Shown piece after piece: positions 1 through 64,000 of a DNA stretch of 64,000 bases. The stretch lies in contig JANQKZ010000001.1 in assembly GCA_028280845.1 (NCBI GenBank), forward strand, positions 1 through 64,000. Reading direction: 5' to 3'. How positions within the stretch are numbered: position 1 is the stretch's first letter; every line of letters begins with the position of its first letter. The position numbers and the translations under genes were made by a program. The stretch comes from Opitutales bacterium. Its GTDB lineage: Bacteria > Verrucomicrobiota > Verrucomicrobiia > Opitutales > JABSRG01. Below the pieces are notes generated by a model. The model had not been told where the DNA came from. It did no database searches and saw only the letters and a list, made by a program, of their open reading frames with translations.

Positions 1-58
1 GGGGGTCGGAGATCGGAAGTCGGAGACCGGAAGTCGGAGGTCGGAAGTCGGAGGTGGG
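1..58. repeat. Array of degenerate 7-nt GTCGGAA units
   Basis: Roughly eight consecutive copies of a 7-base unit (GTCGGAA, GTCGGAG, ATCGGAA, ACCGGAA) run from the window edge to about position 58. The same unit recurs at 1003-1022, 3117-3195 and 35801-35890, always between genes. The rest of the gap, 59-143, shows no recognisable feature. Confidence 0.85.
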
Positions 59-143
59 AAACCACTTATGGGCACTCATGCAGGCTAATGGGAGCATACT
101 TTGTGTCTCACTCCCAGTGAGTGGTGCTCTTTGAATTCCTGGT

Positions 144-989
144 TTAATCGTGCCAGGAGCGGTAAAGGGCAATCGACGCAGTATGGTGTGGGGCAGGATC
201 ACCAGGTATCCCGAAGTTCATGTAGCCGACCGGACCGCGATAGCCATATTGTCTCAACAAGTCGTAGAAGCCTTTGATGTCGTAGTCACTTCCGGTCAGA
301 GGTTGAACGACATCACTCCAATCCCTGGATCCGGTATTGGCCTGATCCGGGGAATCTGCGCCGCTGATCACTGCGAGCCGGCAGCGCGAAATGGATTTGG
401 CTATGATTTCATCCAAGCGGTGTGTGTTGTGTGCTCGGAGCTCGTGATTGGAGAGGATGCTGGTGTATAGATTGGGCTCATTTAAACGGTCTATTAATTG
501 AAGGGTGTCTTCAACATCCAAGAGGTGATTTCGGTCATGAGGATAAAGAATGACCTCCAGGTTTACAGCTTCCGCTTCTCTACAGGCTTCGCGAACCAGT
601 TGATCGACTTCGCCGGCATCCTCGAAGTCCCCTTTGATCGCAAGCCATACGGGGACGTCTTTTGCCTGTCCCATCCGGATGACTTTTGTGAGCAGGTGGC
701 GGTGTTCCCTGTTCGCGAAGCTGTATGGAAAATAGACTCCATAAATCCGGAAGGCACCAGATTCGACCAGCGGATGGTTCAGCATGTTGTGGTAGTCGTT
801 CAGGAGGGTCTCATTCCATACGTTGGGAGCGATGCCATCGTAACCAGCCTCGTAGAGATAGTTTATCTTTTCTTCAGGGCTCCAGTCTTTAAAGCCGAAG
901 GCAAAGGCAAAAAATGGATTCATGGTTTCATCTGCATGAAGGGGTAGCAACAGGCAGGATAACAGGAGGAGGGGGCGCAGGACGGGCAT
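144..989 (-). CDS. Secreted sugar phosphate isomerase/epimerase-like TIM-barrel protein
   Basis: 281 aa. The N-terminus (MPVLRPLLLLSCLLLPLHA) is a clear signal peptide, so the protein is probably exported. The rest fits the xylose-isomerase-like TIM barrel (AP-endonuclease 2 superfamily): the early segment NYLYEAGYDGIAPNVW, a mid-chain strand EVILYPHDRNHLLDVEDTLQLID and a late YRGPVGYMNFGIPGD are typical of the barrel strands, with His, Asp and Glu residues that could bind metal. Exported members of this superfamily are common next to DUF1080 and Gfo/Idh/MocA genes in Verrucomicrobiota and Planctomycetota, where sugar isomerase or epimerase roles are suspected. It is followed in the same direction by nothing inside the window; the GH43 gene upstream (1089-2165) has the same orientation with a gap of 99 bases, so the two may be co-transcribed. 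The substrate cannot be told from sequence. Confidence 0.8.
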   Translation of the reverse strand: MPVLRPLLLLSCLLLPLHADETMNPFFAFAFGFKDWSPEEKINYLYEAGYDGIAPNVWNETLLNDYHNMLNHPLVESGAFRIYGVYFPYSFANREHRHLLTKVIRMGQAKDVPVWLAIKGDFEDAGEVDQLVREACREAEAVNLEVILYPHDRNHLLDVEDTLQLIDRLNEPNLYTSILSNHELRAHNTHRLDEIIAKSISRCRLAVISGADSPDQANTGSRDWSDVVQPLTGSDYDIKGFYDLLRQYGYRGPVGYMNFGIPGDPAPHHTASIALYRSWHD

Positions 990-1088
990 GGCATATTTTA
1001 AGGCAGAAGTCGGAAGTCAGAAACTTAAAATGGAAAGGATGGTTGAGGATTATGGTGAACCACCATCAGGCACTAAGGGGAGATGGCC

Positions 1089-2165
1089 CTATTCTTCGGG
1101 GCGCCACCATGGGGATTTGCTTTCCCATTTGGCAGGGATGCCGGTTTTGGCCAGGTGTTTGACGAAGTCGTGATCTTCCTTAGTGGGTTGAAAACGTGGG
1201 TCTTTGACGTGGAAGTGAACATCGTCTGCGGTCACTTCGATCTCGAGGGGAACCAGCCAGAGGGTCCAATCATCAGTAAATTCATGGTCGAAGGCAGTGG
1301 CCCACCAGCGCCCTGCATTGTCCTGAAAGAGGTTACCGTGTCCGGCATTTTTGATTGCCATTCTCCGTTTTCCGTAGGGCCCGCGAATATTATCGGAGAT
1401 AGCATAGTACAAGTCATAGGTGTTGGTCGGTTCATATCCGTAGCGTCCGGATGCAATCCACACATAATGATTGCCCATTTTCAGCATGAGAATGCCCTCA
1501 TAGCCCAAAGGGTGATTTCCATCGTGCTCGAGTTCCACAAAGGGCTCAGCCAAGCCGGACATATCGTCGTGCATGCGGGCGAGTTTGTCGGCCTGATACA
1601 TATAGTAAGTCGTACCATCCGGCTCCTGGTAGAGATGCCCATCGATCCCGGGGTAACCGAAGCGATCCAGGGTTTCGTAAGGTCCTTCTATATTCCCGCT
1701 TTTGCTTTTTAGCAGCCCGTGGCCGCCCCCGTTGAGGCAGTGAGGAACCCACCAGGTCTGGTTCAAGAAATGGATTTCCGGAGCCCAGACAGCCTTGGGA
1801 TTTTTGAAATCAGGGCGCTTCACCGGCTGATTAAAGTGCCAGGTGTTTTGTGGCTTTGCATTTTTGAAGAGATCCCAGACGAACCCAAGATCTTCCCATT
1901 CTGCCAGGTTTTCGCTACGCCATATCCGGATACCGATGATCTCCCCCCAATGACTCCCAGCCGTAGTTCCAGTCATATAGAAGGCGTTATCAGGTCCCCT
2001 GAAAACGAAGGGGTCACGCACCCGTTCGGTGTGGGCCTGGAAGGCGCGGTCGTGGTTGACGATATGGTTAAGCTTTTCCTCCGTGGACAGGTTAACATCC
2101 GGGAGGGCTTCGGCAAAGAGGAGGGTCGGTAAAAGCGGGAGAATAAGAATCAATCGTTTCAGCAT
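1089..2165 (-). CDS. Secreted family 43-like glycoside hydrolase
   Basis: 358 aa from the ATG at 2165. A longer in-frame ATG at 2249 exists, but the internal start gives a clean signal peptide (MLKRLILILPLLPTLLFAEA), so I prefer it. The protein reads as a five-bladed beta-propeller of the GH43 type: RVRDPFVFRGPDNAFYMTGT near the N-terminus carries the expected catalytic-base Asp, KAVWAPEIHFLNQTWW is the blade-2 signature, and GIDGHLYQEPDGTTYYMYQ and GYEGILMLK supply candidate pKa-modulating Asp and acid Glu. Family 43 enzymes mostly remove arabinose, xylose or galactose residues from plant or algal polysaccharides. Exported, probably periplasmic. It precedes the isomerase-like gene at 144-989 on the same strand. 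Subfamily and sugar specificity are unknown. Confidence 0.85.
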   Translation of the reverse strand: MLKRLILILPLLPTLLFAEALPDVNLSTEEKLNHIVNHDRAFQAHTERVRDPFVFRGPDNAFYMTGTTAGSHWGEIIGIRIWRSENLAEWEDLGFVWDLFKNAKPQNTWHFNQPVKRPDFKNPKAVWAPEIHFLNQTWWVPHCLNGGGHGLLKSKSGNIEGPYETLDRFGYPGIDGHLYQEPDGTTYYMYQADKLARMHDDMSGLAEPFVELEHDGNHPLGYEGILMLKMGNHYVWIASGRYGYEPTNTYDLYYAISDNIRGPYGKRRMAIKNAGHGNLFQDNAGRWWATAFDHEFTDDWTLWLVPLEIEVTADDVHFHVKDPRFQPTKEDHDFVKHLAKTGIPAKWESKSPWWRPEE

Positions 2166-2340
2166 AGGAATAACTAAGATGGAGAGTATCCCAACGCCAG
2201 TCTGGTCGGGTTGCCACTGAAACCGAGGATGACGGTTAGGGAAGCGCATGCGGTGGAAGTATGGAGCTCATCCTGCCGGCTGGCAGCTGGCCGAATGATT
2301 CGGTCGTTGCATGTGGGAGGTCACCGTTTAAGCTCGGGCT

Positions 2341-3111
2341 ATGCAACGCAGACACTTCCTTACTGCCTCCCTTGCCGCAGCTGCAGCCTCTCCCCTCACC
2401 GGCGCACGTCATAAACCCGTCAGTCCCCAATATTTGGAATGGATTCGTTTTGAGATCCTGAATAACTCCTCGCGTCGATCCCTGCTCAGGTTTCTGGAAG
2501 AAACGGTGATTCCGGGATTGAACAACGAGGGAATTAGCCCGGTGGGCGTTTTTCGTCCAAAATATGGGGCTCACGGGAGTGATATCTACATGCTGGTCCC
2601 GCACCCGACCATTGAGTCTTTTCTGACCGCCTGGGATAAAATGGCAGAAGTGCCGGCATATGCAGAGGTTGCGGATACCTCAATCCAAGCCCCTTTTTAT
2701 GAACGCCTAAGCTCTTCCCTCATGGTCGCCTTTTCCCATATGCCGACGGTGGAAGTGCCCGATGCCATTGCCGGAAAACCCGGTCGAATCTTTGAGTTAA
2801 GAACCTACGAAGCGCACAACATGCTCAAATTGAACCGGAAAGTAGAGATGTTCAATGAGGGCGGCGAAATCCAGATTTTCCGAGATACCGGCCTGCACCC
2901 GGTGTTCTTTGGCAAAATGTTGAGTGGAGCAAATATGCCAAATCTGACCTATATGCTGGGGTTTGAAGATATGGCCGAGCGCGATAAGAATTGGGCGACC
3001 TTCGTCAAGAGCCCGGGGTGGGCCGCGATCAAAGATCTCCCCCGGTATAAGGACACGGTTTCCGCCATCACAGATGTTATTTTGACTGCGGTTGGCCCGA
3101 GCCAGATTTAG
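2341..3111 (+). CDS. NIPSNAP-family protein with export signal
   Basis: 256 aa. The start MQRRHFLTASLAAAAASPLTGA has the RR-x-F-L pattern of a Tat signal followed by an Ala-rich hydrophobic stretch. Two NIPSNAP-like (dimeric alpha-beta barrel) repeats follow: about residues 33-130 (starting WIRFEIL) and about 155-250 (starting FELRTYEAHNMLKLNRKVEMFN, with YMLGFEDMAERDKNWATF in the middle). The FELRTY signature is typical of this family. Exported NIPSNAP proteins are frequent in Planctomycetota and Verrucomicrobiota, but their biochemical role is not settled. It is divergent from the GH43 gene, with 175 bases between the two starts. Confidence 0.85.
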   Translation: MQRRHFLTASLAAAAASPLTGARHKPVSPQYLEWIRFEILNNSSRRSLLRFLEETVIPGLNNEGISPVGVFRPKYGAHGSDIYMLVPHPTIESFLTAWDKMAEVPAYAEVADTSIQAPFYERLSSSLMVAFSHMPTVEVPDAIAGKPGRIFELRTYEAHNMLKLNRKVEMFNEGGEIQIFRDTGLHPVFFGKMLSGANMPNLTYMLGFEDMAERDKNWATFVKSPGWAAIKDLPRYKDTVSAITDVILTAVGPSQI

Positions 3112-3116
3112 GGGGA

Positions 3117-3195
3117 GTCAGAGATCGGAAGTCGGAAGTCGGAGGTCGGAAGTCAGAGATCGGAAGTCGGAGGTCGGAAGTCAGAGGTCGGAAGT
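3117..3195. repeat. Array of degenerate 7-nt GTCGGAA units
   Basis: About eleven tandem units of seven bases, alternating GTCGGAA, GTCGGAG, GTCAGAG and ATCGGAA. It starts a few bases after the NIPSNAP stop codon and ends before the GntP gene. The remaining bases to 3289 contain no gene that I can support. Confidence 0.9.
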
Positions 3196-3289
3196 TTGGG
3201 GGGGACTCAATTGAAATTTACATGGCTTGCAGCCTCCTTGGGCTTGCTGGTAAACTTTGCTCACCTCTGTTTGATTGCCCCTCCTTCCA

Positions 3290-4678
3290 ATGCCTGAGAT
3301 CCTCTTTGCGATAAACATGCCTCCTATTGCGGTGGCAGGAATAGCCATAGTCCTGCTGCTGCTTATGATCCTACGCTTCAAGCTGAATGCGTTTATTGCG
3401 CTACTGGTGGCCAGCATGGCGGTGGGATTGCTCTCGGATATGCCAATAACGGAGATCAACTCCAGCATCCAGGAGGGGATGGCAGGCGCGCTTGGTTTTA
3501 TTGCCACCATCGTGGGGCTGGGGGCAATTTTTGGAAAAATCCTTGAACATAGCGGCGGCACGGAAGCCCTGGCGCGGGAGTTATTGAAGCGGTTTGGGAT
3601 GGAGCGGGCTCCCTGGGCCATGGTGGTGACTGGATTCCTGGTCTCCATTCCGGTCTTTCTGGACGCCGGCCTGGTCATCCTGATCCCGGTTATATATGCG
3701 CTGACCCGGGAGTCAGGGAAACCTATCCTTTATTTTGGAATACCGCTCGTAGCGGGGATGTCGGTCACCCACTCCTTTGTCCCTCCCACCCCCGGGCCGG
3801 TGGCGGTGGCCGACCTGCTGGATGCCGATCTCGGCTGGGTCATCCTGTTGGGGGTTATCACGGGGCTTCCTACAGCCATCATCGCCGGACCGGTGTTTGG
3901 TGCATGGATTTCCAAACGGATGCCAAGCGGAGTTCCAGAGATGATGAATGAAGAAGGAGAGGCCTTGAAAGAAATGGATAGTCAGGCCCTGCCTGCGTTC
4001 TGGCTGATTTTGGGCCTCATCGGTTTACCCATCCTGATGATCCTGGCCAGTTCGATCTGTGACCTGATGGTGGATACGGGTGCGTTGGCCCAGTCCGGCT
4101 TTACCGATTTCATGATCTTTTTTGGACACCCCTTTGCAGCGCTCATTCTGGCCACGCTGCTGGCGATGTATTTTCTCGGGTTTAAGCGAGGGTCCACCAA
4201 GGAAGAGATCATGGAGATCTCAACACGAGCATTGGCTCCAGCCGGTATCATTATACTGATAACGGGCGCAGGCGGTGTGTTTAAACAAATCCTGATCGAC
4301 AGCAACGCGGCTGCGGATCTGGCCGAGGTGATGAAGGATAGCCAGCTCCCCATCATTATTTTATGTTATTTGCTCTCCGCCCTGGTTCGCGTTATTCAGG
4401 GGTCGGCCACGGTAGCCATGATCACCGCGGCGAGCCTCATGGCTCCCATCATCGACACCATGGGAGTTGAGTCTGGCCGGATGGAAACGGCCCTCTGGGC
4501 GCTTGCCATCGCAGCCGGGTCGATTATTTGTGGTCATGTGAATGACAGTGGGTTCTGGCTGCTGAACCGGTATTTTGGGCAGACCGAAAAGGAAACCCTG
4601 CAGTCGTTTACCGTGATGTTTACCCTCGTGTCCGTGGTGGGCTTTGGCTTTGTGTTTTTGTTGTCTCTATTGGTGTGA
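3290..4678 (+). CDS. GntP-family gluconate:H+ symporter
   Basis: 462 aa from the ATG at 3290; an in-frame TTG at 3275 would add five residues and is less likely. The protein is hydrophobic throughout with 12 or more predicted membrane spans. It shows GntP signatures: an N-terminal IVLLLLMILRFKLNAFIALL segment, ATIVGLGAIFGKILEHSGG, VFLDAGLVILIPVIYAL, SFVPPTPGPVAVADLL, and near the C-terminus QGSATVAMITAASLM and CGHVNDSGFWLL. These are characteristic of GntP/IdnT permeases, which import gluconate, idonate or related sugar acids with protons. Length is normal for the family. It stands ahead of a sodium symporter and a GH28 gene on the same strand, so uptake of a uronic or aldonic acid released from a pectin-like polymer is a reasonable inference. 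Confidence 0.9.
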   Translation: MPEILFAINMPPIAVAGIAIVLLLLMILRFKLNAFIALLVASMAVGLLSDMPITEINSSIQEGMAGALGFIATIVGLGAIFGKILEHSGGTEALARELLKRFGMERAPWAMVVTGFLVSIPVFLDAGLVILIPVIYALTRESGKPILYFGIPLVAGMSVTHSFVPPTPGPVAVADLLDADLGWVILLGVITGLPTAIIAGPVFGAWISKRMPSGVPEMMNEEGEALKEMDSQALPAFWLILGLIGLPILMILASSICDLMVDTGALAQSGFTDFMIFFGHPFAALILATLLAMYFLGFKRGSTKEEIMEISTRALAPAGIIILITGAGGVFKQILIDSNAAADLAEVMKDSQLPIIILCYLLSALVRVIQGSATVAMITAASLMAPIIDTMGVESGRMETALWALAIAAGSIICGHVNDSGFWLLNRYFGQTEKETLQSFTVMFTLVSVVGFGFVFLLSLLV

Positions 4679-4734
4679 GGTGTGAATTGTGAGTGTGATT
4701 GGGGGGGATTTTGAGGGGCATTCTTTTTTCATGA

Positions 4735-4757
4735 CTCGTCGGGGCGTCACGTCCTAC
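4735..4757. repeat. REP-like element, third sequence class
   Basis: CTCGTCGGGGCGTCACGTCCTAC resembles, in layout and in its CCTAC end, the REP-like elements at 19795-19817 and 50970-50992. It sits between TTTTTCATG (4725-4733) and the exact inverse CATGAAAAA (4771-4779), so the transcript can fold into a 9-bp stem around it. It lies between the GntP gene and the next symporter. Confidence 0.4.
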
Positions 4758-4828
4758 CTCAGGTAAATTCCATGAAAAAGTAGGGGGTCCTGGCATTACT
4801 GTAATATGGTGGGGTCATCGCATGGGGA

Positions 4829-4854
4829 ACGACCTGGGGGGTAGGTTAGGTCGT
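4829..4854. promoter_or_regulatory. Inverted repeat ACGACCT-N12-AGGTCGT upstream of symporter
   Basis: A perfect 7-bp inverted repeat with a 12-base spacer lies 55-80 bases before the ATG at 4909. It could be an operator for the symporter/GH28/sulfatase block. No matching regulator gene is adjacent, so this is a weak inference. Confidence 0.3.
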
Positions 4855-4908
4855 AACGGTTAACGACTGAGTTGTGCGGAAGCGCACCCTATACCCCCCT
4901 TGTCCGTT

Positions 4909-6660
4909 ATGGAAAGCGAAGCCCCTGCCAGTGTCCTTGGAGTTTATGACTACATCGCCTTTTTCGGGTATTTTATCTGTTTAAGCCTGATCGGGTACAT
5001 TGCAGGAAAACAGAAAAAAGAGACGGCGGATGATTACTTTTTGGCGGGACGGTCGCTGCCCTGGTATGTGGTGGGGAGTTCGTACATCGCGGCCAACATT
5101 TCGACGGAGCACTTTATCGGGTTGATTGGGGCGGCGGTGATCTATGGGTTATGCGTGGCCACGGGGGAATGGAGTACGGTCATTGCGTTCACCTTCCTGA
5201 TCTGGCTGTTCATTCCCTATTTATTTACCTCGAAGGTCTACACCGCACCGGAGTTTTTAGAGAAGCGCTTCAATCTGCCGATGCGGATTGTGTTTGCCGG
5301 GGTGACGTTGCTGGTCAATGTCGTAGCCTTCCTGGGCCCGGTGATCTACGGGGGTGCGTTTGTGCTGACCGAATTTTTCGGGCTCAATGAAATTGTATCT
5401 ATCATCATCATCGCGGTGCTTTCCGGGTTCTGGGCGATCTGGGGTGGTTTGCGGTCCATTGCGTTGATGGACGTATTGACCATCATGATCATGGTGTTCG
5501 GGGGTTTGAGTGTTACCTTTCTCGGGTTAATGCATCTGGGAGATGGAGAGGGGCTGGTAGCGGGAGCCGCCAAGATGCTGGAGGTCAACCGGGGCCAAGT
5601 CGCCTGGGCGGCAGAATGGATCGAGGCCAACGCGGGGAATATCCTGAAAGGCACAGGAGACGGAGGTGAGGAGTATAGCCGGATGACCCTGTTGCAGCCG
5701 CTGAATCACTACACCAATCCGTGGACACACTGGGTCTTCAGTTTCTTCTATATCGGCCTGTGGTATACGGTGATCAACCAGCACATGATCCAGAAGGTCC
5801 TGGCGGCAAAGGATATTTATCACGCGCGTATGGGGATGGTCTTTGCCAGTTATCTCAAGCTCTTACTTCCCTTCTTCGTCGTGGTGCCGGGGCTGATCTT
5901 TTTTGCCATGCAGCCGGACTTCCTGGGGTCGGGTGACTGGGCGACAATGAGTGATGCGGCCAACCGAACCTATGTCTTGATGATCAAGGAGCTGGTGCCG
6001 GTCTTCCTGGTGGGCATCCTGGTGGCGGCACTCTTTGGGGCGATCCAGTCGACCGTGTGCTCGGTGCTGAATTCAACCTCGACCGTCTTCACGATCGATT
6101 TCTACAAAATGTTCATCCACCCGCAGGCCAGTCAGCAGGATGAAGTGCGGGTCGGGCGGATCGCCGGGTTCGTCATCCTGATTCTATCTATCCTGGTGGC
6201 GGTTCTTCTGGCCACGGTGCAGAAAGTGAACCTGTTTGTCTGGATCCAGATGCTCTACGTTTTCTTTGCCCCGCCATTTTCGGCGACTTTCCTATTGGGA
6301 ACCCTGTGGCGCCGGGTGAGTGGGTTTGATGCCCTGTTGGCGAGTGTCGTGGCCTTTGGGTTTGCTATCGTCCTGAAGATTTTGGAATTCCAGGGCCTGC
6401 TGCCGGACTGGATGATTCCCTTCGCCAACCAGGGGATGCTGGTCTGGGCGGTCTGTATGGTGGTGTGCACGATTTCTACGCTGGTGACCCCGGCTCCGTC
6501 GATTGAGCAGGTATCGGAGGACCTGACTTTTGATTGGAAAAAGATGAACATGGTCGGGGGGCTGGGCGACCGCTGGTACACCAGTGTAACCCTGTGGTGG
6601 GCCCTCGCGGTGCTCATCATGTTTGGCTTTGTCTATGTCTTTTCGGTGACCCTGGCCTGA
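4909..6660 (+). CDS. Sodium:solute symporter, SGLT type
   Basis: 583 aa from the ATG at 4909; a TTG nine bases earlier is an alternative start. The hallmark ADDYFLAGRSLPWYVVGSSY followed by NISTEHFIG places it in the sodium:solute symporter family, close to the sugar-transporting SGLT branch, in which the residues after TM2 read SNIGSEHFVG-like. About 14 membrane segments are visible, matching the family's long form. It probably brings an oligosaccharide or monosaccharide across the inner membrane with Na+. The GH28 lipoprotein begins 29 bases downstream and the sulfatase overlaps that gene, so all three probably form one transcript dedicated to one substrate. Confidence 0.9.
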   Translation: MESEAPASVLGVYDYIAFFGYFICLSLIGYIAGKQKKETADDYFLAGRSLPWYVVGSSYIAANISTEHFIGLIGAAVIYGLCVATGEWSTVIAFTFLIWLFIPYLFTSKVYTAPEFLEKRFNLPMRIVFAGVTLLVNVVAFLGPVIYGGAFVLTEFFGLNEIVSIIIIAVLSGFWAIWGGLRSIALMDVLTIMIMVFGGLSVTFLGLMHLGDGEGLVAGAAKMLEVNRGQVAWAAEWIEANAGNILKGTGDGGEEYSRMTLLQPLNHYTNPWTHWVFSFFYIGLWYTVINQHMIQKVLAAKDIYHARMGMVFASYLKLLLPFFVVVPGLIFFAMQPDFLGSGDWATMSDAANRTYVLMIKELVPVFLVGILVAALFGAIQSTVCSVLNSTSTVFTIDFYKMFIHPQASQQDEVRVGRIAGFVILILSILVAVLLATVQKVNLFVWIQMLYVFFAPPFSATFLLGTLWRRVSGFDALLASVVAFGFAIVLKILEFQGLLPDWMIPFANQGMLVWAVCMVVCTISTLVTPAPSIEQVSEDLTFDWKKMNMVGGLGDRWYTSVTLWWALAVLIMFGFVYVFSVTLA

Positions 6661-6689
6661 TGCCGACTTCTCTGTATGCATATTTAGCA

Positions 6690-8213
6690 ATGAAACGATC
6701 CCTCATTCACGCTTTCCTCTTGTTGCCATTCCTGGTGATTTGCCTGTTGGCGGGTTGCTCTAAATCCGACAAAGCTCTGATGGGGCCGATTCTTGAGGTG
6801 TTTCCAGGTCCCGGTGATTTGAGTGGAGTGGAAGGCCTGGAAGGATCCACATTGTTCGCCGTGGGGGTAGAAGGACAGGACCTTTTTGTCTATCGGGGGT
6901 TTGAGCTTGAGTTTAACAAGTACGGGTTTGCGCAAAAGGGGGGACACTATACCAGCTTTGCCTTTACCCGGATGAAGCCGGAGGTCCGGATCAGGACTCG
7001 GGATCCGCTCCTGGATTTTAAGATAGAACCGGAGGTGGTGGGACTGGTGAGGCAAGTGTCGGATACCGAGATTGTGCTGTCCCTGGACGAGCCACAAAAG
7101 CTGGTCATGACGGCGCAATTTGAGGAGGGGGAAGACCAGTGGTTGGCTGTGAGCGCTGAAGCGCCAGCCTCGTTTGAAATCGATCGTGACGATCCGTCAG
7201 TTCTGGTGCTCGGCCCCGGGGTTCACGATTATGGGCGGGCCTGGGATCCCTTCGAGGGAGGGATAAAGACGCTCTACCTGGAGGGTGGGGCCGTCGTCAC
7301 GGCCACCCTGCGAGTGGTCGGAAGAGATGGGATTTCCATCCTGGGGCATGGTCTGTTTTCCCAGGCGTTTCGCCCGCATGCCAAGCAAGAGGATCCGCTG
7401 CAGACGGAATGGATGGGTAATTGCATGGGGGCGTATTTTCGGGATTGCAAGGATCTCCGCTTTGAGGGGTATGCCGTGATCAACGCGCCGAGCTATCAAC
7501 TGGAAGTAGCCAACTGTGAGAACGTCTTGATACGTAACGTGAAGCTCCTGGGTTTCGGGGAGAATAATAATGATGGAATCCACGCCTATAGTCGGAATGT
7601 GCTGATCGAGGACAGTTTGATTGCCGGGAGTGATGACCGGATCTGCATCACGGGCCTGTATGACTCCGAAGATCGGGAGATCCTGGTAAAAGCGGATCAG
7701 CAGAAGCGCATCACCGGATGTGATGTGGGCCCGATTCATATCCGGGACGTGGTCCTGTGGGGGCACCGCAACGGGGCGGATATTATGCTGACCTGGAATG
7801 GGTCCCATACCTGTGAGGATATTCTGATCGAAAACGTGAAGAGTTTAGTCAGCCGGAAGGGAGGATCTTATAAGGGCTTTGTCGGCTCCATGCATGGCGG
7901 CTCGGTCATCGTACGAGATGTGGTCATCCGGAATGCGGAGGTTTACCACAATACCTTTTTGTCCTTGCTGGTAAATCCGGCGAGCGTCTGGGGAGCGGGT
8001 GGGGGCGCCATCCGGGATGTGCTCTTTGAGAACATAAAAATTCACTCCTCCCGCGAAGCCTTGCGCCACCGGGTGCGGGGAACCAGCGCGGAGAGCAAGC
8101 TGGCCAATTTCACCTTCCGCAACGTTACCCTGGAGGATGGTTCCCTGCTGACTGGATTTGAAGGCACCAGCATCGAAGTGGGTGATTTTGTGGAGAACTT
8201 TGTTTTCGAATGA
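6690..8213 (+). CDS. GH28-like lipoprotein (polygalacturonase-type beta-helix)
   Basis: 507 aa from the ATG at 6690, where a lipoprotein signal begins (MKRSLIHAFLLLPFLVICLLAGC). The longer in-frame ORF from 6534 runs inside the symporter gene and is not credible. The body is a right-handed beta-helix: repeated strands such as LRFEGYAVINAPSYQLEVANCENVLIRNV and, at the catalytic region, NNDGIHAYSRNVLIEDSLIAGSDDRICI, which contains the NxDG and DD carboxylates expected for GH28. The usual GHG segment is replaced by GHRNGAD, so specificity or activity may differ. GH28 enzymes hydrolyse galacturonan-type backbones or rhamnosyl and xylosyl uronide bonds. The Cys at the cleavage site suggests membrane anchoring. 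The stop codon overlaps the sulfatase start. Confidence 0.85.
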   Translation: MKRSLIHAFLLLPFLVICLLAGCSKSDKALMGPILEVFPGPGDLSGVEGLEGSTLFAVGVEGQDLFVYRGFELEFNKYGFAQKGGHYTSFAFTRMKPEVRIRTRDPLLDFKIEPEVVGLVRQVSDTEIVLSLDEPQKLVMTAQFEEGEDQWLAVSAEAPASFEIDRDDPSVLVLGPGVHDYGRAWDPFEGGIKTLYLEGGAVVTATLRVVGRDGISILGHGLFSQAFRPHAKQEDPLQTEWMGNCMGAYFRDCKDLRFEGYAVINAPSYQLEVANCENVLIRNVKLLGFGENNNDGIHAYSRNVLIEDSLIAGSDDRICITGLYDSEDREILVKADQQKRITGCDVGPIHIRDVVLWGHRNGADIMLTWNGSHTCEDILIENVKSLVSRKGGSYKGFVGSMHGGSVIVRDVVIRNAEVYHNTFLSLLVNPASVWGAGGGAIRDVLFENIKIHSSREALRHRVRGTSAESKLANFTFRNVTLEDGSLLTGFEGTSIEVGDFVENFVFE

Positions 8214-9817
8214 TGGTTACACGATCTCTTTTACTTGGACTTTTTCTTCCCGTTGTTCAACTGCTGGGCGGGGATCCCCTACCCAGGACGACGGACATGA
8301 ATATTCTCATGATCGTGGTCGAGGACTGGTCGACAGAGGCCATCGGGGTTTATGGAAATCCGGATGTGCAGACTCCCCACGTCGACCGCCTGGCCGCCAC
8401 CGGGGTGATGTTTTCGCGCGCCTATTGTCAGGCCCCGGTATGTAATCCCTCGCGAGCGTCCTTTGTCACCGGGTTACGTCCGGACTCTACGGGAGTGTAT
8501 GGGAACGGGGAGAAGATGGATGCCACGATTCCCGAGGGGGCCCCCAGCATGGCAGACATCCTGTCGCGTCGCCCCGGGGTCTACCTGGCCACGGTCGGAA
8601 AAATGGTTCACAAGTGGAATCAGGCTGAGCGTTTTGCAGCGGGCTATGACCGGTTGGAGTATACCCACCGCTATGACAGGCCCGATGAATTTTCGGGTGA
8701 ACTCCTGGTTACCCCCACACCGGAGGGAGGGCCCCTTTCGCCGGAGGAGGAGATCTTCTTTTTTCCGGACCTGGGCATTCGCGAGCGCCTGATCGAGCAA
8801 TATGAGGCCCGCAACGAGCAACTGGCAGCTGGGGCGGAAGAAACCTGGGCCCTGATGCGACCTTTTCAGCAGCTCTTTGCGGAGCAGGTTGGCGATTCCG
8901 GGTTGCCGGAGGAAATGATGGAGGATGGGCGCATCGCCCGGAGTGCGGTGGAGCAGCTCCATGCCCTGGCAGAAAGCGGGGAGCCGTTTTTCTTTTCGGT
9001 GGGTTTCTATGCTCCCCATACGCCCCTGCTCGCTCCCAGGACCTACGTAGACCTGTATGACCCGGAGGACATGGACTTGTCGGCTGCCCCGGTTGAAGCG
9101 GACCGGGGGATACCCGCCGTGGCCCGTCGAAACGGCAGGAACTACGATATATTTAACGGCCTGTATCCGGAGTTTGGCCCGACGGAGGAGCGCCAGCGTG
9201 CGGCGCTGGCCGCCTACTATGCCTGTTCTAGCTATGTGGATGCCCAGGTTGGCCTGGTGCTTGATGCTCTGGAGACAACAGGCCTGGCGGAAAACACCAT
9301 CGTAGTTTTCTTCGCGGACCATGGATTCCAACTCGGAGAACACGGACTCTGGAGTAAGTTTACCTTGTTTGAACAGTCGACCCGGGTCCCGTTTATCATT
9401 CGGGTTCCGGGGGCTTCGGTGAATGGGCAGCGCTCGGATGAGCTCGTAGAGCTCGTAGATGTATTGCCCACGTTGTGCGATTTCTGGGGGCTGAGCCTCT
9501 CTCCGCTTTTTGAGGGGATTAGTCTGACTCCGCTTCTAGAAAATCCGGACCGGGCAATAAAGCGGGCCGCGTTCTCGATGATCCCCATCAACGGGTTGGG
9601 GCGATCCGTTCGCACAAAGCAGTTTCGCTATTCCGAATGGAGACGGGACCGGAGCTTAGCTCATGAAACCCCAGCAGCTGAGCGCGAGTTCTATGACCTT
9701 TCGGTCGATCCCTGGGAGCAGATCAACCGAATCGATGACCCCCTCTACGCCGAGCAGATTCGTATCCACGAAGCAATGTTGAAGGCGGGGTGGTCCGAGG
9801 CTATCCACCAACCCTGA
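8210..9817 (+). CDS. Family S1 sulfatase (formylglycine-dependent)
   Basis: 535 aa. A short N-terminal hydrophobic stretch (TRSLLLGLFLPVVQLLGG) acts as signal peptide. The metal-binding start NILMIVVEDW and the formylglycine motif C78-N-P-S-R are present; FYAPHTPLLAP and FFADHGFQLGEHGLWSK supply further active-site His, Asp and Lys. The layout resembles iduronate-2-sulfatase-like enzymes of marine polysaccharide degraders. The Cys must be converted to formylglycine by a maturase that is not encoded in this window. The start ATG overlaps the GH28 stop in an ATGA junction, which points to translational coupling, so a sulfated uronide-containing glycan is the likely substrate. The exact sulfate ester is unknown. 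Confidence 0.92.
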   Translation: MMVTRSLLLGLFLPVVQLLGGDPLPRTTDMNILMIVVEDWSTEAIGVYGNPDVQTPHVDRLAATGVMFSRAYCQAPVCNPSRASFVTGLRPDSTGVYGNGEKMDATIPEGAPSMADILSRRPGVYLATVGKMVHKWNQAERFAAGYDRLEYTHRYDRPDEFSGELLVTPTPEGGPLSPEEEIFFFPDLGIRERLIEQYEARNEQLAAGAEETWALMRPFQQLFAEQVGDSGLPEEMMEDGRIARSAVEQLHALAESGEPFFFSVGFYAPHTPLLAPRTYVDLYDPEDMDLSAAPVEADRGIPAVARRNGRNYDIFNGLYPEFGPTEERQRAALAAYYACSSYVDAQVGLVLDALETTGLAENTIVVFFADHGFQLGEHGLWSKFTLFEQSTRVPFIIRVPGASVNGQRSDELVELVDVLPTLCDFWGLSLSPLFEGISLTPLLENPDRAIKRAAFSMIPINGLGRSVRTKQFRYSEWRRDRSLAHETPAAEREFYDLSVDPWEQINRIDDPLYAEQIRIHEAMLKAGWSEAIHQP

Positions 9818-9943
9818 TAGCAATCTGGCTTTTAGCGGTGTTTGCTGCGATGGAGTGAGGGAGATCTTTCTCCCCAGGGTAAAAGGAAATTCGGATCCTA
9901 AGCCTAACGATCCTGTCATATAACCGAGGTATCACTTCCTGTC

Positions 9944-10900
9944 ATGGTTGATAAATCGCTAACCGCTTTTATTTCCGGGGTCGTTTTGGGGGCTCTCATT
10001 CTGGGTTCTGTCTGGTTTCTCAAGGAATCCAGGCAAGGTATTGAAAACTCAGACCACCGGACTCATCTTCCGGAGGTAGAGAGGGGAAAAGATGCGATCG
10101 ACTTGGAAATCGAAAGACTGAGGAAGATCATTGAAGAACAAGAGCAACTGATTCAAGACGAGGAGGAAACCCGGTCCGCGGGTCTGGATCCGGACCCGGG
10201 AGCGTCCCAATCCCACCCGGGGGAAAGCCGTGGTGAACGGTCACAGCGCATTAGAGAAGCCCATGAACAAAAGACATTTCGGGAGGCTCGCATCTTTTTA
10301 GATGCCGCCCTGGATCTGACCGCCGATCAATGGAACCTGTTCGATGAGATATTTTTGCAGCTTAAAGAGAAGGATCCAATGCTTGGATTTCGGTTTGGTC
10401 CCATGGACCTTGGACCGGGGTCCCCGCTGCGGGATGGCCTTACCCCCGTTTTATCCCCGGATCAACTGGCAACCCTGGACAACTACGTGAGCGAAAGACG
10501 AGCCAACGAAATTGAAGCACGGGCGAGTAGTCAGTTAATCCAGCTCCAGCATAAGCTGAACCTGACAGCGGAACAAAAGGACGCCATTTTCCAGCACTAT
10601 GCCGAGGTGGCGCGGGAAGAAGTTGAATCTGGAGATAAGTCGCGTTCAACAGAGTACTTCGAGGCACGAAAAAGGGAGGAAAAGCATGTCTTGTCCGAGA
10701 TTCTGACCCATGACCAGCAGGCGACCCTTCAAGCCCTGGAGGACCAGCAGCATATCTTTTACGAGCAGATGAGGGGAGGCACATCCATCTTCACTACAAG
10801 CACCGTTTCGGGCGCCGCCGGTTTTTCCTTCGTGGATATGACTCAACCGGGGGAAGACGATGATTCCGCTGGCGGTAACGAAACCGGAGGGGGCGGATAA
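9944..10900 (+). CDS. Membrane-anchored coiled-coil protein with LTxxQ motifs
   Basis: 318 aa. One N-terminal transmembrane helix (about residues 7-26), then a charged coiled coil (about 45-75: LEIERLRKIIEEQEQLIQDEEE), then an all-helical region with three LTxxQ-like motifs: LTADQ at 125, LSPDQ at 170 and LTAEQ at 207. Such motifs occur in Spy/CpxP-type periplasmic stress proteins and in the CnrR/ZraP group. The C-terminus ends in a Gly-rich tail (GGNETGGGG). I do not recognise a named family; an envelope-stress or metal-sensing role is only suggested by the motifs. It lies 277 bases upstream of the large LuxR-type regulator on the same strand. Confidence 0.7.
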   Translation: MVDKSLTAFISGVVLGALILGSVWFLKESRQGIENSDHRTHLPEVERGKDAIDLEIERLRKIIEEQEQLIQDEEETRSAGLDPDPGASQSHPGESRGERSQRIREAHEQKTFREARIFLDAALDLTADQWNLFDEIFLQLKEKDPMLGFRFGPMDLGPGSPLRDGLTPVLSPDQLATLDNYVSERRANEIEARASSQLIQLQHKLNLTAEQKDAIFQHYAEVAREEVESGDKSRSTEYFEARKREEKHVLSEILTHDQQATLQALEDQQHIFYEQMRGGTSIFTTSTVSGAAGFSFVDMTQPGEDDDSAGGNETGGGG

Positions 10901-11177
10901 TCACCTGCTATCTACTATGAGAGTCGATTTCTTCTTACACCTGGGGGTGCCTTTCCGGAACACGTTAAGCGAGGCCCTGGTCACGACCATTTTTCATGAT
11001 TTCTTCTACTCCGTGCAGGTTCACATTCCCGAAAAGAAGATTAACGCTGAGTGGTAGGTAATCGGTTTGAGCGCAAGGAGATTTTGTTTTGTTCAAGAGT
11101 TCGGTTATGGAGGTAACGGTAAAGTGATTTGGCTGTGGTTGACGCTATCATCGTGGAAGCCCAAGCTGTTTTGAGTC
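10901..11177. other. Gap upstream of LuxR-type regulator
   Basis: A 46-codon ORF starting at 10917 (MRVDFFLHLGVPFRNTLSEA) ends at 11057. It has no ribosome binding site worth naming and no family resemblance, so I do not call it a gene. No clear promoter is visible. Confidence 0.4.
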
Positions 11178-14045
11178 ATGGAACGTGTCATGGATCGATC
11201 TCTTGTCGGTCGCGACAAGGAATATAATTCCTTGCGTGAGGGGATTAACCGTGCGTTCACCGAGGGGCATTGCGGGCTGATCCTTCTGGACGGGGATACC
11301 GGGATGGGTAAATCCCGCATGTTGCAGACTCTGGTCGATGAAGCTGAGGTCGAGGTCTTGCGTGGCCGCGCCCAGCCGGACCAGCCTTCTCCCTTTCAGC
11401 CCATCTGTGACCTCCTGCGGCATGCCCGGAGGAAGGGGATTTTTCCCGAGGAACCCTCCGTCCTGGTTAAAGCGTTGCTTCCCGAACTTGGCCCTGTAGA
11501 TGCACCGAAGGCAAACCTTGAAGGGACCATTGCCGCGTTGGCCGAAGCGCTCTACCTTATTCACCGGAAAGTGGGCAAGCTACTCCTTGTCCTGGAGGAT
11601 CTGCATTGGGGGGATTCTGCAACCTTGCAATTCATTGAGAAAGCTGCCGATGCCTGCGAGGGCGTCTCCGTGGTATTCGTCATTGCGATTAACTCGAGGA
11701 CGCCTAACTTGTCCGATTTTTTCTATAATTTTCACCGCAAAGTACGGCGGAGCCCCTTTTCCGAAGTGTATTCCCTGCCACCATTGGAACCGGAAGGAGT
11801 CCAAGCTCTGGCTAATCACCTCGCCGAACGCTCTCTGTCAGAAGAGGAACTAAAATGGGTAACCGAAAAATCGCGCGGAATACCGTTGTATGTGGAAGTC
11901 TGTGTGCAAGCGCTGGCCAGCCAGGGGGAAGCGGAAGGAGCAGAGGTCGTTTCCCGGGGTACGCCGGTCTTGCCTGTGACAATCCGCGATGTCCTCTTGA
12001 ATTCGCTCTCCTGCTTGAGTGACTGGGCGCGTGACCTGTTAATCACCGCGGCGATTCTTGGGCGTGAATTCTGTCTGCCGGACCTGGTAGGCATCGAAGG
12101 GAACGAGGATGGTTTGGGCGAGTTGTTCGACCAGGGTTTTCTCCTGGATATTGCAACGGGGCAGGTCGTGTTCCATAACGATTTTATCAGACAGGCGATC
12201 CTCGAGGATCTCTCTTGGTCAGAAAAGCGCAAACGGCATACCGCCGTGGCCAATCACCTGGAAAAGACAGGTGCGTCCCCCGTTTTGCTGGCCCACCACC
12301 TGATTGAAGCCCACCAATATGAACGGGCCTGTCACCACCTGTTGGACGGAGCGGAAGCCTCCTGCCGTTTGCATGCCTACGCTGAAGCAAGCCATTTTCT
12401 GGAACAGGCGCTCAAGGTATGGCCCCCTGGTCATGCCGATGACCTGCGCGTGGATACGCTGAAGCAGCTATCCCAGTGTGCGCGGTTTTGCGGCCAGCTG
12501 ATTAAAGCCCGGGATGCCTTGGAGCGATTACTTGGAGAACGCGTGATTCAGGCCAACCCGCAGCAGTTGGGGGAGGTCCTGGTCGATTTATCCCTGGTCT
12601 ACTCCCTGTTGTCCAAGGATGATGAAACCCTGGAATTCCACCGGCAGGCAGTGGAGGCTTTTATTGCGGCAGGTGCGTTCAAGCAGGCTGCCCAGGAAGC
12701 CGTAAACCTGGCTGAATATTGCCTGAGCCGGATCCTCCTGAGTCAGGGGGCTATCGCGGCTGAACAGGCGATTGAGCTGGCGCAACAGGTGGAAGAGCAT
12801 GGATTGCGCTCCCGGGCCCTGGCTTCCCTCGGTGTAATTCGGGCCATGCAGGGACGAACGGAGGCCGCAAAGCAGCTGGTTGAGGAAGGGGTTACGACGG
12901 CTCTGAATCACAATGACATGGAGGCGGCGGTTTACGCCTATCGCCAGATCGCCCACGTCTATGAATACGCTTCAGATTACCGCGGGGATGTGGACGCTCA
13001 GTGGAGGGCATTAGAGTTTTGCAAGACCCATGGGAAGGAGGATAGCGCCCAGATATGTATGGGCTGCCTGGCCTACGCCCTTCTGCGGATTGGCGACTGG
13101 AAGCAGGCCCTGGAAATCTGTAAGGATGTGGTCCGCGCCCGGGAGGCGGCTGGAGCGGCCCGGGCCATAGCTGAGGCCGTGATGGGAATTATCCTCCTCA
13201 ATCGTGGAGAGATGCGGACTGCCAAGCGGCACCTCGAGTCCGCCCATGAGACCGTTCGGCGGATTTCCCTGGTCCCGATCGAGTTCAATATCCTGTGGGG
13301 CCTGGCCCTCATGGCGCAGGCCAATGAGGCAGAAGAACAGGCACGGTCGCTTTTTCTGCAGCTCTTTGACCTTTGGCGCCGAACAGAGGACTGCCATGAC
13401 ATCATTCCCTCGATGTTGTCCGCTTCCCGCTTTTTTGGGACGCGGGGAGAGAAAAAGGAGTTGGCTATCTGCAGCGAAATCCTGAACAAAGTCCTGGATC
13501 GCAACCCGAATCGGGAGGCACGGGCAGCGCTGGCCACGGTGCTCGGAGAGCAGGAATTGATGGCCGGTAATCCGAAGGGGGCCATCTCCCAATATAAGAC
13601 CGCTTTTGAGGATTTTGACGCGCTTGAACTTCCGCCCGAGCTCATCCATGTGGCTGGTCGCCTGGGCGTGGCTTATTTCCTGGCAGGAGCCCATGAAAAA
13701 GGCGCGGACCAATTTAGCCGTGCACTCCAACTTGCCCGCAAGCTTGGGGCTCGGGGCATGGCGGCGCGAATTACGGAATGGAGGACCAAGGCCCTGCGTG
13801 ATGCCGGAATCAACAGCAGTAGCCTGGGGTCCCGGGGCTCCCCGGATCACGTGAAGTTGACCCGCCGTCAAATAGATGTGGCTTCGGGTATTGCCGATGG
13901 TTTGACCAACAAAGAAATCGCGCACCGGCTCAATCTAAGCCCACGCACTGTTGAAATGCACGTCGCCCGCCTGCTTGACCGGCTGGATAGTCGGACGCGA
14001 AGCGAGGCAATACGGAAAATTACCGACATGGGCCTCCTGGATTAA
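11178..14045 (+). CDS. Large ATP-binding LuxR-family (LAL/MalT-like) regulator
   Basis: 955 aa. The N-terminal AAA/STAND ATPase domain carries a Walker A motif GDTGMGKS (residues 39-46) and a Walker B strand LLLVLEDLHW (136-145). The middle, about 380-860, is a long series of TPR-like helical hairpins rich in Ala and Leu. The C-terminus is a LuxR-type helix-turn-helix: LTRRQIDVASGIADGLTNKEIAHRLNLSPRTVEMHVARLLDRL. This is the architecture of LAL regulators, which switch on after binding a ligand and ATP. The ligand is unknown. Start at the ATG 11178, with a second ATG at 11190. Copies of a TACGGTAT-like element lie just after the gene and at 18067-18096; they may be its targets, but that is inference. 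Confidence 0.9.
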   Translation: MERVMDRSLVGRDKEYNSLREGINRAFTEGHCGLILLDGDTGMGKSRMLQTLVDEAEVEVLRGRAQPDQPSPFQPICDLLRHARRKGIFPEEPSVLVKALLPELGPVDAPKANLEGTIAALAEALYLIHRKVGKLLLVLEDLHWGDSATLQFIEKAADACEGVSVVFVIAINSRTPNLSDFFYNFHRKVRRSPFSEVYSLPPLEPEGVQALANHLAERSLSEEELKWVTEKSRGIPLYVEVCVQALASQGEAEGAEVVSRGTPVLPVTIRDVLLNSLSCLSDWARDLLITAAILGREFCLPDLVGIEGNEDGLGELFDQGFLLDIATGQVVFHNDFIRQAILEDLSWSEKRKRHTAVANHLEKTGASPVLLAHHLIEAHQYERACHHLLDGAEASCRLHAYAEASHFLEQALKVWPPGHADDLRVDTLKQLSQCARFCGQLIKARDALERLLGERVIQANPQQLGEVLVDLSLVYSLLSKDDETLEFHRQAVEAFIAAGAFKQAAQEAVNLAEYCLSRILLSQGAIAAEQAIELAQQVEEHGLRSRALASLGVIRAMQGRTEAAKQLVEEGVTTALNHNDMEAAVYAYRQIAHVYEYASDYRGDVDAQWRALEFCKTHGKEDSAQICMGCLAYALLRIGDWKQALEICKDVVRAREAAGAARAIAEAVMGIILLNRGEMRTAKRHLESAHETVRRISLVPIEFNILWGLALMAQANEAEEQARSLFLQLFDLWRRTEDCHDIIPSMLSASRFFGTRGEKKELAICSEILNKVLDRNPNREARAALATVLGEQELMAGNPKGAISQYKTAFEDFDALELPPELIHVAGRLGVAYFLAGAHEKGADQFSRALQLARKLGARGMAARITEWRTKALRDAGINSSSLGSRGSPDHVKLTRRQIDVASGIADGLTNKEIAHRLNLSPRTVEMHVARLLDRLDSRTRSEAIRKITDMGLLD

Positions 14046-14060
14046 GGCGGGTCTATTCCC

Positions 14061-14190
14061 TACTACGGTATTTGGTCTCTGCAGGTTAATGTAGCTCAGC
14101 AGGAGTCCCATTATCGGGACAAAAATCCGTCAAAATCCGTCCCGAAAAAGGGAAAATACCGTAGATATACGGGGACTATACCGTATTAAT
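14061..14190. promoter_or_regulatory. Cluster of TACGGTAT elements and inverted repeats
   Basis: Downstream of the regulator gene are TACGGTATT (14064-14073 region), TACCGTAG (14157-14164), and ATACGG (14167-14172) facing CCGTAT (14181-14186). A separate inverted repeat TCGGGAC (14114-14120) / GTCCCGA (14139-14145) could fold as a hairpin behind the stop codon. The sequence AAAATCCGT is present twice in tandem at about 14122-14140. Function not known; binding sites of the adjacent regulator are possible. Confidence 0.4.
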
Positions 14191-14252
14191 TTTTTGAGAA
14201 CGTAGTATTAACCCGAATACCGGACCTCAAACAATTCAGGTAAGATGGGATC

Positions 14253-14471
14253 ATGTTCAGACATCTTATCTTTATCGGGCTGGACTTTCTTATCCTGGGA
14301 GGCGTCCTCCTCCATGGAGTCGACCTGATCCCGGGACCGGGAAGCTGGGACCTGATTATAATCCCCATGTTGGCCCTTGTTCTTGCCGGGGTCCTCTGGT
14401 CCATCCGGGAAAACTACCCCCCTGTACGGAGAACCCTTTCCCGTCCCCCATTCTCACAAAAAGCCCTCTGA
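14253..14471 (+). CDS. Small two-span membrane protein
   Basis: 72 aa with two hydrophobic helices: about residues 3-20 (RHLIFIGLDFLILGGVLL) and 33-50 (WDLIIIPMLALVLAGVLW), joined by a short Gly/Pro turn, with a basic C-terminal tail. The composition and clear topology suggest a real gene, but I recognise no family. It is followed by two other genes on the same strand at 14500 and 14860, which could form an operon. Confidence 0.5.
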   Translation: MFRHLIFIGLDFLILGGVLLHGVDLIPGPGSWDLIIIPMLALVLAGVLWSIRENYPPVRRTLSRPPFSQKAL

Positions 14472-14499
14472 TCCTATCCTCATTAATCCTATAAACACG

Positions 14500-14802
14500 A
14501 TGAAAACCAAGCTCACTGATTTACAACTTAGTGGAACGTCCCGTCTATTTGCCAAAGCGATAGCTAAAAGCCAGGACTACGGGCTTCCTCGTTTTTTCCG
14601 CTACCTGAGCGAAATCACCGGTCGGACCGTTCGACACCTGAAGACGGATCAATTGAAAAGACGGAGGTACCAGCCTGTTTTATCGATTCGGCTGGGTGGC
14701 CTGCCACGACCGACGCGAAAAAATGGATATACCCTGCCGCCTCTCCCGCGCCTGGAGAAAGGCATGAGTAAACTGTTCAGACCCTTTATAAACCGGTTTT
14801 AA
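14500..14802 (+). CDS. Small basic hypothetical protein
   Basis: 100 aa from the ATG at 14500; the ORF is open further upstream but that part overlaps the preceding small gene in another frame. The protein is rich in Arg, Lys and Leu (for example TGRTVRHLKTDQLKRRRY) with no signal peptide or membrane span. Function unknown. Support comes only from position between two co-oriented genes and plausible composition; it could be a non-coding stretch. Confidence 0.4.
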   Translation: MKTKLTDLQLSGTSRLFAKAIAKSQDYGLPRFFRYLSEITGRTVRHLKTDQLKRRRYQPVLSIRLGGLPRPTRKNGYTLPPLPRLEKGMSKLFRPFINRF

Positions 14803-14859
14803 GACGGAAGCTGTATCTGAAAAACCCCCCAAGAAAAAAGCAAAACTCGCATAAATACC

Positions 14860-15951
14860 ATGTGTACCACTTGCCAACTGAACCAGGAAGCCGCCGAAAA
14901 AGATGTCTTTACCGGTCGACTCCTTGAAATCTTCAACGGGGGCGCTTTGGCCCTCATGATCTCTATCGGTCACCGTACTGGCCTCTTCGATACGATGGCG
15001 CAGCTACCGCCGGCGACGAGCGCATCTATTGCCCGAGCTGCTGACCTCGACGAGCGATACGTCCGCGAATGGCTGGGCGCCCTTGTTGCCGGGAAAATCA
15101 TCCACTGCGATGAGGAGGGCCGGCTGTTTCACCTGCCCACTTCCTATGTTGAAGTGTTGTCAACTGAACACGGAATGGAATCCCTCTCTCACCTGGGTCA
15201 GTTCATCGGCCTCCTCGGGACCGTGGAAGACGACATTGTCGAATGCTTCCGTCGAGGTGGTGGAGTGGCCTATGAGAAGTTCGGCCGTTTTCACGACATT
15301 ATGGCTGAGGACAGCGGAATGTCTGTTGTGGCCGGCCTGATTGATTTCCTCATCCCCAACCTGATTCCAGAGTATAGGGAACAGCTGGAATCCGGAATTT
15401 TTGTGGCGGACCTGGGTTGCGGCCAGGGCCGGGCTCTCAACCTCCTGGCCCGTACTTTTCCGAATAGCGAATTCCTGGGTTATGATCTCTCCGAAACGGC
15501 CCTCAAAACGGCTCGAAAGGAAGCCGCCGACTATAAACTGGCCAATGTCCGGTTCCATCAGAAAGACCTCACGACCTGGGATGCCGAGGCTCCCTCCGAG
15601 GCGTTTGATCTGGTTTTTACCTTTGATGCCGTCCATGACCAGCCACGCCCGGACAATCTGTTGAAAGGAATCAAAAAGTGCCTTCGCCCTGATGGACTCT
15701 ACCTGATGCAGGACATCAAGGGCTCCAGTAATCCCTATAACAACCGGGACCATTTGATTGGCCCGCTGCTCTATACCATATCCTGTATGCACTGCATGAC
15801 CGTTTCACTGGCCCAGGATGGGATGGGCCTCGGTGCCATGTGGGGTAAAGAGAGAGCCCTGGAAATGTTGGCGGAGGCCGGATTCACCCAGGTCGACGTG
15901 CGCGATTTCGACTTTGATCCCCAGAATTACTGGTACGTGGTTCATCATTGA
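14860..15951 (+). CDS. Class I SAM-dependent methyltransferase with winged-helix N-terminus
   Basis: 363 aa. The N-terminal about 100 residues form a winged-helix dimerisation domain (GLFDTMAQLPPATSASIARAADLDERYVREWL) as in Rv2258c-like methyltransferases. The SAM-binding motif I reads FVADLGCGQGRALNLLA near residue 183, followed by the acidic end of strand 2 (LGYDLS) and the motif IV strand FDLVFTFDAVHD. A Cys pair (MCTTC) at the start is unusual and could bind metal. The enzyme is cytoplasmic. The methyl acceptor is unknown; this family is often annotated as a transcriptional regulator because of the N-terminal fold, but catalysis is more likely. Confidence 0.85.
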   Translation: MCTTCQLNQEAAEKDVFTGRLLEIFNGGALALMISIGHRTGLFDTMAQLPPATSASIARAADLDERYVREWLGALVAGKIIHCDEEGRLFHLPTSYVEVLSTEHGMESLSHLGQFIGLLGTVEDDIVECFRRGGGVAYEKFGRFHDIMAEDSGMSVVAGLIDFLIPNLIPEYREQLESGIFVADLGCGQGRALNLLARTFPNSEFLGYDLSETALKTARKEAADYKLANVRFHQKDLTTWDAEAPSEAFDLVFTFDAVHDQPRPDNLLKGIKKCLRPDGLYLMQDIKGSSNPYNNRDHLIGPLLYTISCMHCMTVSLAQDGMGLGAMWGKERALEMLAEAGFTQVDVRDFDFDPQNYWYVVHH

Positions 15952-16324
15952 ATCCTCATGTTTCTGTAATAACCCAAGCCCCGCTGCTCCTCATCGTTCG
16001 GGAATCTCAGAGCCTCGTCCTCGGCACAGAGCTCGCAACGAATCTCCAGTTTTGCCAATGATGCAGAATGTAAGTCATCAACGAGGCCTCCATGGGGCTG
16101 GTCGCTGCAGTTTTTACTTGGGTTGAGGGCCCCTTACGCGATTGACGAACGCCAGGGGCCGATTGCCCCCTCGTTCTCCATGGCATGTGCAGGAAAGGCC
16201 CAGACACGTTTTATGACGATAAGATACCAGCAGCCAGCTTACGTTTTGGCGACGATAGCCAGCAACGGGCCCTGACCACGTTACCGATAGCGCACACCAA
16301 GGAGAGCTATTCCGTTTCTCGTGA
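15952..16324. other. Gap without a recognisable gene
   Basis: About 370 bases between a plus-strand gene and a minus-strand gene. Open frames exist on both strands but none resembles a protein family, and codon composition is irregular. Possibly decayed sequence. An inverted GGGGCC/GGCCCC-rich patch occurs around 16125-16170. Confidence 0.4.
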
Positions 16325-16828
16325 TCAGACTTCCTTCCAAATGCTGGAGTACCATTGTTCAACCTGTTCATGGTGTATGGACCAGGCATTCCATGCGGAC
16401 TCAGCCCAGCTGCGAATGAAATCGACATGCTCGCCGGGCGACCGGGCAGAACCAACGGCAGCTACCGTAAGGTCACCTCTGGAATCAGGAGGGTTTAACC
16501 AAAAAAAGTGTCCCTTTTTCTTTGAGGCCCTCTGCATGATACTCGTCGCTTTGGTTGGCTCCACACTTCTTTCCAGAACGCAGTATAAACTAATCAAATG
16601 GAGTGCTACGGATTGGATGCTTTGAGGATTGGGTTCTCCGGGGTGCTGCACCGCGTAGGCGTCAACCGTGAGTCGATGCAGGCGGTAGTATCGAATATCT
16701 GAATACTCCCGATTCAAAACCTCACCATAGCAACTCCAGCACCCGGGCGAAGCCAGCAGGTAGGGATGCGTTGGGCCCTCTATATCCGGAAACGAACTTC
16801 CACAGCCCGGGCAAGCTGTCCTATTCAT
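16325..16828 (-). CDS. DUF5946-family protein
   Basis: 167 aa. The N-terminus has CPGCG, then GPTHPYLLASPGCWSCYGEV and LNREYSD, then HRLTVDAYAVQHPGEPN: the signature layout of the DUF5946 family, a small soluble protein with a CxxC metal-knuckle. Function unknown in the literature I am aware of. A Trp-rich C-terminus (WSIHHEQVEQWYSSIW) ends the protein. It follows the M43 protease on the same strand, separated by 11 bases, so the two may share a transcript. Confidence 0.8.
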   Translation of the reverse strand: MNRTACPGCGSSFPDIEGPTHPYLLASPGCWSCYGEVLNREYSDIRYYRLHRLTVDAYAVQHPGEPNPQSIQSVALHLISLYCVLERSVEPTKATSIMQRASKKKGHFFWLNPPDSRGDLTVAAVGSARSPGEHVDFIRSWAESAWNAWSIHHEQVEQWYSSIWKEV

Positions 16829-16839
16829 GGTTTTGCTTT

Positions 16840-17994
16840 CTAGTCTTCAATACCAATCCAGCCTTCCGAACTGTAATCCCAGAACCATCGCGTGTTTTGG
16901 CTCTTCCCGGCATAATAATACCAGGATCCTGAATCCATCACGTAGATATATGGATACAATTCCGAGGTCGTGAAGAACCACCCGAGTTGACCAGGATCAT
17001 AAAACCAGAATGTATCTTCAGCCGGGCTGCTTACGCCGAGCCAGCCGTGTTCGGCATGCCAGACCCAGGGGTAGGACTGGTCATTGATCCAGCCAAGCCA
17101 AGGTATGTAGCGCCAGTTTGCAAACTCACGTGGATAATCCATCCAGGGGTAGCGGTTACTCACCATGGTGGGACGATAGAGTGAGGTGAGGGTAATCATT
17201 CGCTCCATCTGGCCTTCAGTGAATTCCCACATCCAGGCGTCTTCCACGTAGTTCATGTAATTGTGGACCGGATCGTGAAAGGCGTCCCCCGGGCAGGTGT
17301 CTGTCCATTCGGGGGGGCGTCCATAATTTGCCTGGTGTCGTGGGGTATCATCGATGCCGTCGTGAACTTCTCCGTCACATCGCCCGGCAAAGGTATGCAG
17401 GAGACCCAGATAATGGCCGACTTCGTGCACCAGCGTGTCACCCTCGTAGAGAGGATTGGATCCCCCGGGCAGGGTTTCATCCAGTAAAACAATGCCCTGA
17501 TAGTAATCATCTTCGGCCCCCTGTTTGGGAAAGGAAGCCCATCCTATGTATCCGAGGGGGTGGCATACGTAAATGTTGAGCACCTCCGCCACTGGAAGGT
17601 GCAGCAACTCCTTCATGGCGATTTCCTGCTCTGATCCTTGAAAAAGAAAGTCCCACTCTGGTGCTACCGTTTCGGTGATACTCTGTATGGTAAACTGGAG
17701 ATTGATTGGCTCGTAGGCCTGGTTTAGGATAGCCAATTGCTCAAAGAGCTGGGCCTCGGTCGCCGCAATGGTCCCGTCTGGCCGATTGCGGACGAGATGA
17801 AAGGCGATCGGTATTGTAACCGGTTCCATGAACCGGGTGGATGTGATACCGGCAAAAGCCTCGATGGAATCCTCCCACTCCATGGCCAAAGTAATGGTGG
17901 GGTCTCCGGTGCCGCAACGGTGAGGGAGAGCTTCCTCTGCTTGAGCGGAGACGGAACAAACCAAGAAGATGGCCAGATTCAGGATCCGGTTCAT
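16840..17994 (-). CDS. Secreted M43-type zinc metalloprotease with aromatic C-terminal domain
   Basis: 384 aa from the ATG at 17994, which gives a good signal peptide (MNRILNLAIFLVCSVSAQA); an ATG nine codons earlier is possible. The catalytic motif HEVGHYLGLLH (190-200) followed by CDGEVHDGIDDTP and the Met-turn HNYMNYV (M247) define the pappalysin/cytophagalysin (M43B) metzincin group. Conserved Cys residues around 206 and 234 fit the family's disulfide pattern. Residues 293-384 are a separate domain dominated by Trp and Tyr, with repeats such as IPWLGWINDQSYPWVWHAEH and GWFFTTSELYPYIYVMDSGS. Similar tails occur on other secreted proteins of Opitutales-type bacteria and may serve surface attachment or sorting (inference). 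Exported; substrate unknown. Confidence 0.9.
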   Translation of the reverse strand: MNRILNLAIFLVCSVSAQAEEALPHRCGTGDPTITLAMEWEDSIEAFAGITSTRFMEPVTIPIAFHLVRNRPDGTIAATEAQLFEQLAILNQAYEPINLQFTIQSITETVAPEWDFLFQGSEQEIAMKELLHLPVAEVLNIYVCHPLGYIGWASFPKQGAEDDYYQGIVLLDETLPGGSNPLYEGDTLVHEVGHYLGLLHTFAGRCDGEVHDGIDDTPRHQANYGRPPEWTDTCPGDAFHDPVHNYMNYVEDAWMWEFTEGQMERMITLTSLYRPTMVSNRYPWMDYPREFANWRYIPWLGWINDQSYPWVWHAEHGWLGVSSPAEDTFWFYDPGQLGWFFTTSELYPYIYVMDSGSWYYYAGKSQNTRWFWDYSSEGWIGIED

Positions 17995-18021
17995 TTGCAA
18001 ATTAATGGAGAAAGTGTGCAT

Positions 18022-18300
18022 GGAAGCAATCTAGCAGATATTCAGCCCAAGAGGTATTCGGAGAAGTACGGTATTCGTATGCACGGTATACGGTATAGAG
18101 TATCCGGATGTGCAGCCCGATTTAGCCGTGATCCAGCCCTACCCAGCTTTGATAATATGGTAGGGTATGACGTCCACGGCACGCCACGAATGGCTAAGCT
18201 GCAAAGTAGAGAACAAGCTACGTAGTGCGGGGAAAAATATCCGTGTCATTTTGAGTGGGGGGCGCTTCAATCGAATGAACCCCAACTCCTACCCCAATAA
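18022..18300. promoter_or_regulatory. Divergent intergenic region with TACGGTAT repeats
   Basis: Between the divergent M43 protease and sugar transporter genes are three copies of the element NACGGTAT, at 18067, 18082 and 18089, the first and third being exactly TACGGTAT. The same element lies downstream of the LuxR-type regulator. A role in transcriptional control of one or both neighbours is plausible but unproven. Confidence 0.4.
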
Positions 18301-19677
18301 ATGAAAACAACCTCGGTTACCCGGCTTGCCATCATTGCCTCACTGGGCGGTTTCCTGTTTGGATTTGATACCGCCGTTATCTCTGGAACGATCAATCTCG
18401 TCGTGAATCAATACAACCTGTCCACGGTGCTGGAGGGGTGGTATGTCAGCTCTGCGCTGGTAGGGACGATCCTGGGCGTGGCTGTGGCCGGGTGGTTGAG
18501 TGACCGGTTCGGACGCAAGGAGGTCCTGCTCCTGTCGGGAGTGTTGTTCGGGGTATCGGCCATCGGGTGTATGGTAGCATTCGGGTTTACTGATCTCGTG
18601 ATCTACCGACTGCTTGGCGGGATCGGGGTGGGAACTGCGTCGATGCTGTCTCCCTTGTATATTTCGGAAATCGCACCCGCTGCCCGGCGAGGCCGCCTGG
18701 TTGCGCTCTACCAGTTTGCCATCACCATTGGGATCCTGGTCGCTTATTTTACAAATGCGCTCTGGTTGAACCTGGCTACCGGAGAGGGGGCGGCCAATTT
18801 CCCGGGACTTGCAGGAAAGATCGTGGTGAGCGAGCCCTGGCGTATCATGTTGGGGACTGAGACGATCCCAGCCCTTGTCTTCTTCCTGCTGCTGTTCGGT
18901 GTTCCCCAGAGTCCACGGTGGCTGGTGTCGCGTGGAAGGCAGCCAGAGGCGAAAACCATTCTCATCGGTCTGGCGGGTGAATCGGAGGCGGACCGTGAGA
19001 TTGCAGACATTGAGCGGAACCTGAAGGCGGAGGCAGGAGGTTGGCGGCTCGCCTTCGCCAGTGGATTCAAGGTTGCTCTCGTCTTGGGCATCCTGCTGGC
19101 ACTGCTATCCCAATTCAGCGGGATCAACGCCATCATCTACTTCGGCCCGCGTATCATGGAACAGGCTGGGCTCAACCTGGGCGAAGCCCTGGGTGGCCAG
19201 GTGATCATCGGGGTGGTCAATGTCCTGTTCACTGTATTGGCGCTGTGGAAGATTGATACACTGGGGCGCAGGCCGCTGCTCCTGTTCGGAGTTACGGGAA
19301 TCATTATCTCTCTCGTGACGGTCGGTATCCTGTTTTACAATGACACTTCGCAGAGCTGGTTGCTCATGGTGTTCATACTTCTGTTTATCGCCTGTTTTGC
19401 CTTTTCCTATGGTCCGGTGGTTTGGGTCGTCCTGGCGGAAATTTATCCTACCCGGATACGGGGATTCGCCATGTCGATTGCTACGATCTTTGTCTGGATC
19501 GGGACGGCCTTTGTGGGGCAGATGACCCCCTGGTTACTCGAGAGTATCGAGGCGCATGGCACCTTCTGGTTCTTTGCCGGGTGCACCCTGCCGGCCTATT
19601 ATGTTGTGATAAAGGTGATGCCCGAAACCCGGGGGAAGACGCTGGAGGAGATTGAGCGATACTGGTTGGAGAAGTGA
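18301..19677 (+). CDS. MFS sugar porter (SP family)
   Basis: 458 aa, 12 membrane spans. Sugar-porter signatures are all present: GFLFGFDTAVISGTI in TM1, DRFGRKEVLLL in the loop after TM2, LGGIGVGTASMLSPLYISEIAP, the central loop PQSPRWLVSRGR, the QFSGINAIIYFGPRIM segment of TM7, and the C-terminal PETRGKTLEEIE. The family moves hexoses, pentoses or polyols, usually with protons; the QFSGIN-type TM7 motif fits a xylose, glucose or galactose type substrate. Length is normal. It stands alone, 279 bases from the divergent protease gene and convergent with the sulfatase at 20080. Confidence 0.93.
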   Translation: MKTTSVTRLAIIASLGGFLFGFDTAVISGTINLVVNQYNLSTVLEGWYVSSALVGTILGVAVAGWLSDRFGRKEVLLLSGVLFGVSAIGCMVAFGFTDLVIYRLLGGIGVGTASMLSPLYISEIAPAARRGRLVALYQFAITIGILVAYFTNALWLNLATGEGAANFPGLAGKIVVSEPWRIMLGTETIPALVFFLLLFGVPQSPRWLVSRGRQPEAKTILIGLAGESEADREIADIERNLKAEAGGWRLAFASGFKVALVLGILLALLSQFSGINAIIYFGPRIMEQAGLNLGEALGGQVIIGVVNVLFTVLALWKIDTLGRRPLLLFGVTGIIISLVTVGILFYNDTSQSWLLMVFILLFIACFAFSYGPVVWVVLAEIYPTRIRGFAMSIATIFVWIGTAFVGQMTPWLLESIEAHGTFWFFAGCTLPAYYVVIKVMPETRGKTLEEIERYWLEK

Positions 19678-20079
19678 TTTAATTTTCGTGGACGCGAGGT
19701 CGCTCCCATAGCCGTTGGGTAAGTTTTTATCTCGACGCATTGTGTCCGCCGAAGCTTTAGCGTAGGTGGAAGGTCGCTTATGCTGGTGCTCTATTCGCGA
19801 CGCAAGGTCGCTCCTACAGGAGTAGGCGGGTTCAGAGGGGAGATGGATCTGCGGCTAGCGCAGCCCCTACATGGGGGTGAGGCCGGGGGCAATAATTTGA
19901 GTGGGGTGGTTGTCGCCGGCTTTCAGGGTGTAGCTTCCCCCGGACGTTGGTATTGCCGGTTTGAAGGTCTGCCATGCGCACGCACCGGGACGGAGCGCAC
20001 ACGGTACTGCCCGAATACTGTCGGGTAAAGCGCATACCCTCCCGAGCCATGCGATCTAAATTTGGGGTCTGTTCTTCTT
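19678..20079. repeat. Intergenic region with REP-like elements
   Basis: Contains CGCGACGCAAGGTCGCTCCT within 19795-19817, which recurs exactly at 50970-50992, and a variant GACGCGAGGTCGCTCCC at 19691-19707. The two occur between convergent genes, the usual place for REP sequences. A further degenerate piece, GTGGAAGGTCGCTTATG, lies at 19765-19781. From 19830 to 20079 I see no gene. Confidence 0.7.
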
Positions 20080-21648
20080 CTATTTGAGGGCTTTGAGGTC
20101 CCGGGATGCTTTTAAGGTTTCGTCGTATCCTCTTGAGCGGTTTTTCCATTCGCTGGGATAAGTGGGGAGCGGTTCGGCCCATTCCGTAGGGATATGGCTG
20201 GCCAGTCGGGAGCGGGCCGCTTCTGCCTCCGGGGTCATCCGGTGCATGAGGTTCGTCCACTCGTGGGGATCGTCGGCCCGGTGGTAAAGCTCCTCAGTGC
20301 CATCTTCGTAACGAATATAGGACCAGATCTCATCTCGAACGGAGGCGCTGTCCACACCGCGGATGGTGATGGCGGGGTAGGGCCAGGCGCGCTGAGGATT
20401 ATCCATCAGGGGCACAAGGCTGCGTCCATCTAACTCTGGTTTTTCTGGGAGGCCACACAACTCAATCAGGGTCGGGAAGAGATCGACTAAATTGACCGGC
20501 CGTACCGTGTCCTGCCGCTCCGTCTGGCCGGGGAGGCGGATCATGAGGGGAAGCCGGGTGGACTCTACCCAAAGGGCGGCCTTGCGGTAGCGGAGTTTCT
20601 CTCCGAGGTGCCAACCGTGGTCGCCCCAGATGACGACGATGGTATTGTCGGCATATGGGCTTTGCTCAAGGGCGTTCAGAACAACGCCAACACAGGTATC
20701 AGCATAGGAAGAGGCGGCGAGATAAGCCCGGGTAGCTTCGCGGTAAAGATTCTCGGTGGTGGTCCAGAGAAAATCATTGGATGGCTCAAATTTCATTTCA
20801 CCATCCGGCGTGGTGATATCATCGAGATCGTCCAGACGGTATGGAGGTTCTTCGAGCGTTTCGAGGTCGAAGCGGTCGAAAAACTCTTGGGGAACAAACC
20901 AAGTCAGGTGGGGCTTGGAAATGCCAAGGGCCAGAAAGAAGGGCTTGTTGAAGCCATCTTGAATTTGGTCAGCGGCCCATTGGGCAGCCTGATAGTCTCG
21001 CGTCTCTGCGGTGTTTTGTTGGGTAGGCCCCCAGGCGAAGGGAGAGCCCGCACCCCGGCTGTATGGGCTGGGTTGTTCTTCCCCGTTGATGAGTTGGTCA
21101 CGCCGGGAGGTCAACCGGTTCCGAATGACGCGGTTGCTCCCGGTGCCTTCGGACCAATCTTCAAAGGCCCACTGTCCACGATCGAAACCATTTTCGGTTC
21201 CGTGGGCATGAAAGATCTTTCCCCGGGACAAGGTATGGTAGCCGTGCTTGGCGAAATACTCCGGGAGGGTGGCATGAGTTTGAACCAGGTCGGAGTACAA
21301 CATCTGGTGTGCGTTTCCGTAGGCTCCGGTCCGATTGGGCATGAATCCAGACAATAAGGCGGATCGTGAGGGGCCGCAAACCGGACCGGCGCAATGCGCA
21401 TTTTGAAACACGAAGGCTCCCTGCTCGGCAAACCGGTCCATATGAGGGGTTGTGGCCTGGGGATGTCCACCAAAGGGTCCGATCCAGTCATTCAGGTCGT
21501 CAATCGAGATGAAGAGCACATTCATGGACTCCACGGGGGGCGAGGCGACTTTAGGGACAGCGGGTTGGCCCCCGGGTTGAATGCAGGCCGAAAAGCCGGC
21601 GGAGAGGATGAGGCAAAACCAAAGACGAAGCGGGGGGCAGGAGTTCAT
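20080..21648 (-). CDS. Family S1 sulfatase lipoprotein
   Basis: 522 aa. The N-terminus is hydrophobic and ends at a plausible lipobox, SAGFSAC (Cys22), suggesting membrane anchoring. The metal-binding strand [16 protein letters not shown] and formylglycine motif C91-G-P-S-R are intact; further active-site elements are [27 protein letters not shown] and [18 protein letters not shown]. This is the iduronate-2-sulfatase-like type, the same broad group as the sulfatase at 8210 but clearly a different subfamily. It needs a formylglycine-generating enzyme encoded elsewhere. It is convergent with the sugar porter and divergent from the DUF1080 gene. Likely desulfates a polysaccharide fragment; position of the ester unknown. 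Confidence 0.92.
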
Positions 21649-21814
21649 GAGTTGGGTGTCGATCGATACAATTAAAGCCTACCCTTATTATCAACGATGA
21701 GGCAGCAGAAGTTGCGTGACAGAACTGAAAGTTGGGCTATGAAAAGGGTTGGCCTCTCCATCCATGGTGTAAATGATGATGGTGAATGAACCCCCACTCA
21801 AAGTTATTCTTCAA

Positions 21815-22861
21815 ATGAACCGTTGGTTACCCTTGTTATCCGTGTTGTTAATTTCATCGCTTTGGGCGATTGGTGCACCTTCTGAATCCCGGCCCGATCT
21901 GTTCGGCGATTATGATGGTGGCTGGACCTCTGACGTGAGCGGAACCCTGGCCGACAAAAACCCCATGCTGCGAGGGAAGATCATTCAATACGATCCCAAC
22001 CTGTTCAGCCTCGACTTGATCCATGACTTTGACATGCGCTCCGAAAGCTGGTGGAGCGCCGAAGGCTCGATTGTAGATGGTGTGTTGCGGTTTCAGGGAG
22101 ACGGTTGGGACGTGCAGGTTCAGGACGGCGTGTTAACCGGAACGACGACCTCCATCGGTGGTGAGGGGAAACAGGTCTCTTTTCGATTGAACCGTGTCGA
22201 ACGCCTATCCCCGACCCTGGGCATGTCTCCTCCCCCAGGAGCGGTCGTCTTGTTTGACGGCAGTGGTTTCGAGCATTGGCGTCATAACAGGGGGGATGAG
22301 GTTCTCTGGAAACTCATTCCCGGGGAGATGGCGATGGAAGTCGCCCCGACTGAAGATGTCCCGGACGGCATGCGAGACCTCCAGACCAAGGACGAGTTCG
22401 GGAGTATGCGCTTGCATATCGAATTTAAAACTCCGCTCGATCTTGGCCGACGCGGGCAGGGCCGGGGCAATAGCGGCGTATTTCTCATGGGCTTTTTCGA
22501 GGTGCAGGTGCTGGACAGCTATGGATTGGTCGGTAAATGGAATGAAGCCGGGGCGCTCTATAAGGTCGCTCCTCCCATGGTCAATATGGCGGCTCCTCCC
22601 GGCCAATGGCAGACCTATGATATTGAGTTTACAGCACCGGTGCTGGACATCGGGGGTAACGTGATCAAAGAAGCCATGATCACGGTGTATCACAATGGGG
22701 TGATCATTCACCGGGACCAACCGATTCCGCACCGCACCGCGTGGAAACAGGAAGACCGCGACCCTCCCACCACTACCAGGGGGCCCATTCGGTTGCAGAA
22801 TCACTCCAATGCAGTGCAGTTCCGAAATATCTGGCTGGTGGAAACGGGCAAAGGCGGGTAG
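21815..22861 (+). CDS. DUF1080 (3-keto-disaccharide hydrolase) domain protein
   Basis: 348 aa from the ATG at 21815, which gives a signal peptide (MNRWLPLLSVLLISSLWAIG). The N-terminal part (about 30-130) is a beta-rich module with GDYDGGWTSDVSG. The C-terminal DUF1080 domain begins at GAVVLFDGSGFEHWRH and contains the family signatures RLHIEFKTP, RGQGRGNSGVFLMGFFEVQVLDSY, and FRNIWLVETG. Characterised members cleave 3-keto-glycosides produced by Gfo/Idh/MocA-type oxidases. Exported. The TIR gene follows convergently 29 bases later. The oxidoreductase partner is not adjacent here, but one is encoded at 60860. Confidence 0.88.
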   Translation: MNRWLPLLSVLLISSLWAIGAPSESRPDLFGDYDGGWTSDVSGTLADKNPMLRGKIIQYDPNLFSLDLIHDFDMRSESWWSAEGSIVDGVLRFQGDGWDVQVQDGVLTGTTTSIGGEGKQVSFRLNRVERLSPTLGMSPPPGAVVLFDGSGFEHWRHNRGDEVLWKLIPGEMAMEVAPTEDVPDGMRDLQTKDEFGSMRLHIEFKTPLDLGRRGQGRGNSGVFLMGFFEVQVLDSYGLVGKWNEAGALYKVAPPMVNMAAPPGQWQTYDIEFTAPVLDIGGNVIKEAMITVYHNGVIIHRDQPIPHRTAWKQEDRDPPTTTRGPIRLQNHSNAVQFRNIWLVETGKGG

Positions 22862-22890
22862 TGAGCCCTTGGAATTGGGTGCCGTCGGCG

Positions 22891-25077
22891 CTATTTTGGA
22901 AGCGGCAATCGGATGACCCTTGATTCTTCACCGTTTCGGTAGACGAATTGGTAGAAGAAGGCGGGGGTATCCCGGGGCAGAACAATTTGAAACAGGATGT
23001 CAAAGGTACTGCGTTCCTGCCCGGTAGCGTCGTTGAACTTCTTCCCCTGACTGTAGTCCGACAGGGTATAAGGGATGGTGAATTCGTAGGGAAGATCTCG
23101 ACCTGATGGTCCGTAGCGGATGGAGCGCACGCCGATCCACTGGTCCCCTTTGCCATACCTAACGGCAACGCCGGGTTGAATGGCGAGTCCGGGGACATTG
23201 ATCCAACCATAGGTGATGTCAGTTCCGTTCCGAACCAGTCTAGTGAACCGGCGGTTCCCTTCAATTTCTCTGAGGACACGCACGGCCTCCAGCGGATCAT
23301 TGATCATCTGAAAGGCCTTGGAGACGGAGTCGGCCAACAGGGATTCCCCCTGGTCGGCCTGCAGTTCATACCGATATTGATCGATCTTTCCATCTCGTTC
23401 GACTTCGACGAAAAACTCAGTGGCGGTCAGCGGAGCTTGGAACCTGAAAGAAAACCCGATTCCCAAGCCGTGAGTATTGAGGTTATCAGCATCAAACCCG
23501 GGATTGGGGTCGAAGCTATAAGTGACGCGCTCATTATCCTTGAACCATTCATTCAGGACGCAGGTGTAGGAGCCGTCTTCCTCCCAAAGATAGAGGCTGG
23601 GTGCGCCATCTTCGGGGTTCTGGCCAACTGACTGTAATTCAATAGGGGTGCGCGCGTCGTCGGCATTGCTGGGAGGTTTATGCCGCTCAACGAAAACTGG
23701 AGTGGTGGAACCGTCCTTCAGTTCAATCTGGACGTAAATATCTCTTTCCGGAAGGACGGGTATGGCCCGCAAATAGGTGGCATAGGCTGAGGAAATAGAA
23801 GCTGCCCTCTGGGTATGTCCTTCGAGGCCGCGGACCTGAAAAGAGCGATCCAAATTATCTTTGCTGTAGCCAATACTGACCCGTTCCACATAGGGAAAAA
23901 ACGGGCCGAGATTGATGGAAAAAGTATCATCCAACCAGGTCATGGATGATAGGTTGGATTGATTTAAACTCTGACGGATATTTGAGTATTCGGCGGTGTT
24001 AGCCTCCACCGCATAGGTGAAGGGGCCGACGGTTTTCACTCCCATAAACTCAAGTTCGAGCGTAATGGATTCCGCTTCTTTTAAGCGGTTCTGATCGAGC
24101 TTTCCGCCAAACACCTGGTTGGTTCCATCAAACTGAGTCCTCGGTTGAGCAACACCATCGATGGAAAGGTCGACCCGGGCGATTCCCTTGAGGAACCGCT
24201 GTAGCTCGTCCTCCATCTCGATTTCGACTGTAAGTCGATTTTGAATGGTGCGGTCGGGGACAATGGAAACTTGAAAGTCCTCCCGGGTTAATTGATCCAG
24301 GTTTAGCCCGGCACTGAGTTCCATCATCTGGAGGGATTGTTCGTCCGTCATCACCACCGGCGTCGGCGTGGTGGAGGAAGGGATTTCGGTGGGACGGTCG
24401 CCCTGAGATAAGGGAAGTCCTGGACCCTCGGCGGGTGAAGTCTGACTTTCCGCTCCGGGTGAAGTGGGCCGGGTCTTTGCCGGCTCACCTTCCGGAGGGA
24501 ACGGTTCCTGGTTATCCTCTCCAAAAAAAGAAATGCCGACGATGGAAAGCAGACCGATCGCGAGGACGGCTCCGGAAATGGGCAGGATGGGTGGTTTTTT
24601 GCCTTTTTTCCTTCCAGCCGGCGCTTGGGGGAAGGGCGGAGCCGTCTTCCCGGAGATCAAGGTCTGCAGTTCGTGAACCAAGTGGTCCGCATGCTCGGTT
24701 AATGATCCCGAATGCGCATCCAGCCAGTGCGTGGAGGAGACAAACAGCTCCAGCGAAGGGGAGGGCATGATGTCCTCCATCCGGACGGGGAACACGGGTT
24801 TCTTTTTACTGACGGCCCGCTCAACTTCCCGACGGACGTAAGTAGATTGGTTGGCCTCTGCGGAGAGCAGCAGGATGAGACAGCGGGAATTTTCGATGCC
24901 GAAAATGATTTCGTCTCCCCACTCACGGCCGGGACGCACGTTGCGATGATCAATCCAACACTTCAATCCCTTGGCCTCCAGGGATTGGCAGATCATGTCT
25001 GCTTTTTCGTCATCCTTGCTGGAGTGACTGATAAACGCAGAAAAACTGTAGAGCTGATCATCCTCCATAAGACTCAT
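22891..25077 (-). CDS. TIR-domain membrane protein with large extracytoplasmic region
   Basis: 728 aa from the ATG at 25077 (or 25068); the longer reading from 25239 overlaps the GH27 gene and is unlikely. Residues about 10-142 are a bacterial TIR domain: SFSAFISHSSKDDEKADMIC, LKCWIDHRNVRPGREWGDEI and CLILLLSAEANQS, then YVRREVERAV where E84 sits at the position of the catalytic Glu of NADase TIR domains. A Lys-rich stretch (157-161) and one transmembrane helix (about 164-185) follow, then a Pro/Ser/Thr linker and about 480 residues of predicted beta-rich domains that would lie outside the cytoplasm. TIR domains hydrolyse NAD+ or act as scaffolds in signalling and defence. Which applies here is unknown. 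Confidence 0.82.
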   Translation of the reverse strand: MSLMEDDQLYSFSAFISHSSKDDEKADMICQSLEAKGLKCWIDHRNVRPGREWGDEIIFGIENSRCLILLLSAEANQSTYVRREVERAVSKKKPVFPVRMEDIMPSPSLELFVSSTHWLDAHSGSLTEHADHLVHELQTLISGKTAPPFPQAPAGRKKGKKPPILPISGAVLAIGLLSIVGISFFGEDNQEPFPPEGEPAKTRPTSPGAESQTSPAEGPGLPLSQGDRPTEIPSSTTPTPVVMTDEQSLQMMELSAGLNLDQLTREDFQVSIVPDRTIQNRLTVEIEMEDELQRFLKGIARVDLSIDGVAQPRTQFDGTNQVFGGKLDQNRLKEAESITLELEFMGVKTVGPFTYAVEANTAEYSNIRQSLNQSNLSSMTWLDDTFSINLGPFFPYVERVSIGYSKDNLDRSFQVRGLEGHTQRAASISSAYATYLRAIPVLPERDIYVQIELKDGSTTPVFVERHKPPSNADDARTPIELQSVGQNPEDGAPSLYLWEEDGSYTCVLNEWFKDNERVTYSFDPNPGFDADNLNTHGLGIGFSFRFQAPLTATEFFVEVERDGKIDQYRYELQADQGESLLADSVSKAFQMINDPLEAVRVLREIEGNRRFTRLVRNGTDITYGWINVPGLAIQPGVAVRYGKGDQWIGVRSIRYGPSGRDLPYEFTIPYTLSDYSQGKKFNDATGQERSTFDILFQIVLPRDTPAFFYQFVYRNGEESRVIRLPLPK

Positions 25078-25219
25078 ACGATTAATAGAGGGGAGGTTTG
25101 CAAGAGTGACTAGAGGAAAACCGGGAAGGCCCTTTAACGCAATAAAGATTACTGTCCACAGGAGGGGTGGTTCTGGAGGACAGGGGAGTGGGCTATGGTC
25201 TGGCATAAACAGGATGGAT

Positions 25220-26554
25220 ATGAAGCCAGAAGTTCCCAATTCGATATTTAAGTTGTGGGCACCGACACCTCCGATGGGGTGGAACAGCTATAATTGCTTT
25301 GGTGCCAACGTCATTGAAGAAGAGGTCATGGCCAATGCGGAGTATCAGGCGAAGCACCTGAAGCGATATGGGTGGGATTACGTCGTGATCGACTATTGTT
25401 GGTCGTATCCCAGCCCGCCATCTACCACGACGAACAATCCTCCTCAATTCCCCAGCCCGGTTGATGGCTGCCCCTTGCCCTGGTTAGCCATGGATGATTA
25501 CGGTCGACTTCTACCCGATCCGAGACGGTTCCCGAGTTCGGCGGATGGGGATGGGTTCGGTCCGCTGGCGGAGTACGTCCACAGCCTCGGCCTGAAATTT
25601 GGTATTCATGTTATGCGGGGCATTCCGTGGCAGGCCGTATGGGCAAAATCTCCGGTTCTGGGGGTCGACGGGATTACCGCCGATATGATTTCCAGCGAGG
25701 AACGGCTGTGCACCTGGTTAAACCAGATGCGGACGGTCGAGATGAACCGGCCAGGAGCCCAGGCCTACTATGATTCTCTCGGCGCGCTCTACGCAGGCTG
25801 GGGGGTGGATTTCATCAAGATGGATGATGTCGATATGCATGAGATCTATCACGCGGAGGAAGCCGAAGCCATGCAGCGGGCCATCCAGGTATCCGAACGA
25901 CCTATCGTATTGAGTTTATCCCTTAATTTAAAACTGGAGAACCGGGACCATGTCTCTGCGATTTCGAACATGTGGCGAATATCGAAGGATTTCTGGGATG
26001 AATGGGAGCTGCTGGAGGCTCAATTTGAAAAGCTGCACAACTGGAACTCGGTCCAGTCGCCAGGGAATTATCCGGACGCGGATATGTTACAGCTGGGGTG
26101 GATTTCCAGGCGAGGCCCTCATGGACCGGAGCGTGTGAGCCGGTTTACCGAGGAGGAGCAGATGACGCATATGACGCTCTGGTGCATAGCCAAATCTCCC
26201 TTGATGATGGGAGGCGATATGCCCGACAACAGCGACTTTGTGGAGGGTCTTCTGACCAATGAGGAAGTCATTGCGGCAAACCAGTTGGGGCAAAATCCCT
26301 ATCAGCTGTACCGCGAGGGCAATCGGGTGGTATGGATGTCCGAAATGCCAGCGGGTAACGGCTATTTTGTGGCCTGTTTCAACACGGGTGAAGCTCTCGA
26401 GGAAGTGGAGGTGTCGCTGGCTGATCTGGGGATTGAAGGTGGAGCCGAGGTCCGCGACCTATGGGCCCGTAATGATCTTGGAGTCGTGAGTTCCAGTTTT
26501 TCCCCTGACATCCCGCCACATGGCGGACGCTTATATACGATTGTTCCCGGCTAG
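25220..26554 (+). CDS. GH27 alpha-galactosidase
   Basis: 444 aa from the ATG at 25220; an ATG at 25214 is equally possible, while the upstream extension overlaps the TIR gene. No signal peptide, so probably cytoplasmic. GH27 features: TPPMGWNSYNCFG at the start, HLKRYGWDYVVIDYCW, the nucleophile motif GVDFIKMDDVD (D202), and the acid/base region GNYPDADMLQLGW (D288). The mid-section IAKSPLMMGGDM and a C-terminal beta-sandwich complete the fold, about the usual length. GH27 enzymes remove terminal alpha-galactose; related members act on beta-L-arabinopyranosides. Divergent from the TIR gene. Confidence 0.92.
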   Translation: MKPEVPNSIFKLWAPTPPMGWNSYNCFGANVIEEEVMANAEYQAKHLKRYGWDYVVIDYCWSYPSPPSTTTNNPPQFPSPVDGCPLPWLAMDDYGRLLPDPRRFPSSADGDGFGPLAEYVHSLGLKFGIHVMRGIPWQAVWAKSPVLGVDGITADMISSEERLCTWLNQMRTVEMNRPGAQAYYDSLGALYAGWGVDFIKMDDVDMHEIYHAEEAEAMQRAIQVSERPIVLSLSLNLKLENRDHVSAISNMWRISKDFWDEWELLEAQFEKLHNWNSVQSPGNYPDADMLQLGWISRRGPHGPERVSRFTEEEQMTHMTLWCIAKSPLMMGGDMPDNSDFVEGLLTNEEVIAANQLGQNPYQLYREGNRVVWMSEMPAGNGYFVACFNTGEALEEVEVSLADLGIEGGAEVRDLWARNDLGVVSSSFSPDIPPHGGRLYTIVPG

Positions 26555-26686
26555 GGATTTTCTTTGAGCCCTGAACTCTGAAACCGTCTCATGGATGAGA
26601 TCATTTGGAATTTGGAGCATAGGATTTTAAATATCTTCTTCATTCCGTCATTGCGTATAGGGTGAGCCGGAATAATAGATAGGGCT

Positions 26687-27499
26687 ATGCCTCATCGGTT
26701 AGTTAAGCCGGACTTCGATTCTGTAAAGCGGGACCTGGAATTGGCGTCCCATGTACAGAAGTCGATGCATCCATCGTCGATGCCTGAGGTGGATCGCTAT
26801 GATGTTTTTGCGGAAACGACCCCGGTCACTTACGGAAATGGTGACTTTTACGACGCGATTAGTGTTTTACCCCGGCAAGCAGAGGCCGGGTATATTCTGA
26901 ACGAACGGTCCGACCCTGAACAGATTGTCTTCCTGGTGGGAGATGCAACCGGGCATGGTGTGGCTTCCGCTCTGGTGGTCACGCAAATTCGTTCGATGTT
27001 GCGCACCACGGTTCGAATGGGGGTTTACTACCGGGTGCTGGTGGACTGTCTCAACCGTCAGCTTATGGATGACCTCCTCCCAGAGCATTTTGTGACCATG
27101 TGGATGGGGCGCCTCCATATCCGGGAAAATTATATTCGAGGCCTCAGCATGGGGCAGGCTCCATATTTTTTTTATAGTTCCCGAAATGGCCACTGTGAAG
27201 GGTACGGGGCGCACACCCCACCTCTCGGCATTATGGAGGACTTTCCCCCTTACGACCCCCAGGTGTTTCATTTCAATCCAGGAGATATCTTACTGCTTCC
27301 CACTGACGGCTATGTTGAAACCATGAATAAAAAGGAGGAGATATATGGGAAGGAGCGGCTCATTTCCTGCGTGGAGCAACATGCCAGCCTGCCTGCAGCC
27401 GACTTGCATGAAGCGATCTGGGAGGATATGGCTGCATTCGCGAATGGGAAAAAACCGCAAGACGACCGGACTATGGTGATCATTAAGCGGGTTTCCTGA
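26687..27499 (+). CDS. PP2C/SpoIIE-type serine phosphatase (RsbU-like)
   Basis: 270 aa, cytoplasmic. Begins with a short helix typical of RsbU linkers (DLELASHVQKSMHPSSMP), then the PP2C core: NGDFYDAISV (first metal Asp), VFLVGDATGHGVASALV (second metal Asp in GDxTGHG), ILLLPTDGYVETMN and DDRTMVIIKRV. These phosphatases dephosphorylate anti-sigma-factor antagonists in partner-switching regulation. No anti-sigma or antagonist gene is adjacent, and the protein lacks a sensor domain. It leads a run of four closely spaced genes (to 29634). Confidence 0.9.
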   Translation: MPHRLVKPDFDSVKRDLELASHVQKSMHPSSMPEVDRYDVFAETTPVTYGNGDFYDAISVLPRQAEAGYILNERSDPEQIVFLVGDATGHGVASALVVTQIRSMLRTTVRMGVYYRVLVDCLNRQLMDDLLPEHFVTMWMGRLHIRENYIRGLSMGQAPYFFYSSRNGHCEGYGAHTPPLGIMEDFPPYDPQVFHFNPGDILLLPTDGYVETMNKKEEIYGKERLISCVEQHASLPAADLHEAIWEDMAAFANGKKPQDDRTMVIIKRVS

Positions 27500-27541
27500 T
27501 TAATCCTCGCAACATCGAAGGCCTCTCTCGTAATTTTACGC

Positions 27542-28150
27542 ATGTTATCACTTGTATTTGCTTTGATCATGTCAGGCTCAGCTCCTTCCATCGCTTCCCT
27601 TCAGGATTATGATTTAAATGGGATTGTGAAGGCACTGGACATGGTGCCCCTGGCTGACGAAGGGGGGTTCTTTAAAGAAATCTATCGCTCCCCCGTTGTC
27701 ATTGATAATCAGCATCTGGATCCGGGCCGTTATGGAGAGGGGAAACGCAATGCAGGGACCATTATCTACTTTCTCATGAGTTATCCGGACGGGTTTTCGG
27801 CCATGCATCTCGTGAAAACGGATGAGACCTTCATGTGGTTGGCGGGTGATCCATTCGAGACGCTCCTGCTGAACCCCGATGGCAGCGTAGAAACCTTTAT
27901 CATGGGGCCGGACGTGGAAGCCGGGCATAGACCCTTTGTCACCATTAAGAAGGATGTTTGGCAGGGAAGTCGGGTTTTACCGAAAGAGGACGGAAAAGGG
28001 TGGGCTCTCATTACCGCTACCTTGTCTCCCGGGTTTGATTGGGCTGATTTTGAATTGGGGGAAGCTGCCGCACTGATCGAAAAATGGCCGTTGGCCGAAC
28101 CCGCCATCCTGGCCTTAGTTCGTGAGGAAGCTCCTGATGGTAAGCGCTAA
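27542..28150 (+). CDS. Cupin_5 (DUF985) protein with signal-like N-terminus
   Basis: 202 aa. The start MLSLVFALIMSGSAPSIASL resembles a signal peptide. The core is a cupin of the DUF985 type: GGFFKEIYRSP, AGTIIYFLMS, FSAMHLVKTDETFMWLAGDP, then VWQGSRVLPKEDGKGWALITATLSPGFDW. The usual cupin barrel and metal or ligand His/Glu residues are visible. DUF985 proteins have no firm biochemical function. It lies 42 bases after the phosphatase and 15 bases before the FkbM gene, consistent with one operon. Confidence 0.85.
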   Translation: MLSLVFALIMSGSAPSIASLQDYDLNGIVKALDMVPLADEGGFFKEIYRSPVVIDNQHLDPGRYGEGKRNAGTIIYFLMSYPDGFSAMHLVKTDETFMWLAGDPFETLLLNPDGSVETFIMGPDVEAGHRPFVTIKKDVWQGSRVLPKEDGKGWALITATLSPGFDWADFELGEAAALIEKWPLAEPAILALVREEAPDGKR

Positions 28151-28165
28151 CTCAAGACGACTTGC

Positions 28166-28945
28166 ATGGAATTTTCATATCAACTCAAGAAGGCCCTGTG
28201 GTATCCTGTATTTCTCGCCGCTAAGGGGATATCTGGAACCAATTTTAACTGGTTCAATGGGCGGCTTTATCAGTCCTTTTTCCCTTACTACCAATATGGA
28301 AATGTCAGGATTGATTACCCTAAAACGGAAGACAGTTTAAAACGGTGCGGGGGCTTTTTCTTTGATGCATATGAGGACAACGAATCGGAATTGATTCAGC
28401 GGCATATGAAGCCGGACGATACGGTTCTGGAGCTGGGCGCCTGCTTGGGATTCATTTCCTGCCTGACGCAATCGATCCTCGGGGAGGCCTCGCGCAGCAC
28501 ACACACAGTAGTGGAGGCCAACCCGGCCATGATCCCCCATCTGAAAGTGAACCGGGCTTTAAATGATTCCCGGTTTGAGGTTATCGAAGGCGTAATTGCG
28601 GAGCAACCGGTCAAGCTGGTCGTAGAGGCGGATGATTTTCTGTCCAGCCAGGTCAATGAAAGTGAGGGAGAGGGTGGAGTAGTGATCCCCCATGTAGCAT
28701 ATAGTGAACTTCCGCTCGCCGAGGATTATAATGTTTGGATTATGGATATCGAAGGCGGAGAGATCAGCTTTATTCAGACGTACCAGGCATATCTGTCCCG
28801 TTTACGTTTAATCATTGTAGAGACTCACCCCGATCTGGTCTCTCGAGAAGAACTGGACCAGATGGAGTGTCTGCTGCGGGAGAACGGTCTTCGATTAATT
28901 GACCAGAGCGGACCCGTCGTCGTGTGGTCCAGGGAGGAAGTTTGA
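28166..28945 (+). CDS. FkbM-family methyltransferase
   Basis: 259 aa, no signal peptide. A class I methyltransferase fold of the FkbM type: DDTVLELGACLGFISCL (motif I), THTVVEANPAMIPHLKVN (end of strand 2), and the late strand VWIMDIEGGEISFI with IEG in place of the common VEG, followed by LRLIIVETHPDLV. FkbM enzymes methylate hydroxyls of sugars or other small molecules, often during surface glycan or antibiotic synthesis. The stop codon shares one base with the next start (TGATG), so it is translationally coupled to the PAP2 gene. Confidence 0.88.
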   Translation: MEFSYQLKKALWYPVFLAAKGISGTNFNWFNGRLYQSFFPYYQYGNVRIDYPKTEDSLKRCGGFFFDAYEDNESELIQRHMKPDDTVLELGACLGFISCLTQSILGEASRSTHTVVEANPAMIPHLKVNRALNDSRFEVIEGVIAEQPVKLVVEADDFLSSQVNESEGEGGVVIPHVAYSELPLAEDYNVWIMDIEGGEISFIQTYQAYLSRLRLIIVETHPDLVSREELDQMECLLRENGLRLIDQSGPVVVWSREEV

Positions 28946-29634
28946 TGAAGGAGTTTTTTACGATCATTAAACGGCTGGGGATTGAAGCTGGGGGTGTGGC
29001 CAAAGACTACCGATGGGGCCTGGTTGTGCTGGTGATCTCAATCGTTGTCCTGGTTGGTGTGATTTGGCCTTTCGATAAAGGCGTGCTGCAGCAGACCCAG
29101 ATGATGTCGGGAGAAGGAATGATGCCGTATATACGCTGGATCAGCATGACGGGGGATTTTCACTACGCCCCGACCTTTGTTTTTCTTTTTCTTCTGGGTT
29201 TGGGCATATGGCGGAAATCCAGATCTTTACGGATCGCGGCGGTTGCCATTTTGCTGGGGGCGGGTTCTGCCGGGATAGCGGTCAATATTCTGAAACCCAT
29301 GTTCGGGCGACCACGGCCTTACACGCAGATTGAAGATGGATTCTATCCACTCAGGGTGAGCCATGAGCATGGCAGCCTCCCCTCTGGTCATGCCTCCAGT
29401 ACCTTGGGTCTGACAGTGGCGACGGGGATAATATTCCCTCCCAGCATTATTGTCGGTTTGCCGTATTCGATCGAAGTGTGCAGAAGTCGTATGGTGCTCG
29501 ACCGGCATTACCTGTCCGACATTGTAGCTGGCGTTGGGCTCGGGACCTTTTGTGGGGGGCTCTTCGGGGTGGCCGGCCGCCGCTTGAGAAAGCAACAATG
29601 GGTGCCGGAATCGGATCGTGGTAAACAAGGGTAA
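28945..29634 (+). CDS. PAP2-family membrane phosphatase
   Basis: 229 aa from the ATG at 28945; an AGGGAGG sequence ending eight bases before it is a good ribosome binding site. About five to six membrane spans. The three PAP2 motifs are present: KPMFGRPRP (KxxxxxxRP form), PSGHASSTL and SRMVLDRHYLSDIVAG (SRxxxxxHxxxD). These enzymes dephosphorylate lipid pyrophosphates or phosphatidates on the outer side of the inner membrane, for example undecaprenyl pyrophosphate. It closes the four-gene run and overlaps FkbM by one base. Confidence 0.92.
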   Translation: MKEFFTIIKRLGIEAGGVAKDYRWGLVVLVISIVVLVGVIWPFDKGVLQQTQMMSGEGMMPYIRWISMTGDFHYAPTFVFLFLLGLGIWRKSRSLRIAAVAILLGAGSAGIAVNILKPMFGRPRPYTQIEDGFYPLRVSHEHGSLPSGHASSTLGLTVATGIIFPPSIIVGLPYSIEVCRSRMVLDRHYLSDIVAGVGLGTFCGGLFGVAGRRLRKQQWVPESDRGKQG

Positions 29635-29646
29635 ACCTAAACGGAA

Positions 29647-29992
29647 ATGAACCCCATCGCCTGGACCCAACGGGTGTTTCGAAAAGCCTCTATACCTTGG
29701 GTTATCCATTTATTGTTTTTCCTGGCGAACAGCATTCGTCCTTGGTCTGGATTATAGAATCGGAGTCGCCTGGTTTATTAAATAGGGGGTGCACCATCTT
29801 CTCTATATTCTGGGGAGTGGCAAGGAACAGGCGTTGGGAACCCTTACGGGAATATCCCACGTTGAGACATTAACTCACTACATGGATGATTATCCCCCGG
29901 ATGGCCTATATCAGGTTGTCATTTCAGGCCTGTATTATGCGTTTCTCGCCTGGATCCTGTCCCGGATGGCCTATTTCGGGAGAGATCATTGA
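29647..29992 (+). pseudogene. Possible decayed small membrane protein gene
   Basis: A plus-strand reading starts at ATG 29647 (MNPIAWTQRVFRKASIPWVI) and stops after about 36 codons; the next frame continues with LGLDYRIGVAWFIK, hits one TAG, and then reads HHLLYILGSGKEQALG to a stop at 29992. Joining the two frames gives a hydrophobic protein with one frameshift and one nonsense codon. This could be a broken gene, but I know no homologue, and chance is not excluded. The rest of the gap to 30059 holds nothing I can name. Confidence 0.3.
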
Positions 29993-30059
29993 TGGCGTGG
30001 GTTGATGCGAACCTGGAGGAACCAGATCCGGCCCCGGTTCGAACGGCTAAGCGAACCCT

Positions 30060-31823
30060 TTACTTGTCCAGAGGTTTCCGGGGAATCAATACCCTAAGCC
30101 GGACCCAACTGGTCCGGGCGAGGTTGAACCCTTCCAGGTGATGGACCGTATAGCCGGTGTGGTCGAGGGAATTGAGCAACTCCCGGTTGTCCTCGGTAGG
30201 CGTAATGATTTTCCCGGCCAGGTACTGATTGAAGGCGGCATCGAAACGGTATTCAGTTTCCAAATACGAGAGGAATGCACGGTGTTGGTTGACCCGGGGA
30301 TCGGGGGGGCTGTCCGGCTTATACCAAAAGTCCCAGAAATGATTGCCGTAATAAATGAGTCCGCCCTCGGCGAAACGCCAGCCAATGGGGAGCTGGTTGA
30401 TTTCGGCCTCGGTGATGGGCAAGTTGTCCGAGGAGGGAACGGGGGTTTGATCAAGGACTTCTTGAATGGCGGGATGCTGAGCAAAACGAAGGGTGAGGAC
30501 AGTTGGCCGGATGGTGGAAAATCCGATTTGTACGCCAAGGGCTACCGCGAGAATGCCCAGGCCGAGGAAGATCGGGCGATTGAGCCTGATCCCAAATGGG
30601 AGCAGCCAGTAGCCGAGGAGGAGAAGGCCCGCTCCCAGGAGGACTCCATTGAAGTCGGCCAGAAAGCCGGGGAAGGGAAAGAGGAGCCCGGCCCCTAAGA
30701 AGATGAGGATCACGAGGCCGAACAGACAGCAGTAAGACCTGAACCAAAGGATATCCCATTTCCGTTTTTGAGGAAGAAAGTCGGATTGAAAGAGCAGGAA
30801 AAAGAAGGCGGGAAATCCAGGTAAAGTGTAGTGGGGAAGTTGGGTGGCGTAGAATGTAAAGATAAGCATGGGGGCGAGGAACCAGGAGAGGAAAAAGGCG
30901 TTGCGCTGGTCCCAGCCTTTCCGAATCCGGGCAATCCCCAAGACGATCAACCCAAACCAGGGAAACAGGCTGAGCGGGGCCGTGAGAAAGTAAAAACCCG
31001 GCAGGAAACTCCTGTCATTAAAGGCCCCGACACCGCGTTCTACCACGTGAGTCCCGATGCCCACATCCCAATAATCCCCCTGAGTCGTGAGCAGGGCTGG
31101 TATGCCCCAAGCGGCTATGGGGGCAAGCATAACGGGGATACCGGTGAGGACCCGAAGCCGGCGCCAGGGTAAGGGTTTTCGCCAGAAGACCCATCGAAAC
31201 AGAATAAGGCCAAGGGCCGGGACGGCCATAGCCAGAGGGCCCTTGGCCAAAAATCCGAAGGCTGCGCTCAGCCAGAGAACCCAGAACCAGGGTGTTCGAC
31301 CGGGATCCTTATCCGGGGTGAGTAACTCCCATAAGGCCCACTGCGTGACAATGATGGCCAGGATCATAGGCATGTCCGCCAGGGCCAACCGCCCATGAAT
31401 GAAGATCTGGAAACAGGTCAGCCACCCGACAGCGGCTAGCCAACCGGTCCGGGGGGAAAACAGTTTTGCTCCCCAGATCCAGATCACCCAGGCCGAGAGG
31501 ATGCAGGACACGACCGAGTGCAGGCGCGCTCCGAGTTCATTCACTCCCAGAACGGTGTAGAATAGCGACATCCACCAGTAGGTGAGGGGTGGTTTATCAA
31601 AACGATACTGACCATTGAAGGACGGCACCACCCAGTCCCCTCGATCCATCATTTCCCGGGTGGCTTGAGAGAAGCGCGGTTCGTCCCGGTCGACGAGGGG
31701 GAGCCAGGCCGTTCCGGGGACCAGCATGAGCAGTCCGATCAGGATAATGGACCAGGTTCCCCACCGTTGAAGAAACGCCTGGGTTGGGAAGTTCTGAAGA
31801 GGCGGATTGGAAGTATCCAGCAT
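30060..31823 (-). CDS. ArnT/PMT-type glycosyltransferase (GT39/GT83-like)
   Basis: 587 aa from the ATG at 31823 (12 codons inside the longest ORF; that start leads straight into the first membrane helix region). About 12 membrane spans. The first periplasmic loop has the family signature LVDRDEPRFSQATREMMDRGDWVVPSFNG with the acidic DRDE residues, followed by YRFDKPPLTYWW. Such enzymes move sugars from polyprenyl-phosphate donors to lipid A, glycans or proteins on the periplasmic face. Acceptor and sugar unknown. It stands alone between the PAP2 gene region and the divergent enolase-superfamily gene. Confidence 0.9.
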   Translation of the reverse strand: MLDTSNPPLQNFPTQAFLQRWGTWSIILIGLLMLVPGTAWLPLVDRDEPRFSQATREMMDRGDWVVPSFNGQYRFDKPPLTYWWMSLFYTVLGVNELGARLHSVVSCILSAWVIWIWGAKLFSPRTGWLAAVGWLTCFQIFIHGRLALADMPMILAIIVTQWALWELLTPDKDPGRTPWFWVLWLSAAFGFLAKGPLAMAVPALGLILFRWVFWRKPLPWRRLRVLTGIPVMLAPIAAWGIPALLTTQGDYWDVGIGTHVVERGVGAFNDRSFLPGFYFLTAPLSLFPWFGLIVLGIARIRKGWDQRNAFFLSWFLAPMLIFTFYATQLPHYTLPGFPAFFFLLFQSDFLPQKRKWDILWFRSYCCLFGLVILIFLGAGLLFPFPGFLADFNGVLLGAGLLLLGYWLLPFGIRLNRPIFLGLGILAVALGVQIGFSTIRPTVLTLRFAQHPAIQEVLDQTPVPSSDNLPITEAEINQLPIGWRFAEGGLIYYGNHFWDFWYKPDSPPDPRVNQHRAFLSYLETEYRFDAAFNQYLAGKIITPTEDNRELLNSLDHTGYTVHHLEGFNLARTSWVRLRVLIPRKPLDK

Positions 31824-31913
31824 GTCACAAAAGTGGCAGGCATACTCCTGAACGGGCAAGCCTCTATGTGATTGCCGTCCCCGGGGGGTCTATCTTGCCT
31901 TGGGATCTACCAC

Positions 31914-33209
31914 ATGAAATCAAATCGACGACAATTCCTTAAATCTGCGGGTATCGCAGGAGGGGCCTCAGCCCTTCTTCCCTTATCCGCCGCCAGTGGC
32001 TGGAATGAAGACAAGGTTCAGGAGCGCTACGCGGCATTGGATAAAATCATGAAGAAACCCGTGCTCAAGCGTGAGATGTTCCCTGAGCCGATTATCATTG
32101 AGTCTCTGGAATTGCTGAGGGATCGCAATAATACCCTTTGCCGGGTGCGGTCCCGAGATGGAGTGGAGGGATTGGCTATCGGGCATCCGTTTATCGCAAA
32201 AAACAGTTTCCCGATGTTCACTCATATCCTGCGTCGTCGATTTCTGGGGAAGGACGCCCGTGACCTGGATGAGCTCATGTTAATGAAGGCGAATCGCCCG
32301 GTGAAAAATGAGGGCATTCCCCTTTGTGTTCAAATGGCAGTGGTTGAATTTGCGATTCTTGACATGCTGGGGGTCATCGCGGGGAAACCGGCCGGTCAGG
32401 TGATTGGCGACCCGCTGCGAGACGAGGTTCAGTTTTACCTCGGGCATCACTACTCCAACCTCCGTCGGTTACCTCCGGAAGAATCCCTCGCGTTGATGGG
32501 GCGCGATGCCGAGGAAACCCGGGCTCGGGCGATCAAGCTCAGGGCGGGAAGCGGTGACCAGATGGGACGCGACCTCGATAATGCCCCGGGTCGAACAGAA
32601 AAGCTGATCCGCATGGCACGGGAAATATATGGGGAAGACATGGTCCTCATGATCGACGGAAACGGTTCTTATTCTGTAAAAGAGGCAATCCGGATCGGAA
32701 AGATTCTGGAGGAGTATAATTATTACTTTTACGAGGAACCCATTCCATGGGATTGGTACGAAGAGCAGAAACTGGTCGAGATGGCTCTCGATATTCCGAT
32801 GGCCGGGGGCGAAGAGGAGTTCGGGTTGCACGCCTTTCGCTACCTGGCGGGGAACGAGGTATTCCAGATTCTGCAACCGGACCTGTTCTACTTCGGCGGG
32901 ATGATTCGGACCATGATCGTGGCCCGCATGTGCGAGGCCATGGGCCTGCAAATAACTCCTCACATCTCAGCGGGCGGCTTGGGGTATGTCTACATGATGC
33001 AAATGGTAGGGGTCTGCCCTGCAGCAGCCGAATACCACGAATTTAAAATGTTCCATACTCGGGATGCCAATGGAACCATGGTTCCGGTTGAGAGTAAAAC
33101 TCAGCCCTTCGCCAGTCATGATGGTTTAATCTATGTTCCTACAGGGACCGGCCTGGGGGTCAGGGTTGACCCGGAATATGTGAAGACCCATAAACCGGTC
33201 GAGGTGTGA
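31914..33209 (+). CDS. Enolase-superfamily (mandelate racemase/muconate lactonising-like) protein with Tat signal
   Basis: 431 aa from the ATG at 31914. The start MKSNRRQFLKSAGIAGGASA is a twin-arginine signal, so the folded protein is exported. The barrel has the expected residues: IKLRAG with K208, metal ligands in LMIDGNGS (D248), YYFYEEPIPW (E274), and AGGEEEFG (E300 or E301), and ITPHISAGG (H350). This favours an acid-sugar dehydratase or racemase. Members of this type are often found beside glycan-degrading genes. Its substrate may be a sugar acid released by the neighbouring hydrolases. The GH43 gene converges on it with three bases between the stops. Confidence 0.9.
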   Translation: MKSNRRQFLKSAGIAGGASALLPLSAASGWNEDKVQERYAALDKIMKKPVLKREMFPEPIIIESLELLRDRNNTLCRVRSRDGVEGLAIGHPFIAKNSFPMFTHILRRRFLGKDARDLDELMLMKANRPVKNEGIPLCVQMAVVEFAILDMLGVIAGKPAGQVIGDPLRDEVQFYLGHHYSNLRRLPPEESLALMGRDAEETRARAIKLRAGSGDQMGRDLDNAPGRTEKLIRMAREIYGEDMVLMIDGNGSYSVKEAIRIGKILEEYNYYFYEEPIPWDWYEEQKLVEMALDIPMAGGEEEFGLHAFRYLAGNEVFQILQPDLFYFGGMIRTMIVARMCEAMGLQITPHISAGGLGYVYMMQMVGVCPAAAEYHEFKMFHTRDANGTMVPVESKTQPFASHDGLIYVPTGTGLGVRVDPEYVKTHKPVEV

Positions 33210-33212
33210 ATT

Positions 33213-34259
33213 TCACTCTTCCACGGGGGTGCCAAAGGGAATTTGATCGCCCAGGATGAGGCGGTCTCCCCCATCGATGAGCTGGTAGAGTTGGCTTCGT
33301 TCCTCGGAGCGGGTGTTGGGCTGGTGAAAGGTGAGCATGAGCTGTCCACCAAAGCTTTCAAATATCATGCCATGGCCCCCGTTGGCAGGGAAGAGCGGAT
33401 CTTCCATTTGAACCCATGGCCCCTTGACGGAGCCGGATTCCGAGTAGGCCTGCCCGATAGCGTATTTTTCTTCACCGAAACTGGACCAGATCATGAGGAG
33501 GCGATCGTTTTTCGTGCGGAAGAGGAAGCATCCGTCGGTGACCCAACCGTGTTGGGTGCCGACCCCGACTCGGAGTAAGCTTCGGCTCCAGGAGGCATCC
33601 GAGGCGTAGAACAAGGTCTCGGGAGCATCGACCGTATCGGACAGGTCGGGTTTAAGCTCCACCAATTCCATGCTGCCGTCCACTATCTGAAACCATTCGT
33701 GACAGTAAATCATGTAGGGGACACCGTCCTCTTCCCAAAGGGTGCCATCCAGGGCCATCCACATTTCTGGTGTGTGGCCCCGGTCCCGGCGGAAGGGCTT
33801 AAAGGGCCCGGTTGGGCCATCCGCGATGAGGATCTGGGTCTGGCGCTTGATGTTGGGTTTGCGCTTGGGCGGGGTGGGCAAGGGGTCGTGGGAGGAAAAG
33901 GTAGCGAACAGATAGTATTTTCCCTGGTAGGGGTGCACCTCGGGGGCCCAGATCTGGTTGTTCGCCCAAAAGTCTTCAGGGAAGTGAAAAACGGGCAGGG
34001 GACCCTGCCAGGTTTCGAGGTTTTTACTTCGATACACCCCGACTCCCCGGGTGGTTCCCCGCTCATCCGCTACGTCTACGGAGATGGAGGCGTACATGTA
34101 ATAGTAGCCGTCCGCCTGGACGGGAACGATGTAGGGATCGCGGATTCTTAGATCGGCACGAGGTATCGTCGGGTAATCGGAAAAGGACAGTTGGCCGACC
34201 GCCTGGGAGGAAAGGATGGAGAACAGGAAAGCGAAAAGTATCGGGAGGAGTATACGCAT
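33213..34259 (-). CDS. Secreted family 43-like glycoside hydrolase
   Basis: 348 aa with signal peptide MRILLPILFAFLFSILSSQAV. Beta-propeller signatures of GH43: PRADLRIRDPYIVPVQADGYYYMY (catalytic-base Asp in RDPYI), IWAPEVHPYQGKYYLF, GTLWEEDGVPYMIYCHEW, and GHGMIFESFGGQLML near the end. It differs from the GH43 protein at 1089 in sequence details and probably in subfamily. The EEDGVPYM segment holds the likely second Asp or Glu. Exported, acting on side-chain sugars of plant or algal polymers, identity unknown. Confidence 0.87.
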   Translation of the reverse strand: MRILLPILFAFLFSILSSQAVGQLSFSDYPTIPRADLRIRDPYIVPVQADGYYYMYASISVDVADERGTTRGVGVYRSKNLETWQGPLPVFHFPEDFWANNQIWAPEVHPYQGKYYLFATFSSHDPLPTPPKRKPNIKRQTQILIADGPTGPFKPFRRDRGHTPEMWMALDGTLWEEDGVPYMIYCHEWFQIVDGSMELVELKPDLSDTVDAPETLFYASDASWSRSLLRVGVGTQHGWVTDGCFLFRTKNDRLLMIWSSFGEEKYAIGQAYSESGSVKGPWVQMEDPLFPANGGHGMIFESFGGQLMLTFHQPNTRSEERSQLYQLIDGGDRLILGDQIPFGTPVEE

Positions 34260-34265
34260 AGGGAT

Positions 34266-34292
34266 AGTGTCGGGTGTCGAGTGTCGGGTGTC
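34266..34292. repeat. Short GTGTCGGGTGTC tandem
   Basis: Two near-identical copies of GTGTCGGGTGTC back to back, just upstream of the GH43 start. It is related in composition and 7-base spacing to the GTCGGAA arrays elsewhere in the window. Confidence 0.5.
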
Positions 34293-34412
34293 TAGGGTAT
34301 AGGTTTGTTCCCGTTAGGTGGAGAAGTATGGCGCCCTGGTCATTGCGCCCTGCCTCGGATGTTATGTTCCAAAAGCATTGCAAAGCGAGGGGGGGCAACT
34401 TGACTGAGGGGT

Positions 34413-35798
34413 ATGGAAAAGTTGCTAGTGAAGCACGCGTTGGCCAGCGATGGCCCGAAAGATGATGTGTTGATCCAGGGCTGGGTGCGCACCCGCCGGG
34501 ATTCGAAGACCTTCTCCTTCCTCGAAGTGAATGATGGGTCTTGCCTGAAAAATCTCCAAATCATTGTTGATGCGGATTTGGAAGACTACGCGAAGGTGCA
34601 GGATGCATCAACAGGTGCAGCCATCGAAGTGAGCGGAAACCTGGTCGAGTCGAAAGGGAAGGGGCAGACCTGGGAGGTTCAGGCCAAAACCCTGTCTGTG
34701 GTCGGCTTGGCCGACAGTACCTACCCCTTGCAAAAGAAGGGCCATACGGTGGAGTTTTTGCGGGAGATTGCGCACCTGCGAACCCGATCGAACCTGTTTG
34801 GGGCTGTGTTTCGGACCCGGAATCGGCTGGCCATGGCAATTCATACTTTCTTCCAGTCCCGGGATTTTATGTACGTCCATACTCCCATTGTCACGGCGAG
34901 CGATTGTGAGGGGGCAGGGGAGTTGTTCCACGTGAGCAGCCTGGATCCGGAAAACCCACCCCGGGGAGAAGATGGGAAGATCGACTACAAAGCGGACTTC
35001 TTTGAGCGACCGACCTACCTGACGGTGAGTGGCCAATTGGAGGCTGAGATCTTTGCGACCGCCTACAAAAATGTGTATACCTTCGGGCCGACCTTCCGGG
35101 CGGAAAACTCAAATACGGCCCGACACGCCAGTGAATTCTGGATGATCGAACCGGAGATGGCGTTTTGCGATATTCATGGCGACATGGATTTGGCGGAGGG
35201 TATGGTTCAGTACCTGATCAAGGATATCCTTGAGAATTGTCAGGAAGATTTAGAGCTGTTCAACAAGTTCGTCGAAAAGGGACTCATCCAGCGACTGGAA
35301 AAGGTGGCCGAACAGCCCTTCAAGCGAGTGACTTATACCGAGGCGGTCGAAATCCTGGAGCATTCCGGAAAGTCCTTTGAATACCCGATCCAGTATGGGG
35401 TGAACCTGCAGTCCGAGCATGAACGCTACCTCACAGAAGACCATTTTAAGTGTCCGGTGTCCGTTTACCATTACCCGAAGGAGATCAAGCCCTTCTACAT
35501 GCGGGCGAATGATGACGGCAAGACGGTGGCCGCGATGGATGTGTTAGTCCCCGGTATTGGCGAAATCGTAGGAGGAAGCCAACGGGAAGAACGCCTGGAT
35601 GTGCTCCAAGCCAACATGGCGGCCCATGGCCTGAGTGAGAAAGATTACTGGTGGTATCTGGACTTGCGCCGGTTTGGGACGGTGGAACACGCCGGCTTCG
35701 GCCTGGGATTCGAACGCATGCTCATGTATGTGACCGGGGTGCACAACATCCGCGACGTCATCCCCTTCCCGAGGACTCCCGGGAATGCAGAGTTCTAG
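34413..35798 (+). CDS. asnS: Asparaginyl-tRNA synthetase
   Basis: 461 aa. Joins asparagine to tRNA-Asn with ATP. An N-terminal OB-fold binds the anticodon ([25 protein letters not shown]). Class II motifs follow: motif 1 around [21 protein letters not shown], motif 2 [27 protein letters not shown], and motif 3 [21 protein letters not shown] near the C-terminus with the ending [11 protein letters not shown]. The motif 2 details and the [11 protein letters not shown] segment favour AsnRS over AspRS. Start at ATG 34413, with GAGGGG a few bases upstream as the ribosome binding site. Full length. It is the only housekeeping gene in the window. Confidence 0.97.
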
Positions 35799-35800
35799 AA

Positions 35801-35890
35801 AGTCGGAAATCGGAAATCGGAAGTCGGAAGGCGGAAGACAGAAGCCGGAAATCAGAAGTCGGAAATCGGGGATCGGAAGGCGGGAGTCAG
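35801..35890. repeat. Array of degenerate 7-nt GTCGGAA units
   Basis: About thirteen units of seven bases starting immediately after the asnS stop codon, more diverged than the arrays at 1-58 and 3117-3195 (GTCGGAA, ATCGGAA, GACAGAA, GCCGGAA, GGCGGAA). An antisense ORF across it is produced by the repeat and is not a gene. Confidence 0.88.
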
Positions 35891-36335
35891 GTGCCTGGCT
35901 GAGGCTGGGGCTTTGCGGCTGACGGCCGAACCGATTGGCGAGGACCGAGACCGATTCGGGTGGGGGGGCGAGTAGAGCGATTGCCTCTGCTATCACCGAG
36001 CTGGATGTAGACGACCCCGTGTTGATTGACCGGTCGATCCTGAATGAGCGGCCAGGACTTCCGGTAGTTGTGGTGGTGGCCAACTGCGATGTGTTGGAGG
36101 CCCCGGACGCCCTCCAGGGAAAACTGATCTTTTCAGGCGGCAACGTGACGAAGATGGTTTAACCCGTGGAACTCATCTATAACCTTTAATCCTTGGCGCT
36201 TCCCTAAGCCATTCTCTCATTAATGGTGACCTTGCATGCAGTGGCTTTGAATTAAGCGGTGTGGATACATCCTTCGACGATGCCCTGGCCCCCGGTCCTC
36301 CATATTCCCCCTTATGCAATGGAACGCTACAGATT
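35891..36335. other. Gap with an unassigned open stretch
   Basis: A plus-strand frame opens at TTG 35935 (MARTETDSGGGASRAIASAI) and ends at 36162; the minus strand is also open across it. Neither translation matches a family that I know, and the minus version is a Ser/Thr-rich sequence typical of an antisense artefact. From 36163 to 36335 nothing is visible. Confidence 0.35.
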
Positions 36336-38525
36336 CTATGTGTTTCCACCCAAAGTAATGGCCAGTGAAAATAAGAGGAGTACGGCAAACACAAATCCCA
36401 GGGATAAGAGAAATCCAATAGCGTCTTCCCTGGTCCACTTATAAAATTCCCAATGTGCATTTGGGTATAGTAGGTTGTGTTGAGTTAAGTTTGGATTATC
36501 GTAGGCATGCTCAAGATTACCTTTGTCGGATTCAGGTCCTTTCCGGCTCACCGGGGTTCGCATTTTCAGAAAAAACCGGTGCCCAATAGTCTCAGGGTCA
36601 CTCGGGAAGACTCGAGATATCCCAAACATAATAAGGAAGGGAAATAGCAATCGAATCCATAAGCGGATCGATTCGTTCAAGGCATATGGGAACTTTTCTA
36701 ATGGAATGCCAATCCACTTGAGAAAAACCATCTCCAGATAAAGATATCCACCTCCAAAGCGATTGCCGCTCTGATCAATTTTTATGCCCTTGGACCAGTA
36801 AATTCCTTTTGGCTCGATAAAATTCGTTTTTATGAGGGTTTCTCCTATCTCAATGGATCGGGGTTTCTCCAATCCACTTGGCCTCTCCCTTTCCTCCCAG
36901 CTGCGGATCCGTGCCTCCTGGTTTTCCGCATCGATTGGTTTGGCTATAAAACTGTGTTCGATAACCTGGGCTTGAGTCGTGAGATGCAATGAGCCGGTAG
37001 TTCGGAGGCCTGGAAAAAGGCTTGGGAGTATCAATGGTGCTAAGTAAAAGACAAACAATGCAGACCAGATGGATATCCACGCTCCCAATCGGGTTGCTTT
37101 TCTCCATTTTAAGCCAAGCCAAAAGGCAGGAGCGAAAATAATGAAAAACTCCCAGATAAACTTCAATACTTCTAAAATGCGGTCGAATTGTAGCGAAATA
37201 TACGCGGTCATGACTAAAAAAATCGCTCCCGAGATTCGACCAGCCAATACATAGTCACTTTCTGTTTTATCCGGGAATAAGGGGTAGTAGAGGCTTCTGA
37301 CCACGAGTCCCGAGACGGTAAGGGTCAAGCAGTCCGCGGTCGACATCAACGCTGCTATCATACAGGCCAGCATTAGACCCACCAGCCCCAGTCCAAGGGG
37401 CCCCAACAATTCTCTGGTAGCCACTCCCCAGACATAATCGGGATTCGCCAGTTTATCTGAAAACAAGACAACTGCAAAAAGAGCAAAAACCCCCCACAAG
37501 ACCGTGAGGACGCGCTTCAATAAGGTGCCTGCTACAAATCCAATTCTGGCGGCTAGCTCATCTTTAGCGGCTCCAGCTGTTACGAGCTGGTTGGGTTGGG
37601 TGACCACGGTGATTCCTGAAACAACGGAAACAGTAAGAATATAATACCATGTGAAATCAACGGTGTCCGGAGATCCGAGTATCCTGAAATAACTTTCGGG
37701 TAATCGATCATGCAAATGGGAAAAGGCTTGGAGAATGCCTTCACCTCCGTAGTGATCATTCACCCTGGCCCAGACAAAGGGCAGCAATATGAGGGATAAA
37801 AGAATGATGCTGATCCCCTGGATCAAGTCCGTATAGAAGGCCGCTCTCAGTCCACCCATGACTGAATAGAGGATCAAAGCCAGACAAATGGTCCAAACCA
37901 GGATTCTATCATCAATATGGGAGAATAAGGTTCTTGGTTGGGCCTGGCTCAATTGAATCAACCGCTCCTTTTCTCCAGGTGAAAGAAATTGGGGCCCAAT
38001 CAACTCCAGGTTCCGGAGTTCTTGTGCGCTTTCAAACTCTATCCGTTCTTCCACAGTCAACTCATGAAGCGTTTTGGGAGACATACCCTGTGCGGTCCGG
38101 GCCACTGCCAAAAAGCCGACGGATAAAAGCCCGGCCATCCCTACCGTGGCCACCACCGAATACATGGCCGCCATTCTCCTGGAATTATAACGGTCAACAT
38201 AATAATCCGCCATGGAATAGATACGCATTCGTCGAAGTAGAGGGGCGGTTAACCAGAAAAAGGGGGTAACGAAGAGGAGCAGTAATGAGCTCCAAATACC
38301 ACTCGCCCCATTGTTGTAGACGGTTGTGGCCACCCCCGCCGGTCCGTCAGCCGAGGTGGATTGTCCAAAGCTGCCAAAAGTGGAAAAGAGTTTTCCGAAT
38401 TTCCTCCCTCCCAGGAGGAAATCTTCCTGATTATGAATCCCCCGGCTGGTCCAAATTCCAATTGAGACGATCAGCATGAAATTCAGGAACAGGATAACGA
38501 GGTCTGGAATAGTGAAACCGTACAT
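36336..38525 (-). CDS. Sodium:solute symporter, long form
   Basis: 729 aa, longer than most family members. Begins with TM1 (IPDLVILFLNFMLIVSIGIWT) and the signature NQEDFLLGGRKFGKLFSTFG, then QSTSADGPAGVATTVY. Around 14 or more membrane spans. Insertions occur in two loops: residues about 150-200 (charged, AQEL RNLELIG region) and about 520-640 (extramembrane loop between late spans). A hydrophilic stretch (DPETIGHRFFLKMRTPVSRK) precedes the last span. Probably imports the product of the GH28 enzyme encoded next to it on the same strand, 109 bases away. The substrate is inferred from context only. Confidence 0.87.
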   Translation of the reverse strand: MYGFTIPDLVILFLNFMLIVSIGIWTSRGIHNQEDFLLGGRKFGKLFSTFGSFGQSTSADGPAGVATTVYNNGASGIWSSLLLLFVTPFFWLTAPLLRRMRIYSMADYYVDRYNSRRMAAMYSVVATVGMAGLLSVGFLAVARTAQGMSPKTLHELTVEERIEFESAQELRNLELIGPQFLSPGEKERLIQLSQAQPRTLFSHIDDRILVWTICLALILYSVMGGLRAAFYTDLIQGISIILLSLILLPFVWARVNDHYGGEGILQAFSHLHDRLPESYFRILGSPDTVDFTWYYILTVSVVSGITVVTQPNQLVTAGAAKDELAARIGFVAGTLLKRVLTVLWGVFALFAVVLFSDKLANPDYVWGVATRELLGPLGLGLVGLMLACMIAALMSTADCLTLTVSGLVVRSLYYPLFPDKTESDYVLAGRISGAIFLVMTAYISLQFDRILEVLKFIWEFFIIFAPAFWLGLKWRKATRLGAWISIWSALFVFYLAPLILPSLFPGLRTTGSLHLTTQAQVIEHSFIAKPIDAENQEARIRSWEERERPSGLEKPRSIEIGETLIKTNFIEPKGIYWSKGIKIDQSGNRFGGGYLYLEMVFLKWIGIPLEKFPYALNESIRLWIRLLFPFLIMFGISRVFPSDPETIGHRFFLKMRTPVSRKGPESDKGNLEHAYDNPNLTQHNLLYPNAHWEFYKWTREDAIGFLLSLGFVFAVLLLFSLAITLGGNT

Positions 38526-38634
38526 GGAAGATGCGGGCTTGTGGGGTGCCAGGGATCGAGTTGAAGCTTAAAGTTCCTTTTATCGGGATCAAGATTTGAG
38601 AAACCGGAATACTCGAATGCGAGGAACCAGCCGC

Positions 38635-39951
38635 TCAGGCCCCTCTTCCGTATGGACCGATAAGGGGGCGAGTACACCCCGGGTCGATGGAAACGGTACA
38701 ATTTTCGTAGCTGACATCCTCGGCCCGATGCGAATAAAACCCATATAATCCCACGTCCAGAAAATCCCCCTCTTCACAAGGTCTGAGGTCATACTTCAAA
38801 TTGCCGAAGTGGGTCTTCTGGGAGACCTTCAGGGTTACTTTCTTAAAGCGGATACGGTTCATTTTTTGGGGGCTCGATGATCCTACAAAAACCCCGTTTT
38901 CACTATCGCATTGGATATTTTCAAAAAGAATATCGCTGACTTCACCCACTGAGCCTTGGGTTTTACCTTCAGGGAAACGTAAGCTGCCATCCTTGCTTTT
39001 TTCCGGGGGTCTGGGGTATGCCGTCACATATATGGGTTCAGATTTGCCCCACCAGACGTCTTCAAATAAGCGCCCTTCAATTATGATGTAGCGGAACACT
39101 ACATTTTTAACTATCCCTTCATCGCGGTTTTGGATGCCCAATCCGCGGTTGCTCTTCCGGATCGTGCAATACTCGATCCAAATGTCGGAAATCTCACTGA
39201 TGTTTTCGGAACCCAGCTTGATGCCGCATGAGGTCGACACCAATTCACAATTAGAAACTGTAATATTGCTGCAAATCCCATAATCGGAATATTCACGTCG
39301 GTTCTTGAAGCATATGCAATCGTCACCGGACTCGATTAAACAATTTTTTACCACAGCATTGCTGGTATGATTAAAGTCGATTCCATCGCTATTTCGAATT
39401 TTCAGATTGTTTCTAATCTCGAGGTCACTGACTTCTACACCGTTGCATCCGATAAAGTGGAGCCCCCAGTAAGCTGCGTCTTTAAAGGTGACATGCTGTA
39501 TTTTAATATCTTTACAGTTTTCCAGGACTAGTAAATGGGGGCGGGGATCTATGGATTCAAAAGGTTTGAGCTCGAAGGCGTCTCGTAATTCCTTGCCCAT
39601 AAAAGCAATGCCGTTGCCATTGATTTCTCCCTCACCAGTGATCCGGATATTCTGGAGATTTTTTCCTCCGATCCATATGGAGCCCTCTTTGAAATTGTCG
39701 CGAAACGCACTGCGGTGGTAGTATGATTCGTCAGGATGTGCCAGAATCGTGGTGTTTATGCCGACATAGAGTTCCAAGTTACTGACTAGATCAAAGGGAC
39801 TGGCGAGGAAGGTATGATTGGGGGGAAAAACAACTTTGCCCCCCCCGTGGGCCTTGCAGGATAGGAGTGCCTCTTGGATGGCCGGCCCGTCATTGACTCT
39901 TCCGTCACCGACAGCTCCAAAATTAAGAACGTTAAAAACCATGGATTCCAT
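38635..39951 (-). CDS. GH28 glycoside hydrolase without signal peptide
   Basis: 438 aa. A right-handed beta-helix enzyme of the polygalacturonase superfamily: VLNFGAVGDGRVNDGPAIQEAL at the start, the catalytic region SDGIDFNHTSNAVVKNCLIESGDDCICFKN with the NxD-like and DD carboxylates, and the following STSCGIKLGSE. No signal peptide is visible, so it probably acts on oligosaccharides inside the cell after uptake, as some GH28 exo-acting or unsaturated-uronide enzymes do. It lies upstream of the symporter on the same strand and near the LacI gene, forming a compact pectin-type or related uronide locus. Start could also be the Met three residues inside (39942). Confidence 0.87.
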   Translation of the reverse strand: MESMVFNVLNFGAVGDGRVNDGPAIQEALLSCKAHGGGKVVFPPNHTFLASPFDLVSNLELYVGINTTILAHPDESYYHRSAFRDNFKEGSIWIGGKNLQNIRITGEGEINGNGIAFMGKELRDAFELKPFESIDPRPHLLVLENCKDIKIQHVTFKDAAYWGLHFIGCNGVEVSDLEIRNNLKIRNSDGIDFNHTSNAVVKNCLIESGDDCICFKNRREYSDYGICSNITVSNCELVSTSCGIKLGSENISEISDIWIEYCTIRKSNRGLGIQNRDEGIVKNVVFRYIIIEGRLFEDVWWGKSEPIYVTAYPRPPEKSKDGSLRFPEGKTQGSVGEVSDILFENIQCDSENGVFVGSSSPQKMNRIRFKKVTLKVSQKTHFGNLKYDLRPCEEGDFLDVGLYGFYSHRAEDVSYENCTVSIDPGCTRPLIGPYGRGA

Positions 39952-40239
39952 CTCAGGACAGGGTAAACGATAAATTTATAAAAAGAGCAGAATCCGCCTG
40001 GATCTGATGATTCTGCAAATTATTCCCTTCCTCTATGAATGTTGCGCCTATCCTTAGCCCATTCGTCAAATTGACTCAAAGGACTCAGGTCTGAAGGCAG
40101 GGAGAAGTTCGAAATTGTTTCAATGATCATACCTTGAAAATCCTATTCGCAAGAGATTCTACCTCGCATAGTATGCCGTGTTAATCCATGGATTTCTATT
40201 GCTCAATAGGTTTGCTTCAGGAAAAATTCTAAGCGTTAT
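39952..40239. promoter_or_regulatory. Divergent promoter region of GH28 and LacI genes
   Basis: 287 bases. At its right end, TTCTAAGCGTTATAT (40227-40241) overlaps the LacI start codon and recurs exactly at 44376-44390. An AT-rich stretch around 39971-39985 may hold the GH28 promoter. No other gene is visible. Confidence 0.55.
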
Positions 40240-40241
40240 AT
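40227..40241. promoter_or_regulatory. Candidate LacI-family operator half-site at own start codon
   Basis: TTCTAAGCGTTATAT overlaps the ATG of the LacI gene (40240). The same 15 bases occur at 44376-44390 as part of a perfect inverted repeat upstream of the TonB receptor. Position and sharing suggest autoregulation. Confidence 0.6.
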
Positions 40242-41316
40242 GACTGAAAAACCCGTTACTCTGCGAGAAGTCGCCAAGTCATTGGGGCTATCAACCTTCA
40301 CTGTTTCAGCGGCACTGAAAAACAATCCCCGGGTAGCTGAAAAGACTCGTGAAAGGGTTCACCAAGAGGTACGACGGTTAGGGTATAACCCCAATCCAAT
40401 CTTATCGTCAGCCCTCTCGGCGGTTCGGCGTGCGAATATCCACGCTTTTGAGGGCACCCTGGCGGCCATAGACCTCAGCGAAGATGGAAGTTCAGAGCCA
40501 TTATTATTCCACCGGGAAGTACTCATTGGGGCCCGCCAGCGGGCGGAGGAATTAGGCTTCAAAATGGAGGTTTTTTGGATAGGCGAAGGAGACCATACAC
40601 TCAGCCTAAAACGTTTGGGTGGTGTTCTAAAAGCTCGAGGCATTCAGGGAGTATTGATTCTTCCGCTCAATACTGCGCAGGATTTCAGCGGATTTGATTT
40701 TTCCGGCCTCTCCGCGGTTCAAATGGACCATTGTTTGATTAAGCCTCACTTGGATACCATCCTGCCAGACCATTATATTTCAATGGTAAACGCCCTGAAT
40801 TATTTAAGGAAAATTGGGTATGAGCGTGTGGGTTTATGCATAGAAGATCGAAGGGATCGTCGCATAAAAAACAAGTGGAGTGCTGCTTTTAATACCTACG
40901 TGCGGCAGTACTCCAAACAAAATGAGATAGAACCTCTCATCGGAAAAGTGTTTACGAAAAAAAAGGTCCTCCATTGGTTTAAAAAAAACCAACCCGATGT
41001 CATTATATCCGATCAACAGGTAATGGTGGATTGGTTAAGGCAAAGTGGGTATCAGGTGCCGGATGAGGTTGGATTTCTCCGGCTAAACCATTCGGAACGC
41101 TCAGCTCCCTGTGCAGGGCTGGACCTGAATCCGCAGCGCCTGGGTGCGACTGCCGTGGAGGAATTGGTTGGCCAATTGCATCGATACGAAAAGGGGGTTC
41201 CCGATTATGTAAAAACGACCACGATTGAAGCCTCTTGGATCGATGGGCCAACCTTAAATAATCCTCGAATCCAAAAGAAGAGAGCAAAGAACAAAAAAAA
41301 GAAGAAGAGAACCTGA
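40240..41316 (+). CDS. LacI-family transcriptional regulator
   Basis: 358 aa. N-terminal helix-turn-helix TLREVAKSLGLSTFTVSAALKNNPRVAEKTRERV with the hinge RRLGYNPNPILSSAL, then a periplasmic-binding-protein-like sensor domain (about 65-335: LIGARQRAEELGFKMEVF, RLGGVLKARGIQGVLILPL). The C-terminal 18 residues are almost all Lys, Arg and Asn (KKRAKNKKKKKRT). LacI regulators respond to a sugar and normally repress. Sits between the divergent GH28/symporter genes and the convergent TonB receptor gene; a candidate operator is shared by its own start and the receptor promoter. Confidence 0.93.
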   Translation: MTEKPVTLREVAKSLGLSTFTVSAALKNNPRVAEKTRERVHQEVRRLGYNPNPILSSALSAVRRANIHAFEGTLAAIDLSEDGSSEPLLFHREVLIGARQRAEELGFKMEVFWIGEGDHTLSLKRLGGVLKARGIQGVLILPLNTAQDFSGFDFSGLSAVQMDHCLIKPHLDTILPDHYISMVNALNYLRKIGYERVGLCIEDRRDRRIKNKWSAAFNTYVRQYSKQNEIEPLIGKVFTKKKVLHWFKKNQPDVIISDQQVMVDWLRQSGYQVPDEVGFLRLNHSERSAPCAGLDLNPQRLGATAVEELVGQLHRYEKGVPDYVKTTTIEASWIDGPTLNNPRIQKKRAKNKKKKKRT

Positions 41317-41470
41317 TGACTAAGCCCAATCAATCAGGGTGGCCAACCGCGTAACATGCCCATTGATAGTACCTCTGGTATGGGGGTATGGCTTACTCCC
41401 ACATGGCTCCTGTTTCTACCTGGAAACGGGAGACAGCCCTAAAACTCTGTTTTGCAAGCCGTGCAAGAAA

Positions 41471-41498
41471 TTGGCCTCTCCCAAATGGGAGAGGCCAA
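41471..41498. terminator. Bidirectional intrinsic terminator hairpin
   Basis: TTGGCCTCTCCCA (41471-41483) and TGGGAGAGGCCAA (41486-41498) form a perfect 13-bp stem with a two-base loop, located between the convergent LacI gene and TonB receptor. On the minus strand it is followed by TTTC. A second small hairpin AAAACCA/TGGTTTT with a T run lies at 41502-41519. Confidence 0.85.
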
Positions 41499-41524
41499 AA
41501 GAAAACCAGTTGGTTTTTTCCAAA

Positions 41525-44254
41525 TTACAGTTGGTAGTTTAATCCGGCAAAAATGGTTGTACCTGCCGTGGTTACATTATAAAGGCGACGAGCGCTGTCT
41601 GAATATTGTTGTTCGGTCGTATCGGTGAGGTTGATTGCGTCCAAGGTAAGTTTGAGTCTTGGAGTTACCTGGTAAAAGGCGGAGAAGTCCACATAGGTTG
41701 TGGATTCATATCCCCGCATATCCTCATCTGTGCCAACCGGGGTGGCATTCAGAATCCAATCGCTGCGATAGTTTGCCGATATACGAGCACCCCACTTATT
41801 ATTTTCGTAATAAAAGGTAAGGTTTCCAAGCGTATCCGACATGCCTTCGAGTGAATTGACTCGTGATATCCCTTGTTCTTGTTCTGTGGGGGACGCATAG
41901 TCCAATTCGGAGTCCACTAAGGTGAGGTTTGCCACAACGCCGAAACCATCGACAGGGAGAAAGGTGAGGTCGGATTGGATACTGAGTTCCACTCCCGAAA
42001 GCGTGGCATCCTCATAGTTCACCGGGCGAGTATACTCACTGATAATCGTGTCGGGAGTCAGTCCGGGAAGTAAGTCGACAGGAAGACCGGTTTCGCTATA
42101 GGGCACGTCTACCGCCGTTTCGCTTCCAATGAACCCGGTTATATCCTTGTAGAAGAAACCTATGGCCGCGTAACCGACATTCCCAAAATACCACTCTAGT
42201 GCCAGATCGATATTTTTTGATTCGTAAGGATTTAAGGCGGGATTCCCTGTAGATACGGTATACTCTCCGTTATTTTCGTCAATATCGCCATCTACCCTTA
42301 AGGCACTAAGCGTCGGCCGGTTAATGTTTTCCGAGGCGGCAAACCGGAGATTAATATTGGGGTTTAATTCCAACACCATATTCAGGGCAGGAAGAATATC
42401 ATCGTAGCTTTCTTCTACCTCGACTCGTCCTACGTTGGACACTCCGGAGGACGTGATCGTAGTGTTGTAATGGCGGATCCCAATATCTCCACGGAATGGC
42501 AATACTCCGATCTTGTAATCCCAATCGTATTGAAGGTAGGCGGCGAAGGTTTCCTCCTCCACCCCATAGGTGTCTCTTGGATCCAACTCCTCTCGATCCA
42601 ACCCATAGTGGGCCATCACGCGATCCCAATCCGCGATCAACCAATCCTGGTCTTTGTGGTCTCTGAAAACGGTTGCATAGGGAGACACGTCATCGTCTAC
42701 CTCACCCGACTGAAATTCTGAGCGTAGCACATTGTCTCGTCGTTCAGTAAATCCTTCATTTTCGAACCTGCGGCTTGAAACTCCTAATTTAAGGTTGGAA
42801 GAGAGCGTTAAACTGTAGTTGAGATCCGCTTTAATCGTATCGAGTTTCGACGATTGATAGTCTTCTCGAAAATCGAACTCGTGAGCACGCCAATTTGAAG
42901 GGCTGGTCGTATCAAATCCGTAAGTATTATACCCATAATATTGTTCTCGTGAATAGTCCGTGATAATATCACCAAATGTTTCCGTATAGAATTTGTCGCT
43001 GATGGGTATATTGTAGTCAGAAGTTTCGGTCCCTACTAAGAATTTGAATAATAGACGGTCGGTGGGCCGCCAATCCACAGACAAGACCCCCTGGGTAAAC
43101 TCATTTTCGGCAGTTTGTCGCCGGGTTTCTGTAGCCAGGTTTGCTCCGCTGACATCCGAATACACCACTTCGTTATTTCCATTCAGTCGGATTTCATTGA
43201 TCACTGAATTCGGATAGGTGACGCCCGCTACGGTGGTTCCACCGCCCAATAGGGTGGAACTGGAACCTCGAGATGCCAGATGCAGTTCTTCTCGATCCGC
43301 TTTGTATGACCCGTACAGGAGGTCTAAGTTGATAGTAAGGGTCTCCGTCGGAACCCACTGAAACGAACCGGTCAGGCCGAGACGGTCCTGTTGGCTTTGC
43401 CAGTTGGATAAACGATTCCCTCGAGCCCAGCGGGATTCTCCGGCATTGATGATGTCTTGCTGGTTTTGGGGAAGATTGGAGATATCACTCCCACTCGCAT
43501 TTCTCAGTCTCCAACGGTAGGTGTTGTATCCTTGTTCCTCCGTGTCACGGCTGGAATAGGCAACAGAGAGCAAGGCCCCGAAATTTTTCCAGGTTTGCCC
43601 CACCTGTCCGGCTACCCGCGGCTGAAAGTCACTAGTTTGACTGTTCGTTCCAGCTTGAACGGATAAGGCGGCGGAAGGGTCATCTTTGTCATAATCGAAA
43701 TTCTTGGCGGTAAATAATCCGATCGTGCCGGCCAATCCGCCTTCATTCTGCTCAGCCGAAAAGGATTTATATACATCGACCCTGCTGAACAACTCGGATG
43801 CAAAAAGATTAAAATCAAATGCCCGGTCCCGGGTTGTCTGGCCTCGGCTGTCTTGGGGGGAGTCTACGTTTCCGAGAACTTCCATCCCGTTCAGTTGAAC
43901 CCGTGTGAAATCCGGGCCCAATCCCCGTAGCGAAACACGGCGACCTTCTCCCGCTTCACGGTTAATGGCCACTCCTGGTAAACGTTGCAGGGATTCCGCG
44001 AGGTTTAAGTCGGGAAATTTTGCGATATCCTCCGCGATAATTGAGTCCTGGACCGCGTTAGCTTCCCGTTTGATTTCACGCGCTTGAATCAGTGACCCTC
44101 GGATTCCTGCAATGACGAATTCATCCAGGGTCTCGATATCGTCATCACTATTCAGGTTGTTGGTTTGTCCGCTTATAGAGCTAAAGGAAAGGCACGCCAG
44201 GGCGAGGATTCCTGATATTTTACTGGTCCAGCTGCTTTTTATTTTGCGTTCCAT
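41525..44254 (-). CDS. TonB-dependent receptor (Xanthomonas/Caulobacter type)
   Basis: 909 aa. Signal peptide at the N-terminus (WTSKISGILALACLSFSSISG), then a TonB-box-like ETLDEFVIAG, then the plug domain with EDIAKFPDLNLAESLQRLPGVAINREAGEGRRVSLRGLGPDFTRVQLNGM, the signature of the TIGR01782 group. The 22-strand barrel follows and the chain ends in an aromatic-rich strand (ATTIFAGLNYQL). No SusC-type carboxypeptidase-like domain. It should bring an oligosaccharide across the outer membrane using TonB energy. No SusD is adjacent. The region upstream has a LacI-type operator, so control by the LacI protein at 40240 is likely, with a uronide-containing oligosaccharide as likely ligand (inference). 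Confidence 0.93.
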   Translation of the reverse strand: MERKIKSSWTSKISGILALACLSFSSISGQTNNLNSDDDIETLDEFVIAGIRGSLIQAREIKREANAVQDSIIAEDIAKFPDLNLAESLQRLPGVAINREAGEGRRVSLRGLGPDFTRVQLNGMEVLGNVDSPQDSRGQTTRDRAFDFNLFASELFSRVDVYKSFSAEQNEGGLAGTIGLFTAKNFDYDKDDPSAALSVQAGTNSQTSDFQPRVAGQVGQTWKNFGALLSVAYSSRDTEEQGYNTYRWRLRNASGSDISNLPQNQQDIINAGESRWARGNRLSNWQSQQDRLGLTGSFQWVPTETLTINLDLLYGSYKADREELHLASRGSSSTLLGGGTTVAGVTYPNSVINEIRLNGNNEVVYSDVSGANLATETRRQTAENEFTQGVLSVDWRPTDRLLFKFLVGTETSDYNIPISDKFYTETFGDIITDYSREQYYGYNTYGFDTTSPSNWRAHEFDFREDYQSSKLDTIKADLNYSLTLSSNLKLGVSSRRFENEGFTERRDNVLRSEFQSGEVDDDVSPYATVFRDHKDQDWLIADWDRVMAHYGLDREELDPRDTYGVEEETFAAYLQYDWDYKIGVLPFRGDIGIRHYNTTITSSGVSNVGRVEVEESYDDILPALNMVLELNPNINLRFAASENINRPTLSALRVDGDIDENNGEYTVSTGNPALNPYESKNIDLALEWYFGNVGYAAIGFFYKDITGFIGSETAVDVPYSETGLPVDLLPGLTPDTIISEYTRPVNYEDATLSGVELSIQSDLTFLPVDGFGVVANLTLVDSELDYASPTEQEQGISRVNSLEGMSDTLGNLTFYYENNKWGARISANYRSDWILNATPVGTDEDMRGYESTTYVDFSAFYQVTPRLKLTLDAINLTDTTEQQYSDSARRLYNVTTAGTTIFAGLNYQL

Positions 44255-44617
44255 TAGTAGTCGGGAGATTTGATTTTCTGGTTTTTTCTTGCCTAGGAAA
44301 GATAGATTGGGGGGCTCCCCTAAACTAGATAGAGAAAAGCTAAGCTTTTCCTTAAGGTTGATCCAAACAAACGCTTTCTAAGCGTTATATCCCCCGACAG
44401 GAGTTCCATCCCGTTAAACACTCACCCCTGTTTTGCGATGAATGTTTTCATCCAAACTTTTAATACGAAAATTAAATTTAAAAATTGACTTTAATATGAT
44501 CATCTAAAAATGATCTTTGTGGATACAAAACACTCATTCGGGGCTGAGACTAGAACGTAACCTGCCACGAATTGCTCTACACTCTAAACCTATTCAAACT
44601 CACACTTCCCTCTTGTA
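44255..44617. promoter_or_regulatory. Divergent promoter region between two TonB receptor genes
   Basis: 363 bases holding three palindromes: GAAAAGCTAAGCTTTTC (44334-44350), AACGCTTTCTAAGCGTT (44370-44386) and GATCATCTAAAAATGATC (44498-44515). The first two lie nearer the minus-strand receptor, the third about 100 bases before the plus-strand receptor. A possible -35 box TTGACT occurs at 44485. No coding sequence. Confidence 0.65.
44370..44386. promoter_or_regulatory. Candidate LacI-family operator
   Basis: AACGCTT-TCT-AAGCGTT is a perfect 7-3-7 inverted repeat of the size and TAAGCG-like centre found for LacI-family operators, 116-132 bases upstream of the receptor start (44254). Its right part with the flanking bases is repeated at the LacI gene start. 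Confidence 0.7.
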
Positions 44618-47206
44618 ATGCATCAGCATAATCAGACTCTCTCAGCAGGGCGGCGCTTCCTGGCGGCCCTACTCATCCTGTTTTTCGGAATGGGATCATA
44701 CGTAGACGGACAAACGGACCTGACCACGGATGAGGACATCGAAGAGCTCGGTGAATTTATTATCGTTGGTACGGCTTACGCGACGAGTCAGGCCGTAAAT
44801 AGCAAACGGGAGACCGCTATCATTGCGGATTCCGTAGTTTCTGACGACATTGGAAAACTCCCCGACCACAACGTGGCCGATGTGCTGAGGCGTGTTCCCG
44901 GCGTCACGACGATCATGGATGAAGGGGAAGGGCGGTATGTGACAATCCGTGGGTTAAGTCCTGAGTTTACCAATATCACTGTGGATGGGGTTAAACTGTC
45001 CTCGGTGGCGGCGCCCTGGGATGCCTTTGCTAAAGCCACGGTTCTGGAAGCCATTCCGGCCGCATCTCTGGAGCAGATCGTAGTCAAGAAGACACTGACA
45101 CCGGACATGAGTGCGGATGCGATCGGCGGTACGGTTAACTTAAAATCCCGCGGGGCTTTTGACCGGAAGGCCAACTACCTCTCTGCGTCGGGTGGGCTGG
45201 GCTACTATTCGATGGATGACATGCCGAAGTCGGACAACGGCCCTTCCTATAAAGCGGATGTTTATTACAGCACCATCCTGGGCAATGACGAGCAGTGGGG
45301 GGTTTCCGGAGAGTTGAATTATAATCTCCGGGATTCCGATGAATTGAAGACCATCCGGACCGGCTACCGGGAACTTCCTTCCGGCGAGATGGTAACGGGA
45401 GACTACTGGAATTATATCTATGGCAATAAGCGGGAACGAAAGGGGGGTAGCGTCAAACTTGAGTTTATGCCGGCTCAGAAATCCCACACCTATTTGTCAG
45501 TCCGCCATTATACCCAACGGGATGATGAGGATAAATATGGGCATTATTTACGCGCCTCCGGAAAACATGATGAACCGACCAGCACCATCAATGGGGCGTC
45601 GGGGCGGTCCCGTTATTTCAATCACGATATCAAGCGCAAGACCACGACTTACCTCTTGGGCTCAGACTACTATTTTGACGATAATACCAAGCTCACGGCT
45701 TCCTACAGTATTTCGGATAGTGAGTGGGAACAGCCGAACCAGTTTATCCAGTATGACTGGCAGGGCCCCGGGCTCAATGGGACCTACGACTCCTCTGGAT
45801 TTGTAGATCTTTACCATTTGGATGGCCCAAGCCAGCAGGAATTCCGTGATCCGGAAAATTACCAATTCACCCTTTTTCAACTCTACGATCATAACAGTAG
45901 CAAAGATCTGAATGAATTCAGGCTGGATTGGGATAGCACCCAAACGACCGGAAGGGATTGGGGCTATAAATTGGGGGTCACCGGTCGGGATGAGGCATAT
46001 GAGTACGATTATGAGCGTGGAGAATACCGCCGTAGTGGTTTTTCCATGACGGACTACGTGGAAGAACCGACGGATTGGGTTGCACCAGGAATGAGTGACC
46101 CGTTTATTTTCCTGAACAAGGATGCCTTCCTCAATGATTTTGATCCTTCTGAAGATGGGTGGACCTTTAATGACCGGGATCCCTATACGCGGGACTACCA
46201 GGCTAACGAAAAGGTGCTGGCCGGGTATGCCATGGCTACCTATTTTACTGAGAAAATGGATTTAATCGGCGGAGTTCGCTATGAACATACGGATTGGGAT
46301 TCCACCAGTTTTGAAAATGCAGATCCCGCACGCCCGGTAACAATCGAAGGAGATTACTCCCATCTCCTGCCGTCCTTCCTCGCCAATTATCGTTTCAATG
46401 ACAGTTGGGTGATCCGTGCAGGCTACAGCCAGTCAATCGGTCGCCCGGATTACAAGGACTTGGGGGTTCCCGCCCGTTTTGATGACGTGGACGGCGATGT
46501 TACCCTGCCGAACCCGGACCTGAAACCGAGAGAATCCAACAACTATGATCTCAGTTTGGAGTATTACTTTCCTCAGAACCTCGGGCTCCTCAGTTTGGCG
46601 GTGTTTTACAAGGATATTTCGAACGAGATCTACACCCAGCGGGAATTCTATGAGTACCGGGATCCGGGCACGGGTGAAATCATTAATCCCGATGCGACCA
46701 TTAATCAGCCCGTCAATGCGGGGAAGGGGAAGACCTCCGGGTTTGAGGCCAGTTATCAGATGGCAAAGCTACCCATGCTGCCTGGTGCCCTTTCGGATTT
46801 GGGATTCTCCGTCAACTACACGCATAACAACGGGGAGCTGGAGTTGATCGATTCAGGTGGGGACGTGGTTCGCACGACGGATAGCTACATTTATCAACCG
46901 GAGAAACTGATCAACCTGAACCTGTTTTTCAGTCGTGCCAAATATGAGCTGCGTCTCGCCTATAATCATACCGATCACTATTACGACTCCTTTCATCCCA
47001 CGGATACCTTTCGCGATGACCGGTGGAATGGCCGGGATCAGTGGGACTTTCATGCCCGTTACAACATCAATGACTCCTGGGTTGTGACGGCTGATTTCTC
47101 CAATTTCACGGATGAAGCCAGGGTGCGACAATATGGCGATGAGCACCTGCGGGAGTTCGTGGATTTTGGTCGTTCCATCTGGATTGGTACCCAATACCGC
47201 TATTAA
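44618..47206 (+). CDS. TonB-dependent receptor (Xanthomonas/Caulobacter type)
   Basis: 862 aa. Signal peptide (AGRRFLAALLILFFGMGSYVDG), TonB-box-like EELGEFIIVG, plug with IGKLPDHNVADVLRRVPGVTTIMDEGEGRYVTIRGLSPEFTNITVDG, and a barrel whose last strand ends GTQYRY. Same broad group as the receptors at 41525 and 54131, but distinct. It heads a row of four genes: glycerophosphodiesterase (55 bases later), ROK regulator and PhoD-type phosphatase. That context suggests a phosphodiester-linked or phospholipid-derived ligand, which is inference. An inverted repeat GATCAT-N6-ATGATC lies about 100 bases upstream. Confidence 0.93.
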   Translation: MHQHNQTLSAGRRFLAALLILFFGMGSYVDGQTDLTTDEDIEELGEFIIVGTAYATSQAVNSKRETAIIADSVVSDDIGKLPDHNVADVLRRVPGVTTIMDEGEGRYVTIRGLSPEFTNITVDGVKLSSVAAPWDAFAKATVLEAIPAASLEQIVVKKTLTPDMSADAIGGTVNLKSRGAFDRKANYLSASGGLGYYSMDDMPKSDNGPSYKADVYYSTILGNDEQWGVSGELNYNLRDSDELKTIRTGYRELPSGEMVTGDYWNYIYGNKRERKGGSVKLEFMPAQKSHTYLSVRHYTQRDDEDKYGHYLRASGKHDEPTSTINGASGRSRYFNHDIKRKTTTYLLGSDYYFDDNTKLTASYSISDSEWEQPNQFIQYDWQGPGLNGTYDSSGFVDLYHLDGPSQQEFRDPENYQFTLFQLYDHNSSKDLNEFRLDWDSTQTTGRDWGYKLGVTGRDEAYEYDYERGEYRRSGFSMTDYVEEPTDWVAPGMSDPFIFLNKDAFLNDFDPSEDGWTFNDRDPYTRDYQANEKVLAGYAMATYFTEKMDLIGGVRYEHTDWDSTSFENADPARPVTIEGDYSHLLPSFLANYRFNDSWVIRAGYSQSIGRPDYKDLGVPARFDDVDGDVTLPNPDLKPRESNNYDLSLEYYFPQNLGLLSLAVFYKDISNEIYTQREFYEYRDPGTGEIINPDATINQPVNAGKGKTSGFEASYQMAKLPMLPGALSDLGFSVNYTHNNGELELIDSGGDVVRTTDSYIYQPEKLINLNLFFSRAKYELRLAYNHTDHYYDSFHPTDTFRDDRWNGRDQWDFHARYNINDSWVVTADFSNFTDEARVRQYGDEHLREFVDFGRSIWIGTQYRY

Positions 47207-47261
47207 GCAAGTTCAAGCAAAGCCTGGGTCGGAGGGTGTAAGCTCTCCGGCCAATTTTCCG

Positions 47262-48248
47262 ATGAAAACTTTCCATTCCATTCTGTTCTCCGGGCTGGCC
47301 CTCTTCCTGGTTCTTCCGGTCTTTGGAGGAGCAACCAATCCGGTTTTGCCCTTCGGCAAGATGGCGCATTCCAGGGAGTTTGAGCAAAGCCTGCGTGCAA
47401 TCCAGGATCCCCTGGATCCGGCAGTCTTTGTCGTCGGTCATCGAGGGGATTGGAGGAATGCCCCGGAAAACTCGCTTCTCGCGATTGAGTATTGCATTCA
47501 GCGTGATGTTGAAATTGTCGAAATCGATGTCCGTCGGACGGCCGATGGTGTCTTTGTCCTCATGCACGATGAAACCGTGAACCGGACGACGACAGGGGAA
47601 GGCCGCGTGGAAGATATGACTGCTGCGGAAGTGGCTGCCTTGAGGCTTACCAATGGCCTGGGGAATCCCACCGAACTGGGCGTGCCCACATTACGAGGGG
47701 CGCTGTTGTCAGCAAAGGGCAGAGTGCTTTTGAACCTGGACAAGTGCGATGACTATCTCAGCGAAGTGGTTCCAATACTTCGCGAAACCGGAACGATTCA
47801 TCAGGTCATTTTAAAGTCCAGACGAAGCTATGAGGAAGCTCGCTTGTTCTATGGCGACCTTCTGACAACCATCCACTTCATGCCCATCATCATGGTGGAT
47901 GAACCGGATTCCATCAAAAGGGTGGATGCCTACCTGAACCATCTCATGCCTCTGGCATTTGAGCTCGTCTTTCAAGAGCCTGATTCTCCAAACCTGAAAA
48001 CGATTCAAAATCGGTTAGAGGGGAAATCCAGGATCTGGATTAACACCCTTTATCCTGAGTTATGCGGCCGCCATGATGATGAGAGGGCCATTTACGATCC
48101 GGAGATGATTTACAGTTGGATCCTCGCCCGAGGGGCCTCCATAATTCAGACTGATCGCCTGGATTTGTTAATTCACTTTTTAAACCAAAAGAACCCATCT
48201 CATGCCCTGGTGGGCACGCAAATGACCGAAGCCCCAACCCTGCCGTGA
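47262..48248 (+). CDS. Secreted glycerophosphodiester phosphodiesterase-family protein
   Basis: 328 aa from the ATG at 47262, which starts a signal peptide (MKTFHSILFSGLALFLVLPVF); upstream starts overlap the receptor gene. GDPD TIM-barrel motifs: VVGHRGDWRNAPENSLLAI (catalytic HR), EIVEIDVRRTADGVFVLMHDETVNRTTTG (E, D and HD residues), VPTLRGALLSAKGRVLLNLDK and the late TDRLDLLIHFL. Typical enzymes split glycerophosphodiesters into glycerol-3-phosphate and an alcohol; some members act on other phosphodiesters. Exported, likely periplasmic. Located 55 bases after the TonB receptor and overlapping the ROK gene by four bases. Confidence 0.92.
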   Translation: MKTFHSILFSGLALFLVLPVFGGATNPVLPFGKMAHSREFEQSLRAIQDPLDPAVFVVGHRGDWRNAPENSLLAIEYCIQRDVEIVEIDVRRTADGVFVLMHDETVNRTTTGEGRVEDMTAAEVAALRLTNGLGNPTELGVPTLRGALLSAKGRVLLNLDKCDDYLSEVVPILRETGTIHQVILKSRRSYEEARLFYGDLLTTIHFMPIIMVDEPDSIKRVDAYLNHLMPLAFELVFQEPDSPNLKTIQNRLEGKSRIWINTLYPELCGRHDDERAIYDPEMIYSWILARGASIIQTDRLDLLIHFLNQKNPSHALVGTQMTEAPTLP

Positions 48249-49390
48249 AGCGTAACCTGAACGAAGCCTTTCCTGAACGGGATACCCATTTTCCTAGCCT
48301 GACAAGTAAACATCGGGCCGTTTTCCGTATGGTGCACACGGTTCCGGAGGTGAGCCGGGCCATGATCGGGCAGGAGCTGCGAATGAACAATTCATCGGTC
48401 TCCTACCTGGTCAACCAAATGATTGAGTGGGGCCTTTTGGCCGACGGAGAGCGGGTTCCAGTACCCCGGGGCCAACCCATTATTCGTTTGGAGATCGATC
48501 GGACGACTTTTTTCCAGTTTGGGATATCCATTTACCCGGATCGCTTTTCCATTGCCAGGACCAATCTGGCGGGTGAGCAGATGAGTTTTTTTGAATTCAA
48601 AGGGGACTGGACCCAACCCCAGGCCACCTGCGTGGAAATCGCGGACAGACTGAGAAACCAGATGGAGATCGAGTCGCTTGATCCCGCCTATGCCATTGGG
48701 GTCGGGGTGGCGATGTCGGGGAACGTCGTCAACTACGGCGAATATTTAATTACCCCTGACCCCCTTCTGCACTGGAGTGGTTACAAAACGGCAGAGTCCC
48801 TATCCTCGTTGACCCGCTTACCCGTATTTATCGAAAATGATGCAAAAGCCGCCGCCCTCGGTGAACTCGTGACGGGAGAGGGGAAGGAAATCGCATCCTT
48901 TTATTATACCTCCATGGGCTTGGGCCTGGGAGGAGCCTACGTGGAAAACCAACGCATTATTCGTGGGGCTGGGGGAAATCTTGGAGAATTGGGCGCCCTG
49001 CTGACCTTCAGATCCGTACGACCCACTATTCCCAGTTTGTTACAATACCTCGGTTTATCCGGTTCCAATCTCACGGAAGGCTTAGATTTGGAACAGTTGA
49101 GAGTGGACCATCCCGTGGCCTTTCGTAAGTGGCTCCAGGAAGCGGCGCACAACTATAACGCCGGGCTCAACCAGGTAGCCAAATTTTTGCGTCCCCAAAC
49201 GATTATCATCAGTAGCCGCTTTCCCGAGTCCGTTTCCCGGCAAATCATAGACGGTATCTCCTTTGAACCGTTTCACCCTCCCAGGTATAACGATTTACCG
49301 CAACCGGAGGTCATCCTTTCTTCTCTTGAACCGGAAATGGCAGAAATCATCGGGGCGAGCCTTCTACCCGTGCACCACCTCATTTATTAA
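48245..49390 (+). CDS. ROK-family regulator
   Basis: 381 aa starting with GTG at 48245, in a GTGA overlap with the upstream stop codon. N-terminal winged helix (FRMVHTVPEVSRAMIGQELRMNNSSVSYLVNQM), then a ROK sugar-kinase-like domain with IENDAKAAALGELVTG and TSMGLGLGGAYVENQRIIRGAGGNLGELG. The zinc-binding CxCGxxGCxE motif of many ROK proteins is missing. Likely a sugar- or sugar-phosphate-responsive repressor controlling the surrounding operon. Its DNA target is not identified; the inverted repeat at 44498-44515 is one possibility. Confidence 0.88.
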   Translation: MKRNLNEAFPERDTHFPSLTSKHRAVFRMVHTVPEVSRAMIGQELRMNNSSVSYLVNQMIEWGLLADGERVPVPRGQPIIRLEIDRTTFFQFGISIYPDRFSIARTNLAGEQMSFFEFKGDWTQPQATCVEIADRLRNQMEIESLDPAYAIGVGVAMSGNVVNYGEYLITPDPLLHWSGYKTAESLSSLTRLPVFIENDAKAAALGELVTGEGKEIASFYYTSMGLGLGGAYVENQRIIRGAGGNLGELGALLTFRSVRPTIPSLLQYLGLSGSNLTEGLDLEQLRVDHPVAFRKWLQEAAHNYNAGLNQVAKFLRPQTIIISSRFPESVSRQIIDGISFEPFHPPRYNDLPQPEVILSSLEPEMAEIIGASLLPVHHLIY

Positions 49391-49402
49391 CGGTATTACA
49401 CT

Positions 49403-50830
49403 ATGAAGCGGCCTGGCTGGTTATCGGGTATCATCATCCTTCTTGGGAGCGTCACCTCTCTGCCCTCCACGATTAGCTGGGAAGGCTACCCCCGGCTCAT
49501 GCAAGGCCCCATGGTGGGTTGGGTGAGGTCGGAGTCAGCTGTCATTTGGGTGCGGTTGAGTGGCCCGTTTGAGGTATCCATAGAATACTCCACCGATTCC
49601 TTTTTCGAAAAGTCAAGGCTGTCGGAGAGGGTTCGGGTCACAAAAGAATTAGATTATACCGCCGTTATCGAGCTGGATCACCTGGACCCGGACACCACTG
49701 TCTACTACCGGGTTCTCGTTAATGGCAGACCGGAGGCTCACCGGCTGAGGGGATTTCCGCTTCTCAGCTTCAATACGACACCCTGTGGGGCCTCGAGCTT
49801 TAAAGTCGCCTTTGGGTCTTGTGTCCGGCCCCAGTGGAATCCGGTCCAACCCATATGGGATGGGCTGCGGCCTCATCGGCCGGATCTCTTTTTCTGGTTG
49901 GGAGATAACATATACGGGGATTCTCTCGACCCGGACATCCTTGCGGAGGAATACCGTAAACAGCGGGACATCGTCAATATGCAGCCCCTGAACTGGGGAA
50001 CCCCTCAGCTCGCGGTTTGGGATGATCATGACTACGGGCTCAATGATCATGATAAGCGAAATCCGATCAAGGAAGAGGCGCTGCAGGTGTTTAAGAACTA
50101 CTGGGCCAATCCATCCTATGGGGAACCGGGAAACCCGGGAGTGTATTTTAAATATGGATACGGTAAGGTGGATTTCTTTTTTATCGACGTCCGGTATCAC
50201 CGGGACCCCATAGATACGCCGGATGGTCCTGAAAAAACCATGCTGGGGACCGGTCAAAAACAGTGGTTGAAAGACAGCTTAGCCCGGAGCCAGGCCACGT
50301 TTAAGGTCTTGGTCAGCGGGAATGGCTTCACCGTGGAGAAGGGACCCCACTCAGAATCCTGGGCCTCTTTTCTCGATGAGCGTGATGAGATCTTCGACTT
50401 TATCATGGAGCAGGGGATTTCGGGTGTATTGCTGATATCGGGGGATACCCATGTCGGGGAGTTGAACTGCATCCCGCGGTCTTCCTCTGAAGGATACGAC
50501 CTGTATGAGCTGGTCAGTTCTCCCCTGGCACAGCGACCGTCCGAGAGTTGGCTGAATTACCATGTTATCGAACGGATCCGGCAGTTTTACTTTGGCGGAG
50601 ATAATTTTGGCCTGATGACGTTTAACACCCAGGCGAAAGATCCCTATGTCATCTTGACCCTGCACGACCAGAATGGGCGGGCCGTGTGGTCCCCGGTGAA
50701 GGTGTTTGCCTCGGAGTTGGTCCCGGGTTCGACATCGGATTGGAAAGATAAAATGGATACCAAATCCCGGATCCGCTGGGAGCGCTGGGAGAGCGAAGGA
50801 CGGTATTATGATAAATATTTGAAGGATTGA
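49403..50830 (+). CDS. PhoD-family alkaline phosphatase/phosphodiesterase
   Basis: 475 aa with a hydrophobic N-terminal signal (WLSGIIILLGSVTSLPSTIS). An N-terminal beta-sandwich (VGWVRSESAVIWVRLSG) precedes the metallophosphatase core: FKVAFGSCVRP, DLFFWLGDNIYGD, LAVWDDHDYGLNDHDK, KVDFFFIDVRYHRDP and LLISGDTHVGEL. These match PhoD, which binds Fe and Ca and hydrolyses phosphate mono- and diesters. It follows the ROK gene by 12 bases and is the last gene of the row, so it could remove phosphate from the products of the GDPD step. Exported. Full length for the family. Confidence 0.92.
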   Translation: MKRPGWLSGIIILLGSVTSLPSTISWEGYPRLMQGPMVGWVRSESAVIWVRLSGPFEVSIEYSTDSFFEKSRLSERVRVTKELDYTAVIELDHLDPDTTVYYRVLVNGRPEAHRLRGFPLLSFNTTPCGASSFKVAFGSCVRPQWNPVQPIWDGLRPHRPDLFFWLGDNIYGDSLDPDILAEEYRKQRDIVNMQPLNWGTPQLAVWDDHDYGLNDHDKRNPIKEEALQVFKNYWANPSYGEPGNPGVYFKYGYGKVDFFFIDVRYHRDPIDTPDGPEKTMLGTGQKQWLKDSLARSQATFKVLVSGNGFTVEKGPHSESWASFLDERDEIFDFIMEQGISGVLLISGDTHVGELNCIPRSSSEGYDLYELVSSPLAQRPSESWLNYHVIERIRQFYFGGDNFGLMTFNTQAKDPYVILTLHDQNGRAVWSPVKVFASELVPGSTSDWKDKMDTKSRIRWERWESEGRYYDKYLKD

Positions 50831-51167
50831 TCTGATTTGGGAGTCTGCGGGAGCGACCACGCGTCGCGAGTGTTTGGGCTCTTTTTCCCAGAGGCAGGAT
50901 AGCATCCCGCCCTCCCGAACCAATGTAGGAGAGGCTTTATGCCTCGACCTTCCTGATATGTGAATTCCATCGCGACGCAAGGTCGCTCCTACGAAGACGG
51001 CCCGTTCGGATAGAGGTTATCGCTATCGTTGTCGTATTCGTAATCGATTTCGATTGGGAGGGCCTTCGAGGTTGCAGGATCATCCCTTATTCCTGCCCTC
51101 CTTAGCGATAAATTTGCGCCTGCTTCGTTGGCTGAATGGTTCTGCGGAAGGCAGGAAATTTTACCCT
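50831..51167. repeat. Intergenic REP-like cluster and period-6 repeat
   Basis: Holds a REP-like copy in one orientation (50848-50869), a variant GTAGGAGAGGCTTTATGCCTCGA core (50925-50946) and a copy in the opposite orientation (50970-50992). After these, six degenerate NNTCGN units run from 51018 to 51053. The gap separates two convergent genes. Confidence 0.75.
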
Positions 51168-52664
51168 TTAGATCACCGACAAGCCCCACAGGCCACCGTA
51201 CCAGAGGACGGCGATTCCACTCATGATGACAGAAACCGGGTTGATCGACTTCCATGTGGGTTCCAGTGAATAGGGGTAGGGGTGGCGTTCCTGTTTAAAG
51301 CAGGTAACGGAGACGATGTAGAGGATGGCAAAGGTGAGGGAGAGGGCGTGGAGCCAGTTGAGGTTTACACCGAGGGCAGGCAGGAAAAAAACCATGGGAA
51401 AGTAGAGGAGGGCAGCGGCCAGGATGGCATAAAAGAGTCCCCTGGGGGAAACACTCTTGGGCATGACACAATTCACCACGATGAAGAGGATGGTGATGTT
51501 AAAGAAGGCCTCATTTCGTTTCATGTGGATGAAGAAGGCGTCATCCAGCTGGTACAGGTTAGGGACGATGCAAATGATGATGAGCGATATGATGGCCCCG
51601 GAGGTCGCATAAAGGGGGGTACCCTGCAGCTTGGTCTTTTTGATTATATAGCTCAGGACATCATTGATGAAAAGGGTACTGAGGGCGTGCATGTTGCTGT
51701 TAAACGAGGTGACAAAGAGCAAAAAACTGATGATGCCGATAATCCAGATTCCCCAGCGGGGAAAAAGGAACTCACTCATGACGAGCACAATGCTGTCCGG
51801 TCTCTCCACTCCGTCTTTGAACACGGTGTAGGCAATCATTCCCGGTATGATGACAATAAAGGGGATGATGAGTTTACCCAATGCCGCAAGGAGGACCCCC
51901 TTTTGAGCCTCAGGTAAAGATCTGGCGGCCAGCGCACGTTGCAGGATACCCTGGGCGGTGCACCAGACCTGGACGTTAATCAGCAGCAAGCCCGTCAACA
52001 GAGTAGTCCAGGGGATGGTGGAATCCGGATCGCCGAAGGGGTTGAGCCGCTCCCCGTTCGTTTCAGTAAACGTCCTGAAAAACACAGCCAGGTTACCATC
52101 CCCCACCTTAAGGGCGCATCCGATCGTGAGGGATAAACCGAATAGGCCGAAGATGATGGCGACCGCGGTATCGGATCGCGCAATAAAGCGCATTCCACCG
52201 AACAGGATGTAGGTATTTCCGATGAGGACGAGGAACACGGCCATGAAAAAGAAACGGCTTCCCGGTGGGAGATCTAGAAGAAACTGGATGCGGAAGACAT
52301 CGGCGAAAATAACCGAGCTGGAATAGACCAGGGTGGGAAGATAGATGAAACCGGTCGACAGACAGACCAGGATGGCCAAAGCGAGTCGGCCCTTTTTGCC
52401 ATAGCGCAAGCCGACAAATTCGGGAATAGTGGCCACCCCGCTGGAGTAGTAGTGGGGCAGAAACATCTTGGCGCACACGATCATGCCAAAGACGGCAATC
52501 ACTTCCCAGGCGATGAAGATGACCCCCCACTGGTAGGCGCTTCCGTTCAACCCGATAAACTGAACCGTCGAGATATTGGTCAACAGGATGGACCCGGCTA
52601 CGGTCCATCCGGACAGGGATCGATCGGCGAGGAAAAATTCCCGTTCCTTTTTGCTTTTAAACAT
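51168..52664 (-). CDS. Sodium:solute symporter lacking the usual first span
   Basis: 498 aa. The first residues MFKSKKEREFFLADRSLSGWTVAGSILL correspond to the loop after TM1 in other family members (DYFLAGRSL), so the normal first helix is absent; the in-frame sequence upstream is hydrophilic and does not supply it. The remainder has NISTVQFIGLNGSAYQWGV and about 12 spans as expected. Either this protein is a genuine short form, or the true N-terminus was lost by mutation. It is on the same strand as, and 109 bases downstream of, the ROK gene, so it probably transports a compound linked to that regulon. Confidence 0.82.
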   Translation of the reverse strand: MFKSKKEREFFLADRSLSGWTVAGSILLTNISTVQFIGLNGSAYQWGVIFIAWEVIAVFGMIVCAKMFLPHYYSSGVATIPEFVGLRYGKKGRLALAILVCLSTGFIYLPTLVYSSSVIFADVFRIQFLLDLPPGSRFFFMAVFLVLIGNTYILFGGMRFIARSDTAVAIIFGLFGLSLTIGCALKVGDGNLAVFFRTFTETNGERLNPFGDPDSTIPWTTLLTGLLLINVQVWCTAQGILQRALAARSLPEAQKGVLLAALGKLIIPFIVIIPGMIAYTVFKDGVERPDSIVLVMSEFLFPRWGIWIIGIISFLLFVTSFNSNMHALSTLFINDVLSYIIKKTKLQGTPLYATSGAIISLIIICIVPNLYQLDDAFFIHMKRNEAFFNITILFIVVNCVMPKSVSPRGLFYAILAAALLYFPMVFFLPALGVNLNWLHALSLTFAILYIVSVTCFKQERHPYPYSLEPTWKSINPVSVIMSGIAVLWYGGLWGLSVI

Positions 52665-52773
52665 GGGGTCACTTTCAGTATGGAGCCCATGCGCGTTGCG
52701 GGAAGTGGTAAAGGGGGGAAGAGCGGGATTTAACAGCTTTGAAACAAATGTGGAAGGATCCCTTTAATTCACC

Positions 52774-53943
52774 CTAAATATTAAAAAAATGCTCTACGAA
52801 AGGCACGAGGCCGGCGCCGATGGCCGTGGCGTCACCTTCGCATTCCCTGGGAACGAGTTTGGCGTGTTCGCGGACGACAGCACGACGCTTGATATCGAAA
52901 AATTCAATGTGGGGAATGAGGCGCAGGGCGAGGGCCTTGGGGATGCGTCCCCCCAGAACGATGGCATCATTGTCGAGAATGGCGGTCGTGGCGGAGGCCA
53001 TGAGCGAGAGGGAAGGGGAGACTTCCTCAATCCAGTCGTCGATCCCTTTCCAGGAATCGTCGTAATGGGTGACTAGATCGCTCACGCTGTTCAGGTCTTG
53101 CCCGTTTGCATTTAGGTGTTGCCTGAGGAGCTCCAGGTTGGGGAAGGGATATTTTTCTTTGTCGATGGGGAGGATGCCAACAAACTCCCCCGCGTTCCCG
53201 CGTGAGCCGGTTATGAGTTTTCCATCCATGACAAAGCCGCCACCCACGCCGGTGGCGATGAAGTAGTAGGCAAAGCTGTTGGCCCAGCGACCGACGCCGT
53301 TCATCAGCTCTCCGATGGTGGCGGCTTTGCCGTCGTTTTCCGCCCAGACGGGCAGGGAGAATGCTTTGGAAAAGAGCACTTCCAGGTCCGTCAAGGCAAA
53401 GGCTTCCAGCGAGGGCGGGGTATTGAAAATGGCGCTCGGCCCGACTCTGAAACCGGTAGTGGCTACCCCCAGTCCAAACACGCGCTCCCGTGGAATGCCA
53501 TGCTCGGTCAAGATCCGGTTCATGCCGGTTTGGACCCCATTCAGTATCTGATCCCTGTTGAGGCCAGCTACCCCGGGGAGTAAGTAACCCCGTTGTTGTC
53601 CGGTGAAGTCCACTATAGTGAGCGCGATTCCGTCGGCCATGAGGGATAGGCCGAAGGCGTAGGCGTAGTCCGGATTGAGGGAAAGCACCGCACTGGGCTG
53701 TCCCCGGGTTCCGCTTTGGAATCCGGCCCCTCGCAGGATCATTCCCTGCTCCTCCAGAGTGGCTGCCACTCGGGAAATGGATTGTTGGGATAAGGAGAGG
53801 TCCTGATTGAGTTCGGCCTGGGTGCGTCTGCCCTTGCGAAACAACACACCCAGAAAGTCGCGCTGGCTCTCTGTGACGGCAGTGCCGTCGTGGGTTTCCG
53901 AACGAACGGTTTGAGGTGGGACTAATTTTACTTCTCGACTCAT
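52774..53943 (-). CDS. ROK-family transcriptional regulator
   Basis: 389 aa. N-terminal helix-turn-helix (QRDFLGVLFRKGRRTQAELNQDLSLSQQSISRVAATLEEQGM), then the ROK domain with VWAENDGKAATIGELMNG and FIATGVGGGFVMDGKLITGSRGNAGEF. As in the ROK protein at 48245, the cysteine zinc motif is missing. Divergent from the TonB receptor at 54131; the shared 187-base intergenic region contains three copies of a 15-bp inverted repeat, the probable operators. So it likely controls the receptor gene and possibly itself and the symporter downstream. Confidence 0.9.
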   Translation of the reverse strand: MSREVKLVPPQTVRSETHDGTAVTESQRDFLGVLFRKGRRTQAELNQDLSLSQQSISRVAATLEEQGMILRGAGFQSGTRGQPSAVLSLNPDYAYAFGLSLMADGIALTIVDFTGQQRGYLLPGVAGLNRDQILNGVQTGMNRILTEHGIPRERVFGLGVATTGFRVGPSAIFNTPPSLEAFALTDLEVLFSKAFSLPVWAENDGKAATIGELMNGVGRWANSFAYYFIATGVGGGFVMDGKLITGSRGNAGEFVGILPIDKEKYPFPNLELLRQHLNANGQDLNSVSDLVTHYDDSWKGIDDWIEEVSPSLSLMASATTAILDNDAIVLGGRIPKALALRLIPHIEFFDIKRRAVVREHAKLVPRECEGDATAIGAGLVPFVEHFFNI

Positions 53944-53993
53944 TTACAAAAGCTATTGATTGCAAATACCTTAGCATATTTCAAGCAATTTAA

Positions 53994-54084
53994 TACTCAC
54001 CATGAGTGAAAAAATCATAAAAACTACTTGCCTTGAGTAATAAAAAATCCAAAGCTCCCCGCCATATATTACTCGCAATGAGTA
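53994..54084. promoter_or_regulatory. Three candidate ROK operators
   Basis: Three 15-base sequences related as inverted repeats: TACTCACCATGAGTG (53994-54008), TACTTGCCTTGAGTA (54025-54039) and TACTCGCAATGAGTA (54070-54084). The third is a perfect TACTC-N5-GAGTA palindrome. Spacing between starts is 31 and 45 bases. They lie between the divergent ROK regulator and TonB receptor genes. Confidence 0.8.
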
Positions 54085-54130
54085 GTATTTAAATTCACGA
54101 TCATCAACTCTTACTAAGGACTCTCACCAG

Positions 54131-56797
54131 ATGTGCAGGTTAAGACACAGAAAGCGGAAAACCGGAGTGGTCGCGGGGGCGTCACTCCTTGTAGCGCAAT
54201 GGGGCTTTGCGCAGGAAGCAAGCATCCAGGAACTGGATGAATTCACCGTATTCGGATCGCACCTACAAAATCAGCGGGCAATTGAAATTCGGCAGGACAA
54301 TCCTACGGTTCTGATCGATGCGGTGACCACGGATGAAATTGGTCGTTTGCCGGATTTCAATATCGGGGAGGCCGTGCAGCGGCTCCCTGGAATTGGGGTG
54401 CAGCAGGATCAGGCAGAAGTCCGTTTTGTCACGATACGCGCGCTCAATGCGGAGTACAACTATACCACTGTGGATGGAGTATCCATTGCGGTGCCGGACC
54501 GGAACGGGCGACGGGTGTTTATGGATGTGATGCCGGCGTCGATGGCCTACCGTGTTGAGGTGGCTAAAACCTTTGTCCCCGGCATGGAAGGGGGCGCCAT
54601 TGGGGGCATTATTGATATTCAGACGGCGGATGCCTTCGCCTTTGGCCGGGACACCTTTAAAGTGAATGCTGAGATTGGGAAATATACGAATGATGATGGG
54701 TATCGCTCAGTCAATCCGTCGGGAACGGCAGACCTGTTTTACTCGGGAACGTTTGGGGCGGATAACCAGTTTGGCGTTGTCTTGACAGGGAACTATTACA
54801 AGCGGGATAGTACGATACCTCAGACCGAGTATGGGTCATCGCGGGCCTTCTATGATGCGAACGGGGATCCTGTGGGGACTCCGGATGATCCTCCTTACCC
54901 GGGGACGGGGTGGGAGGTGCCGCGTGAGCGACGGGGATACTGGTACCACAATGATCGGACACGATTTGGCGGGAGCGCCAAGTTTCAGTATCGCCCGGCG
55001 GACATGGTAGAGTTCTGGGTCCGGGGGTTCTGGAACAAGGCCACGGATGATGAAGCCCGGCAAACGGATCTGTTGCGGCATTCGGGTGGGGGAGAGCTAT
55101 TGAACCAGACGGCAACCACCGGCACTTTAATTACGGCCAATAGTCTTCGGCAACAACACTACCTGGGCCAATTTGAATTTGAACGAAGTGTCTGGGCGGC
55201 CACCTTGGGAGGCGATTTTGACCTGGACGCGGGGAATCTGGCCCTGCGCGCAAATTATTCAGGATCTAAATTCAGTAACCCTGAAAACTGGGCCGAGTGG
55301 CGGATGCAGGGGGACAATGACGGAGATGGAGTCGATGATAACGCGTTCAGTTATGAGCGCATCGGAGACGATTACGCGTTCACCTTATTAGATCCTGAGG
55401 CTTATTATGACTTCACTCAGTATGAAGCTTACCGGAGGCAATTTGATGACCGGTCGCTGGACGAAGATCTGTTTGAGCTCAAAGCGGATTGGGATGGGCA
55501 GATGGGCAGTGGGGTCTGGTCTTATGGGGCAGGGCTATCCTGGCGAAGAGTGGATCGTACCTTTGATGAGGAGCGGGACCGCTATCGACCTACGGGAACG
55601 AACGACTATACCTTGGATGCCGCTGGAGTCTTGAATACTGAAGTAAACCTTCAGCCCCCCGGGTTTATCGGAAATCAATCCCTGGTAGTGATCGATCCCG
55701 ATCTGGCTACGTCGCAATGGGAGGCGCACTTTGGGGCAAACGCAGATCAATGGAGCTTGGATAGCATGGAACGGGATGATAACCGATTGGATTACACCTT
55801 GGAAGAATCGGTCAGTGCGGCTTACGCCTGGTTGGGCTATCAAGTGGATCGTACGAATTTAGTCTTCGGCCTCCGTTATGAGGATACGTCGGTTGATGGT
55901 CTGGGTCGCCGCAATGTCAGCGGGATTGGATGGACGGATACAGAGAATTCCGGGGGGTATTCGGATCTCCTTCCCTCCATCAGTTATAGTTACCGGGTCA
56001 ATCAGAACCATCTCTTGAGGGCGGCCGTATCCAAGAGTGTCGGTCGACCCGGTTACAACTTGATCGCACCGGTAGGAGAGAGTTTTAACCCGGATTCTCT
56101 GACCCTGTCCCGGTCAAACCCGGACCTGGAGCCGCGGCGGTCGACCAATGTCGATTTGGGTTGGGACTTTTACTTCGACAATGGGTTTGGCCTGGTTTCG
56201 GCAGGTTTGTTTTACAAGCAAGTTGAGGGGGAAATATTCCGAGCGGCCACCGAGATAACGATTGATGTGGATGGCGTTGCCACCGAGGTTACGGCCACTC
56301 AGCCGATCAATAACGGAGATGACACGAATATCTATGGCTTGGAGGTGCAGGCTATAAAAAACCTGGATGGTGTAGTCCCCGGTCTTGGTTTCAATGTAAA
56401 TGCGACTTTTCTGGAAACCGACTTCACCGTCCTGATGAACGATGGGTCCAAGGTGGAGCTGGAAACCATGATCGGTCAGCCGAAGCAATCGTATAATGTG
56501 TCCCTCTTTTATGATCGTGGACGGTGGTCGACCAAGTTGGCCTATCGTTATCAGAGCCTTTCTGCCAGCAGCCGGATACGCACGGATCAGGAATATCGGA
56601 ATCGTTATGATACCGAGCGGCAAAGCCTCGATTTCAAAGCGACCTATCGTATGAATGATCACTGGGCATTCAACTTCAATGCCTGGAACCTGACGGGGGA
56701 AGGCCGTGGCGAAGTCCTTGGCTTTGATCAGGAAATTCCCATTGTTTCAGCAGATTTCGGGTCAGCCTACTTTATCGGGTTTTCCTACAAGAACTAA
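54131..56797 (+). CDS. TonB-dependent receptor (Xanthomonas/Caulobacter type)
   Basis: 888 aa. N-terminal region RLRHRKRKTGVVAGASLLVA and QWGFAQEASIQ is a basic then hydrophobic signal, followed by a TonB-box-like QELDEFTVFG. The plug includes IGRLPDFNIGEAVQRLPGIGVQQDQAEVRFVTIRALNAEYNYTTVDG; the RAL in place of the usual RGL is a small deviation. The barrel ends with a terminal aromatic strand (FGSAYFIGFSYKN). Preceded by three ROK operator candidates and followed by a hairpin and a GDPD gene 51 bases later, paralleling the locus at 44618. Ligand unknown. Confidence 0.93.
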   Translation: MCRLRHRKRKTGVVAGASLLVAQWGFAQEASIQELDEFTVFGSHLQNQRAIEIRQDNPTVLIDAVTTDEIGRLPDFNIGEAVQRLPGIGVQQDQAEVRFVTIRALNAEYNYTTVDGVSIAVPDRNGRRVFMDVMPASMAYRVEVAKTFVPGMEGGAIGGIIDIQTADAFAFGRDTFKVNAEIGKYTNDDGYRSVNPSGTADLFYSGTFGADNQFGVVLTGNYYKRDSTIPQTEYGSSRAFYDANGDPVGTPDDPPYPGTGWEVPRERRGYWYHNDRTRFGGSAKFQYRPADMVEFWVRGFWNKATDDEARQTDLLRHSGGGELLNQTATTGTLITANSLRQQHYLGQFEFERSVWAATLGGDFDLDAGNLALRANYSGSKFSNPENWAEWRMQGDNDGDGVDDNAFSYERIGDDYAFTLLDPEAYYDFTQYEAYRRQFDDRSLDEDLFELKADWDGQMGSGVWSYGAGLSWRRVDRTFDEERDRYRPTGTNDYTLDAAGVLNTEVNLQPPGFIGNQSLVVIDPDLATSQWEAHFGANADQWSLDSMERDDNRLDYTLEESVSAAYAWLGYQVDRTNLVFGLRYEDTSVDGLGRRNVSGIGWTDTENSGGYSDLLPSISYSYRVNQNHLLRAAVSKSVGRPGYNLIAPVGESFNPDSLTLSRSNPDLEPRRSTNVDLGWDFYFDNGFGLVSAGLFYKQVEGEIFRAATEITIDVDGVATEVTATQPINNGDDTNIYGLEVQAIKNLDGVVPGLGFNVNATFLETDFTVLMNDGSKVELETMIGQPKQSYNVSLFYDRGRWSTKLAYRYQSLSASSRIRTDQEYRNRYDTERQSLDFKATYRMNDHWAFNFNAWNLTGEGRGEVLGFDQEIPIVSADFGSAYFIGFSYKN

Positions 56798-56817
56798 CAG
56801 ACATTTTTTCTTAGTAT

Positions 56818-56845
56818 CCCCCGGGGAACTCCCCGGGGGCCTTTT
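56818..56845 (+). terminator. Hairpin terminator or attenuator between TonB receptor and GDPD
   Basis: CCCCCGGGGA (56818-56827) and TCCCCGGGGG (56830-56839) form a perfect 10-bp GC-rich stem with a very short loop, followed by CCTTTT. It ends three bases before the next start codon, so it could lower GDPD expression relative to the receptor instead of separating transcripts completely. Confidence 0.8.
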
Positions 56846-56848
56846 CCT

Positions 56849-57775
56849 ATGAAATTGCATCAACAGACCTCACTCCTGTTCCGGGTGTTGACCCTACTGT
56901 CATGCATCATGCCCCTCGGGCACGGGGGGATGGCGGCAGGCGAATGCCAAACCCGGGTAGAGCATATCCGCAGCATCATCGAATCCGGGGACAGTCCTGG
57001 GATACTGGTGGCGGCCCATCGGGGGCATCACCAGCACTGGCCCGAAAATTCCATACCCTCTATTCAATCAGCGGTAGAGGTGGGGGCCCATATTGTTGAG
57101 CTCGATATTCGGGTGTCACAGGATGGAGTGCCGGTTCTCATGCATGATGAGACCCTGGACCGGACGACCAATGGAACGGGCCCGGTCGTCGAGCATACTT
57201 ACCAGGCCCTCCAACAGCTGCGGTTAACAGATAATTCGGGTGAGTTAACCGATTGTCACATTCCTACGTTCAGAGAGGCCCTGGAGGCAGCCCGGGGAAA
57301 GATCCTGGTCAACGGAGATCTTAAGGCTACCGATTTAGATCCCATCCTTAACGTAATACTCGACTTGGAGATGAGCCGCGAGGTTATGTTTTATCATTCC
57401 AATCCGGAAGTCCTGGACAGCATTCTCCAAAAAAACCCAGAGGTCATGGTTATGACGATTGCCCGGGGTACGGAGGAGGTGGACCGCTTGCTAACCCATC
57501 GAAACGAAAGGATGCTTCATTTACGTGAGTCCTATAATTCGCTTCAGATCGCCGCGCAGCTCGACCAGCATCAAACCCTGGGTTGGACGAATGCATTGGG
57601 TGAGCCCGATCGCAGGGTGGTTTTGTATGGTCCGGAAATTGGATTTGGGCCGGTAGTGCAAAATCAACCGGATATTATTCAGACCGATTATCCCGAAGCG
57701 CTGGTGCAATATCTTCGACTGCTCAGGTTGCCGGAAACCTCTGATCCATTAGCCACCTCAGCCCAACCCCAATAG
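56849..57775 (+). CDS. Secreted glycerophosphodiester phosphodiesterase-family protein
   Basis: 308 aa with signal peptide (SLLFRVLTLLSCIMPLGHGGMAAG). GDPD motifs: VAAHRGHHQHWPENSIPSIQSA, HIVELDIRVSQDGVPVLMHDETLDRTTNG and IPTFREALEAARGKILVNGDLK, and the late IIQTDYPEALVQYL. Related to the protein at 47262 but not a recent duplicate: the HRGDWRNAPE/HRGHHQHWPE difference and shared barrel layout show ordinary divergence. Exported. Directly behind the TonB receptor, separated by the hairpin. Substrate probably a glycerophosphodiester or similar compound. Confidence 0.92.
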   Translation: MKLHQQTSLLFRVLTLLSCIMPLGHGGMAAGECQTRVEHIRSIIESGDSPGILVAAHRGHHQHWPENSIPSIQSAVEVGAHIVELDIRVSQDGVPVLMHDETLDRTTNGTGPVVEHTYQALQQLRLTDNSGELTDCHIPTFREALEAARGKILVNGDLKATDLDPILNVILDLEMSREVMFYHSNPEVLDSILQKNPEVMVMTIARGTEEVDRLLTHRNERMLHLRESYNSLQIAAQLDQHQTLGWTNALGEPDRRVVLYGPEIGFGPVVQNQPDIIQTDYPEALVQYLRLLRLPETSDPLATSAQPQ

Positions 57776-58048
57776 CCAGGGAAAAAGCCACTATGGATCA
57801 AGGGTCACGTATCGCTGGATCCAGAGATCATCCTCAAGCTGCTATTTGTACTGTTTGGGGGAAACATTAGTAGTGAACGCGAACTGTTGCGGATCGTAGG
57901 CGAACACCTGGATTATTTGTGGGTTTTGCATTACGGGTTGAATGCTCCGATAGTGGAGCACAGGGGGTTCAGCGAAGCTCGGATTCGTTGGGGCCGGGAT
58001 GTTTTTGAGCAGCATTTTATCTGCACGGCGCAACAAGTGCGTGAATGA
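57776..58048 (+). pseudogene. IS1182-type transposase remnant (N-terminal DUF772 part)
   Basis: In the same frame as, and directly after, the GDPD stop codon an open stretch without a usable start codon reads LWIKGHVSLDPEIILKLL, then FGGNISSERELLRIVGEHL, LNAPIVEHRGFSEARIRWG and RDVFEQHFICTARQVRE before a stop at 58048. This follows the N-terminal domain of IS1182-type transposases (SLDPE..LKLL, R-S-ER-L, a D/E-H-x-x-FS-x-x-R block, then DVF). The catalytic DDE part is not found. It is therefore a broken insertion-sequence fragment. Confidence 0.65.
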
Positions 58049-58222
58049 GGGCCGCCGGTATCAATCCCCTGACCGCACTGAGGGAAGAATAAATACGATT
58101 CTCATCGCCGCGGGTCGTGAAGCACTCTAATCTTAGAAACGTAACCTTTCGATGTCCGCTTTAGTGCACAGGTCATTGAGAAAACCGCATATCTCAGCCA
58201 AGAGAAGCTACGTACCCTGATC
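58049..58222. other. Gap before GH29 gene
   Basis: No recognisable gene. No terminal inverted repeats for the upstream transposase fragment could be identified here. Confidence 0.4.
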
Positions 58223-59944
58223 ATGAAAAAACACCCTAGCTCCCGATCAAGACTGGTCACGAGGACTCCCTATACCCTTGGAATCATGCTCGCTATGTTC
58301 CAAGCTGTTGTGCTTGAGGCCTATGCGGTAGATAAAAATGAGGCCCCTCGCCGACCCGATGACTTTCAGCCTTTTGTCTATAAATACAGCACAGAAGAAC
58401 TGACCCGGTATACCGAGGATCACATGGAACGGGCCGAGGCGTCCCTGGCTGAAATGGAGGAAGTGATCCACCGCGGCCCCTATAAGCCGACTTTCACGTC
58501 GCTTTCACATCATGAAACGCCGAAATGGTTCCAGGATGCCAAGTTCGGTATCGCCTTGAACTACGGCATTTACAGCGTGGTTGGCTATGGCCCCAGAGGC
58601 TATGGCGGCAATTATTACACCGATGTCTATCTGGATACCATTTACCGGGGCGAAACCAAGGGAGACTACTTCCTGGAGCACTGGGGTGAAGATGTAGAAA
58701 AAGATGATTTTATTCAGTACTTCACCGCCAATGAACTCGATGCGGACCAATACATCCGCTTCTTCAAAGAATGCGGAGCAAAGTATTTTGTTCAGTTTAA
58801 CATGCACCGGTCCACGGGAATGCTCCTCTGGGATAGCAGCTTCACGTTCCGCGACTCCGTGGATATGCCTCCCCATCGAGACTTGACCGGTGAATTGGTT
58901 GCCGCGTGCAGAAAGCACGGGCTTCCCTACGGATTTTACCTGAATCTGGAAGATTCGGAATACCCATTACTTGGAAACGACGGCGAGATTTTGCTGCGGG
59001 AATGGACCTTTCTTGATGAAAACCAGAAAGCCGTGGAGGGGTCATTTGAAACCACGCATCCATTCAATCCCACCGCTCACGCGAGGCGTATGCAGGGGAA
59101 AATCCCGGTCTATGACTACGTGGACGATTACTTACTGCCCGCATCGAAAGAGTTTATCGACAAGTATGAGCCGGACTACGTGTTCTTCGATGGCGGATGG
59201 AGGCGCCCTTCCTGGTATTATCGATCCCATGAAATCGTGGCCTATTATTACAATAAATTCGAAGGCAAAAAAGACGTCATGATTAACGCCCGTATGGGTA
59301 AAGATGTGTATGGGATTCTTGGCGATGTGGTGACCAGCGAAGGAGGGCAAATGGATAACCATGGAGACCTGGGAGTGTGGGAAGAGGTACGGCCTATCGC
59401 GAATAACTTCGCCTACGATTGGCGGGATCACGACAGCAATATGATTTCTTCAAAGGACTTGTTACACATGTTCATCCGAGTCGTGGCCCAAGGGGGTAAT
59501 TTACTCCTGATCGTCGCTCCAGATGGTGACGGTGTCATACCGGACAACCAGAAATCGCGATTGAAAGCTATGGGCGAATGGCTCGAAACCAATGGGGAAG
59601 CTATTTATGAAACGCGGCAGACCGTACATGGTTATGATGAAACCATCTTTGGAAAAAATGTTTTCTACACGCAAAGCACGGATGGCAGATACACTTACGC
59701 GATCAGCCTGAAGCGTCCAAAAAAGGAAATTTTACTTTCAAAGGTAAGAGCCAGACAAGGGACTCAGATAAAACTACTTGGCTTTGATCAACCTCTGTCC
59801 TGGACCAACTTTCCATGGGGCTTAACCATTCGCATTCCCAAAGCAATTGAAGAGGATCCAGATTTCAAAAATGAACTGGCCTGGGCCTTCAAATTCGAAG
59901 GCATGCATGCCACCGGCCAGGATCCCGCGATTCAAGCGGAGTAG
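58223..59944 (+). CDS. GH29 alpha-L-fucosidase-type glycoside hydrolase
   Basis: 573 aa with an N-terminal signal segment (YTLGIMLAMFQAVVLEAYAV). GH29 features: HHETPKWFQDAKFGIALNYGIYSVVGYGPRGYGG, YIRFFKECGAKYFVQFNMH, and the nucleophile strand PDYVFFDGGW (Asp), followed by INARMGKDVYGILGDVVTSEGG and the C-terminal beta-sandwich. Residues DSSFTFRDSVDMPPHRDLTGELVAACRKHGLPYGFY match the barrel strands. It cleaves alpha-L-fucosyl bonds in fucose-containing glycans; FGIALNYGIY is a variant of the more usual FGIFxHWG, so it may be a subfamily with different specificity. It begins a row with DUF1080 and Gfo/Idh/MocA genes. Confidence 0.9.
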   Translation: MKKHPSSRSRLVTRTPYTLGIMLAMFQAVVLEAYAVDKNEAPRRPDDFQPFVYKYSTEELTRYTEDHMERAEASLAEMEEVIHRGPYKPTFTSLSHHETPKWFQDAKFGIALNYGIYSVVGYGPRGYGGNYYTDVYLDTIYRGETKGDYFLEHWGEDVEKDDFIQYFTANELDADQYIRFFKECGAKYFVQFNMHRSTGMLLWDSSFTFRDSVDMPPHRDLTGELVAACRKHGLPYGFYLNLEDSEYPLLGNDGEILLREWTFLDENQKAVEGSFETTHPFNPTAHARRMQGKIPVYDYVDDYLLPASKEFIDKYEPDYVFFDGGWRRPSWYYRSHEIVAYYYNKFEGKKDVMINARMGKDVYGILGDVVTSEGGQMDNHGDLGVWEEVRPIANNFAYDWRDHDSNMISSKDLLHMFIRVVAQGGNLLLIVAPDGDGVIPDNQKSRLKAMGEWLETNGEAIYETRQTVHGYDETIFGKNVFYTQSTDGRYTYAISLKRPKKEILLSKVRARQGTQIKLLGFDQPLSWTNFPWGLTIRIPKAIEEDPDFKNELAWAFKFEGMHATGQDPAIQAE

Positions 59945-60059
59945 TTCCACTTCCCCAAATGATGTAAAACAGCTGAAGGACATGCGCGGTCACATTGCTG
60001 TCTAACACAATACATGCAGAAGGCTCTCCTTGGACGATCTTTTACAACAACGGAATGAT

Positions 60060-60863
60060 ATGACCCTCTTTGTGTCCTTTTCTCTCTTGGTAATTGTCGG
60101 TTTACTCCCCCTGTCGGCCGCGGAGTTGATCAAAAATGAGCAAGGTGTAGTCGGTTATTCAGATACGGAAGTCCTGCCCTGGGCGGATTATCGCAAGCAC
60201 GACTCAGAGCGTCCACTGCCACCTCATGTCGAGTCCAAGCCGGTTTTTCTACCTCCGCCTGCGGATGCCGTCGTCCTCTTTGATGGGAGCGACTTGGAGG
60301 CCTGGCAGCCAAACGAGTGGCATCTGCGGGATGGCATCATCGTGACGGGAGAGGGGGACCTGGTGAGCAAAGCACTGTTTGGGGATTGCCAGATACACCT
60401 GGAGTTCAAAACCCCGGTGGAAACATCACCTGTACTGGGCAATCGTGGCAATAGTGGTGTACGCCCCATGCTGTTTTATGAAATACAGGTCTTTGATTCC
60501 CACCCATCCCATCCTGTTCAGCTCTATCCGGATGGACAGTGCGCCGCAATCTACGGCGAGACGCCACCGCTGTTTAATGCCTGCCGGGCACCCGGCGAGT
60601 GGCAGTCCTATGATATCTTCTTTCGTGCCCCGCGATTTCATGGGGATACCCTGGTGGAACCGGCGCGGGTTACGGTAGTGCATAACGGGATTTTCGTCCA
60701 TATCGACCAGGTCATCCATGGTCGCGTCGCTTATCGCGACATTGTCGGCTACCGGCCCCATGCGGATGCCCTGCCCCTCAAGCTCGAGGGCCACAAGGGT
60801 CGTGTGAGCTATCGCAATATATGGGTGCGCCCCCTTAACTCATCACCCTTATCCGACCAATGA
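60060..60863 (+). CDS. DUF1080 (3-keto-disaccharide hydrolase) domain protein
   Basis: 267 aa from the ATG at 60060, which starts a good signal peptide (MTLFVSFSLLVIVGLLPLSA); the longer ORF starts with TTG. Core DUF1080 signatures: ADAVVLFDGSDLEAWQPNEW, GDCQIHLEFKTP, GNRGNSGVRPMLFYEIQVFDS, ARVTVVHNGIFVHIDQ and VSYRNIWVRPL. Members characterised so far hydrolyse 3-keto-glycosides. The Gfo/Idh/MocA gene overlaps its stop codon in an ATGA junction, the expected oxidising partner. Exported. The GH29 gene lies 115 bases upstream on the same strand. Confidence 0.9.
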   Translation: MTLFVSFSLLVIVGLLPLSAAELIKNEQGVVGYSDTEVLPWADYRKHDSERPLPPHVESKPVFLPPPADAVVLFDGSDLEAWQPNEWHLRDGIIVTGEGDLVSKALFGDCQIHLEFKTPVETSPVLGNRGNSGVRPMLFYEIQVFDSHPSHPVQLYPDGQCAAIYGETPPLFNACRAPGEWQSYDIFFRAPRFHGDTLVEPARVTVVHNGIFVHIDQVIHGRVAYRDIVGYRPHADALPLKLEGHKGRVSYRNIWVRPLNSSPLSDQ

Positions 60864-62179
60864 AGACACCCCAGAATCCCACTACACCAAACCGCCGGCA
60901 TTTCATGAAGTCGATGCTGGCTGCCGGCATGGCGCCGATGTTCATTCCCGCCAAAGTATTGGGGGAACAGGCCCCCTCCAAGATCCTGACACTGGGCTTC
61001 ATCGGTACCGGCGGACACGGGACCAATTACAATCTGCGGAACTTTCTGCAGCAGTCCGACTGTCGGGCCCTGTCCGTCTGCGATGTCTTCAAGTATAAAC
61101 GCGAAGCTGCTGCCACCGTCGTCAACGAGCACTACGGCAACCAGGACTGTCGATTGGAAGAGGACTTCCGGGCGGTGATCGAAGACCCTTCACTCGATGG
61201 GGTAGTGATCTCCACCCCGGACCACTGGCACGTGCCCATGTCGGTGATGGGGCTGGATGCGGGGAAGCATGTCTTCAGCGAAAAGCCCACCTTGTGTATT
61301 GCCGAAGGGCGCGAATTGATCGATGCGGCGGACCGTTCCGGAAAAGTCTTCCAGACCGGTTTGGAGGATCGCTCACTGATCCATTACCACCGCATCATTG
61401 AGCTGCTGCGCAATGGGCTTATCGGGGATTTGTATCACGTAGAAGTGGTCATGCCACAAGGGCAAATCCATCCGGCAGAGCCAGGCATTCCCGTGCCGGA
61501 TGGTCTGAACTGGGAACTTTGGCTGGGGCCGGCCCCCTATCATGAATATACCAGGACGCGGACCGGTGGCATGCACTGGCGCTATATACGCGACTACGCA
61601 ACCGGTATCCTGATCGACTGGGGGACGCATCTGGTCGACACCGCACAATTGGCGGCAAATGATCCGCACGAATGCGCCACCGAAGTCAAGGCCTGGGGTC
61701 AGCCGGTACCGCCCAACTCACAATCGGATATTCCGGCCATCTATGAAGCTCACTACCGGTACTCCAACGGGGTGACGATGCACGTACACAACTCCTTCGA
61801 TGCCGAGTGGCTAGGGGAGAAATCGGACATCACCCTGCAGGGATCGAAAGGATGGGTCGCGGTTAAGGGCTGGCGGGGGCAACTCCAGGCCAGCGATCCT
61901 AAGATTCTTCGCACCCGTTTTGCTGAGGGAGAGTCCCGCTTCTGGCCGCGTCCGGTCGGGGAGCACCGCGACTTCCTGGATTGTATCCGCAATGGTCAAC
62001 CGACCACATACACCGCCGAGACTTTGCACAAGCTGTGCATCACCCTGCACATGGGCCTGATCTCCATGGACCTGGGCCGCACACTTAAATTTGATCCGCA
62101 GAGCGAACGCTTCCTTGATGATGAGCAGGCCAACCAACGCCTGCATCGCACTTCGCGCACGGACTGGATGCGGGCCTGA
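60860..62179 (+). CDS. Gfo/Idh/MocA-family oxidoreductase with Tat-like signal
   Basis: 439 aa. The start NRRHFMKSMLAAGMAPMFIP is a twin-arginine-type signal. The Rossmann region follows: LTLGFIGTGGHGTNYNLRNFL, LDGVVISTPDHWHVPMSV and GKHVFSEKPTLCI (the EKP motif). The C-terminal domain has LWLGPAPYHEYTRTRTGGMHWRYIRDYATGILIDWGTHLVDT, typical of the Planctomycetota/Verrucomicrobiota branch. Probably oxidises the C3 hydroxyl of a glycoside using a bound nicotinamide cofactor, preparing it for the DUF1080 hydrolase encoded just upstream (overlap of four bases). Substrate unknown; neighbouring GH29 points to a fucose-containing glycan. Confidence 0.92.
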   Translation: MKTPQNPTTPNRRHFMKSMLAAGMAPMFIPAKVLGEQAPSKILTLGFIGTGGHGTNYNLRNFLQQSDCRALSVCDVFKYKREAAATVVNEHYGNQDCRLEEDFRAVIEDPSLDGVVISTPDHWHVPMSVMGLDAGKHVFSEKPTLCIAEGRELIDAADRSGKVFQTGLEDRSLIHYHRIIELLRNGLIGDLYHVEVVMPQGQIHPAEPGIPVPDGLNWELWLGPAPYHEYTRTRTGGMHWRYIRDYATGILIDWGTHLVDTAQLAANDPHECATEVKAWGQPVPPNSQSDIPAIYEAHYRYSNGVTMHVHNSFDAEWLGEKSDITLQGSKGWVAVKGWRGQLQASDPKILRTRFAEGESRFWPRPVGEHRDFLDCIRNGQPTTYTAETLHKLCITLHMGLISMDLGRTLKFDPQSERFLDDEQANQRLHRTSRTDWMRA

Positions 62180-62300
62180 TGAGATAAGGGAAACTCGATT
62201 TCCGGGGTGTCAGCCCGGCGGGGAAGAAGGAACGGAAGGGTCAAACATAGATTTTGATTTTTTGACCGCATTCCCTCTGGCTCCTTCTCTGTTTTTTCCC
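62180..62300. other. Convergent intergenic region with weak hairpin
   Basis: GGTCAAA (62239-62245) can pair with TTTGACC (62261-62267), and a T6 run lies at 62292-62297. Could act as a bidirectional terminator, but the stem is short. Confidence 0.35.
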
Positions 62301-63779
62301 TCAAGGCAGGCGAAATTCCATCAGGATGGGGAAGTGGTCGGAGGGGAAAAGTCCTCGTTGGATAGGAGTTTTCACGATCTCATAGGATACGACCTCGATG
62401 CCGGGCTGGACGAATATGTAATCGATACGACGGGCCCGGTCACCGTCTTTTTGAGTATTCGACCCTGAGGGAACCGCCTCCCCCTGGCCGATCACGGTGA
62501 CTTCGGGACCGATGACCTTTTGACTGATTTCATGCGCGTCGAGAAATCGATGCACTTCAGGGGAAACCATGTCGGCATAGGCCTGCGAGGTAGGAACCGA
62601 GTTATAGTCGCCGGCCAGGATGATGGGAGAATCGCCCGCTTGTGCCTTTACTTGCTCCACAATCAGGGCCATGGCGTCTTCCCCGCGCTGGCCGTGGATA
62701 TGAATGTTCCCCACGACGAATTCCCGGCCCGATTGCCGGTCCCTCAATTTCATCCAGTGAAAGACCCGACCATGAAATTTGGAGTCCTCGAGAGTGTCCC
62801 CGGGCAGCAGGGGATCCTCCCCCACCCAAAAGCTTCCGGAATCCAGATATTCAAGACGGTCCGGACGATAGAAAATGGGATTGTATTCATACCAGGTTTG
62901 ATCGTTGCGATGCCCGTCGCTGCGTTCGCCAACTTTATAATAATGGTCAGGCAACATTGCCTGGTATTCTGCAATCATGAACTCGGACGCCTCCTGGATT
63001 AACACGAGATCGAAGGGGTGTTGGGTCAGGATTGCTTTAACACCGGATTCTCGGCGGGGCCAGCTCTCTCCGGTAAAGTCGATACGGACATTGTAATTGA
63101 GGAGGGAAAGGGGCTCTAAGGACGCTCGGGCAATGGCTTGCTCAATTCCGGCGGCCATGGTGGCGGCTATGAATTGGTAGCCCTCCGCGGTGAAATGAAC
63201 ATCGTTTGGCGCCTTGGCCCAAACCATCCGGTGGGGACGGATGGCCGCATTGATATCGTTGATAGGAATTCCGTTCTCCCGCATAACCCGTTCAGCTGCT
63301 CCCAGATAGCGCGCTTCCAGGGAATCTGAAATGAGAATGCCGGTTTTCCGTTCCGGGGCCACGCAGGGTGGGGTGGTGGTGGCCCAGATCAGGCTGGCTT
63401 CTGTTTGTCTTAACCGGTCGACCAGTTGCTGGAGGTTGTTTTCATAGGCCACAAGATTGCGCGGGTGGTTCTCATAGCGCCACCCATACATATCCCAGAG
63501 GCCCCAATTGAATTGGATGATATCCCAGTCCTCCTCCCCGAGCCACTGGTCTATCAACTCGAGACCCCGAACCGTGGGTCCGGCATTCCCCTCGTGATGG
63601 ACGACCTGGGCCACACCCATTAACTTGTCCTCCAGAAATGGCATGGAGTGGATGGAAATGGAATCCCCGATGATCAGGACCTTAGGGAGTTTTTCAGTGG
63701 CTTGGGCGTGAACTGCCTGACCCCATAACAGAGCCAGGCAGAACACCACCTCTAGAACGACTCGATTGTTCAATTTCAC
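62301..63779 (-). CDS. SGNH hydrolase fused to EEP-type phosphodiesterase
   Basis: 492 aa from the GTG at 63779, which gives a clean signal peptide (MKLNNRVVLEVVFCLALLWG) and avoids the 28-base overlap with the upstream receptor gene that the ATG at 63821 would cause. Residues about 30-220 form an SGNH esterase domain: VLIIGDSISIHSMP (catalytic Ser40), FNWGLWDMY (Asn91) and DVHFTAEGYQF (Asp193, His195). Residues about 224-492 form an endonuclease/exonuclease/phosphatase domain: LLNYNVR, VLIQEASEF (E263), VVGNIHIHGQRG, ILAGDYNSVP, RRIDYIFV and SDHFPI. Exported. The pair suggests removal of an acyl or acetyl ester plus cleavage of a phosphodiester on the same substrate. Confidence 0.87.
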   Translation of the reverse strand: MKLNNRVVLEVVFCLALLWGQAVHAQATEKLPKVLIIGDSISIHSMPFLEDKLMGVAQVVHHEGNAGPTVRGLELIDQWLGEEDWDIIQFNWGLWDMYGWRYENHPRNLVAYENNLQQLVDRLRQTEASLIWATTTPPCVAPERKTGILISDSLEARYLGAAERVMRENGIPINDINAAIRPHRMVWAKAPNDVHFTAEGYQFIAATMAAGIEQAIARASLEPLSLLNYNVRIDFTGESWPRRESGVKAILTQHPFDLVLIQEASEFMIAEYQAMLPDHYYKVGERSDGHRNDQTWYEYNPIFYRPDRLEYLDSGSFWVGEDPLLPGDTLEDSKFHGRVFHWMKLRDRQSGREFVVGNIHIHGQRGEDAMALIVEQVKAQAGDSPIILAGDYNSVPTSQAYADMVSPEVHRFLDAHEISQKVIGPEVTVIGQGEAVPSGSNTQKDGDRARRIDYIFVQPGIEVVSYEIVKTPIQRGLFPSDHFPILMEFRLP

Positions 63780-63793
63780 GAAAGGCAGTAAAG

Positions 63794-64000
63794 TTAGTAG
63801 CGATAGTTCAAGCCAAGCCATATCGAGCCACCCCAGTCGCTGGTGCTGCGGCGGAGGCCGCTTTCGGAGTTGCTGCGAAAAGCATCAAAAATATTCCGGC
63901 CTTCGAGTGAAGCCGACAGGTTGTCACTGAAGCGGTAGCGCAAATTGATGTCCCAGGTTTCGAGGGCGAGTTCTACCCGATCCTGTGCCGGATTTTGCCG
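63794..64000 (-). CDS. TonB-dependent receptor, C-terminal fragment cut by window edge
   Basis: Reading the minus strand from the window edge gives ETWDINLRYRFSDNLSASLE, GRNIFDAFRSNSESGLRRST, and the final strand GSIWLGLNYRY with a stop at 63794-63796. This is the barrel end of a TonB-dependent receptor, with the aromatic last residue required for outer-membrane insertion. The start and plug lie beyond position 64000. The SGNH/EEP fusion begins 14 bases after its stop codon, so the two probably share a transcript. Confidence 0.88.
   Translation of the reverse strand, partial: RQNPAQDRVELALETWDINLRYRFSDNLSASLEGRNIFDAFRSNSESGLRRSTSDWGGSIWLGLNYRY

What the first reader, a model, noticed from the sequence alone, without database searches (positions are those of the whole stretch)
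44618..57775. Two parallel TonB receptor / glycerophosphodiesterase / ROK loci
Two separate blocks each join a TonB-dependent receptor, a secreted GDPD-family phosphodiesterase directly behind it, and a ROK-family regulator. Block 1 (44618-50830) adds a PhoD-type phosphatase and runs as one operon with ATG/GTGA overlaps; block 2 (51168-57775) adds a sodium symporter and divergent ROK control. GDPD next to a TonB receptor under ROK control suggests outer-membrane capture of a phosphodiester compound, cleavage, dephosphorylation and uptake. The ROK proteins lack the zinc motif, which could reflect a different effector such as a sugar phosphate. The grouping is seen; the pathway is inference.
Basis: partly seen in the sequence, partly recalled or inferred. 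Interest (0 to 1): 0.65.

Follow-up and report, generated by a model that had tools for sequence, protein, structure and literature searches.

The report
Triplicated receptor-plus-phosphodiesterase uptake loci
This bacterium carries three related sets of genes that each pair an outer-membrane nutrient receptor with its own repressor and an enzyme of a phosphate-cutting type, and the same pairing recurs in distant bacteria, so it is probably a little-studied way of eating small sugar compounds held together by phosphate bridges.

Summary
Both blocks exist as described. A third block of the same kind straddles the window end: an EEP-GDSL fusion, TBDT3 and ROK3 (62301 to about 67763 of the contig). 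TBDT1-3 are one clade among the genome's 16 receptors, and ROK1-3 are one clade among its 6 ROK proteins, so the blocks are paralogous receptor-repressor pairs carrying separately recruited phosphoesterases.

In 398 Sphingomonadales genomes, 17 have this GDPD subfamily (GDPD-DUF4996): 16 have a TonB receptor beside it, 11 a ROK of the same clade, 10 of those also an MFS_2 sugar symporter. Some add alkaline phosphatase plus SSF, Entner-Doudoroff genes, or galT-galK-galE. Bacteroidota and other Opitutales use SusCD or TBDT, GDPD and a GlpT-like transporter.

Best reading: uptake and cleavage of small glyco- or glycerol-phosphodiesters. In block 2 a neutral sugar is probably imported by the SGLT-type symporter and sensed by ROK2, which has three private operator-like sites. 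The closest characterised system is Xanthomonas XanR-XanT-XanP, also ROK, TBDT and phosphodiesterase. The same ROK-TBDT clade also serves glycoside hydrolases, so the ligand stays inferred. New variant of a known kind.

The parts
44618..47206 (+). TBDT1, TonB-dependent receptor (TIGR01782 type), block 1
   Evidence: Pfam barrel and plug, TIGR01782 511.8 bits; clade with TBDT2 and TBDT3 within the genome
47262..48248 (+). GDPD1, secreted GDPD + DUF4996 phosphodiesterase
   Evidence: PF03009 72.7 bits, PF16387 95.9 bits; PDB 3i10 over residues 48-310, E 7e-65; H60, R61, E87, D89, H102, D160 invariant in 14 relatives
48245..49390 (+). ROK1, winged-helix ROK regulator without zinc motif; GTGA overlap with GDPD1
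   Evidence: inside the TBDT-GDPD-linked ROK clade, on a long branch
49403..50830 (+). PhoD-type phosphatase
   Evidence: PF09423 89.3 bits, PhoD_N; 2yeq alkaline phosphatase D, E 8e-12
44498..44515 (.). perfect inverted repeat GATCATctaaaaATGATC upstream of TBDT1; candidate ROK1 operator (weak)
   Evidence: only match in the window, chance expectation 0.3 with one mismatch allowed
51168..52664 (-). SSF symporter of the SGLT type, downstream of ROK2 on the same strand
   Evidence: PF00474; 2xq2 Na+/glucose cotransporter E 2e-30
52774..53943 (-). ROK2, regulator divergent from TBDT2
   Evidence: sister to ROKs of L166/L167/L169 with support 100/99
53994..54087 (.). three copies of TACTYRCMWTGAGTR (53994, 54025, 54070), candidate ROK2 operators
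   Evidence: exact matches nowhere else in the 4.8 Mb genome
54131..56797 (+). TBDT2, TonB-dependent receptor, block 2
   Evidence: sister to L166/L167 receptors, 100/100
56818..56839 (+). strong GC hairpin with T tract in the 51-nt TBDT2-GDPD2 gap; partial terminator or mRNA stabiliser
56849..57775 (+). GDPD2, secreted, diverged GDPD
   Evidence: PF03009 96.8 bits, partial DUF4996; AlphaFold2 pLDDT 89.6, best PDB match 3i10 E 8e-26, TM 0.73/0.80
62301..63821 (-). block 3: GDSL + Exo_endo_phos fusion directly behind TBDT3
   Evidence: PF13472 and PF03372; PDB 3g6s E 4e-25, 4c1r mannosyl-6-phosphatase E 4e-17
63794..64000 (-). block 3: 3' end of TBDT3 (contig 63794-66382); ROK3 lies divergently at about 66591-67763 of the contig
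   Evidence: L063; trees

Best explanation
These are paralogous outer-membrane uptake modules for small phosphodiester-containing glyco-compounds. Shown from sequence: three TBDT-ROK pairs of common ancestry, each with its own predicted phosphoesterase (GDPD1 + PhoD; GDPD2; EEP-GDSL). Inferred: the TBDT imports the intact compound into the periplasm, the secreted GDPD cuts the phosphodiester into an alcohol or sugar and a phosphate monoester, and PhoD or another phosphatase removes the phosphate. In block 2 the freed neutral sugar (probably a hexose) enters through the SGLT-type symporter and relieves ROK2, which sits on three sites in the ROK2-TBDT2 gap. Block 1, whose GDPD belongs to the GlpT-associated branch, may handle a glycerophosphodiester instead and turn the glycerol-3-phosphate into glycerol plus phosphate through PhoD.
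For: TBDT-GDPD adjacency in 16 of 17 Sphingomonadales genomes that have the subfamily, ROK of the same clade in 11, MFS_2 beside the ROK in 10 of those. L166/L167/L169 have alkaline phosphatase-SSF-GDPD-TBDT-ROK-MFS_2, with glucokinase, Edd and KDPG aldolase next door in L166; L168 has TBDT-GDPD-galT-galK-galE. L171 carries two TBDT-GDPD-ROK blocks in tandem, as in the window. Window ROKs and TBDTs fall inside these groups. Other enzymes behind the same ROK-TBDT clade include NAGPA phosphodiester glycosidase (L194) and PI-PLC-C1 (L204). Catalytic residues are intact in both GDPDs and GDPD2 folds as a GDPD. Private operator-like triplet. Published ROK-TBDT-phosphodiesterase system for a galactose phosphodiester.
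Against: No ligand, enzyme activity or expression is known for any of these loci. The ROK-TBDT clade is not specific to phosphodiesters: of 20 non-GDPD loci examined, 10 carry MGH1-like glycoside hydrolases. The window SSF is not the specific orthologue of the L166/L169 SSF (about 27% identity). Block 1 has no inner-membrane transporter next to it. GDPD2 is on a long branch and its DUF4996 part is degenerate. The hexose inference rests on gene neighbours in three Sphingomonadales loci.
Confidence: 0.55

Rival explanations
1. Phosphate scavenging: the loci capture ordinary glycerophosphodiesters (deacylated phospholipid head groups), GDPD releases glycerol-3-phosphate and PhoD frees phosphate, as in the phosphate-utilisation (PUS) clusters of Flavobacterium.
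For: GDPD1 lies in the branch whose relatives sit in SusCD/TBDT-GDPD-GlpT operons; PhoD in block 1 and in L105/L170; PUS clusters pair receptors with phosphodiesterases and phosphatases (PMC8115612).
Against: Control is by ROK proteins with sugar symporters and hexose catabolism genes nearby; no GlpT-like gene adjoins either block, and the genome's best matches score far below the family cut-off (166 against 408 bits).
Confidence: 0.25
2. The TBDT-ROK pairs import neutral glycosides, and the GDPDs act on a side substituent (such as glycerophosphate or phosphoethanolamine on a glycan) or on a non-phosphate bond.
For: The same ROK-TBDT clade often partners MGH1-like hydrolases, GH92 and other non-phosphoesterases; an alpha-L-fucosidase follows block 2; many glycan genes lie on this contig.
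Against: Four different phosphodiester-enzyme families occur behind this ROK-TBDT clade (GDPD, EEP, NAGPA, PI-PLC-C1); GDPD catalytic residues are intact; phosphatases recur.
Confidence: 0.15
3. The grouping is accidental, or an artefact of an abundance of TonB receptors.
For: TBDT genes are numerous in such genomes.
Against: Only 16 TBDT homologues here; both DUF4996-like GDPDs lie behind one; the adjacency recurs in Alphaproteobacteria, Bacteroidota and other Opitutales.
Confidence: 0.01

Closest known systems
Xanthomonas XanR-XanT-XanP xanthosan utilisation module (PMC12807533)
   Same: ROK regulator beside a TonB receptor with a phosphodiesterase encoded behind it; the published ligand is a sugar phosphodiester built of galactose phosphate, and one relative of our loci (L168) adds the galactose genes galT-galK-galE.
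   Different: XanP is a 2H-phosphoesterase, not GDPD or EEP. Here there are three paralogous modules, a symporter and a PhoD. Orthology to XanT/XanR was not tested and the ligand is unknown.
Phosphate utilisation (PUS) clusters of Flavobacterium (PMC8115612)
   Same: Outer-membrane TonB receptors grouped with phosphodiesterases and phosphatases.
   Different: PUS I and II have SusD-type partners and are induced by phosphate starvation; here there is no SusD and ROK genes sit at the loci.
SusCD/TBDT-GDPD(DUF4996)-GlpT operons (undescribed in the papers searched; seen here in Bacteroidota and Opitutaceae)
   Same: Same GDPD subfamily directly behind the receptor; GDPD1 is of this branch.
   Different: ECF sigma/FecR control and a GlpT-like exchanger instead of ROK and a sugar symporter.
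Agrocinopine catabolism (AccF phosphodiesterase, AccG phosphatase; PMC4526662)
   Same: A sugar phosphodiester is imported and cut, and its product relieves a local repressor.
   Different: ABC importer and cytoplasmic cleavage; AccR was not compared; no TonB receptor named in the passages read.

Membership tests
GDPD family (PF03009) | profile match above the curated cut-off | tested here: met
   72.7 and 96.8 bits against 23.6
GDPD family (PF03009) | two catalytic histidines and metal-binding acidic residues | tested here: met
   HR, ExD, HD invariant; the residue I take as the third ligand is D (D160 in GDPD1, D157 in GDPD2), invariant in the subfamily
GDPD-DUF4996 subfamily (PF16387) | C-terminal DUF4996 over cut-off | tested here: inconclusive
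   GDPD1 95.9 bits, met; GDPD2 24.5 bits against 33.7, not met, though 3i10 is its best structural match
Xan-type (ROK-TBDT-phosphodiesterase) module | ROK gene beside a TBDT with a phosphodiesterase behind the receptor | tested here: met
   blocks 1, 2 and 3
Xan-type (ROK-TBDT-phosphodiesterase) module | phosphodiesterase of the 2H family (XanP) | tested here: not met
   GDPD and Exo_endo_phos instead
Xan-type (ROK-TBDT-phosphodiesterase) module | receptor and regulator orthologous to XanT and XanR | not tested
   Xanthomonas locus not fetched
Xan-type (ROK-TBDT-phosphodiesterase) module | uptake of a galactose phosphodiester | not testable with these tools
   needs uptake and growth assays
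PUS clusters / SusCD loci | SusD-like partner beside the receptor | tested here: not met
   no SusD homologue in the window blocks
PUS clusters / SusCD loci | induction by phosphate starvation | not testable with these tools
   needs expression data
ROK repressors (NagC/Mlc type) | N-terminal winged helix plus ROK domain | tested here: met
   MarR_2/MarR/HTH and ROK matches; the winged-helix matches are weak, below Pfam cut-offs for ROK1 and ROK2
ROK repressors (NagC/Mlc type) | zinc motif CxCGxxGC | tested here: not met
   absent in ROK1-3 and in all 15 linked ROKs

The most novel reading that the evidence does not exclude
A cross-phylum ROK-TBDT cassette with interchangeable phosphodiester-cleaving enzymes (GDPD, EEP, NAGPA, PI-PLC) is the free-living counterpart of the Xanthomonas Xan system. 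That would mean opine-like sugar phosphodiesters are a real nutrient class in soil or water, and one Opitutales bacterium keeps three such modules for three different compounds.
Probability: 0.3. Interest if true: 0.75.

Novelty: new variant of a known kind. Interest (0 to 1): 0.55.

Why it matters
Sugar phosphodiester uptake is known from two plant-pathogen systems, agrocinopine and xanthosan. A recurring ROK-TBDT-GDPD locus in Verrucomicrobiota and Alphaproteobacteria would point to a wider pool of such nutrients and give a clear assay for the GDPD-DUF4996 enzymes: a structural relative was solved in 2009 (3i10), and I found no paper that mentions DUF4996 in the library searched.

Tried and rejected
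GDPD1 and GDPD2 as simple duplicates: rejected, they fall in different parts of the GDPD tree. SSF as part of one inherited locus with L166/L169: not supported, window SSF about 27% identical to theirs. ROK clade as a specific marker of phosphodiester loci: rejected by the reverse search; the 20 further loci were chosen without GDPD, and half had MGH1-like hydrolases. Conserved operator between block 2 and its relatives: the TACTC-GAGTA repeat was not found in the L166-L170 gaps; some Sphingomonadales gaps carry a different AT-rich palindrome. Structure of the EEP-GDSL protein: single-sequence model unusable, pLDDT 47.5. AvrBs2 hits in NCBIfam are only the shared GDPD core, 31 and 43 bits against a cut-off of 1000. 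Paper searches for DUF4996 or GDPD with polysaccharide loci gave nothing specific beyond PMC8115612.
Full report
Observation. Block 1 is TBDT1-GDPD1-ROK1-PhoD on the + strand; GDPD1 and ROK1 overlap by GTGA, the other gaps are 55 and 12 nt. Block 2 is SSF and ROK2 on the minus strand, then TBDT2-GDPD2 on the plus strand, with a strong hairpin plus T tract (56818-56839) in the 51-nt gap between TBDT2 and GDPD2. The genome has 3 GDPD genes, 6 ROK genes and 16 TBDT homologues.

A third block. Just past the fucosidase, 3-keto-disaccharide hydrolase and GFO/IDH genes lies an Exo_endo_phos + GDSL protein (62301-63821, minus), whose start overlaps the end of TBDT3 (contig 63794-66382); ROK3 is divergent at about 66591-67763. 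In trees of the genome's own proteins TBDT1-3 form one clade (FastTree support 0.999) and ROK1-3 another (0.949). So the region holds three paralogous receptor-repressor pairs, each with a different predicted phosphoesterase set. The Exo_endo_phos part is most like 3g6s, 3mpr and 4c1r, the last named a mannosyl-6-phosphatase.

The enzymes. GDPD1 is a GDPD + DUF4996 protein whose best solved relative is 3i10 from Bacteroides thetaiotaomicron. GDPD2 has a weak DUF4996 part, but its AlphaFold2 model (pLDDT 89.6) matches 3i10 best (E 8e-26). The HR, ExD and HD catalytic positions are invariant in both. In a tree of 32 GDPDs, GDPD1 falls with Bacteroidota and Opitutaceae enzymes (99/99) while GDPD2 is a long branch outside. 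The two were therefore probably recruited separately, and the blocks need not share a substrate. The symporter of block 2 is of the SGLT type (vSGLT, E 2e-30).

Neighbourhood test. In the 80 best named matches of a GTDB scan (not a random sample), 39 have a SusC/TBDT or SusD within 4.5 kb on the same strand and 21 have a GlpT-like transporter nearby. Typical Bacteroidota operons are ECF-FecR-SusC-SusD-GDPD-GlpT; Opitutaceae EW11 has ECF-FecR-TBDT-GDPD-GlpT. An evenly drawn sample of 398 Sphingomonadales genomes gave 17 with DUF4996. By my reading, 16 of 17 have a TBDT beside the GDPD, 11 also a ROK, and 10 of those an MFS_2 symporter near the ROK. L166, L167 and L169 add SSF, and a PF00245 alkaline phosphatase in L166 and L169 (the L167 copy is a near-identical ORF, judged by sequence only). 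KDPG aldolase, glucokinase and Edd adjoin L166 (Pfam), and L167 shows matching ORFs for glucokinase and Edd. L168 continues into galT-galK-galE. In the wider phylum the subfamily is rarer (29 of 388 genomes) and mostly lacks an adjacent receptor, so the linkage is lineage-dependent.

Trees across loci. Window ROK1-3 and all 15 ROKs from TBDT-GDPD loci form one clade (100/98) apart from 8 other ROKs; ROK2 is sister to the L166/L167/L169 ROKs (100/99). TBDT2 is sister to the L166/L167 receptors (100/100); TBDT3 groups with the L168 receptor (96/92) and TBDT1 next to them (92/93); but receptors of ROK-type loci as a whole are not one clade, so receptors have been exchanged. In 373 Opitutales genomes the only other close match to the ROK1-3 profile (G638, E 3e-49, next best about 1e-28) also sits beside a TBDT and a GDPD.

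Reverse test. Searching Sphingomonadales for the ROK clade and looking at 20 loci without GDPD, I count a TBDT nearby in 19. Partner enzymes checked by Pfam include MGH1-like glycoside hydrolase (L188; 9 other loci carry an ORF with the same N-terminal signature, not individually scanned), DUF6528 (L185, L187, L193, L195), GH92 (L202), NAGPA phosphodiester glycosidase (L194) and PI-PLC-C1 (L204). The ROK-TBDT pair is thus a general small-glycoside uptake scaffold whose partner enzyme probably sets the substrate; phosphodiester enzymes are one recurrent choice. NAGPA and PI-PLC-C1 occur behind the clade elsewhere, not in the window, which has GDPD and EEP.

Regulation. Three copies of TACTYRCMWTGAGTR lie between ROK2 and TBDT2 and have no other exact match in the genome, which suggests strictly local control. 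I chose the pattern from these copies, so their mutual similarity is not independent evidence; their absence elsewhere is. A single inverted repeat upstream of TBDT1 is weaker.

Mechanism and rivals. See the structured fields. The steps shown are gene content, paralogy and conserved neighbourhood. Import of the intact compound, periplasmic cleavage, dephosphorylation, sugar import and ROK sensing are inferred. The nearest characterised system is XanR-XanT-XanP (PMC12807533), which has the same three roles but a 2H-phosphoesterase. I did not fetch the Xanthomonas locus, because it adjoins an injected effector gene of a crop pathogen, so descent from a common module is untested; calling ours Xan-like is a statement about how it may work, not membership.

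Method note. Locus layouts outside the window come from homology searches with window or locus seeds and a simple ORF caller, with selected genes checked by Pfam; counts in this report that rest on those layouts are my reading of the printed tables.

Noticed in passing
   Followed up: yes
L063:6856-11136 (contig about 68855-73135): HNH/RuvC protein of 1116 aa followed by Cas1: a type II-like CRISPR-Cas locus next to ROK3.
   Followed up: no
58223-62179: Alpha-L-fucosidase, 3-keto-disaccharide hydrolase and GFO/IDH oxidoreductase between blocks 2 and 3; L165 also has a 3-keto-disaccharide hydrolase near a TBDT-GDPD pair.
   Followed up: partly
36336-44254: LacI regulator, TBDT0, GH28 and SSF: looks like a separate pectin-type utilisation cluster.
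   Followed up: no
22891-25239: TIR-domain protein of 782 aa (TIR_2, ThsB_TIR weaker), a possible defence gene.
   Followed up: no
L171 (G1055:C11:54000-73234): Two TBDT-GDPD-ROK blocks in tandem in a Sphingomonadales genome, echoing the window.
   Followed up: partly
L188, L196 and similar loci: ROK-TBDT-MGH1-like hydrolase loci; L188 also has a MOFRL/DUF4147 protein and SSF, and L196 has UxuA: probably glucosyl- or mannosylglycerate use.
   Followed up: partly
L185, L187, L193, L195: DUF6528 protein beside the TBDT in four ROK-clade loci, function unknown.
   Followed up: no
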